A DNA stretch of 64,000 nt, from NCBI RefSeq assembly GCF_037975245.1, contig NC_092574.1, forward strand, positions 23,499,713-23,563,712, in the 5' to 3' direction. The position numbers and the translations under genes were made by a program. Source of the DNA: Apostichopus japonicus (lineage: Eukaryota; Echinodermata; Holothuroidea; Aspidochirotida; Stichopodidae). Of the stretch, positions 1 through 64,000 are shown piece by piece. The notes beneath the pieces were generated by a model, which saw only the letters and a list, made by a program, of their open reading frames with translations, was not told the origin of the DNA and did not search any database. The stretch's first letter is position 1. Every line of letters starts with the position of its first letter.

Positions 1-1493
1 AATTATTTTAGGGTGATTGTCACTGATGGGGTATATTACCAATGTGAGATGTTTATTACTAGGCTAGTGGAAAGCTTTATCCTTTGCTCTTGTTTATGTA
101 TCTTTTCTATTTCGTTTTAATCAGGATGCTTCTAGTTAGTGTACATTTTTCGATTTTGAAATAAAACTTTCAGTGCATTGCATTGTATACATTTTTGTTT
201 GCGTTTTTTTTCTTCTTCTTTCCTTCCTCATTTGTATTACTCCTGGCCGAGCTACCTTCACTATAGTTTTGAGATGATGTTATGGTGTTATCACCTTGTC
301 TAAGTATAGTTTTTGAAGGCCACTTCCTGAAGTATGAGATGGTTCAGTTAAGTCAAAGCAATTCAACTCTATAATGAACTTTCCACAAATTGTAGCGATG
401 TTCCAAGTCAACTGGAATTGGGGGCAATGAGGGTTCCTACACAACACATTGTGTTACTCCTGGCCAAGCTACCCTCACTATAGTTTTGAGAGTATGCCCT
501 TGTCTTAGAATAGTTTTTGAAGGCCACTTCCTGAAGTATTGGAGGGTTCAGTCAAGTCAAAGCAATTTAACTCTATAATGAACTTTCCACAAATTGTAGC
601 GATGTACCAAAGTCAACTAGGATCGAGGCAATGAAGGTTCCTACACAACATGTTCAGTGGTGTCCAAGAAGCAGACTTATACCATTGGAGGCTATTGTAT
701 CATTTGAGTGTATCCTCCAAAACATTTCAAAAATTATGAGGTAACCCCAATGGTATCTGAAACTAAGTTTAACTGCATGACCAAAGTTTGATTGTACCAT
801 GTCCATGGCACCTTATTTTTTTTTTAATTCAAAGGATGCAGGGGTGTAGTGTGCATCGCTATAGTTTACCACTCTCCCTTCTCTAACCTCAGTGACACTT
901 CTGAAACAATGAGTTGAGGGTCATCATAATTAGATGGGGTTTCAGATATAAGTGTGGGGCAATGTTTGGTTCAATATAAGTTCTTGCTGTGCAGTATACT
1001 TTGGATACGTTGATAACATTTCTAGTGTCGGAAGGTACCAAAGTTTGAAACTGAATGAAAGATTCCGCCTAGCCGATGCACTGCCACGGCGTACATCACA
1101 TAATAAGAAGCAGTCATCGTGTCATGAAAAGGTGATAGCCTATCGAATATCAGTGATCATGTGGCCGTCCTCGTTTCGTCTGGAAGTTTTTGTCCAGAGG
1201 GTACCCAGACTAGCTACGACACAGATTAGGGCGATTGGCCAATTGCCAATATTTCCTAGAAGTAAAGAAGTGTTTACTTGCTACACGATACGACCCATAA
1301 AGGTATCCGTTAGAAATGACGTAGCAATTGATCTTTTACTCGAATGGCATATATGCGGTATAACGCCCAGACCGCTGACAACACAGTGACCTGTGTGTGT
1401 AAATGATCGACTGTGTACCATATAGTACTGTCTTCAAGATCCAGGATCATAATGTAACAGCCAGGCAAATGAATTGCTTTCGGAATACGAAAA
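1..1493. other. Region upstream of the THAP-SAP30 gene
   Basis: Apart from the tandem duplication at 238-650 I see no recognisable gene here. The open frame at 952-1389 resembles no family I know and has ordinary non-coding composition. The 5' UTR and promoter of the downstream gene probably lie in the last few hundred bases, but no TATA box or other clear core element stands out. Confidence 0.5.
238..650. repeat. Two-copy tandem duplication, period about 217 bp
   Basis: Copy one starts at 238 and copy two at 455, both with TACTCCTGGCC. The copies stay recognisably alike to about 650, sharing GAAGGCCACTTCCTGAAGTA, the stretch TAATGAACTTTCCACAAATT and GGTTCCTACACAACA. They differ by scattered substitutions and a short indel near 275/492, so this is an old local duplication rather than an assembly artefact. 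Confidence 0.85.
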
Positions 1494-4400
1494 ATGCCGC
1501 ATTGCCAAGTTCGGGGCTGTTCTAACAATTCGTCGAGGCATCGGAAAAGTTTCTATTCTATTCCCAATCCAAAAACCCGGCCGGAACTGTGCAAGAAGTG
1601 GCTGGGAGCTATTTCAATTGATAAATTTGATATTGACACTTACACATTTCACATCGATAACGTTGTGTGTGAAGATCATTTTACCGAAGACTGCTACCAG
1701 GAGAATATGATGGCGAAGTTGTTAGGATATGAGCCTAAGCACAAATTATTAAAACGCGATGCTGTTCCAACACTTTTCGATAGGGTCCCAACCTCAAAAA
1801 TATTTCGACGTCCGAAAGAAGCAAAATCTGAAAGCAAACAAACGGGAACATCGAAGGTTAGTAACCAAATAATTCAGGAATCACATAGTATAGGCCTGTG
1901 CTATAATATCTAGGCTTTCACAGAAGCCTCTATAATTAAGGTGTAATAAAAGTTGTAGGCTGTAGTAACCAATGTAGCTTAATGTTCTCTCAACAAGTGG
2001 TTAATATATTGGTTATATCAAGGATGCAATAATCAGAATTGTTGTCTTCCATTGTGCCTGAGGAAACTGCATCTTTGGATCAAATTACTAGATTCTTTCC
2101 TCTCCATTTACTTTATTATTCTTTGACTCTCCCATGCTTTGCCTCTCCCATGCTTTCCCTTTTCACACTGTCGTGGCAAGGCACCATGTGCATCCTTTCG
2201 ATGAATACTGGAGCAATACGAAGGTTCATAAATAAATTATTACTATTATTTGTGTAAAGAACCAGGTGGTTATAAGGGGAGTCTCTGGTGATGACATCCA
2301 TGGGGGGGGGGGGGGAGAGGGAGATCGAGGTACAGTATGGCGAGAAAAGACAGAACTCAATTGTTTTTCTTTAGTGTCTGTTAGTATTTCTGCCCCGCTA
2401 GCAAGCTCTCAAAGAGATTTTGATGATAAACTACAGCAGGAAAAAATGTGGAAAATATACATACTTTTTTTTTTCATGCTTTAGTCTTAGACTTCATGTG
2501 TGTGCCACTTTGTGCATGATCCTTTTCATGGGTTCTTACCCTCCAAGTCAGGGAGTTTTGGAAGGCCAAAATGCAATAAACTAGTGCCCTACATTTGCCT
2601 AGAATTATATTGTGAAGACTTAATTCTTCATCCTGTCAAGTAACGTTTGGTAATGGATTCCCCTTTCTGAAATCCTAAAACAAAATCATGGTCATCCATG
2701 TCTCAAAAGGGGGTAGACCATAGGAATCCTTGCTATCTCCCCCCCCCCCTCTGCACTATCAAGCACTAGCCCCATTGCAGTAGCCCCATCGCACTATCAA
2801 GTAACTATGTTGATAGAATTGCATCACTGCAGGCTTCAGTGTGAAAGCCACATTTATTTTGTTTGCAGAGTTGGTTACTATGGCAGTATAGTTTTGCTAC
2901 ATACAGTTGACTCAGTGGTGTGGGCAACAGGGGCCAGAAGTGGCCTCACTCCCCCTCCACATCTATCATTGGTCAGAGTGAAATGGTTCAGTTCAGGTTT
3001 TTTTTTTACATAATTCTGGGGAAGAATTAGACCAACTCTTCAATTGTAAACCCCTTTTTCAACCTCTACACAATAATACAAGAGTATTTAACCAAACCGT
3101 GGTTAAGGGATATAATAGTAGACTTAATTTATATGCTAAGTACACCTCAGAATTCACCATTTGACATCTAAAATTGTAATTATCTTTCCTGGGAGAGCAC
3201 CCCTGTAGACCCCTACATTAGTGGGTGCTACCCCCTCCCCCACCCCCATGGTAGATCCTTTATTCACTTCCAGTCCTTTCATTTAGGTTCATTCTCTGCT
3301 CAATACAACAGCTACCTAATACACACAAGATTTTCTTAAAACTTACATTTTACAGAGTTTATTTTATTCACATGTTAATGTACATGGGGGTCTGCAAATC
3401 CATTGAAATTCAAAGGTCCATGGTGTTGTTCTTCAGTGGTTCCTAAATAAATGTGCACACTATGGATGTCATTTTACCTCCATCAGTATTTGAGAAAGTG
3501 TTACTCTTGTCCATCAATTTATGGGAACATTAAAAGTCATTAGCGTGGCCCAATTTTTCGTACTTTTCTAGAGGCTGTGATCCTCCAAATTATTCCAAGA
3601 CATTTAAGGCTGTTCAATGCTAGAAGTTCTCAGTGTGGATAATAACTCTAAAGGCCCGGTCACACTATACCGATTTTTTATCGGAATACTATCCGATTTT
3701 CCCGGAGGAATCGAAACAGCCACTTTTTCGTTCGGGTCTTCTAGCCACAGTGATAAGGGACCTGATTTGCTATTTGTTGAGCCATTCCGATGTGGAATAG
3801 CCCTCTCCTAACTTTTGATATTGACTCCGTTTCCTTTTATCGGATAGCTATCCGATTTCTCTTCCGATTTTCATCGTTTTTTGATGTGACGTCACTTCAG
3901 AATGTAGTCCGTTCCAGAACCCCTCAGATTTGGAGTAGGTATTCGAATATTCCACTGCATTCATTACATTCACTACCAAAAACCTCACTCTTCGGCCTAA
4001 AATCTGAAAAATCGGACCGTATTCCGATAAAATATCGCTGTAGTGTGACCGGGCCTTTAGAGTGGCAGGTAAAATAGCATGGGTGACCTTTAACTGAAAT
4101 TCTAACATATTTGGAGGCAATATCAATGACCTTTAAGTGGCTGTCCCAGGGACAGATACTGGTCATTCTCTGACTGCAGTTGTATACCGAATTGTTCCTT
4201 ATGTTGTTTGCGAATACAGACAAGGAAATGATCATTGTAAAACGATTGCAGTATTGAAAGTAATATGAGATACCATGAATGTTTAATTAAGTACTGTGTT
4301 TAGTCATTGACAGCAACGGTCATTAACGACCACCGTACAAATATAATTATTTATAATAGGCCTTGAGGTGCTGAAAGTATTCCAATGCCGATTACAGTTT

Positions 4401-7400
4401 GTAGTATATTTTCAAACCACTTGGGCGCGATGTAAACAACAGTATACAGTGTGTATTGTATTGAGCACGGAAATACAGCATGATAGGCCACACACTGGTT
4501 ACATAGCAGTACACGATTACATTGCACTGTTCCGCAACTAAGCACAGGCCTATACGTACTCCACAGCATTTTAACTTCAACGTTGCATTCATAATCTGTT
4601 TTCCATATCGTAAATTGTTTCCTCGTTTATATTTTAATACATGCCACGCCAGTATGAGTGAGAAGGTAAATATGGTCTTGTCTGAATATTCATCATGAAG
4701 ATTCTGACATAGTTTTGATAGTCTAACTAGACCGTAGTTATTAATCTTATTCATTGTTAATGCAAACGGTGTCCTAACGCGTAGCGTTAACTTGTACACA
4801 TTATTACCAAGACAAAGCCAAGGTTAAACAAGCTAGCTTAAAGTGCTTTACTTCCTAGCCTATATTCCATATTTTATCCTTTTCTTTACTCTATTCTTCA
4901 ATGTCTTTATTTATTTATTTATTCCTGCTTGACTGTCACAAGCTTTATTACACTGAAAATGTGGCCTAGCCTAGGCCAATATCGTTTTAAATGTGTCAGA
5001 CTTCAGGCATGTGCTATCTCCGTGTAACAGCATATTTTACCCTATGATTCTGTTTCTTCACAAAGGTTGCAAAAGTGAATGGTTTTGCTGCAGCAGTACA
5101 TGATGATCACAGTGGGGATGTTGGTCATGGACAGATTTGCTGTTTAATGGATGACAGTGTGAGATGTAAAAGACCAGCTGGAAATGCCTGCTACAGCAAG
5201 AGAATAGCTAAAACTGTACAGCAAAGAAAATTAAAGCTGAACATTGATCACAGTGTAAGTAGTAAGATGAATTGTTATAATGTGAAATTTTCCATATCAT
5301 TGGCATTTGTTATTACTGTTTGAAAAGAGGAAAATGCTCCCACTGAATTAGTGAATGTCAGAGTTGTTTATATTTTCATTAGTGTAATAATTTCACACTA
5401 GAGCTGCTGACTGTTTATAAGCAAGGTCTGGATGGTTTGAACTGTATGTATAAATTAGTCGTGCTTAATAAAAGAACCAAACTTTGTGAAATTAAGTACC
5501 TAATCGCATATTAATGTGATGTTACCATTTATTTTTATAAGCATTTGTTGGGATGGAAAGTGGTTTGAATGAGCATATTTTATTCTGAATAGGCAGAAAG
5601 TGGCATTAATTTACATTCCATCGCTTCATTAAGGTCGCAATCTAGGCAATCTATGTCCGATGTCATCAAGTTTCTCTTGCATATTTCAACCTCTTCATCC
5701 CATTCCATATATTTGTTTTCAATTATGGTGTGTAAAGTAAAACATGACAGCAATATAACTGTTGAAATTACTGATAAATTGTATAGCTCACAGTTACCGT
5801 ACAATAGTGAATGATTCCACTTTACCTCCGTAGGTTCGACATATCTACATTTGTGATTTCCACAAAAGCAAGATCCACAGTGTCAGAAATAATAAACGTA
5901 AACGAAAGACAAGTGAAGATGATGGGACAATCTCTCCTGTTCACGATGCTGATGTACCAGAGGTAGGCAACTTGCTGCTTATATGTCATTTTGGGAGATC
6001 AAACCCTGGTCACTTTAAATTGTGCAATGATCTGGGACGTTGACAGGGCAGCAATACTATGAATGTAAACTTAGTTTATTATACATTTGAAAAGAAATTT
6101 ACCTTAACCCTGCTCTTTCTCAGGGATGTATAGACCTTTGCCTAGACCGCTAGTAGTCAAGCTTTTTTTGTTGGTGACCCAGATTTTCACCTTCATCATC
6201 TTGGCAACCTTACAGTGGCAGATCTTGGGGTCTGGGGAAGGAGGTTCCCCTCCCTTTTGAGAATTTTTTTTGATTGATTATTTATATTTCATTATAGGTG
6301 CATAGTTGCAAAATTGTGTCTATAATTGGCAAATTTTGAAGTTATTTATATTCAAGACATTTTCCACAAAATACAGCAATTGTTTCCTTCAGAACTTTTT
6401 AGCAACCCACCAAATCGTTTTGACAACCCTAAAAAGGGTCGCGACTACCAGCTCGAATACCAGGGGCCTGTATCATTTTTTATCCTCAATGGTGTGGCTT
6501 GATTAATTTCTGCTTAGAACTAACACGTAGTGTGAAAGGTGTTATTTTCATCCATTGCATTAAAATCATTAAGTGGATCAGTTTGGTTCTCACATTTTGT
6601 TTTAGTTTTTGTGTATTCGTGTAAGGTCATGACAATTTAGATTGGCTTGAAAGAGAATCTTACTTGATTCATGTCTCGCAAAGGTAAAACCTAAATTAAG
6701 TAAATAACCAGGCACTAACTGGTGTCACATAGTAATATTGTTTATACAGCCAGCCAGCCAGCTAATGAAAGAGGTTTACTGACTTAAAAGATTTGTAAAA
6801 CCTGGTTTACCGGACACATAGGAACTGGAAGTTGTATGAATAAAGGAAGATTTTCGATTGGTCAGTTTCGTATTATCTAGGCTAAGTTTTGATACCTGCT
6901 TAACTTTCAAAAGCAACAGACTTTCCCAAGACTTTATATAAATGTTGTTAGCAAATATAGTAAGATTCTTTCCAAATTGCTTCAGAGGATGTACCAGCTC
7001 ACATGAATTATCATGTAACTGAAATCATTGCAGTACTGCAACTTATAAAACATGTTGTTAATGGAGGATAAACTGGTGAAGGATTTCTTGATCGATACTT
7101 TCTCCTTCAACAGGTGGACCTCTATGCTCTACAGGTGAACACTCTCAGAAGGTATAAGAAACATTTCAAGATACAGACTAAACCAGGCCTGAACAAAGCC
7201 CAGTTAGCAGAGGTAAGTCTAATCGATTGCAAAGTCAGCCAAGCGGAAGAACTGTTGTCCTTCACTGTGCACAACATGGACCTTGCATGTTGCATTCTTT
7301 CTTTCAAAAAAGACAGAATTTCTGCACTTTGCAAATGATCTACCATGATATAACTACATCCCTTAGCATTTCACATCAACAATCTAAAATTTAAAGATAT

Positions 7401-7909
7401 TTTCACATTCTTGCTGTTTCTAAATGAAATATTGAATCAAATTCCTACTCAGGTTTTTTGAGGGCTAAAGAGAAGGTTTATTGAAGCTGTGTAGTTCATT
7501 GTCTCTGAACCCAGTTTACAATTTACATGTCGTGTGGTTTTTCTTAAATTTTGAAGCATCCCTGTAGCGTATAACCACGGTATAAAATTGGCTCTGCAGA
7601 TACTGCCCAACTCTCCATTTTAAGGGTTTTATGCATTAAAATTCTATCCCTTCCCAGGCTTGAACTTAACCCACCGTTCAATCATGTTATTGTTCCAGTG
7701 TTCAAAATTACACATTTTTGCTGTAGTCACAACACCAGATACAGCTGCTAACCTTGCTAATTTATGGTTATCATGTCTTGATTGCGCAGATCGTTGCCAA
7801 GCATTTCAAGACTTTACCAGTGAAAGAGAAGGACGCCCTCACATACTTCATCTACATGGTAAAGAACAACAAGAGTCGATTCGATCAGAAGAATAACGAT
7901 AATGTCTAA
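1494..7909 (+). CDS. SAP30L-like: THAP domain-SAP30 (Sin3/HDAC corepressor) fusion protein, 5 exons, 299 aa
   Basis: Predicted nuclear corepressor subunit linking sequence-specific DNA binding to the Sin3-histone deacetylase complex. Exons: 1494-1856, 5066-5254, 5834-5962, 7114-7212, 7790-7909, all joined in phase 0. Residues 1-95 form a full THAP domain: C4, C9, C59 and H62 as the C2CH zinc ligands, with P26, W36, F63 and the terminal AVPTLF box (90-95). Residues 144-209 match the SAP30 zinc finger (C146/C147, C155, C191, H194) followed by a basic KRKRK stretch. Residues 228-290 match the Sin3-binding region (LQVNTLRRYKKHF, GLNKAQLAE, FIYMVKNNKS). The SAP30 part resembles vertebrate SAP30L more than SAP30. 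Exon 2 has no ATG of its own and is closed upstream by a TGA at 5045-5047, so it needs an upstream coding exon; the THAP exon supplies one in phase. Reading through the exon 1 donor would give a 139-residue THAP-only product ending at 1913. SAP30 identity is near certain; the fusion still needs a transcript. Confidence 0.88.
3646..4062. mobile_element. MITE-like element with ~22-bp terminal inverted repeats, in THAP-SAP30 intron 1
   Basis: Both ends carry AAAGGCCCGGTCACACTA in opposite orientation, each preceded by CTCT. Inside the ends a second layer of inverted repeats built on TATCGGAATAC and TCCGATTTT is visible. No transposase frame is present. A clear target duplication was not found. 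It separates the THAP exon from the SAP30 exons and contains a perfect TGACGTCA at 3887-3894. Confidence 0.8.
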
Positions 7910-8935
7910 TCTGGAGGCAAGGAACTATCAGCCATTAATTGTGGAAGTAACATCCTAAAGTCAGTGGTAGCATCTGATTTGTCAGCCAAGGAACTATGAC
8001 CTTGAGAACAATTAAACTGTGGTATTGTCTCTTTAATAGCAGTGTGCATATGGCCATGTTTTGGTTTAGTACATTTGATGGCATTACTGCATTAGCAAAG
8101 ACAAAGGTCTTCGCTTCTGTGAGCCTTTAGCCAGAGATTCACATGGTGGAAAATTGATATTCAGTCAATGTGTAATAATATCAAAATACTTACATTACTG
8201 GCCCGGCTTACAAATGAAGAACAGTGTTTCATACTAGATGGTGATGTGAACCATGTGATGTGAAGTTTATTTATAATCAAGTACAGTCTCTGGTGAATTC
8301 TTGCCATGGCAAAGGAGAATGAGCAATAATTAAGAGAAAGGCAACATATTCCTGACTAGTGAGCAGTAGGTTTACTCGGATACAGCTTTGAACAACATTG
8401 TGCAACAAAGTACACAATGTAGGCTCAATTGCAGACCCCTCCCTCCACCCTATATCCCAACCAACTTTTTTTCTGGGTAGGAAATGTCCTTTAGTGTTGA
8501 GGGGACATCAACTTTTGTGTCAGATGCCACAAAACAGGTTGCAAAATATAGCACCATTTTGCATCTATGTACCCTCATTTATATACAAATATAGATCACC
8601 CACCTGGAAGGTACATATCGTCAGAGAATGCAACCTCCCCCCCCCACCCTCTCCCTTCATAGAATACAATTTATGTATGTCACTGTATGTAACATGGTAT
8701 GTCTCAATCCTTTGCCAATTCCTGGGTGTTTGTGAAGGCTTGCTCTGTTGATGTATGACTCTACTTGTGCCATGCTCTCTCAGGTCGACACAGTAGCAGC
8801 GAGATTATACTCACCTTTTACCCCAATGTTATAAAGCCAAACCAAAGAGAAGAGTTGCTAATTTTATCCTTGATGATGGTCACTACAATGCAAAAAGAAA
8901 TTTTGTTTATTAAATAAATTTGATGTAGCAGAACA
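7910..8935 (+). other. Probable 3' UTR of THAP-SAP30
   Basis: No coding frame follows the TAA at 7907-7909. The first canonical AATAAA downstream on this strand is at 8913-8918, which would give a 3' UTR of about 1 kb. The assignment is inferred from that signal alone. Confidence 0.4.
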
Positions 8936-9171
8936 CAAATACCTAGTTAACACAATCTTTCGCAAGTGTAACATTCAAGAGATGTTTAAATGTATGTTTG
9001 ACTTGTTGTTCACCCACACATGTGCATTGCATGCATGTGCTACATACTTCTTGACTGTGTTATATTATGCAGTAATGCTAACATTTTGTTCACAAAACTG
9101 TAGACCTTTATAATAAGACATATTTTTTATAGCTTTGCATAAATTTGAGGTGGGAGAAAGTGTGTGATGAG

Positions 9172-9525
9172 CAGTGGAGGTGCTATGGGGGCCATGAGGG
9201 AGGAAATTCCCCCCGCCCCCCAGAGATTTCCCCTTGCCCCCAGTTTCCCCCACTCAGATCTGCTACTTATCCAAAATATATAGAATTAAGCTAACTGTCT
9301 GTAGTAGAAGCAGTGCAATGCAATGCATTAATGTGAAAAACTGTCAATCGATAGCACCATTTTGCGTCTAAGTCACTTGTAGAAAAATTCCCAAAGGGCA
9401 GAGGCAACCCATCCCCCTAGAACCCTCTCCCATATCAGTGTTATATTTTTTGCCCCCACAATAATATTCCTTTCCCCTAGTTACTCCCCTCTCCTGCCAG
9501 ATTGCCTTGGCTGGTACAGCCACTA
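9172..9525. mobile_element. Small hAT-like non-autonomous element with 8-bp target duplication
   Basis: The 354-bp segment is flanked by perfect direct repeats GTGATGAG at 9164-9171 and 9526-9533. Its ends, CAGTGGAGGTGCTA and the complement TAGTGGCTGTACC, form short imperfect inverted repeats. An 8-bp duplication and a CAGTGG terminus are typical of hAT elements. The interior is rich in C runs and has no transposase frame. Confidence 0.65.
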
Positions 9526-10479
9526 GTGATGAGGGTGGGGTGGAAGGTGGGGGAGGGTAAGTAGAGAGAGATCTGGGAATTATAAAAGAGGAAATTGTAC
9601 TTAGTGAAGAAATCTGATGTGCACTCATTGAAAGCTATCACTATAAAACTTACTTTTTAATCGAAAGTGAACCTCTTCAATTTGAAGACTAAAAGTAGGT
9701 GAAATTGTCTGAAAGACAAGTAATAGTTTGTAGCACATGAAGATCAAGTTTTGTTATACAGGTGAAGTCTCATCAGAGCTTTTTGTAATTTGGAGGATTG
9801 TTTGATCCTAATCTCTTTTGTCATAGTTATGCTCTTAGGTTTCTAGACTGGTTGAAATGTGGATGTCATTGTGTGAACTCGAAGCGTTAGTTTTCTCTTC
9901 CCATACAAGTAGAAAAGCTGTTGCAATTGCTCTTACAAGTGAAATGTTGGTTTTCCAACAGAAGTTTCCAAGTTATAAATGTTGATCCTATTATAGGGGG
10001 TGTAGCCCTGGGGTTAATGGAAGCTGACGCTATAATGTAGGAGAAGGGTCTGGGGTTCTTCCCCCTGGTTGGTGTAAAAATTACTTTTGAATTTTTGTGT
10101 GAGGTTTGAAAGGATTTGGTATGTGTGGCCTTGGTTAAGTTGACTAGAATGTTCCTTCAATTAAGTTCTTATTTATGTATTGTTTATGATGTGTATGTTG
10201 CATGTTACACATACATATATCCAACATCCTATTTAGAGTGCTGGCTGTTAAACACATTTCTGGACGTAACGTTTGGAATAATTTGATTTCAGATTATGCT
10301 GAGGGGAAAAAGTTAACTGTGAGGAGCCTTGTATGGTAGTTAGTGTTGTAATAGGTCATGACTGGAGTCACTAAAGTTTAAAAGTAAAGTGACAAGTTCA
10401 TCAGTTTTACTTCCCCCATAGAGATAATGATATGGCATGACTTAAACCAGTCAAATCACTGAAAATGACTTAATCATCG

Positions 10480-10700
10480 ACCCTAAAATGGTGCGATTGG
10501 TTGCAACTCTGGTGGATAATGGGCTTGCTGGTTTTAGGGGTTCAATCCCAAGCCAGACTGGCCAGATTATAACCTCTCTGGTATTCTCCAGGTTACGGAA
10601 GGAAACCCACTGGGCATTCTTCCATTTCTGATTTTAGACTCTCAGGAAAATGGGTAAAAGTAAGGTTGTTGTGGCTTCACAGTAGCATTTGTCTGTGGTC
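10480..10700 (+). repeat. Possible degraded tRNA-derived SINE
   Basis: GGGGTTCAATCCC at about 10537-10549 resembles a tRNA B box, and TGGTTGCAACTCTGGTGG about 40 bases upstream could be a decayed A box. There is no cloverleaf and no clear A-rich tail. This is a weak call from promoter-like motifs only. Confidence 0.25.
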
Positions 10701-11913
10701 TCCATATTTTACCATTAACAAGAATATCTGTGAGTAAGGATATCTTCAGTGGTTATTTCAGTCTGTAAGAAAGAGGTGAAAGGGTGGTTTACACTTAGAT
10801 TCTAGTTGGTGAGTACTAGACCAGGTTTTGCTTTGGCAGAGGTCAAAAGTTCATTTGACTTTAACAGAAACTTAATTCTGAAAACTTTGCTAAAAATATT
10901 AACTTGAGCAACAAATTTGGCTGAACTTTGTCCCTCTCATGAAAATGCTAGAACATTTTGATATAGTGAAGAGGCTTTAGAGGTCAAAGGTCACTTTTCA
11001 TCAGAAAAGGGAAAAAAAGTGCAGATCTTTATGTGGGAATGATGCAACCAAGTCTGTTTGTTGCAGTTGAAAACTAGTTTCCCCTCGAATCTTATTTCAT
11101 TTCTAACGTTAAAGCCAAAAACGTTGTGTTGACTGGTTTAATGTGAGATTTAGAATGAGATGCATTTACTTGTGGATGTATTGTACATATGTGAGTGTGT
11201 GTTATGACTATTGAAAAGTAATAAACTTGTACAGAAATAAAGTGCTTTGATTCTGATAATTATTTGATACTTAAATGAACCTCTTAGAACGGCTGGTTGC
11301 TTTTGCATTATAATCGTTCTCTCCATCAATTTAAAGGGAAAGTGTATTGCTAACCTGTTCTTATCACACACAGCTATATATTTCTAAAGTCTTGAAAGGG
11401 TCTGTTTCAATCAAAACACAGAGCCTAGACTGGAAATTGAATTATTTGGTCCATCTCCGCACCCCTATGTTGATGAAGAAATGTTCAAAGACCTCCACCC
11501 CCCCCCACTAGGAGGGACTATCACCAATGACCTCAGCCCAATCATGATTGTGGCCAAGGTCAGGAAGATGTCTCCTTGCAGACTCCATTGACCTCACAGA
11601 TCACCCAAATGAGTGTCTTGAACACCCCAGGAGTCAGCATATACCCCAGGTTGGGAAAAGTGGACTTAGAGCCATAGATCTGCCGACCCCACTTTCACAT
11701 CAGTGCTACCTAGCTTTAAAACTTTAGCTTACTTCCATCTGCCTGGAATGCAACCTTTTTGTTACTCTTTCTGGAGATAATAACCAATGGTTAACTGTTC
11801 ATTCTGGGGTGATAATAACAACTAGAATTTCATAAACTTCGCATAAAATATTGCTTTTATAGTGATGAGTAAAAAAAAAATCTAAAAAGAGACACGAGGT
11901 ACTATTTTATGTC

Positions 11914-11919
11914 TTTATT
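11914..11919 (-). terminator. Candidate polyadenylation signal of the Maf gene
   Basis: AATAAA on the minus strand, about 1.3 kb past the Maf stop codon at 13219. Another copy near 12861 lies inside the MITE. The choice between them cannot be made from sequence alone. Confidence 0.3.
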
Positions 11920-12342
11920 AAGTTCCAGAAATAACAAGTAATAAAAATCTTTAAATTAAGGGCTTACACTACAGCCAGGGACATTCGTGTGGGGTGTTGG
12001 GGAGAGGGGGGGGGGGTGGAATTCCACATAAAGACAGAGATCAACATAAACAGACCTGGGACTTAACCAAAATCTGCTACAGATAAGCAGGAAAATCAAT
12101 GAAGAGGGACAAGCAGTTGGGTTTGTTAACTGCCACCTGTAGAAAGGTGAATGATAGGGTTCCAAAGTGGAAGTACCCATCAAACTAAGACACCATGCTC
12201 GCTCTTGTACAGTACAATCCCTACTTCCCTGTTACACAACTCCTGCTCAAATCTTTCAAATGACTTGCCTAGATGCTGCCCTTATATGCAAGCCCAGAAG
12301 AAACTTAAATAGTGACAAATTGCAACAGTTTATTTCAAAAGC

Positions 12343-12920
12343 TTAAAGGATTGGTTCAGGTGTTTGACATGTCTAGTTTGTATGTATGAGCACAAAAAGG
12401 CCAAAAGAACAGTGAAGAAACTACCATGATAACATGCTATGTTAAGGAGATATGACACTTTGAAGATATCAAAATTTCTTTGAAAACGACTGGTGTAGAA
12501 AGACTAACTGTGAGGGTGTGATGTCACATCCTCACTTCCTTAACATTTGTGAATATATTTCTTTAAAAATTATTTACATTTTTTAACACATTTGAAAATA
12601 ATATATTCAAATATTCTTCAGAATTTTAATCTCAAATACTTCCTTTGACAAATATGAGATCTCCTGACATATCTTTTGGTTGAAAGTCATGAAATCTCAC
12701 AAAATATTTAGAGAAAAAAACAAAGACTTTTCAGGAATGTGAGGATGTGACATCACAGCTAGTCAGATTTCAGCAGTTTCTACACAATCTGATAAAACTT
12801 TACACTTGAACATCTCTTTAACCGAAAAAGATATTTGAACAGTTTTTTCACCATTGTGTTTCTTTTATTGTCCTCTTTCATATAGCATAAACATGTATGA
12901 CAACTGAACCAATCCTTTAA
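12343..12920. mobile_element. piggyBac-like MITE flanked by TTAA
   Basis: The element is bounded by TTAA at 12343-12346 and 12917-12920. It begins AGGATTGGTTCAG and ends CTGAACCAATCCT, a 13-bp perfect terminal inverted repeat, with looser inverted similarity continuing inward. An inner pair (GATGTCACATCCTCAC near 12520, GTGAGGATGTGACATCA near 12740) adds a second inverted layer. TTAA target sites are characteristic of piggyBac-type elements. No transposase remains. It sits just beyond the Maf stop codon, probably inside that gene's 3' UTR. Confidence 0.75.
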
Positions 12921-13218
12921 GTGAAAATGACCTGAGTTGTGAAGGGTTCATGACATGGGCTTCTGGTTCAGGCAAAACACTTCTATAATATCTTCTACTA
13001 TGACTGCTTATCAATAGCTGTGCAGCATCTTACTGTCCCAACAGAACAGTCTGACCAGAAGGAGTTACCGATGAGTTCAATATTTGCTCAAGATGTAACA
13101 TAGTTCCATAGTTTAACTTTGCAACCCAGACTTCAATCCTGTTAAATGCCAGGGGCCATTCTGTCCGCTCAAGGAGCTGAGCATTGTCCATTCTTCTTAT
13201 GGCGCCCCTCTGTTATCA

Positions 13219-16200
13219 TCAGCTCCAGCAAGTTTGATGAATATTCAAAAGTTCCTTACAGAACTTGTGAAGAGGAAAACCGACGACATTGAAGTAATCC
13301 CCTACGATTCCTTTAACCAGTGTTCCACCAAGCGCCTGGATGCCGTAACCTCCTGCTTTATCTCTGGAAATGAAACAGAGGTGAGTGGTAAGCACTCGTG
13401 TGATATATGTGTAATTTGTACGTTTGGTACTTGAGTGTTACTTATGTGGTTGGTACTTGTGTGATGTATGTGTACTTGTGTGGCTGTTCATACTTGAGTG
13501 AAAGATCTGTAGTTGGCATTGGTGTGATACTTCTGCAGTAGTGTAGTTTGGTACTTGAGCATTACATGTATAGTTGTCTTGTTTGGTACTTGTGTGCTAC
13601 ATGTGTACTTGCATGGTTTGTACTTGAGTGTTCAATGTGACATTGCTACTTGAGCGAAATTATGTGGTTGGAGCTTGACTGTCATTTGAGTGGTTTGTAC
13701 TTGTGTGATATATGTTAAGTTGTATGGTTAAAACTTGAAGGTCTATGAGATGTTATGTGTGTAATTTGGCACTTGTGTGATACAAGTTTGGTTGTATGGT
13801 TGTTATTTGTATGGTCATTTTTGGAGAAAAACTAATAAGTAAAATAAGGCAGAACAGTTTACTGTCTGGTGTTATCATTCTTGTTTAATCTTCTGAGCAT
13901 GGTTTCAAAACTGATTGAAACCCAGGTAAGTGCTTTATGTAAGCATCACGAAGGATATTACTAGATACTCACAAAGGTTCACCGGTTGCTATATACGCAT
14001 TGATGATATCAGAGGTGAGGTCTCCAAAGGTGACATCCGTGTCCTCAAAAAATGTCCGCACTTCAGTCTTCAGTTGACTAGCTAACGGTATTGAAGTATA
14101 AAAAACACAGAAAGTTACAGGAAAAATGGTAAAATTAATAATGTAACTTGTATCAAATATTCTCTTCTCAAAGGTCTGTATTAAAACATTTTAATTAAAG
14201 TGGTTGAAAAACCTTAATCTGTAGAAATGATATATATTTTTTTCTCAGAATTTCAGAGATTATGAAAGATACCTGGGTGTGTTTTGCAACAAAATGCACA
14301 AGGACAAATTGTACTGTTCGCTGTAATAACACTTTAAAAGCAAATCATGTGACTTTAACTTTCAGTTTTATATGTGTTAAGATTAAGGAGAGACTATTAC
14401 TTAGTTACACCAAATGTAAAAAGGTAACATTTTAGCCTGTTTAATCCATACCCACTTTTTGACTCACAAGTCACAAGAACAATGTCTTGAAATGTTTTGA
14501 TCTCTGCACTTTTGAGAAAGTGTTTCTGGCTAAAAGAAATATCGACTGGAAATTCACGGAACAACAACAAGATACTTTACGAGTTAACAAACCTTTTTGG
14601 TGCGATGCCACAAAAACCACTCCTGTATGAACTGAATGTGTTCTCCCACTTAACGAGGAGAGCATTTCAAAGGCATTGCTGGCATCCTTGGGTTTCTCTA
14701 GAATTTTTCCATCGAGAGCCTAGATGGTAAAAGTGAGACTAAAGCATATAAAACTAAGGACAAGTTACCAGATAAACAATGCATGTGGAAAACCCTTTGC
14801 TGACTTTTGATTGAATATTACACATTAAGTATATTTGCCCCAAAATGGCCACCCTCTCAGTTGGCTATGGTTATACAAAACTGAAATACTTCCAATGTCT
14901 GCCCCTCCTCCCCCTGAAAACTGTGCATTTTGCTATCCCCCTACCCCCCCCCCACCAAATCATGGTGCCACTACGGGCAATTGTTATCATGAGGTCCAGC
15001 CTTCTTACTGTATTAGCAAACAAGTCTGTTATGATTAGGAGGTTGCTTACTGTATATAAGTACTACCACTGGATCACATATTCAAGATCATTGGACTACA
15101 TTTAACATGAACACTGATGATAATTTATTGAATTTATCAGTGGAAGTGAAATACTTCCCTAGAAACAATTATTGAAACCAAAAACGCCTCATGCAACACC
15201 ATAAGGAAATGTTAAAGTGCTGTACTTATACCCACCACAACAGTATCTGCTCCTATGATCAGGTCAGGAATGCCGTCCTGTAAAAGAAAAATGGCTGAAC
15301 TTTGTCAGGCAAGACATTTGTACTGAAACAGCTGTTTAGAATAAGTTTGCACTTGTGCTTACAAAAGACAACTTTTGACATTGCATGAATTTGATTGAAT
15401 TGTTGTTTTTGTACTCATTTGGTTCCTTGGTCCATCTGTCTTGATTCCTAGCTCACATGCCTTGAACCCACTCCTCTCCCACCCCTCTCCCACCCTTCTG
15501 AAATTCGACGGATTGGATATTCTGTTGCTATTCCTAAAATTAATATTAACACAAAGAAACTCAATATTGTGGCACTTTTAGAGTTGTTCTAAGACATTTT
15601 TGACAAATGCCATTTATGGTTCTGCAGCATCTATATCATGCATTACATCTTTGCTCTGATCAGATGTAATTACGGGCTACATGTATTTAATGCAATGGAA
15701 ACAGCAAGCAAAAAAAAGTAGTGACTAGATATATTGTTGGTAGTACAAGTAGCTAAGAGAATAAAACCACAATATTGAGAGAACTTAATAATTAAAGGGT
15801 GTGAAGACTCGCGCACAAATAAACGTCTCATGCCTGTAATCTGACCTAGTTTGGAATGAGGTGTAACAGAAGTGTTCGACACCACCATCCATCCCAGAAA
15901 ATACACACACAGCTTGCTACCGTTAGTAATTAGCCACTAGTGTACAGTCAATACATACAGCTACGGTCAATCCCCACAACACAGTGTATATAGCAGCGAT
16001 GGGCATCTCAGGTCTAGATAAAAGATAACAAGGTATCACGTTTAATTACTGTCTGCATTTTGTAGCGACAAGAAGAAAAAGTCATTTGCAAGCAACGGAA
16101 AGTTAACTTTTTTCAGAGGGTGGCACGCGGTTTGGGGCGAGTCTTCAATGCCTTTAAAGTAAATTGTGAACTTTAACTTTGTCTGGTTGAAATGCCTCTG

Positions 16201-17225
16201 CTATTACTCTCATGAGCATACTTGGTACAGTAAAACTTAAAGAATACAAAAGTTTGAAGCAGCATAAAAGTTCAAAGAAGGATGGCTATACCAGAAATAG
16301 TAATGATTATATGTCGAAAGTACACTTTATTCAATGCACAACAAAGCAAAAATAAAATTATTCTGAACTACTCACCTTACCTAATCTCTCCTTCACCTCA
16401 AGCGTTTTCTGCCTCGCATTTTCTACAACATACGCCTGTGGTGAACTGAAACTTGATTTGTCAAGTGTTTCTTCAAACTTTGATGGTATAACCTCAAATT
16501 TCAAACCCTGGAAAGATAAGCAGCTGACTTAACTACAAACTATAAAACAAAGCATCACTAAAACACTGGACATAAAACTGATCTACATAAGTTGAGTATA
16601 ACATAAACTTAAAGTAATGTTAACAATTAATAGCAAAGTTGAGGCATTAGGTGGTTGATACTTCAGAATTATTTCCTGTCTCCTTCGAAACTGTGAGTCA
16701 AGTAAACTGTACAGGTCTGAAGACATAGCCTAGTTTGACAAATAAGAAGTCCAAATTATACACTGATGGTTGTCTATGATTTCTTTGAATAGAGTAAAAT
16801 ACACACATTAGCAGGTTTGGTACTGGTATATAGGCAAGGCTACGTGTCTAGTAATTATGAGCCATTGAGACACCAAACTATGGTAGGATAGCAAATGCTT
16901 ACTTGTAACTCGGGATGTCTGGGGGTCTGATGCTGTATGACTGTTCGCCATAACACTGGCAAGTGCATATCAATACCAATGTTTTTCATATGATATTACC
17001 CCTAACTCAACTGTTATTCTTTTGTAGCTGGCATGAGGGAGCAAGACGCAATTTACTAGTCTAGAATAGATCCTATACGTACGTACAGGCTAATATGCTA
17101 CTGTTTTTAGCATAACTGTGATCATATTTACTAACGATATTGCTCAGTATTTCCCTCCTCCTGGGCGAACCACTGGCCAAAACGACACGCTTAGTCGATA
17201 TTTGCGTTAGGATTGGTTGCAACAT
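13219..17225 (-). CDS. ASMTL-like: Maf-type nucleoside triphosphate pyrophosphatase (ASMTL N-domain homologue), 6 exons, 214 aa
   Basis: Cytosolic house-cleaning enzyme family that hydrolyses non-canonical nucleoside triphosphates to monophosphate and pyrophosphate. Exons in coding order: 17225-17136, 16507-16376, 15277-15236, 14719-14593, 14081-13973, 13363-13219; every junction keeps frame. Diagnostic Maf motifs are present in order: [12 protein letters not shown] (residues 16-27), [19 protein letters not shown] (83-88, catalytic-type Asp85), [21 protein letters not shown], and [13 protein letters not shown] from residue 168. Length matches single-domain Maf proteins. In vertebrate ASMTL an O-methyltransferase-like domain follows; here a TGA closes the frame soon after [13 protein letters not shown], so that half is absent. 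I chose ATG 17225 because it gives the same lead length as human ASMTL; an in-frame ATG at 17411 would add 62 residues of no recognisable kind. Exon 3 uses a GTGGGT donor and exon 4 a weak GTTTGT donor. Confidence 0.93.
13387..13830. repeat. Degenerate GT-rich minisatellite in the last Maf intron
   Basis: About 440 bp built from drifting copies of a unit resembling GGTACTTGTGTGATATATGT (variants GGTACTTGAGTGTTAC, TGGTTGGTACTTGTG). It begins about 25 bases upstream of the final-exon acceptor on the coding strand, so the repeat occupies the branch-point and polypyrimidine region. Confidence 0.7.
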
Positions 17226-19863
17226 ATCGGTACCTTTCTCAATAAGCGAACGAAACAAAACACAACCAATTGTGTATATTGTAAGCTCCGGATTCTGTGG
17301 TTGTAAGCTCACTATACATTTGTCAACGTACGTACTGTACTCGATTGATCCTGTTTGCATCAGAGCCTCCTTGTACGACGCAGGAACGGGAAAATCCCGT
17401 TGAAGTGGCATCGCCACGGAACGCCATCGAAAACCACAAAAAGTCCTTTACTTATAGTAGCTCTATATAACGAAAGTGGAAAGACGTCACTCATGCAATT
17501 CCCTGACCCTACTTTTTACAACTGTACAGTCTTATCTAATTAACCTCTCTTTCTCTCTCCATCTGTCGGTTGTATAACTCCATGTCATGTCCTCTGTTAA
17601 TATTGTCAGACTGAGTCTGGAGAAGTTTTACTGCCATCGAAACGCCAAGTTCTTTGACTTATATACGTTTTCATACCGAAAGGCTTTTTGTAGATATGTT
17701 AGTTATGAGCCCAGAACATCGCCCTCCGAAGGCTCCAACCATGCATTATTATTTGCATTTACAATTGATATCATTGCAACTATATATGCATTTTATATGT
17801 AGCAAGTAGAAGTCGCCGATGGGTGGGTTGCATATCGGTACTCCAATTGGGGTACCATTATATATGCAACGCAATACTTATCCACCTTCGGTATTGGCGT
17901 TTAGGCCTACATCTTGCAATTGTATTAACAGTGTCAGACTCGACGAGTGAAGATAATAAGATAGTACATAGAAAATTTCCATATGACAAGCGCAAGAATA
18001 AACATATTCTAAGCATCATGGTGGAATTTACATTCACATTTGAGATCACATATACCCCCCGTTATACGTCCATTTGTATAGCCTACTGCTTTGAAAAAAA
18101 AATGGAATTTATTTGACAAAGGTTCTCAACTCTATTATTTCACAAAGTTTAAAACATTTCATTAAATATTGAAATTTTGAACAAAAAGTGAAAAATTTAA
18201 ATTTTCCAAACTATTTTTGGAAAATTAAAAAGAAAAGGATTTTCATTTAACATTTTCATTAAAAATTAAAAAATGCCTATAAAGAATTACAAACATGCGT
18301 TTGGTGGAGATTGTGGCAATGGAAGCGTGTCACTTTCTGAAGTAAATATGATCATACTACCACATTTGCTACATGTTTTTCTTCTAAATTTAATTACAAG
18401 TTTTCGACTTCATAATTGAGATGCATCTCGATCAGTTGTGAAATACACTCACAGTCATTTGTATAATGTTAATTTCACACCCAGTGTGGCAAAGCAGTTC
18501 AACCCTATCCAATCGAAGTTCAATGCAATAATATTGAGTGAAAATAAAGTAAAGCAAAACAATTACTGTCATTGTGCAACTATATGCGTCTGTGATACCA
18601 CTGAAAATGATGTTGGGTCAATCTATCGCCCAGGCAGGGTGCGAAATGGATATTCAATAAATAAATAAATCAATAAATCAATCAATAAATAAATCAATAA
18701 ATAAAAGGAGTTTACCCTTGTTCGACCTCGCAAGAGGTCCTACGGGGATAATATTTAAGTTTTGTAGAATAGACACTTTTTTTTTCTAGGGAAAGTTGTC
18801 TATTATTCAAACAGGGAGATGCAGAGAAGTGAAGTATTGTTCAATTAACATTGTAAAGAAGCCATAAATAAACAAGAGGTCGGAACTGAAGAGCCAATTA
18901 GGTAGGGATTACTAAAGGGGGAGGAATTTCTAAGTAAATGGGATTTAAAGACAGAGCGGTTTCTATTATTTGGATATTCAATGTGGACCAGCTGGACGTT
19001 TTATACCCAACTCGTGGTTCACAGGCTCACAGCCCCTAATCCCTTGAAATGGATCGATATATCACGTTTTGTGGTCAAACTATCAGCAATGTATTCATGC
19101 GCGCATTTATTTATGTATTGAAATACTCTATTGATTAAGAGTAGGCCTGTGCAAAACTCAACTCTGCAAAGGCCCCAAGTTACACATATTCTATGTTTCC
19201 ACTTGTCATAATAAAGATTCTGACGGCTTTGGGAGTTTTGAACTGAATCTCGCAAACCTCAGAGAATTTGCCCATGGGCCGCACACTTTGTATAGCAAAT
19301 TAAAGTCCGAATTTAGTTATTATGTGAAATCTTTCAATTTAGGATTAAATCAAGTGCTAGTACCACATTTGTTATAAGGGCCCGTCATTTCAATTTCCAT
19401 CATATTTTTGGGTAAACAGGTATTACTGATGACCGAGTTAACGATTTGGGGGCGGGGGGGGGGGGACCTGCATCTATATGCGGGAAATCAACACTTCATT
19501 GCGGCTAAAACGCTATATCACTCTTTTAAAGCACTGCACTACGCAAGACACTTTGGTCAGTAATGCCTTCATCGGTATAAGCACACTCAAGTAGGCTATG
19601 CCAAATAGCTCAATTTTAATTATTCTCAGTGTAATATATAAAATCACCCGTAAGCATTGGAAAATTCAAAATTTTGAGCTTTTAACTTTTATTACGACAA
19701 TGTTTTTCCCCGAAGGTCGCGGGGAAGGCAGGGGGGGGGGGGGGGTAATCTCAGTTTTCGCAGGGTTACCATGAAACACTTAACATTTAAGCACAGATCC
19801 GGTCCGAGAACGTTTGCATTTACAAGGTCGGAGACTGTTATGAAACGCCTGCGGCAAAAAAAA
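17226..19863. promoter_or_regulatory. Head-to-head intergenic region between the Maf and ABHD18 genes
   Basis: The two start codons face away from each other across 2.6 kb, so both promoters are expected here. I see no TATA box, CpG island or clear binding site. It contains a tetranucleotide repeat (18656-18705), long G runs near 19449 and 19731, and no convincing additional exon. Confidence 0.4.
18656..18705. repeat. AATA/AATC tetranucleotide repeat
   Basis: Runs of AATA with interspersed AATC units. The preceding unique sequence and A-rich tail could be the 3' end of a retroposon, but no family is recognised. Confidence 0.7.
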
Positions 19864-28897
<9,034 letters not shown>

Positions 28898-29525
28898 GTC
28901 ACCCGGAGACCAAGTAATTATGAAAAAAAAGATTGTACATTTAATCTGAAAGTTGAACCTCATTGAGAGAAATTGATTTTTGCATGTTCCAAGGCATTAA
29001 TTATGACAGTATCGCACAGTGTAACCTCATAATCATTTTAACCCGGTTCTAAGTAGTCTCTTGAATACGAGAGATCAGAAATTGAAAAACAGGAATGACG
29101 TGAGCTCAAAGAAAATTTACAGTCCATGGGAAGTAACTCTCAAATGGTCAGATTAAATTTATATGATCAAAACACACAGCTTTAAAAGCCGAGCCTTTAT
29201 GTACAGGTCAATTGGTTACAAACCTTGGCAACTTGTTTGGTTGATAGTCTCCTTTAAAAGGTTACCTATTTGAGATGATATAGTTCTAAAGAACAGTCTA
29301 CGATAGCTTTATTTATGTCTATTTTAAATCTTGTTTCACTTGATACAATGCTGCATTAAGTAATCGCCTGATAATTAACTTTATTCTGCGATGACGTGGA
29401 ATAGTCAAAGTGAAATAGCACGACCCTTCAGGGCAAAATTTTCAGAATTTTTTGCCAAACAGCAATTTTTTTTGCCCCCCCCCCACCCACCAACAAAAAT
29501 GTAGCTTCAACAGAATGACCACTAT

Positions 29526-30000
29526 GTGCACTGTAGGGGAGATGTGTAGGTTTGATGAATAGAACACCAATATGTACATTGTAGGAGAGATGTGTAGGTT
29601 GGTGAATAGAACAGCAATATGTACACTGTAGGAGAGATTTGTAGGTTTGGTGAATAGAACAGCAATATGTACACTGTAGGAGAGATGTGTAGGTTTGGTG
29701 AATAGAACAGCAATATGTACACTGTAGGAGAGATGTGTAGGTTGGTGAATAGAACAGCAATATGTACACTGTAGGAGAGATTTGTAGGTTTGGTGAATAG
29801 AACAGCAATATGTACACTGTAGGAGAGATGTGTAGGTTTGGTGAATAGAACACCAATATGTACACTGTAGGAGAGATGTGTAGGTTTGGTGAATAAACAC
29901 CAATATGTACACTGTAGGAGAGATGTGCAGGTTTTGTGAATAGAACACCAATATGTACACTGTAGGAGAGTTGTGTAGGTTTGGTGAATAGATCATCAAG
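29526..30000. repeat. 48-bp minisatellite, about ten copies
   Basis: Tandem copies of a unit starting GTACACTGTAGGAGAGATGT and ending AATAGAACAGCAATAT, beginning near 29526, 29574, 29621, 29669, 29717, 29764, 29812, 29860, 29907 and 29955. Most units are 48 bp; some are 47 through loss of a T in GGTTTGGTG or of a base near GAATAGAAC. Because 48 is divisible by three, the minus strand stays open for 191 codons as a 16-residue repeat. I regard that as a by-product. Confidence 0.95.
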
Positions 30001-33000
30001 GTTGGGGATGCTAACAATTTATCACTTCACAAAATATTTAGTTGCAATCGAATCCAAAATTTCAAATGGAGACAACTAGTTGTCTGCGGGACAACCTCCA
30101 CAGCTGATTTTGGTCGGCCGAACAGAAATTTGGTCGTCTCGGAGGACTAGGAATACCGTTAAAAACTTTCCCTACCATTGCGTGCTAGAAATTCCCAAAG
30201 TTGCGTGACTTATTGTTGGTGTCTTGTTCACTTGTTTGTTTTTCTATCCCACTCGAGGGCGGGAGGTTGTTATTTGTATCGTAATGTTGCCCAATCTATA
30301 CACAGTATAGCAATTCAGTTATGTTTGTGTAGCATTGTGCTATGTGATACTGTATACAATTATTATGATTACCTGGTATGGCTAGATAGTAGAAGTGTGT
30401 GTTACACTGAAGTCACAAGAGAGGTGTGCAAAATCAGGAAAGGTTTTGTTGGTTTTCAAAACAAACATATCACTAAATCCCAATAGGCTTGTAACATCTG
30501 CATCATAGCAGATTCTGTCAGCCTAGTCTGCTGTGAATTTGAGAATAGGATTTTATGTGATTTGTAAGAGCTAATTTCCGACTAATTTCACTTTAAGGTT
30601 TTGAGAAAAATCACTACGGAGAATTCATTCATTTGAAAGTGAAACAGGATTGGGTTTGCATGTCTGTGTGTGTGTGTGTGTGTATTGGATTGGGGGGCGA
30701 GGGGTTAGGGTGGGGGGATTCCTACGATTTTTTGGAAATAAACTGTAACCAGCTATAATCAGTACATACTAAATGGACCAATCAAAATACGCCAGAACGT
30801 AAAGTTCGTAAGTCTAAAATGCCTTTTGATGTATCCTTAAATGGCTTGGCGGGAAAACAAGTCATGCTGTCATATGTTTGTGTGATTTGGCTAGCCTACT
30901 ACACAAACGACTACATTGTAAAGGTATAATGTGCTAGCCTAGGAAGGAGACAGAACTGTCGTTGCTAGTATGTAATGCTGAAAGTTGTAGTCAGCTCTGT
31001 GAAATCCTAATGTTAAACAACTGCAATAAGTGTACTCAAAACAATATGTTTACAATTAATGTGATTTAAATTTATACCATGTAAGTCTCAGATGATACTT
31101 GTTTTGATCAGAATTTATTTGACCAGAAGTCTGCAGAAATCTGCATTTTGAGCATTATTTTGAAATCTGCATTTTAAATGATATTTCAGACAAATAATTA
31201 TTCAAATGCCAACTTTGGTAGCAAATTGTTGCAAAAGGTGCATGAAAAACATTATTGCGTTGATTGCAATTATAAACAGCAAGTCTAGTTCACTTTGTTG
31301 TTGTCAGGAATTAATCACTTGTCAATAGAATGTCACATTCTGTTTCTAAATATCTTTTGGCAAAGATACATCAAAATTGTTGAGTGCGACATTAAAGAAA
31401 TCTGACTCTTTAGTAGTTCAGAATAGAACGTCATAGAATATCAGGTTGTAATTTCGATTAAGTGGAGAAAATAAAGGTTTTATCAGGAAATCCTGGCTTT
31501 ATTTGGAAAGACACTTTAGGAGAAAAGGATAACACAATTCCAAAGCAAAATTTAAGAGTAAATGAATTAATTTCTCCATTCTTGGCGCTTCATGATAAAT
31601 CAATAAGAAGAGAAATGATTTATTTTAAAACCTCCAAGTTCCTCTAAGTTTCCTAAAGTTTCCTAGTTTCCAAGTTTCCTAAAATTGAAATTTATGCTTG
31701 GTGCTTTGCATGTACTTAAAATTAATTAAGCTATTCCTTTTTTTTTTGTCTTGTCATCTTCAAAATGAAATGAAATGCTTTTTGGACAAGACCTCTTGAT
31801 TTCTTGCTAAGATTAGACAATTAATAAGCTTTATTTTTTATTTTTCTTGCATCCCAGTGAGAGGGTGGTATGTTGGACATTGTTGACCTGTTAGATGAAA
31901 CCTTGATTAAAGGAGAACCAAACATATTTGCCATCTTTCTACATGATATTGTAATGCTTTTGATGGGCAACAACCCCCCCCCATCCCATCCCATGCACCT
32001 GACCCCCACCTTATAAAGAGAAAATCAGAGATAAACCCATTTATGAAATTTCAAAGTATATGTCATGTCAAGGGCAGCCAATCTATTCAATGGCTGATGT
32101 CCATTAGTATATTCATCCATGGAATATCTTATGTTCCATTATTATTATTATTATCATTATTATTGTTTTTAATTGTAATTTTAATAATTTCCATGCAATG
32201 GTGGACAATGTTGTGTATAGAAATGTTAGGAGTGGGCCGTGTTAAAATCACCAATATTTTATTTTTAAAAGAACAATTTATGCAAATGCCATCTCTTCAA
32301 AATAAAATACATGATTTCATTAAAACATCAATAAACTTAAGTGGCTGCATGTCATATCACATTTAGACTTGAGATAAGTCTTCCAGTACATAAGAACACC
32401 CGATAATATGACTTCTTTTAAAAGGAACGCGATTATTCTCCTCCATCTCGTAGAGCTGTCCATCGTAACATCTTTTACGTCACAGACGTTAATAATGGAT
32501 CAGTTTGCTCCACTTGCTGCTCCTATGTCAATCTGTTACCGCAGCTCAAAAGAAAAACATTTCTAAATTTGCTAACAAAAGATAAGTTAATTTGATGTGT
32601 GGGCGCCCAACTCCACCATGAATCGCTAATGTTAAACTTCACAATTGTTAACCGTGTAAAGGGATAACACTTTAACATTGGTTGATCCAAATATCTGTTC
32701 TATAAAGTCTTTATCCAGTGCAGTATAAAATGCATTTTAACGTGATTCATTTGCGCTCAAATTCCAATTATCTGCTTTTTTATTTCAAAGAAATACGAGC
32801 GATAACATTCAACATACAGGGTATACACAAAAAAACAATTTTCTTCTTTGCAAGTTTGTACAATGCTTTGTCATGAATTGTATTTTACCATTGCATTATT
32901 AATATGTAATCTTAAAGTATTGAAATATTATCTTTCATAGTGAACAAAATTGTGATTTATTGGAAGTTAATAAAGTCATGCAGCTGAAATGGTAACTGTT

Positions 33001-33898
33001 TTCCTCTGGACACAGCCCAGCGGAAATATCAATTCCCTGCAGTATTTCAAAATCTTACTTTTATTGGTAAGGTCATTACTTTTATCTTATTCTAATTTCT
33101 TTATTGTGTAACAGTTGCGTTGAAAAACGTTTAACATTTTATTGCCTAAGGGGCAAGTGTCTGTCAAGGTCATTTCATATACCTAATGTCTCCATCTCAT
33201 GCTTTCTTTTCAAAACAAAGAAAAGTGGGGGGGGGGGGGGTGGGAGGGTCAATTGAAGGGTGTGTGCAACTGCTTTGTCTGTATACTATCATTGTTACTA
33301 ACAATCCCTTGTCTGAAATATTTTAACCAATATCACAAGTTCAGTCTTCTTTTATTTACAAATGCAAGGTTTTAGTATCAATCTTGCAAAAGCTGACCTC
33401 AGCTTGGATGTATGTGTTTTGAATGGACAGTATCACAGAGTGGATCATTCAGTGAAGCTTAGAGGCCAGCTAATTCACATATGATGTTATCTCCATAGTA
33501 ACTTGCAGTGCAGTTTGAGCTGCGGGAATGGGGTGGGGGGAGGGATGCAATATAGTGAGAGCTAATTTTGACTCATCTCAAGCTCATCATTGTCTTTAGT
33601 CACTTTCAAGTAATCCAGTATATTCCTAAATATGCTAGGAAGCCCAAAACTGGTCACATCCTCATAGCTTTGTTCTAAACATTTAATTTTATGATTTGCC
33701 CAATCACAACATCTGACATTGTTGCTTTTTTGGGGATGGATGGGGGATTGGGGGGGGGGTGTTATTGGTAAGGTTAGAGCCATAATGGTGCTTCTTTGAT
33801 AATGCTCTAGTTTTCATGTTGCTTTACTTCAGATTGATTGTGCACAGATAAAAGGAAAATACATGTGACAGAACTTTTTTTATTGACAGTAAATTCAT

Positions 33899-34334
33899 AT
33901 GCAAATCATATTCCTAAGTCTTAAAGTGTTTGTTTTACAGCTTTTCTCACGATGAATATTGTGTTCACTGACATTATTTCACATGGAAAAACTTGTGTTC
34001 CTTTTTTATGCAAATAACAATGATCATGCGTATTCCCACTCTTAAAACAGAGAAATTGTTGTTTTCATTGAAAGGGCTCCAGCCATGTTAATATGCATGA
34101 GTGTTAAATAAATATTCATGAGCTTGTTTCATTAGATGATCATTACCTCAAGGTAACTTTATTTACTCTTCACAGCAAAATATCAACTCTGAATCCAGAT
34201 TTTCACTACTGGAATGTAACTTTGCATAGTCCTATGACCTAATTTGCATATAAGATTTTGGGCAGGAGTGGCTTTTTCGTTGTCTACTGGAGAGCGTGAT
34301 ATAATACCTACTAAATGTGTCTTTCATTTTGCAT
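33899..34334. promoter_or_regulatory. Cluster of POU octamer motifs, possible enhancer
   Basis: Three perfect octamers occur within 350 bp: ATGCAAAT at 33899-33906 and 34008-34015, and ATTTGCAT at 34242-34249. Near matches lie between and after them (CTTTGCAT near 34220, TTTTGCAT near 34327, ATATGCATGA near 34091, AATATTCATGA near 34111). Such clustering is much more than chance predicts even in AT-rich DNA. No gene is close except the 3' ends of ABHD18 and TMEM184C. Enhancer function is inference. Confidence 0.35.
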
Positions 34335-35184
34335 GAATAGAAATACTGGGCAAGGTTCGGAACATTTATAGTAGTGCCCGAGTGGATCCGGTCCGATGGG
34401 ATTTTTATGGTAACTATGGTAATGAGGATAACCCCGCTTCTTGCAGGGAATGAATTCTGACCAGAGAACCTGATCAGACTACAATTAGTAAAGTCTCTGT
34501 GGTGAATATATGTTAACCTCCTATCCTTGTACAGTCCTCTGTGGAATCAAGACACTACCTATTTTCTGTCCACAGTCGCCGTTTGTTTCTTCTGTTCGGT
34601 GTCTGCCATCAGATGTGGGCTTATCCAGAGGGAGGGAGGGTAACACAAAGAACAGTGGCAATATCATAAAGGTTGAATGATCCTAAAAAGAACTCAATCC
34701 TTGAAAATAATATTCATATCAGAAAGATTGTGACAAATTTTATTCTTCAAATGCCATCATTTGATGATGATTGTACGTATTAATTGCTTGGCCGTCTGAA
34801 CAATGAAAGGTCATGAATTATGGTAATTTGTCTTTATGTCTCCATCGTCTTTTCTTTTGTTTTAAATTTATATAAAGGACTTCCTTTTCAATAGCGAGAG
34901 TAAGATTTGCAAGGTTCAGTCTCAATGATGTATGTGTACCAGTCCATTCCTGTCCTGGTAGAACTCAGTGATAAATACTACTATACCCCTCTTTTGGGTT
35001 CACCTATCCATCTTGCCATACATCCAGGTCAAGTTGGTTCTCAAGTGTGGGGAAGGATGCGGGGGTGGGCAGGTGAACATCCCAACATATAGCAAATCTC
35101 TATATATTTTGGTTTCCTCTAGTTCATATCGGCGTAAGAAACTGCTTCTTTGGTTAGAATATCCTATTTTCTTTTTCGGTCATA

Positions 35185-35192
35185 TGACGTCA
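35185..35192. promoter_or_regulatory. Perfect CRE palindrome TGACGTCA
   Basis: A full CREB/ATF site followed within a few bases by TCCGGAT, an ETS-like core. It lies about 100 bp beyond the TMEM184C stop codon, not near any known start, so function is uncertain. Confidence 0.2.
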
Positions 35193-35283
35193 TATCCGGA
35201 TTTCGACATCTCCTTTCTATAGTTTCCCAGCGGTATCATATAGGTGAAGATGAACCGTTACTGAATCTAGAGATGAGTCCGTC

Positions 35284-35289
35284 TTTATT
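35284..35289 (-). terminator. Candidate polyadenylation signal of TMEM184C
   Basis: AATAAA on the minus strand only a few bases beyond the TMEM184C stop codon at 35295. If used, the 3' UTR would be only about 20-30 bases long. Confidence 0.3.
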
Positions 35290-35294
35290 ATGCT

Positions 35295-38200
35295 TCAGAC
35301 TTCGCTTGTAGAGCTGTCATCGGAGATGTCTTTGCTATACACAAACATATCTTTATCTGGTGATGACCAATTCTCCTTCATCTTCTCCTCATCATGAGAG
35401 CTTGTGTCATCTTCATCTGTTGTACTGCCCTCATTATTTCTCCCTAGAGTAGTAATGTCACGCACTGAGGAATACAACGAAACGGATGGGGGAAAAAACC
35501 TTTTTAGATAATGGAAAATCAGAAGAAAAGAAAATAGGAAACCGCGACAAACAATCATCCATCCGACATAACCCAACACACCCACCCCACACCCATTGGT
35601 ACTTGCTCTTTCACCCACAATTGCAAAACATGGCCAATTTTTAAGAGTCAGTTCTGTAGAAATCGTGGACTATCCTTTCCTTCCCAAACTAAATTCCAAT
35701 GGTTATTTTTGTGCTCCATCTAAACCTTCCCATCCACCCCAGTTGTTTAAAGCATATATCGCCATGTAATGAAAGAACGACAGGGAGCATGTCTTTACCA
35801 TAAGCTATATTTGAACACCAGGTTGAGATGAAAAGACAAACATGAAAATGTTAATATTTTAGGAGCTTTAGCTGCCCCGATTAATATTAAAATAACGAGA
35901 TAGGGTGGGCGTGGGACAGTAGGTTTGGTAGAAGCGTAATGTCACTTTCCGAGGATGTAGGCTATGTCCAAAGTAAGGATGGATTTGGACTTGAAGGGAC
36001 ATTGTGACGTTTGGCAGTGCTATAGTTTCTTGATTAATTTCGACGCATAAATGTCATGATCGCTACATGCGACTTTTAATCCTAAATTAAACAGTTAAAG
36101 ACATATTCCGATGGATGTAGATGGCTGATTAATAAAAATGCCGGAATGTTCTGCATCTGTAGGTCAAAACCATATGCTCCTAGCATTTTGTATGGCGAAG
36201 ATATGATTTTTTTTCCTCAAAATTAGGGGGATTATAATAATGCATCTGGCAACAACAGAGTGAATGATTTTATCACGGCAATTCAGTTAGAAATGTGTTT
36301 GCTTCTCTCTATATTACTGAACACACGTATCCACCCAGGAAAATAATGTTTCTATACGAAACAGTTGCATTTTGATGAAATTTTTAATACAGAGAACCTT
36401 GACAGCTAAGAGCACACTTTTCCAAATGTATCAGATTTCAGTGATAATCCAACAAGACGATTATTATAGCTTAAGTAAAGTATTTGAAGAAAATTTGCCA
36501 TTATGACATCACAGACCAACTATATTGTGGAATCGATGATTTATGATTTATAGTCAGTCAAATTAAGTTCCATTGAATCAACTCTATCTTGAGATACGGA
36601 CAAGATATTGAGATGGGATTGTTCAGCTAACGGTGTGGAATATTTTTCTTTTCCATATTTCAGTGTTTCATATCGTTTGCCACTGGCGTATCTCTCTACA
36701 TTGCTATCACTGATAGCTAGATCACAAAGTGTGTGTGTCTGGTGCATCTAGCAAGATTAATGGACATCAGAGATATGAACGTACTCATCTTTCCTGAGTG
36801 GTCTTTGATGTCTCTCTGTAGATCTGTATAATCACAGAACAGTCTACAAGAGACTCTGAAGTCTAAGGGTTCTTTATCCATGTAAGGCTTGTGACTGAAG
36901 GCAAACAGTTGGACAAATGAAAGAACCGCCAGCTCGATGGACAAACAGAAATTCTGAAAGGAATGAAAACAAACTGAAACTGACATGTCCGTTAAAAATA
37001 TAAAAGTTATAGAGAGCCTCGCGTTTCGACTGTAGCAGGATCTGTTGAAATCATACCGGTATATTTACTAGAAATAAACATATCATCATATTTCTGTCAT
37101 GAAAGGAAAACTTAAAGTCAGATATCAATAACCGTATGGCATGAATGATGTCACAAAACCACGCACTGGTACTACGAATGGAGAAGAGATTCCACTACCA
37201 CCCCCCCCCCCAACCCCACCATCCTTCGATCGAGTACTCACTTGTATATATAACTTACATGAATCACAACACTAAGGCCGTTCTTATCTATTCCCCATTT
37301 CTCTGGAGAGGTTATGACGTCACGATCCACCAGGAGAGAAATGATGACTTGTTGCAGGAAGGAGATGAAGATACAGAACTTGACACAGAGCATCTGCGGG
37401 AGAGCCCGGAGAGGGTATGTCTCCTCACTGGTGGCGTTATAGAAAACTGTAAGGCAGTAGCTAGCCCACTGAAATTGACAATATCGTTCATCATAATAGC
37501 AAGTAAATAAAAAGTTTAAGCTATCAAACTTTAACAAGCTCAGTTGTTTGTGTGTATAGGGGAAGGGGTGGGGGGGGGGGGTAATTATCTGTGCGCTTTA
37601 TCTCCAGTCTTTTGCAAATTAAGATATTTTAACAGAAATAATATCCTTTCTCTGATTAAATGGGACGGGGGGGGGGGGGGGACTGGAGACGAGAATATTG
37701 GGTCAGATTTAACGTTTAATTGTATTATGGTATATATTGCTGAATGTTTTTGTTCATTATTTCTGTGACTGTATGAAAGCAAACATTGAAAGTTCTGACT
37801 TGCTTATAACTGTAATTACATCTAAGTTCAACCTGGAGGCACAACGCAAGCTAGCTCAAGAAGAGGTAGAGAGGGCGAGTGAATGGGTCGAGCGGAGGGG
37901 TGGGTGGGTCTTATTTAGGGCAGACTCAAGAATAGTGTGAAGTCGGATTCGGGGGAGGACATATATGACCATGTTTTGTGCGAGACTGGAACGACAGTTA
38001 TTATTGGTAACACGAGTGGTGGGGGAGGGGGGATGGGTGGCGTCCCGCTCGGTTTGCTTAACCCAACTTATTCATTTCGAATACATATCAATATTTTTTC
38101 ATATGTTGTTTTACGTACTAGATTGTTTGCTTCAAGTTTCAACCACAAAAGTGACAAATGATGCAATGAGTTATAAATAAGTGAACTAGAATGAGACTGT

Positions 38201-41200
38201 GGAATGTTTTACTTACTGACGGGCGATTGACAAAATATGTGAACGATTAACTTATTTATATTCTAATCTGTTCTGAGATTGTAATAATTGTTCGGTTTAG
38301 TACTCACCAGCTGAGACAGTATATTGACTATTGTCAACCAGAACCATGTACCAGAGGGGGAGAACTCGCCCTGCGTGTAGTTACGATCCATTGAGTAGGC
38401 TAAGCTGATTATGATAAAAAGAATACATACTATCTAAGGCTGGAGTCACATCAAAACAAACTACTTCATTTGATTGGTAAAATTTCCCGTTTCTATAATC
38501 TGAATTCGAACACTATGAATGGTGGATGGGTGACTTTATGCATCGTTCGAAATAACGCTTTAGTGGACTCCGGCGTGACCAGGTGACGGTCACCAATCTA
38601 AGTCCTGCCCACTCACCCAGTTAACGTGTTAGGGTATACTAAAAGACAATGAATATTAATATAAGTATAAAGAGACAATCTTGCCTTATCCTATCTTCAC
38701 CTTATCATTCTTTCATTATCTACTATACCGAGTTTTAAACTACATGCCTACCCCCCCCCAGCCCCACCACTTCCCGAGAGTGCCCTTTTCACCACCAAGC
38801 AATTGTAATGTGCCTCGCCAGTAGAATATTTAGTTCAGGAAATGTATCTTTGAGCGATCCATTAATGAAAGGTTTATCACTTACATTAAACCCAGTGCAA
38901 GAATAGGTCCCAACACAACGAAGTTCAAGACACCGTTTCGGCATCTTCGAAGGAGTCTGTAAGGGGAAAAAATAATACTTGTCAAAAAATATATGATAAC
39001 TAACTAGTGTACTGACAATTAGCAGGTATAAACCCACGTGGATGCACTCAAACACGGTAACTTGTTTTTCAATAATACAAATATGATTAATTTTTCCTCG
39101 CCTCCCTTCCTCTTCCCCTCCTCTCCTCTCCATTCTCCTTCCAACCCCCTTTTCTTTCTCCTTCTCCTTCTCCTTTCTCCTTCTCCTTATCGTTATAAAG
39201 CAATTTATGTTGAAGCAATTGTAGGAGGCTTATATAATTATGTTTTTCCTGGTGTTTATTTCGTGTAAAAAGTTATCACCTTTTATTTGGTCCTGGTTTG
39301 ATACAGCAAAATGGAACGGGTGATTTTATTTGCTCTTTCTTGGCAAGATGATTCTCCACGTCATAATGTTCCGTCAAATAGTGAATTAAGTAGAATAAGA
39401 AACAGTATAAGACAAACGACTTGTAGCAAGCACAAATAGTGTCCAGATATATCGCTGATTTGGGCCACCGCAAAACAAAACTCTACAAGGAAACAAAAAC
39501 ACAAATACTATAGCATTACATGGTGTGGATATACAAATGCATATATAGGCCTATACATAGGTCACATAGCTAGTAATATAGAATGGCTGATTCTCCGTCA
39601 GAGGAGATCCAGGTCAGGCACTCCTTATTTTCCCAGGCCCCCAAATTGACCCGGGCCCCGGAGCTGTATCCCTTGATCCCCTCCCCCACCAGTTTCTCGG
39701 CTTTCTTTTTATATTCACTGGTTCTGCTTCGAAGTGAATATTGTGAATATCCTTCTTTACTTTAACGTAGTTGTTCAGTATATTCTTCTTGTCAGTTTCA
39801 ACACCCCCATTCATCTCATCTCCCACCCCTCCATTACATCCATACAAATTATTTAAAAGAATGCCGACCACTTAAAGAAAAGTGTGAACTTACGGCGTTG
39901 ATGCTGTAAATCGGAACAATAAGTAGGATTCTGTAGAAAAGATTGTGATGAAAAAAAGTAAATACTAAATCATAAATTATGTTGCAGGGTTGGTTTACAT
40001 CAAATATACACCCCCCCCCCCACACCTACAAACACACACACTCACACTCCACCGTGAGCATCCCACCTGTATCACGTCTACCTTCTACTGCCCTTCCTCT
40101 AAGATTAAATAAAGTTAAATAGTTAAACCTGATTTGGGAAGGAAAGCGTGACAATTAAATTGTTTATTGTTCATCTATTTACGTCTTTTTGTGTTATTTC
40201 AGTGGAGATCAAAGGGACGATAAAGACTATAAAATTATACCGCGTTTCCTATATAAGTATCATAGCCCGCACGCAAGGGACATGTGTGATTTTCTGGAAA
40301 AAAATGTGGACATTCTTTACTAAACACCGTTCGGTGTGATGGGGCTATTTTTGTATAATTAAGGGTCCGTCGTAGATGGTGCTTCATCGTACATTTTGCT
40401 AACGTATCAATTTATTTTCTATGTCATTTGACGCATTTTGTGTGTCATTTGACGCAGTTATATAGTATTAACGGCCCCGCAGCACGAAAGAGCACTATCT
40501 ACGCAGGAAAACGTGGACCTATGAGATGGGGAGGGGGGGGACCGCCACACCCTCCCCCACCCGCGTACGAGCAGGAACTTGCATGTCATCCTATCACTGT
40601 CTGTTTTCGGATATAGTTGTTTTGTCGATTGTCAGGTTTATATCATTACTATGGTTCATCATTTGAGAAGAATAACATTTTGCTCTCAAGGTTTGTGATT
40701 CAGCGCAGTCATCAATCATGACTGATAAATGTGTTCTATTGTTTATTTATATAACAAATGATGTCGGCGACCTTTGGTCAAAAATGTTTGTTGGATATCG
40801 TAAACTTAAAGCTGTAATTCTTAGACGGATATTAGTGAGCCTATACTCATAATAAAGGACGCGACCAGGTAGATAAGTATTTCATCATCAACTGTGTATA
40901 GGCTATAGGAGAGGACAGTGGCGTGCGGAAATGGGGGATGGGAAGGATAATACGATCTCCAGGCAGTCCCGACTTCAATCAGTCAGTGGGCTTGGAAATG
41001 GTTCAGTCTGAGGATTTTTTTCAGCATTCAGCTGAGAAGACTTAGATCTCTGCTACGAATGAAGACCCCTTCCCACTTTCATTCAGTATTGATTAGCACA
41101 ACCTTGTGTTTAGAACTAATAATATACCTAATTTTATGGTCGAGATAGGCCTTAGAATGCATCACATGACGTCTAAATTTGTTCTCTTTTTTTTTTGGAA

Positions 41201-42086
41201 CGCTCACATGGTAGTCGGTTTCATCGATCTCCTCCTTTTGAAATCCTTGAAATTCCTCTGGCGGCCTTCCATAGAGGTTCACGCCCCTACCGAAATCAAT
41301 CGGTGGAAATGTATATATTTGGTACCCCCACCCACCCTACCTTTGAAATCCGGTGCAGTCCAACGAGGAAGATAGAGGAGGGGCATGAGTTACCCTAAAC
41401 AGTAAATAATGATAATGACATTTTCAATATCACCTCAGAAGCTCTTAGGAAACTCAAGATGGATAGTATATATGGTGAGTATATAGTCTGGCAACAGTGA
41501 ATGTGAAGTGAAAATTCAACCACAATATGCAACGAATACACCATGAAGACTATACTAAATATATGTAATATAAAGTATATGCGTAGTCAGTCACATGGAG
41601 TAAATGTTGCATTTTGTGGCTCTGGCTTCGAAATTCCCACTTTATCCACCCCCCCCCCAGCCCTCCTACACCCCTGCCCTCCGATTGAATATTTGTTACC
41701 TCCTTAATTGTAGCTGCCTTTACTCACCTAAGTATGTAGCGTTGTTGGTTGGGTCTCGAGAAGTACACGATGTGGTTTAACATTAAATACCCGGTTACAC
41801 CAATGGCAACCAAAGCCCCGAATCCTGCCGTTGGCCACGCAATCGCCTTGAAGTACTTCTGGTGGCTGTAGGCGTCCCATATAATCAATGGCAGGGCCAC
41901 ACACACAATCAGAGAATATGCTATTATGTATACTGGTCGAACCCATCGACGCCAGGTCCAACGGCGGCCGTTTGGATTACCTTTTACTGGGTCACCTCTT
42001 ACAGGGTCAACTGTCCCAGGGTCAACTGTAAATGTGTCAACTGATACTGGGTCTATTTGGGTTACTCCTGTGTCCGTCGGCTCCAT
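35295..42086 (-). CDS. TMEM184C: TMEM184C-type multipass membrane protein (OST-alpha/TMEM184 family), 8 exons, 438 aa
   Basis: Membrane protein of the Solute_trans_a family, related to organic solute transporter alpha; the exact activity of TMEM184C is not established. Exons in coding order: 42086-41728, 39930-39894, 39482-39280, 38956-38885, 38404-38308, 37468-37259, 36953-36785, 35464-35295; all phases match. Hydrophobic spans include about 51-70, 84-104, 121-137, 150-165, a stretch within 207-226, about 243-256, 286-303 and 328-345, consistent with the family's seven-pass plan. Shared landmarks: RWVRPVYIIAYSL, LIVPIYSINA, AIYLDTICACYKSFVLY, FCCIKPGP, RCRNGVLNFVVLGP, CVKFCIFISFLQQ, FSHKPYMDKEP. 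The tail after 383 is acidic and Ser/Thr-rich (EGSTTDEDDTSSHDEE), as in relatives. Total length equals my recollection of the human protein. The N-terminal 40 residues hold a repeated xDPV/VDP pattern. Exon 7 ends at a GTACGT donor; reading on would stop at 36717. Confidence 0.92.
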
Positions 42087-42738
42087 AATGTGAGTTTTAT
42101 AAGTGACGTAATATTGCTTTGAAGATTTTGGTTGATATCATTCGATACTGTATAACCTGTCGTAATGAAAGTAACATTTCTAAAACAAAATATGTTGACA
42201 GATAAACAGACAGTCATAGATTACATTAGCACTTCGATTCGACTCACCAGTCGATTAAAAGTAAGTTTAAGCCACCTTCCCACAATCATGGATACTAAAA
42301 AAATACAAATTGGGGTGGAAGTGTTATAAACTGTAAAATTATTTTAGGCGCAGGGGAAAAGGACGTATCAGCGTCCAAGTATCACTGAGTTATTGAATCT
42401 TCTAGCGCCCCAAAACCCGATAAACACCAACTTGAGAAAGATACACGAGTGCAGTGGCAGTACAGAGGATAATATTACTGAACTGACGAGACTTACGACA
42501 GGGAGAAGGGGAGGGGGGGTGTCAAGTGGACACAGGCAAGAGTGAACGGTCAATAAGAGGGCACAGCAAACGGTATAGGTCTCTAGAAAGTATCGGATAA
42601 AGCAGGGGCGTATCCAGGATTTTCCAATAGGGGGGGCGCCAGGCATGAATGATCGCCGTCCTGGGGGATGGGTCTAAGGGGAGGTGCGTACAATTTTTGC
42701 TTTCAAAGAAGGGGTGAAATGCAAAATGGTGTCATATG

Positions 42739-43592
42739 CATGGGCGGCGATCCGTACTTCCGAGTGTGGGGGGGGGGGGGATATGACCTTGTTGACTATC
42801 TAAGCGTAGCGCCACCACGAGTTGGCGCGAAGCGTACAAGAAAATTTTGGGATTAACAAACCCTCTAGATGGCCGGAAACGGCACTTCCCGAGGTTTCCA
42901 AGCGGCATATACCCAACTTTAAAATAGGGATGTCATGTCCGAAATATCTCATAATCAGGATCCCAAAATACTTTTTTTTTAAATTTCGGGTGTTATTTTG
43001 GGAAAATTGCCCCTGTCAATCTTGTTTCAGGCGCAACGTTAGAATGTTCGAGAGCTCTGTTATATTATTCGATGAAGAAAATGGCCTCATGCAGGCTATT
43101 ATAGGCCTATACACATGCAATACACAATTACACATAGTTACATTCCTAGGTACCGATTGCTAGGGCATCCAGGTGAAACGTGTATTAAGCATTACCCTGG
43201 TTACATGAGATTCTCAGCTGTTCGAGGGAACATGTACGTGTGTAGGCCTACTATAGGGCCTATATGAATACTATGAGGGTGCATATATGTACTATATCAA
43301 TACCGTGGGCGCAATAATACATTTTGTTGTTATAGGGCCAATGAAGCCTACAGTCAACTATTTTTGCTTTATAAAGACGCTTTATTTGAAAAGATCGCAC
43401 TGCGTTTATGGTAGGCGAGAAATGAAGCTAAAAAAGAGCCGTACATTAACGAAGATGCATAAATGTAGGCATGAAAATATTCTTATCCCTGGCATTTGGT
43501 GGGGGGGGGGGGGGATATGGTGCATTACATCCCCTCCACCCATTTTCATGGGGAGATATATCCCCCCTCCACCCAGGATCGCCGCCCATGGC
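42739..43592. mobile_element. Nested inverted-repeat element inside the 42603 element
   Basis: It begins CATGGGCGGCGATCC and carries the exact reverse complement at 43576-43590. CATATG flanks both sides (42733-42738 and 43593-43598), a possible 6-bp target duplication, though this hexamer is itself palindromic. It includes G/C homopolymers and one copy of the dispersed module described at 42796-42900. Confidence 0.6.
42796..42900. repeat. Dispersed ~100-bp module shared by several transposons (copy 1 of 5)
   Basis: The core reads TATCTAAGCGTAGCGCCACC, then GGTTGGCGCGAAGCGTACAA in the best copy, then AGAAAATTTTGG, and about 25 bases on a GGAAA(C/T)GGCACTTC block. Other copies: 55032-55080 and 55314-55415 on the minus strand, 59039-59135 and 60186-60290 on the plus strand. 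They sit inside elements with otherwise different ends. Identity among copies is high while their flanks differ. Confidence 0.8.
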
Positions 43593-46500
43593 CATATGTG
43601 ATCCATTTTTCGACCTTAATAATAAGCAACATTTCCAGTAAATATGGACACAAAATGCACAATTTAGTATGGCTGGCATGTCATTTAGTGTTTATAGTGA
43701 TAATACAAACACAATTACCATCTATGTTTCTAAAACTATTATGCCGCCGAACTTCGCCAGAACCTTTTTTGGCAAACAAAAAATAAAGCATACGGGAGGG
43801 GGGGGGGGGGGTTGAGCGATCACCGACATCTCACATAAAGGTCTTCATCAATTTTTTTTTTTTTTTTTTTTGCTAAACTTTTTTTTTTTTTGGTGACGGC
43901 CAATAGGGGGGGCGCGCGCCTGTTGCGCCCCCCCTGGATACGCCCCTGGATAAAGCACAGTGTATTGTAGTTTCATAATATAACTATGGAAAGAGGAAGT
44001 GCACAAACAAAACGGAAACAGAGGTTGGGGAGGGGGAAGGGGTAGGGGAGGGGGTATAAACGTGTCCCCTTGGCCAAGCCTGGCCCTCGGCGTTCTAAAT
44101 TTATGTGAGCGATTATATAGGTATGAAATATGAAATATTTATTTCGGCGGGAATTTCTCTCATTCGCTTCATTTCACTTCTTTACAGATGACCCATCCTT
44201 CCACATAAATAAGTGATTTGCCTTAATGTTGCCAGCCAAAAGTGGTAAAATTTGTTAAAGAACCAGACTACTGCCTATATAACTACATTTCACTTATCAT
44301 CAGGTTGATTCAACTTACTGGTACATTGTCCTGTGGGAGGCTAATGAAATTTTTCGTCCTAGTAGCACAATCTGAAGGTATTTGTGGCTTAAATGACGGT
44401 TAATAAATTAACCCCGGTTATACATTTAAATTTAAAATTGACAAGACGAGGTTCGTCTTAGTTATAGCTTCAAGTTTGGTATTTTGAAGAATATTTTACC
44501 TTTGGGTTTCCATTCAGCCAGAACGCCAATGTTATATTCTTCTTCTTTCTTAAACTCCACCCTCGAGAAGTAGAAAAGTGTTGATGTATTCAGTTTCCTT
44601 TCCTGTCGCGGGATATCTTGGCTTCGAGTCTCTTAACTTTAGAATGTGATGACTATGCAATCGCTCAAAGTTTACTTGTTAAAAATTATACTTCTTCAAA
44701 TGTTTCAAATATTATTTCTGGATTCGTCCGTCGCAACGCGATTCAACTTCAGTCTATAACCACCATACCTTCCATGTATAATTGAGTAATACTTTTGTAG
44801 CGATGCCAACCCATACATCATACCGTAAATTGCCCTTTCGTGTTGATCATCCATCAAGATAAACTGATAAAACTTGAGTCAAATATTTCTTGTTGATTTT
44901 GAAAAGTTACACAGATACACAGTATACCAATGAGTTACAGAACATATTTTAATGGCATGAGTTTTATTTCACATATCCATTAACCATAAATTTCTCTTCT
45001 CAAATAGCCCTTAAGGTTTCATATACATAAATGGATAATTATTACTAGGCCTCGAGGTAGCCTTCAAGCTTAATCATTTTACCCTCCTCGCCTTATCGCA
45101 AAAATAGTTTCCTCCAACATCGTCATACTTTACCACATCATAGGTTTACTATTCTACAGCATTCCCATCAACGAATTTAAACACAACATCCTCCAACACA
45201 ACAACATCTGTATTTAACATTGTCATCTCCAACACATCCTGCTATCATTCTTTATTTCCATATCTTTCCTCAACTTTTTATCTTTACCACTTTTACCCCC
45301 ATACATTAAAATATCACAACACCCCTCTTATCTATGTATACACAAGAGCCATATATACGTACGGCTCTCACCATAGGCCATTCTGCACCATCTCCATCTA
45401 AACTGCTGTAATGCACGCAGTGCGCTTTACTTTCACGATACTTTACGTACAAGCGCAGGCGAACCATCGACTGTAGCAAGGGTAGGGGGGGTGGTTGGGG
45501 TTACGGGGGGGGGTGGTTGAGGGCATCTTAGAGGGTACTTAAGCATCGCAAGGCTGCATAAGTGCATGAAGAAACATAACATAGCGTGACAGGTCATACA
45601 TTATTGATACCTACTTCCAGAGAGCGAAATGAAAATACGGCTGATAAAAGCCACAACATGGATGGCGTAAATGGGCGTGTCGACCTTCTCCACACCCCCG
45701 CGGCCACGCCTCTTCCCTCATCAATTTTGTTCACACGACTTTCCTACCACTTTCGTCATCACCATTATCATCATTAGCGAATGCAAACTACTCAGCTGAA
45801 TTTGTTTCAAACATTTTTTTAGAGATTCACTCAAAGAAAAAACGCACATAATAAACAACATTTCTTGATTGCGTCCATGTCGCCCATTTTTATATTCATT
45901 ACTTTGTAAACATCAACCTCGACTTGGCGAAAAAGAAAATATTAAGATGTTAAATTATTTGGCCCAAAGAGCCATTAATTGACGCTCGAGCATGAGTGAC
46001 ACATAAATCATTCAATGTATAGGATGTTTGTATATCTGCATAATGTATTAATATATTGTTGACAATAATGTCTGTTAGTAAACAATGATATTAGTCACAT
46101 GATGATGACTAAGGCCTTAAAGCAGCTAGTTGCGTTTGCTTCATAAAATTATAACAACACTTGTTTTTCAAACGATTCATAATACTCCAGTCCAACAGAC
46201 CCGAGTAGAATAACTGCAACCAATAATTACCTGATACTTAAACCTGAATGCGGTCTAGGTGAAATGTCGATGGAAATGTAGTCGACCTGTGAGTATTATT
46301 TTTGAAAAGTAATCTTTCTCAATATTTTAAAGCAACTGTTTTAACACTAACTGGAGCAAATTAGCAGAACATTTTTGTGTACCATCATCAGGTACAAACC
46401 TGGAGTTGAAATTTACATGGAAGTAACGAAAATCCTGCCTTAAACGTTTATTTCTGATATAAAACGAATAATTTCTGACCACAAGTCGGCTTCCAAAGTT

Positions 46501-47111
46501 CTCGAAATGTTACTACTATGGGGCGCCAACGAAGCCAAAAATAAAAATATCTGAAACATGAGCATTCTCTGAACATAACAGATAACTAGTATGCTCTGTG
46601 TCATATCTCAACCATAGCACAAAAGCTGGCGAAGAAGTTATCTATATCAATCACTTTTACAGAAGCCAGATACACAATATTCTGGGTGCTCCATAGGAAC
46701 ACACATACACAATGCAACCACGTGAAACCCTGATCATATGAGGCAACATTCATAACCAACCTTAAGAAAGCCCAGGATTCCTCACCAATCATCATAAAAT
46801 GAAAACAAATGAAAAAAAAAACCTTAATCTAGTTTACATATAAAGGATTCTGGAAGCCAACCTATGTTGTATGGAAAAAGAAGACATTATTTTTAATACT
46901 CTATTTTCTAATTTGAGAAAAAAAGTTTATACCAAATTGGGAAATAAAAGAGTATTCAGAATGTCACTTATTGAATCTGATATAGAATTCGAACAACCGG
47001 AATCATTATCGATATAAATTCGTTATAATTAATACTATAAAAACCCTTTTTATTGCCCAAAATATCATCAACACTTAACCTAATTGAAGTTTGGTTGGCA
47101 CTAAGTAGTAG

Positions 47112-47139
47112 CATCATCATCATCATCATCATCATCATT
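47112..47139. repeat. CAT trinucleotide microsatellite
   Basis: Nine uninterrupted CAT units. Non-coding context. Confidence 0.95.
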
Positions 47140-48975
47140 CTTTTCCTTCTTCAACAATACAGACTACATTTGACCAACCCTCAAGATTCTCTTAAATTAT
47201 TAACTCCCAAAAATATTAATTAACGATAACATACCACGATTAATTAACTTAACTCATACTTGTGTTATTATTGTGGCTTTGTTGGCTTTGTTGTAAAAAC
47301 ATTCATCAAAACAAATCTATGAAAAAAGTATAGAAATTTAATGAAACTGGATAATTCAAATGTTTTCGAATGTTCTTACTCCAATGTAACCTGGGCAATG
47401 TTATTGATTACAATAATTGTTTTGTGTGACAATGAGTGAATAATATCACATCCTTTTTTGTTTTTAGAATCACACGTTATTAATTCTATAACATTTGATG
47501 AAAACGGATTCACAGACAATTCACCATCAGAGGAGGCTACACAACTATTTGGTCTGCCTTTCGAGACAAAAACCAGTATTTACAATAGTCCATCCACAAA
47601 TAAACCAAATGTTTACAACTTCTGCAAATAGCTTGGAAAGAATTTCATCTGCATTTCAAGACAATGCAACAAGCATGTCATCCATTGCCTTTATTACCTA
47701 AAGGTATTTGAAAAGTTTTTTTTAGGGGGGGGGGGGGGTAAATCGACCTTTGGCAGATCTCCCATGATACAAAGTGAAAGTCTTACCTAATTTGTTAATA
47801 AACTTCGACAAAAACAACACACTTAAAGTGCCCCTGCGCTTTGAGACTAACTCTTATAACATAACTTGTACTTTACATATGTAACCAAGTCAAAAACTAT
47901 TTACAACTATCAGTTTTATCAAAATAATCTATTTTTCTTTTTCAATTCAGTTGGTCATACCAATGATTATTCATTTATGTTAATTACAGTTGGTCATAAC
48001 CAATGTTTTATTCTTTGTTCTATAGCTTTCCTATTCCATTGTATGGTAGTTTAAAGGTACAAGGCCACTCACTCTGCTAAGGAGATGATTGAATTAACAT
48101 GAAAGAGTTCTGTTACCATCAATAATGACAATAGTGGAAATATTACACAAAAATGTGACAGACCTCATCAAAACAAAAATGGAACAAAAACATATAACTG
48201 ATGGCAAGATGCAACACACATTCCATTACAAGCAAGCTCTCCCACCCCCACCCCCTCACTACAAAATAAAATAGTCAGGCAAGGAAACATTTTTGAACAT
48301 TTTGAAGTATTATAGGCCATGGAAAACTGGATGTGCTTGGTTTAAAGGTAGCATTTAATGATATGTACTCATAGAATACTTTGATTCCAAGTACTATGTG
48401 AGATTTCACAGAGATTCTGGTGGAACTATATAAAACTGAGAATTAGAGATGGGCAAATTTGAGTAGTTCAGTAAGTCTAAGTGAACCTCCATAAAACCTG
48501 AACAGCGGTACAACCATAAGAAAGAACCATTCAACCATCCTCCAACTTCCTCAAAAAACACCCTCATCACAGCAATGCAAATCCCACCCCACCCCCTACC
48601 TTCTCCTTTGCTTGGACCAGTGCTCATCCTTTCCCATGGCTTTATCTAAAAGCAGGGAGAGGCACAAAATTTGCTCTTGCAGAAAACAGTGACATTTTGT
48701 GCCCACTTTAGGGACCACACCAAAAGTAGCTACAGTACTGCTGTGACTAAAATGAAAATACCACATTATATACATGTGTTTTGTCCGCCTGTTATGAACG
48801 TTGAAATATCCTGTTAGACATAGGACCTATACATAAACTCCCCCAAAGTATTCACATGTTTCTTTTTTTTTTTTTTTCAGTCAATCAGTTTTATGGGTGG
48901 ATAAATCCATTGCTATTATATATGAATATATAATTGAAATTGTAGTGAGTTGGAAAATCCAGAACAGAGAAAAAA

Positions 48976-49005
48976 CTTCCAGCCTCCACCGGGATTCGAA
49001 CATGG

Positions 49006-49092
<87 letters not shown>

Positions 49093-49093
49093 C

Positions 49094-49135
<42 letters not shown>
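48976..49135 (-). repeat. AT dinucleotide repeat abutting a tRNA-like B box (possible SINE fragment)
   Basis: From about 49009 to 49131 the sequence is almost pure AT/TA. Next to it, on the minus strand, GTTCGAATCC (49001-48992) inside CATGTTCGAATCCCGGTGG is a perfect tRNA B-box consensus. No A box is visible because the AT repeat occupies that side, so this would be a truncated tRNA-derived SINE. The repeat is certain; the SINE origin is tentative. Confidence 0.55.
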
Positions 49136-49734
49136 AGATCACATAAACAGTGCATTAAAGAGCCCCTTGTGGGCCACATAATATTTGCCTTAAACCTTCC
49201 AGACTACAATAGTGCCCTCATGCAAACCACCAAAAACAGCAGCCCCACTGGAGATACTGTGGCTATTCACAGGTCTAATTTACAACTAAGTCCCCCTCAA
49301 GGCCAATAGTCTTACACTACACTGTTTATAACTGTGTACCTTTGGCAAGAAGTACTGAACGGCACAGACGGATGCTACAAGTCTACACATGTGATCTTTG
49401 TTAAGGGCTGACAAACAAAAAATATTGCAAAAAAAGAAAAAATGGAAGCTTATATAAGAAGCCATACATAGTAAACATAATTTGGTAATTTCAATATTTC
49501 CTTCTAGATGTAAATGTGAGCCAATCCAGAGTTACAGTATCTTTGCTTTCCATATTAGACCGGGGTCTACTTCGTACACCCATTTCGGTCGACGCTGTCG
49601 AGTTCTTCACAAAGCCCGTACTCTGCTTGTAGAGTTGAAGGGCTTACCATAAAATAAATGCCAAGTCAATCTTCCAAATCATGAAATGAAAGAATGCCGC
49701 CTCCGTTGGACTCCTCAGAGATTCCACTTTTTAA

Positions 49735-49785
49735 TAGTTAACTTTTAACTAGTTAACTGTTAACTAGCTAACTGTTAACAGGACA
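49735..49785. repeat. Cluster of GTTAAC palindromes
   Basis: Five near-identical units of 8-13 bases containing GTTAAC or TTAACTAG follow each other. It is either a short minisatellite or a group of homeodomain/HNF1-like half sites. It is probably in the LAMTOR1 3' UTR or just beyond. Confidence 0.6.
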
Positions 49786-50032
49786 AATAAGACAGACGAG
49801 CATTGTTCTCATCTCCGACAGACAGGGGTCTCTTCGTCTCGTATTCTTGCATCTCGTCGTCATGGTTTTCTTCATTCTTTCTTTGGATACAGTAAACTCA
49901 TGATAACAGTGTCGTACAAAAATACAAATTCCTCAGAGCTCTTCTCCCCGTTTTCCTCTCTCTTTTTTTCTTAAATACTCTTTTTGAGTCCTTTTCTCTC
50001 AAAATTGTTGCGTCCTGCGCTTGGCTCACCTC

Positions 50033-53000
50033 TCAATTGTCCGGAATTTCAAAATTCACGACTAAATCTTCTTTATGGTTCACTCTGATGCCCTCACAGG
50101 CGTTCCACATCTTCTCTGCTGTGTGGGTGATCTGGTGAGATGAACACAAAAAAAAATGAGAAAGTTATAATCTAAAGAAAGTTACCATTAGAAGCGATGA
50201 TCCATGGTGTCTACATCTGAACTGGTCGATCGAAGTAAGACATGGACAGATATTCCTCTCATTAAGAAATCAAAGATTGAGATCCAACTACAGTACACTG
50301 TAATACAACCCAGACTTACTACGATGAAAGGAAACTATAATGACTTAAGACATTTGATTTTTCACTTCCTAAACATAAAAGCACCTCAACAAATTTTCCG
50401 GGTCCAAACATGTCCAAATACTAATTTCACTTCGTTTAGAAGTAATTTTCGAAGCATCTCAAACCATGCACGACGTTTAAGCTCCTTTCCAGAGCTACTT
50501 TCCTTATTGCACTTTTCAAACCTTTCATTTTTCTTTCTTTCCTCCAAGGCTTGTCCTTGTATTGCATTCATCAGTTGATGTTTTTTTGCTGAGCTAAGCA
50601 ATGCTTATGAACAATTTTTCAGGAAACTACTACTGCAGGAACACTCATCAAAAGCTTACAAATTTGTTCAGGTTATTACTAGTATCATTATAAACTGAAC
50701 AATCATAGAAATATGACCACTGTAGGATTTGCTGCAGTAGAGGAACTAAATAAAACTCACATTGTTTGAGCAACTTCCAGGTACCTGAATTAATGATGTA
50801 CTTTGCAACATTTTTAAACTGAGAAAGATCTCTCAAAAACATAAGGCCCTATTTATCTTGTGTGTGTGTGGGGGGGGGGGGCAACAGGGGTACTTTACTT
50901 TGGGTTCCATAATTGGTACAAATTGTTGGCTTGCCATGAAGTATACAGACAATGCTATCTTGTTTCGTAACAATACAGTATGTGTAGAAACTCCTGTTGG
51001 TGACTAATCCACCAAAGAGGATGTTTGAGTTCAGTCACTTGTTAAGATTACTTAGACGGTTCGAAGGGAACTTAAAACTTTCACTAGCGATGGGATGAAA
51101 ATAAAAGTTTAATGCCTGAGATACAAAAGTTAAACTTACTAGGTTGATATCATGAAGAGGAATTGGTTCAGCCGCTAGTACTGAGTAAGGCATGGATGTT
51201 CCATTATGAAGTTGTAACATATGTGACTGAAGCCTAGACGTACTCGGAACAAGATTATTTACTCGAGACCTGCAGAGTAAGAGACAAGTATATATATCAA
51301 CAGTTTCACATGAGAAATACATTTCATGCAGGAAGGGGAACTCTCGGGAGAAAAGGGGAAGGATTGAATCAGAGACAGAGGGAAGGGGAATGGGAAGGAA
51401 AGGGAAGATGGGAAGGGCAGTAGGTCGCTAAATCTGAATCATGAAGTGAGGTCTAGGCAGCCAATCATATTGACAGGTGGAAGTTAAGAGGGTAGTGGGG
51501 GGTTATAACTGGTTACAAGCAAATTTTTCTTTTGGAGGGTAGGAGAGGGAAGCACAGATTTTATTTGAGGGGCCAGGATAGTTAGCCAATCTTATTAGAA
51601 GGGGGAGGGTGCTACTAAAAGGGAGGTTGGAAGGCGGGCTGATCCAGTGTTGATAGGGAGGGTAGGTAGTCAACCTTATTACAGAATGGGAATGATATTA
51701 AGGGCTCATCTGTTTTGAGGGGGAAGGAGTGACCTCATTTAAAGTAAGTAGGGTAGGTAGCTGATCTAATTTCTGAAGAGACAGGGTTGTAGGGTAGGTA
51801 GTTGATCTAGGAGTAGAGAAAGAGGATAGGTAGCTGTCTGCCTGATGTGCAGAAAACAGCACATTTTGGAATTCCCTTAGCTATTTGACTTTGAGAGAAT
51901 TCCTGATATACAGCTGAATAAACTGTTACACTAGGGTTATTGAGTGGCTTGTCATTAAAAAAGATACACTTTACTCACCCATACTGTCTGGCCCTATCAA
52001 GGTATTCTTGTTGCTCCATCCTTCTAGATTCTAAAGCAGCCACATCTATGATATTACTGAAAAAGAAGTTCATTAATGTTTAAATATTGATAATATGATA
52101 ATTCCACAACACTTTCACATAGACAGGTAGGAGAGTGTTACCTCTGTGGTAGTTCATAGATATCGTCCATGTGGATGTCCTAGTACTGTCGACAAAAATA
52201 GCTGAAAAGAGGGTTTCGAGTCCGTTTCACCTCGACAATGAAAAACATGAAATCGGTGATAGCTACTGAATAATCACGCAACAAGTACTTAACACTGGTT
52301 GCACCCCTTGTGCCTGTCAACAAAACTGACATATGACAAGTATAAACCTATATGACAATATTAATCTTGATGCTAATTGTCCATTTGAACACATCAGATT
52401 TCATGACTTTGACATGAATTTGAGATTTGCATTGCTGTAGATAGGGATGTGCTCAGGAATATTTGAGTGCCAGGCAGATTTGTGATCTACGTCCTGGGGG
52501 AGGGATCTCAGGGGTGGGGGGTTCACCCTCCTCTTTGGAACCTTTGCAAATGAGGTATGCTAAGATGGCAAATGGTGCTATCATTTTCCTATTCCGGAGC
52601 TAACTTCTGTGCCAAGTAATGGTGAACTTTGTTAAATTTATCATTTAAAAAAAAATGCCGGGCAGAAACATTTAAAATACTGTTTGTGCTGTGCTGCATT
52701 CAGAACTGCCGGGCACAGCCGCCGGGCGTGAGCACATCCCTGTATAGATATATGCTGACGGTATAAATTGGTCGGTGTATTAAGTCATGTTGTCATGGCA
52801 TTATTCCAGTGATAGCGGACTCTTTGAACTACTGTATTACTGTAATACCCCTCTGATTGAATGCCTAGAGTATGACTTACTTGGCAGTGTTGTGTAGAAT
52901 CTCATCTAAAACTGACTGTTCATCTCCTTTCTTGGGTAACTTGGGATGTCTATCTCCACCATCCCTGTAAATGATGGAGGATAACAAATATTTCAGATGA

Positions 53001-56000
53001 AAATGGACTTTCCACAGATTACTTGACATCGACTTTCAGAGGAAAACCAGCCAGTATGTAAATTGTGCAGATGTGATGATGAATATTAATGTAACTGGTT
53101 GCACTTCATATTATCAAATGCAATTAGCAAAAGTTACACCCAGACACACACTCAACTTCAATGAATCCATACTAATGTTGTTATACCGTATTGCATCAGG
53201 CCGGGGCTCGGACTGCACTCCCCCCCCCCCCCCGTGGAGTCAGCCTCCCCTTCCTCGACCAGGCTTGTTCCCCTCATCACAGAAATCTCATCATAAATGG
53301 AGCATCCATATTGTAATTAGTCTAATCACTTACCAACAACGACTTCTCCAAATCTACTGGTATTGAAATGTGTTTAGCTTGTGGCAGGCAGTATATACAC
53401 CCTTCATAACGCCATTCACTATGGTACCACACCATGGGTACAGTACATCAGGAAAATACTAGTTTGTTTAAATTCACGGATATCAAATAACTGACTACAT
53501 TGCAGTTCTAAGGAAAATTTAGGTGAGGTATTTTAGATGAAAATGCCTCTTCATATATCTTGGGCCGACCAAATCATAAAAATGGAACTTGGTTCTAAGA
53601 TCTATTTTAAAAAGAGAGATGAGCATTAGAACTCTTAACTTGTGAGAGGTTTACTCACCCATACATTGGTTTATCTGGTGTCCTGCCATTAGCTGGTCCT
53701 AGTAATCTCTGATGCTCTGATTCCTCCTGTTCCTAACAAAGAGACAGTACCAAAGTTGGTTACGTTGGTTACGTTGGTTCTGTTATAAATTTTTGGTCAA
53801 AATACTTCATGGACATTGACTGGATACTCTAACACTTCAGAAACCAAGTAAAAGACATATAATATGGCTAAGAAAGTCTTGATTGAACTAGAGAGTGACT
53901 GTGCCCTATTGTAGCTTACTAAAACAAGACTTACCAGCTAAACCTATTGAGGAAGGAAGTACCCTCCTATTTAAGGATTATCAATATACTACATAACAAC
54001 ACATCAATTGAAAAAATATTGACAACGTTGTGTGTGGGCTGATGAATTGAATGTGTGCTTGAAGAAATAAACAGGTCTGATTTGTACACTATTTTGCAAA
54101 AGACCCAAATTACATTCCCTCTCCCACCGATATCTGATAAATGAGAAGGCACTACAAAGGCATGATGAAACTGCTTTGAAACCTTGCCAAAGCAAAAAAG
54201 TTTTGTAACTTTGTATAAACAAATCACTTTCTACGCCGATGAAGGTCAATTTCTCCGTACCACAGGGTAGTAGAAATGGACCAGTATATTTCACCTGCTA
54301 TACTAGCACAATGAACACATGTATCAGTGATGACCAATTCCTCATTGGCTACGCCGATGACCACAGTATCCAGTGGCGGCGGAACCGGGGGGGCTTGGGG
54401 GGGCTCAGCCCCCCCAATAAAAAAGTTGAGGGGGCAAATGCATGATAAGCCCCCCCAATATTTACCAAGGCTCCGAAACGTACATCTGCCCATTTTTCAA
54501 TGCATACTTGTCGATCTGTCCGATGCACACGTATACTCTATAGGTGTAATCATTTTAGTAATTGCTGGGGACCCTCGGCCCGTCCCTTGGCTATAGACCA
54601 CATTGTCACCCCAACCGCGTCTTCACGCCCCGTGAAAAGTGGAAGCAGTGAGTGTGAGTACCGGTAGCGTAACACAACTTCGTCTTAGGCCAATGACTTG
54701 CCTCATTTCAGCCAGTTCTCCAACATCCCCTTACTTAGTGGTGGATCGAGCGTCCATATATACAGTCAGGGGCGGATGCCCCCCCCCCCCTGACGGACTC
54801 AAATGGACTGCTGGCGCCCTTTTCAGCTTTTTACTACTTTTTACTTATTCGCGATTTTTGACTATTTTATTGCGCTCTCATATACCTATTGACATTTGTC
54901 ATATTCTGTTGGTGTAATTTTCCGACAAAATGGCGACGACACCTATTTATTCTCCGTTTATCTGCAAATTAGCAAGGCCCCGGAAAGGGTCATTTCCTGC
55001 AATCTCGGGAGTATCTTTTTACAAAAATTTTCTGTACGCTCCGCGCCAACCTGTGGTGGCGCTCCGTTTAGATAGTGTCGAAACCCCCCCTTACAGACCA
55101 TTCTTGCTACCCCCCCCCGGCCAATACCCCTAGCTCCGCCACTGCCGTTACTACACTCAAAAACGTCTTTGCGAGTACACTACGAGTAATAGCTACTCTC
55201 TTATAACAACATCGTATATACAAATTACAATGTTTTTACAGACTTTACGTGCAATCTGAGAAATTGCAGGCTTGAGACCCATATTTTAGGGCCAGGTATT
55301 CGCAGCATAAAACACTCGGGAAGTGCCGTTTCCGGCCATCTGGGGGTTTGAAAAAACCCAAAATTTTCTTGTACGCTCCGCGCCAACCGATGGTGGCGCT
55401 CCGCTTAGATAGTCTCCACACATTAGCCCCCCCAATAATTTTTCCGTTCCGCCGCGCCTGACAGTATCTACTCTAGTTTTAAACCCGGAGATGTTTCTTC
55501 AGAATTTGAGTCAATCAGGGGTCTTTCATCAACTCTAGAAAATGTGAAACTCTGGATGCATTTTAACCGTCTTAAGATGAATGATGAAAAATCGGAGTTT
55601 ATCGTTTTCGGAAGCAATCACCAACTACCAAAGTGCAATACAGACGTTTTATCCATTGGGGACACTCCCGTCCGTCGTACCCATAGTGTGAAGCTACTAG
55701 GTGTTTACTTGGATGAAACCCTCAATCTCAAACATCATATTTCCATGAAAGCTCGTGCATCAGCCCTCGCCATGTTTAATCTGAAGAAGATCCGGAAATA
55801 TTTGGACAAGTCGACATGTCTCAAAATTGCAAATGCCATGATTTTCTCTCATATGGACTATTGCAATGGTCTTTTTATCAACCTCCCGGCCTCCACACTT
55901 CATCCCCTACAAAGGATCCAAAATTACACGGCTAAAATTATTCTCGGAAGATCAAAATATGATAGTGCCTCCGCAGCATTGAAGGAGCTGCACATCCTCC

Positions 56001-57107
56001 CCGTTAATGTCCGCGCCGAGTACAAGATCCTCCTCCTCGTTTTTAAGTGTATACATAATTCAGCACCAGCTTATCTGTCCGAGTTGCTGGAAATTAAGAC
56101 ACCTGGTCGTTCAACACGCTCGTCAAAGGGCATTCTTCTCAAGGTTCCTTTCACACGCCGCAAATGTTTCGCAGGCCGCTCTTTCAGCGTCACTGGCCCT
56201 AGACTTTGGAACGCTCTCCCCGTCGACACAAGAAATTCGAAGACCATCAGAACTTTTAAAGCTGCTTTAAAGACTCATTTATTTAAGAAATCGTTTTTAT
56301 AATTGTTTTGTTGTTCAGCGCCATTGAGTGTTTTTACAGTAATGTGCGCTTTACCAAGTGTTACCACCTTAACCTTAACTACAATTCCTTGCTTATTATG
56401 ATGAACAAAATATGGGACACTAAGTACCAACAGGACAACAAGGCCCCAACTTGGTCAGGCTGAGCATAAGAAAAGTTTTGAGAAAGAGCACCTCTAATGG
56501 CACTTCCAAGAGCATTGGATATGACCAGACTTTAACCCCCATAACTTGCAAAAAGATAGATTTTTGTTATTACCAAATTTGAAAACATGCCATGTAACTT
56601 TAAGAAACTGTTAACAACAGTCTTGGTTTTATACAATTATTTAAATACTGGTATGCATTTTATGACTTACAAATCTTAAATCTGTGAGTGTGACATAGGC
56701 ATAAATTGCTAGGAACAACATTTGTGATGTCAGTGCCATACATACCATGATAACAACCTTAGGCCTAGTCTGGCCTAAATGAGAATATGCCTAATGTTTG
56801 GGCTTTGAGTTAAATTAGTGCTCGCTCAGCTCTTACTTAGCCTCTGTGCATATTGCATATACGTCAACTCAGACATATTTTGGTCTAACTTTTTAAGCTA
56901 GGATTCGACCTTCAGCATGTAACCATTACTTAGGCATACAGGTCTAATTGTATGAACTAGCCTAGGTTACATTAGGGCTCTGAAATCTGATAAAACTGCA
57001 ACACTTGGGCATGCATTTGCAGAAAACAGCTTGTGGAAAATAATGTTATTCTCAGTTTCACTTACGACGGACTCTTTTGTAGAGTCTTTTCCGTAACAAC
57101 AACCCAT
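50033..57107 (-). CDS. LAMTOR1: LAMTOR1 (p18), Ragulator lysosomal scaffold, 6 exons, 168 aa
   Basis: Lipid-anchored scaffold that wraps the other LAMTOR subunits and holds the Rag GTPases and mTORC1 on the late endosome/lysosome surface. Exons in coding order: 57107-57066, 53732-53659, 52964-52881, 52056-51979, 51269-51140, 50131-50033; all phases match. The start MGCCYG gives Gly2 for myristoylation and Cys3/Cys4 for palmitoylation. An acidic dileucine signal follows (E20-H-Q-R-L24-L25), as in the vertebrate protein. The core HNTANNIIDVAALESRRM and EQQEYLDRARQYG matches human LAMTOR1 strongly, as does VLAAEPIPLHDIN. The C-terminus GIRVNHKEDLVVNFEIPDN aligns with the human end. Length is close to the human 161 residues. 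Intron 1 (3.3 kb) holds a LINE fragment in opposite orientation with a transposon inserted in it. Confidence 0.95.
51340..51860. repeat. Purine-rich degenerate repeat in LAMTOR1 intron 4
   Basis: Successive loose copies of GGGAAGGGGAA and later GTAGGGTAGGTAGCTGATCT, with indels, fill about 500 bp. The plus strand is G/A-rich, so the transcribed strand is pyrimidine-rich. Confidence 0.55.
52444..52740. mobile_element. MITE-like element in LAMTOR1 intron 3
   Basis: Perfect 12-bp terminal inverted repeats GGGATGTGCTCA at 52444-52455 and its complement at 52729-52740. Flanks TGTAGATA and TGTATAGATA look like an altered 8-bp target duplication, which fits a hAT-like origin. Near the ends GCCAGGC and GCCGGGC are further loosely paired. 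No coding content. Confidence 0.65.
54228..56372 (+). mobile_element. 5'-truncated LINE (L2/CR1/jockey-like) reverse transcriptase, interrupted by a transposon
   Basis: Left part (54239-54362) keeps the RT palm: VPQGS...GPVYF and, 40 residues on, the catalytic YADD. After the insertion the frame resumes at 55469 and runs to a stop at 56300-56302, with NRLKMNDEKSEFIVFG, KLLGVYLDETL, MDYCNGLF, LHPLQRIQN and the closing FKAALKTHLFKK typical of this clade. The frame has few or no internal breaks apart from the insertion, so the LINE is fairly young. The GCGCTTTACC motif near 56350 marks the 3' end. The endonuclease and N-terminal RT regions are missing. It lies in LAMTOR1 intron 1, antisense to that gene. 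Confidence 0.9.
54371..55460. mobile_element. hAT-like non-autonomous element inserted in the LINE, perfect 8-bp target duplication
   Basis: Direct repeats ACAGTATC at 54363-54370 and 55461-55468 flank it exactly. The ends are CAGTGGCGGCGGAAC and the complement of CAGGCGCGGCGGAAC (13 of 15 positions paired). Removing it restores the LINE reading frame right after the YADD motif. It carries two minus-strand copies of the dispersed module and, near 54767 and 55139, further hAT-type termini (CAGGGGCGGATGC, CTCCGCCACTG) suggesting another layer of nesting. No transposase frame. Confidence 0.85.
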
Positions 57108-58320
57108 TTCTACAAAAAGCGAAGGTTCTTCAATTTGAAAACGACATTGACTTAAAAACTCGATTACTAACAACGTATCCTAAATAAAATTGGCACCCAT
57201 GAAACCTTACATCCAAGCCTCATGAGAACGTGACTCACTACGGCTCGCGCAGGACATCGTACAATATGTAGCTGTGGTGAATAGCTAGAAGTGCCTTTTC
57301 GTGATATGGTCACAACATGCTGAGCAAATTTGCTTGACACAGCGAAACGTGAATAGGTTAACCAAATACAAAACAGGCCGTTCGACCGTCCTATAGTTTC
57401 ACGTAAATCGATCAAAATTGTATGTTTTGCGATTCATTCATCTTGACGGTATATTTATATTCATTTTTTTTTGCCAATTTAAGCGGCATTTTACTAAAAA
57501 CTTACATAACAGTGATTAAGTATATAAATTAATTTGTACAGTTGGCAGCAGCTCTGTGTTCTGGTCAGGATAGTATCTGTGCATAATTGTTGAATTCGTC
57601 ATGTGATTACAGGATGCATTTCGCAATTGGTAGATTTTTTTCAGTAACCATTTTGCAAGCCTGAAAAGAAGAAGAAAATAATCCAATGACTTCTGAAATC
57701 TGCCATGCAAAAAGAATAAAATGTCTCTTCGAAAGAAAATTAATTTCCATACCTATGCAAACAAATGCAAACAACTTTATTATCACTAATGAACTGGACG
57801 TCTTCCATCATAAACATTTCGAATATTGTTCTTTAGAAAAGAACATTTTCGTTCTTCAGTTTTGTGTGCAATGCAAATACAAACAGTTAGTATTTCTTGC
57901 AGGAAATTGTACTATACTATTCATGATTCAACACGCTAGTGTGCTATACAGGACTCAAAGGAAGGGACCGAGGACAAAAGTTATGGGATGCTCATAGATC
58001 ATGAGGGTGAGGGAAGGAGTTTGAACTGGGCAAGGATCGCATCATGGAGAAGCTTATTAATCAAACCTAATGAAATCATTCGAAAAAGAAAGCAAGAATA
58101 AGGACTGATTGAAGGCTACGAAATTAACCGGCTAAACAATTCGACATCTTAATTAAAGGTTTGTTGCAATTAATAGAAAAGCGTTAGACCTACTGCAGAA
58201 AATGCGCGTGTAGTCAGCAACTTGCAGTACAGCTAAACTTTGCCCCCCCCCCTCTTCCCCTTATACCAAAGAATATGCTTATTCACTCCAGTTTATTTCC
58301 GTGTTCCAAACATTAAATAA
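57108..58320. promoter_or_regulatory. LAMTOR1 upstream region
   Basis: Expected to hold the LAMTOR1 promoter and 5' UTR. No TATA box, CpG island or CACGTG (CLEAR/TFEB) palindrome is seen close to the start. The open frames at 57167-57415 and 57686-57997 resemble no known protein. Confidence 0.35.
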
Positions 58321-58486
58321 GGGGATAATCAACGGTCTAGCGTGCGTTACTCACAGGATTAATGCACGATCGGGGGATAATGCAAGCGATGCACGAGGGC
58401 GGAGCCCGAGTGCATCCAGCGATAGCATTAACACTCGGAGTGCATTAATCATGTGAGTAACGCACGCTAGACCGTTGATTAACCCC
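58321..58486. repeat. Long near-perfect inverted repeat (47-bp arms)
   Basis: Left arm 58321-58367 and right arm 58440-58486 pair at 45 of 47 positions, with a 72-base loop that itself contains partial symmetry (GCATTATCCCC against GATAGCATTA). It could fold into a strong hairpin. No coding potential. It is probably a foldback MITE. Confidence 0.9.
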
Positions 58487-58676
58487 GTTCATTCATACAC
58501 TACCATTTGTGTGGGGGGAAAAAGCATAAAACAAAACATTTTTGGTTACATATAACCAAAGATTTATTAAAGTGATGCCCCGTAATTTTACCGTGCGTTA
58601 CTCACAGGATTAACCACGGTCAGCTGACCTGAATGGACCAATAGGATTTAGGAATCTTTACTAAGTATGAATGAAC
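58487..58676. repeat. Second inverted-repeat unit sharing the hairpin arm
   Basis: Bounded by GTTCATTCATAC (58487-58498) and its exact complement (58665-58676). It also contains a 22-base exact copy (58592-58613) of part of the left hairpin arm (58341-58362), so the two units are related. Confidence 0.7.
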
Positions 58677-59558
58677 ATTAATTTTAAGATTACCAGGGAG
58701 CTACTGTATTTACGTCGTGATCGTCGGTAATTCCAAAAGGATGAGGCCATTGTTGATTTACTCCATAGGTTAATAATAAAAAATAAAAAAACTCAATTAA
58801 TATATAATTTATCCGACCTATTTTCCTCAAGATATTTGTTGGATGTAAACCGATCGTCATATATAGCTGCTGTACTCATCCATTCCATGTTTTTCGTGTG
58901 GTTATTCTTAACACTATGACAGTATGAATAATTAAATCGTAGCGCGATTTACTGTTAAGATTGGATGGACAGTCACAAATACTTTTCTCTACGGCTCCAG
59001 GCGCGTATCCAGGATTTTCTAACCCGGGGGTGCGAATTACTATCTAAGCGGAGCGCCACCATCGGTTGGCGCGGAGCGTACAAGAAATTTTCTGGTTTTG
59101 ATACCCCCCAGATCATCGGAAATGGCACTTCTCGGGCTTGAAAATGAGCAACCAGATGTACACTTTTGCCTGAGAACCAAGTATTTCCCAATAGTTTTTT
59201 TCCCCATCCATAACCTTTTTGAAGATTGTCACAAGTCACACATCATGTTCGACCTCATTGCTCGTGAATAAAATCACTACAAAACAATTCATAATGTTGC
59301 ACAAAATTCAATCTATGGAAAACCAATATAGAAAAACCTCCTTGAACCCCTAACAGATAGGTCAAAATTGCACTAACAGAGGGAAGTAGGATGAAGAATG
59401 TTGGTGAGGAAATTTTCGAAAATTCAGACAGAGTTAATTTATTGGTGTAGAAATATTGCAACCTCTTATAACGGCTATTATAAAACTTGGTTGGAGGAAA
59501 TGAAAAATAGCAGATATTTCCGATATCAGATATTTCGAAACCGAACACTACACACATA

Positions 59559-60035
59559 GGTGTAGGAGGCGGGGATGCAGCCCCCCCCCCCCCAACCAAT
59601 TTTTCCCCTTGAAAATTCGGGCAATATGCTGATAATTTTCGGGCACCTACTGAAATAAAAATAAATAGCAATAATGTAGGTTAAGGAAATGAATAATTTA
59701 AAAATTATCTCCTTGGTAATTAAAATGAAGATCTAGGCTTGGCCGACTAATTCGCCATTAATACTGTAAAAGAGAGTTTTGACATAACTAGACCTGTATG
59801 CTTTTTCTTCATCTACATAAGACATTTCGTTGTTTACATTAGCATCCGGCGGTATACTGCGCAACTTTCAGTGACCGTACGGCACACGATTCCATGCGAT
59901 GTAATGACCGATGCTTGCTTATATGATAATGACCTTCACATGTTGAACGCGCGCGAAGCGCGCGAAAAATTGTGCTTATATTTTTCGGGCAAGTCGTTAC
60001 AGCCCCCCAAATCCAATTGGGCTCCTACGCCTTTG
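59559..60035. mobile_element. Nested element with 12-bp flanking duplication
   Basis: Direct repeats ACTACACACATA occur at 59547-59558 and 60036-60047. The ends GGTGTAGGAGGC and the complement AAGGCGTAGGAGCC are inverted with respect to each other. Internally a C run follows the left end and GCCCCCC precedes the right end. Part of the 12 bp may belong to the element, so the true target duplication may be shorter. Confidence 0.6.
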
Positions 60036-60705
60036 ACTACACACATATACAGTTTTGAGGCTGTTCATCCTGGAACATGCATTTTCATGCTCACTGATAT
60101 GATGTGATATCTGCTCTTTGCTTTACAAATTCGAACAGGCGTGTAGCGAGTAATTTGCCAAGGTAGGGGCGAAACCTGTAGGCAAACTATCTAAGCGTAG
60201 CGCCACCATGGGTTGGCGCGAAGCGTACAAGAAAATTTTGGCCGAAAATGCCACCCAGATCGCTGAAAATGACACTTCCCAGGCCTTGAGAGTAGCATCT
60301 AATCATTGTCTAGTTTGAAATTACTAGCGATATCATAAAGAAAATTTGCTCGGGGGGGGGGGCGGTCGCCCCCTTCCCGAAATTCGTCATGTTCCCCGAC
60401 GACTCGGTCGAGTTCAAGACCAGCCACAGTTGGTTCCATAGCACAATTGTACAATTGTTTAAGGCGTCCATACACACATTCGAGTTATGATAGACCATAT
60501 GTAGTATGTATATAGATACATTAGTGAGAGAGGAAAAATGGAACGTCAAAAATGGAGTTGTCGGTGTAAGGAGTAGGGTGAGGCGCACGTCCCCTCCGTA
60601 ATTCTCGATCTGTCACTGGCTACCCTGTGTATATAAAAGGGATCAGCGCTGTAATTATGACTGTTCCTCTTTCTCTTCCCGAGGTCTTGGCGTTTATCTT
60701 CTACT

Positions 60706-60817
60706 CCCTCTTTTTCTCCTTTTTCTCTCTTTCTTCTTTTTCTTTTCCCTTCCTTCCTCTCCTTCCTCCTTTTTTCCCCTTTTTTCTTCTCTTTTTTTCT
60801 CTCCTCTTTTCCTTACC
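60706..60817. repeat. Polypyrimidine tract
   Basis: More than 100 bases of almost pure C/T on the plus strand. It keeps frames open on both strands (Ser/Phe/Leu runs, Lys/Arg/Glu runs) without being coding. A similar tract occurs at 39085-39190 in TMEM184C intron 3. Confidence 0.9.
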
Positions 60818-60863
60818 CGGGGGGCGCGCGCCCCCAACGCCCCCTGGATACGCACCTGGGCTC

Positions 60864-63800
60864 GATAGTCTCTCAGTTAACAGACTGTGATCGGGTTGTA
60901 TGAGCAATAATCTTGATGCTTATTCAACCGACTATCGGGGAAATATCTACAACCATTACCCCCCACCGCCCCCCCCCCGCAATATTGGATTGACTGCTAC
61001 CAGGGTTATCACGAGGCTAACAAACCCCCTTATAGAGTGTTCCACAACGTGTGGGCTCAATATTTTTGCCCTCAGTCTTCGGCAATAACTTCCCTCTCAC
61101 AAATCGTGAAGTGGAAAACTAGGATGTTTTGTAACATCTGATAATGCTTATGGCACTCCTCAAGTAAAGGCCTACACAACCCTGCATGGATAAACTGAAT
61201 TGTTACACCAATTCTCAAACAAGGCATTTACAAATGAAGGGCGTAACCCTTACGCATGCTTAACATACTGTGGGGAGGGGGGGTGGTGTTCTAGTCAGTC
61301 TCGAAATTGATTTATACCCCTTAAAAAGTGGCCTCATGTTGTTAAAACTGTTGGAGAGATTCAAAATGTACTTTGCTGTCCAGGAGGTTCTCGCCACGTC
61401 AATTATTTCTCGGACATTGAGGGATGACCATTCATTCACTTTCTGGCATACTTGGGGCAAGAAATTGTTAACTTCAAAACAAAAATTTCAAGTAAAAAAA
61501 TGCAAAGATAAAAAGAAAAAAGAACTTCGAAAGGCCCTGATATCAATTTTCTTTCATATCTTCATTTATTTCATACTCACATATAACAACATTTCTAGCT
61601 AGTCTAAAGAAAATCCTGTCTGCTAACACTATTTGATTGATATATACATAGCATTGTACTTCCCACATGGGTATACACTCTGCACTACAATACTATTATA
61701 CTATACACTACTGTTAACAAACAACCTGCTATACTCACTCCTCTAATTAACAAACTACCAGTGTGTAACGAAATAAAACAAAATAGTTTTTTTTTGGAAA
61801 AGCAGATGCAAAACACGCGATTACAGCAAGTTAAAAGAAACACGTTTGTCAAACTCCAAACATTAATGCTTATTCCATTGGGTGTCGAATTGTAAAAAAT
61901 ATGTGCATTTAGATTGGGGACATTCTCTTTTTTGCTATAGTTGTGTCATCACACAATGACAACAAGACCAGACTGTCTTTGTCTCTCAATGATGTAAGTG
62001 GAAATCCATCGAAAATTCTATAATTTTGACAGAAACGTTTTTTGGTCATTCTTGACCGACAGTAACAAACATATTGGTCAATACACTTGTACCTTTACCT
62101 CCACATTATGCAATCATCTAAAAATTACTAGAAAACAAAAGAGCAGTTGTTTTCGTATAGTTCATGTACGACATCACACATTAATTGCACAAAGCACATT
62201 CTAACTTGAATGCATAAATTAATTCAATCAATAATTTATACCTCAACAATGGCAAAAAGGGTTAAAAGCTGTGGGTTGGACAAACGTGTTCCATTTCCAG
62301 GTAATTATCTGTATAATATGCTTTCAATCTTCAAACGTTAAAGTGTTTTGAATTTCTCACAGGCCAAGATAGCATCACCGCGGAAAGCTCTTCCGTTGCA
62401 AAGGGAAAAGAAAAAACTTTTTACAAAATATCCCATCTATGCATTGGGCTGATTTACAAAGGTTAACATCATCACAGTAAAGCCAGTGTACAGTACCCTT
62501 AAAATACAAAACAATGCTACACCCATGCATGCGCATATCTGATTAAAGTACAAAAGGAATGCAGATGTCTCTGTTAGGGACAAAATTATAGATTCTCTCA
62601 TTTTCTCATTCTCTCATTCTCTCAACAGCAAAAATGGTAAGCAAAAAAGAAGAGATGAAATATAAACCAAGAAGATAGGAACAAGACATTTCAAACAAGA
62701 ACACAATTTCAAGCGGACTGGTATTACAGTGCATAAACAGAGCCTTAAAATTTTCTGTCGACTCTAAAATTTTACAACGAAAAAAGTTGGGGAAGTAACC
62801 AGAACAAACCTTGCTTTCAGAGTCAGGTTTTAATCTTAGCAAGGTGAAATATTATGATTATTATTTTTTTTTTGTATATATCTCTCTTTAATCTTACTGG
62901 TTTTCTTCCTTGGGAATGTTTCATGTAACTTTAGTAAATAAATGTTAATGAATTTATCTATGAGAAACTGATAAGTGGTTATTCTTAAATCTATATAATA
63001 TTTTATATAACAATGTTGGTGATAATGTTGTTATCAATTTTTAAGAATAAATTAAGTAGTTACTAGTTAATAAGTTATATGGTTTGTGTCTCCAGTATTA
63101 TGGAAGTAGTCGAGTTTCAGAATCACATTCATTGGTACGTTTGACAAAAATCCGACATTTACTTCAAACGATTTTATCACATTCTGTCAACAATTTGTTT
63201 GTCTGAAAAACAAAAGGTGTTATTAAAAACATACCTTCAATATTAAGTTGCATATAAAACCACAACGTATTGAACAATTAATAACACGCCAAAAGCTGCG
63301 AAAAAGTCGACCCTTCTTGCATAAAAGGTAACAAATAGAACTGTGAGGTTGAAGAGGAATTTTATCCAAAAAAAAAACAGCTACCATATTATCTATCTAT
63401 AATAACAACTATTTAAGTTAATAATAAGTTAATACTAACTGGTTCAAAAAACAAAATATTAATAACATATAAAAAGAAACTATACAATTCAATTTTAGAC
63501 CAAAAGTTAAAAATGCAGGAATATAAAAGTTCACAGTTATATTTCAAAGACTTCTTTTTCCATTTTTTTACCTTTTTTTTCATGTGACAAATGAGGAATA
63601 CTTTGGATCACAGACAGACAGACAGACAGAATGCAGACAAACACAAAGACAGTTGTTACGTTTGTTATTTACAAGAAAAAAATTGCGATAAAGAATCTTT
63701 CGTAGGTGCGACCATCATACTATTGTCATAAAAAACACAAGAAAAACTACGGAGCATTTCAGTTTCATCGTAGAAGAAGAAGGAGGAAATTTCAAAAAGT

Positions 63801-64000
63801 ACTACTGAAAAACTTAATGTCTGCCAAAAACGTTACCAAGACAGTTTTCACTGCCATCAGCTGGAACAATGTTTTTCTATTCTATTATAGTTTCCATGTG
63901 AGCCTCTAAACACTGGTACTGACAGTATGAAAATCATGTTTCTCCCAGATAAAGGTACTTTTTGAAGAAAGTACCCCAAGACAGAGCCTGGGCACAAAAA
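60864..64000. other. Right-hand region with no recognised gene
   Basis: AT-rich sequence with short open frames none of which resembles a known protein. A GACA repeat lies at 63607-63632. Whether a further gene starts beyond the window cannot be judged. Confidence 0.45.
63607..63632. repeat. GACA microsatellite
   Basis: About five GACA units (CAGACAGACAGACAGACAGA). Confidence 0.95.

Follow-up and report, generated by a model that had tools for sequence, protein, structure and literature searches.

A THAP domain exon upstream of a SAP30 gene that lacks its usual start codon: a candidate THAP-SAP30 gene in the sea cucumber Apostichopus japonicus

The window analysed here is a stretch of 64,000 nucleotides from Apostichopus japonicus (NC_092574.1, positions 23,499,713 to 23,563,712 of the forward strand, assembly GCF_037975245.1); all positions are counted from its first letter. 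A THAP coding exon of 121 codons lies on the + strand at 1494..1856. Residues 4-95 of its translation (1503-1778) cover all of the Pfam THAP profile (PF05485, positions 1-87, E=8.4e-16), and the frame matches the THAP1 structures 2jtg (E=5.6e-09) and 2ko0 (E=4.3e-08). The zinc ligands of the C-x4-C...C-x2-H module are present (C4, C9, C59, H62), and in the alignment to 2jtg P26, W36 and AVPTLF at 90-95 are kept. The complete C2CH module is accompanied by the positions (P, W, AVPTxF) that are invariant in THAP proteins. The THAP frame contains no HCF-1-type motif ([DE]HxY), and an AlphaFold model of the exon alone, built from the single sequence, was uninformative (pLDDT 38). Further upstream, at 232-650 and ahead of the CpG-rich block around the THAP exon, lies a CpG-poor duplicated segment of about 215 nt, with 84% identity between the copies.

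Four SAP30 exons follow on the same strand: the first part of the zinc finger at 5066..5254 (Pfam zf-SAP30, 3e-19); the second part of the finger with a polybasic region at 5834..5962 (zf-SAP30, 1.7e-11 on 5834-5959); the first part of the Sin3-binding region at 7114..7212 (SAP30_Sin3_bdg, 1.8e-11 on 7108-7212); and the last coding exon with the stop at 7790..7909 (SAP30_Sin3_bdg, 6.7e-09). All four have GT/AG borders and are joined in phase 0, and the spliced protein contains an exact C-x8-C-x35-C-x2-H finger. This is the pattern given for animal SAP30 in PMC2711940, in passages that also describe SAP30 and SAP30L as four-exon genes, with longer cDNAs carrying predicted extra upstream exons, and the SAP30 finger with its basic region as DNA binding. 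The four coding exons found here agree with the exon count of the family. Matches were obtained to six distinct solved sequences of the SAP30 family; three are SAP30/SAP30L domain chains (1.6e-34 to 4.6e-23), and the other three, which are weaker, are labelled transcriptional regulatory protein SAP30 (3.5e-06 to 5.4e-05). No relatives of the SAP30 protein were found in the prokaryote and virus contig collections, and none of the THAP domain in the viral contig collection.

Elsewhere in the window, a Maf-like gene lies on the - strand at 13246-17189 (Pfam PF02545 in three frames), with its first matched exon (17127-17189) inside a CpG-rich block (16951-18100), and an ABHD18 gene of several exons lies on the + strand at 23251-26870 (PF09752, best frame 1.9e-45). 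Repetitive open frames with units like TKPTHLSYSVHIGV occupy three frames of the - strand at 29431-30026, and no Pfam match was obtained for the frame at 29431-30018. An open frame at 41727-42137 (- strand) has a weak, sub-cut-off match to Solute_trans_a (E=0.00024). An open frame of 287 codons at 55439-56299 (+ strand), longer than any other in the window, gave no Pfam match; it contains a LKMNDEKSEFIVFGSN stretch, which presumably resembles the end of a non-LTR retrotransposon reverse transcriptase. No Rfam family matched in the window at its gathering score.

The SAP30 finger exon has no ATG start codon of its own. An in-frame TGA stands upstream at 5045-5047 and no in-frame ATG occurs before 5147, hence none ahead of the finger, so that translation of SAP30 must begin in an exon further upstream or at a codon other than AUG. 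At 5075 the codons GTG AAT GGT TTT read VNGF, and the GTG occupies the position of the start ATG in vertebrate SAP30, which begins MNGF. Translation might begin at this GTG, or the animal might carry an ATG there that the assembly misses through an error or a variant; neither case would require a coding exon further upstream, and the four exons present would be the normal number for SAP30/SAP30L (PMC2711940). We regard this explanation as improbable: it requires rare initiation or an unseen variant, and it leaves unexplained both the phase-0 acceptor-like sequence just 5' of the GTG and the fused gene model published for Holothuria glaberrima (see below). A later acceptor, at 5076, by which an A from upstream could restore an ATG, was tried and rejected (score -5.38).

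An upstream coding exon can be supplied by the THAP exon. The original prediction had placed a phase-0 donor directly behind a complete THAP exon and a phase-0 acceptor before the SAP30 finger, joining the two into one protein of 299 residues, and each of these elements was recovered. The donor (AAG followed by GTTAGT at 1857..1862, boundary 1856/1857) and the acceptor AG (5064..5065) are both in phase 0, and the 1856->5066 join with the SAP30 exons gives a predicted frame of 299 residues with all three domains complete: THAP at 4-95, zf-SAP30 at 142-213 (E=4.3e-35) and SAP30_Sin3_bdg at 233-285 (E=1.9e-24, full profile). At the level of sequence, then, frame and splice signals allow THAP and SAP30 to be translated together; the domains, the frames, the missing usable ATG and the splice compatibility are all read directly from the letters. 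The domains are certainly beyond chance, the splice compatibility of THAP and SAP30 moderately so.

All splice scores rest on donor and acceptor matrices of our own making. On these, the THAP donor scores 7.75, a value equalled or bettered by 66 of 3670 GT sites, and it ranks first among 104 combinations of an ATG with a phase-0 donor in 1-5050; on the + strand, 381 of 9125 windows of 126 nt (4.2%) contain a phase-0 donor of this quality, and on the - strand 343 of 9125 do (3.8%). The acceptor is mediocre (5.46; 321 of 3647 AG sites score as well). Counting against the join are the T at +3 of the donor and the AAG at the acceptor, both of which are uncommon with respect to the splice consensus.

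It had also been held that the SAP30 finger exon is the next usable coding exon behind THAP, and this proved wrong. A candidate first coding exon of four codons, MSEK (ATG AGT GAG AAG), lies at 4654..4665 on the + strand; its phase-0 donor (GTAAAT at 4666) scores 7.31, second of the 104 candidates in 1-5050, and fits the same acceptor at 5064-5065. SAP30 may thus also be made without THAP, from the MSEK exon. About 25% of the + strand windows of 700 bp, and about 24% of those on the - strand, contain a comparable candidate, and an out-of-frame ATG at 4641 precedes the MSEK ATG; measured by the chance levels of the two donors, that of THAP is somewhat more telling. The next-ranked candidates (6.56, 6.52 and 6.43) all exceed the donor of the accepted first SAP30 exon (6.15), so that weaker first exons also have to be considered.

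The distribution of CpG bears on the choice between these exons. The window is a mosaic with an overall CpG o/e of 0.55; CpG-rich blocks were defined as 300-bp stretches with o/e >= 0.9 in the region 1-30 kb, and nine were obtained, of which five begin before 20 kb (1001-1950, 3551-4150, 4151-4900, 16951-18100, 19551-19950) and four beyond. The block over the THAP exon (1001..1950, o/e 1.05, 43 CpG) is a probable promoter or 5' region, and the 500-bp bins beside it fall to 0.16 and 0.32. A second block, over the MSEK candidate (4151..4900, o/e 0.90, 22 CpG), is a candidate internal SAP30 promoter. The CpG value of 4201-4900 is reached by 11 of 326 windows of 700 bp in 1-17 kb: nine in the THAP block, one at the MITE-like element and one being the stretch itself.

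For this MITE-like element (3645..4063; 56-nt terminal inverted repeats, 91% complementary, with 307 nt between), blastn detected no further copy in the window. The element is CpG-rich (o/e 1.23), which points to an insertion between the THAP and SAP30 exons that is probably young. The blocks 3551-4150, which holds the element, and 4151-4900 abut through smoothing only, and 4064-4200 contains a single CpG. The DNA from the THAP exon to the element (1951..3644) is CpG-depleted, as a methylated intron would be; together with 4064-4150, leaving the element out, it holds 11 CpG in 1781 bases (o/e 0.16).

According to the methylation figures in the text of PMC12550476, a sea star carries its methylation mostly in gene bodies, with 48-50% in introns, about 12% in intergenic DNA and about 5% in promoters. 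By analogy with that pattern, 1001-1950 and 4151-4900 look like two promoters, and 1951-4150 without the MITE-like element resembles an intron and not intergenic DNA, with a confidence that is moderate at best. Intron-like depletion here favours a transcription unit that covers both the THAP exon and SAP30, to which an internal start may be added. The region at about 8-13 kb is also depleted, including the presumed space between two convergent genes, and CpG depletion is for that reason weak evidence of transcription. The blocks themselves are not confined to promoters, since one beyond 20 kb (26401-26900) covers an ABHD18 exon, and this weighs on any reading with two promoters. A scan for TATA, NRF1, ETS, YY1, CRE, SP1, E-box and Inr found none of them in either block (1001-1950, 4151-4900); CCAAT was present and was given no weight.

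The same features can be arranged as two neighbouring genes. THAP would then be separate and possibly a single-exon gene, its frame (ORF 1473-1913) reading on past the donor through 1857..1913 to its own stop TAG (1911-1913) for a product of 139 aa, with polyadenylation at about 1945-1965; SAP30 would start from its own promoter in 4151-4900 through MSEK or another short exon, and the fusion would be an artefact of prediction. The open frame to 1913 and the AATAAA at 1945..1950 count for such a gene and against the join, the latter signal being weak because 70 AATAAA occur in the 64 kb; so does MSEK, a competing first exon with the second-best donor some 400 bases 5' of SAP30, together with the CpG-rich block around it, which resembles that over the first matched exon of the Maf-like gene. 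Set against two genes are the ease with which MSEK-like candidates arise, the out-of-frame ATG ahead of MSEK, the occurrence of CpG-rich blocks at non-promoter positions such as the ABHD18 exon, the depletion of CpG from 1950 to 4150 (the MITE-like element apart), which is unlike what is expected of intergenic DNA, and the fused model published for H. glaberrima. Taking both sides together, we consider two separate genes rather unlikely.

That model also overtakes the statement, made with the original prediction, that no described THAP-SAP30 fusion was known to its author. PMC13228809, a Research Square preprint on the H. glaberrima genome (20 May 2026), reports 51 THAP genes, one of which has the SAP30 zinc finger and the SIN3-binding SAP30 region and is placed in class THAP-C; THAP leads in all but one of the 51 models, the exception not being identified in the text. 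As at the present locus, THAP, zf-SAP30 and the Sin3-binding region stand in one model, and the two are likened by domain scheme. Augustus predicted the models, guided by RNA-seq and protein hints, the latter including H. leucospilota proteins. Such a program may fuse two adjacent genes if the downstream one has no ATG, which limits the support lent by the predicted H. glaberrima model; no splice-junction evidence for THAP-SAP30 was seen in the sections consulted. According to the preprint, the class A to C architectures recur in many of the THAP genes that H. leucospilota and H. scabra possess, the SAP30 one not being named. A literature search for THAP with zf-SAP30 returned only this preprint, and one for SAP30L with Holothuria returned nothing. 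One sea cucumber therefore already has a published gene model with these domains, and the present analysis contributes the layout of the exons, the absence of the SAP30 start codon and a candidate second promoter. In the sections consulted, the preprint gives a domain scheme and does not discuss exon anatomy, loss of the start codon or a second promoter.

The THAP exon might also be a degenerate or mobile (P-element-like) THAP fragment that plays no part in SAP30, as transposase domains occur in some H. glaberrima THAP genes (class THAP-B in the text of PMC13228809). We judge this very improbable: the THAP frame is open, covers the full profile and has intact zinc ligands; no second copy of the exon was found in the window by blastn; and no transposase family was among the Pfam matches in the six frames of 1-30 kb. 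In 1-10 kb, the only families matched in the three + frames were THAP and SAP30, with neither a further THAP exon downstream nor a transposase domain among the matches, and the three - frames had no match up to E=0.1.

The reading that we prefer, and hold to be somewhat probable, is that the SAP30 gene begins its coding sequence with the THAP exon and that one transcription unit makes THAP-SAP30, maybe with an internal promoter for a short SAP30. Phase, the ATG-less finger exon, the rank of the THAP donor and the published H. glaberrima model support it, and on these the interpretation first proposed is partly supported; what the proposal had overlooked is the rival first exon at 4654-4665 in a CpG-rich block, and THAP-SAP30 may be one of two products or an artefact of prediction. 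A more specific form, in which the ancestral SAP30 start codon was lost and promoter use switches one locus between THAP-SAP30 (from 1494) and an untargeted short MSEK-SAP30 (from 4654), is offered tentatively, as a possibility that we doubt.

In the preferred reading, transcription would start in the CpG-rich block at about 1000-1490, the transcript would be spliced 1856->5066 and continue through the four SAP30 exons, and an internal promoter in 4151-4900 may additionally make the short MSEK form. Transcript, promoter activity, DNA targeting and repression are here what we infer from the sequence. The product would be a Sin3-complex subunit of 299 residues with an N-terminal THAP DNA-binding domain and three contacts: THAP to a specific site, the SAP30 finger and basic region to DNA, and the C-terminus to Sin3. 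Such a protein may be made, bind DNA and repress, and would bring Sin3-HDAC deacetylase activity to THAP sites.

Several known proteins share parts of this scheme. SAP30 and SAP30L likewise have four coding exons, the C-x8-C-x35-C-x2-H finger and a Sin3-binding C-terminus (matches to PDB 2n1u, 2kdp, 2ld7), whereas the present locus adds an upstream THAP exon and has a finger exon without ATG. THAP1 has the same C2CH domain (2jtg, E=5.6e-09), and is not known to have a SAP30 part. THAP7 is said, in the title of a paper, to be a THAP protein that recruits HDAC3/NCoR; it would recruit a corepressor by binding, whereas here THAP would belong to a corepressor subunit. For the THAP-CtBP protein of C. 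elegans (CTBP-1), Nicholas 2008 is reportedly the source. CTBP-1 joins THAP to a corepressor, as here, but that corepressor is CtBP and the lineage is another; the text of PMC13228809 presents it as a fusion of THAP to a corepressor and likens to CTBP1 an H. glaberrima THAP gene with a lactate dehydrogenase-type domain.

Separate transcription factors normally bring Sin3-HDAC to genes. If the preferred reading is true, one of its subunits would itself read sequence, a natural instance of a repressor complex that acquired target specificity through exon capture, to be compared with the nematode THAP-CtBP, and a transposase-related domain would have rewired a core chromatin complex. If the more doubtful two-promoter switch were true as well, the cell could select between site-directed and general recruitment of Sin3-HDAC through the promoter that it uses.
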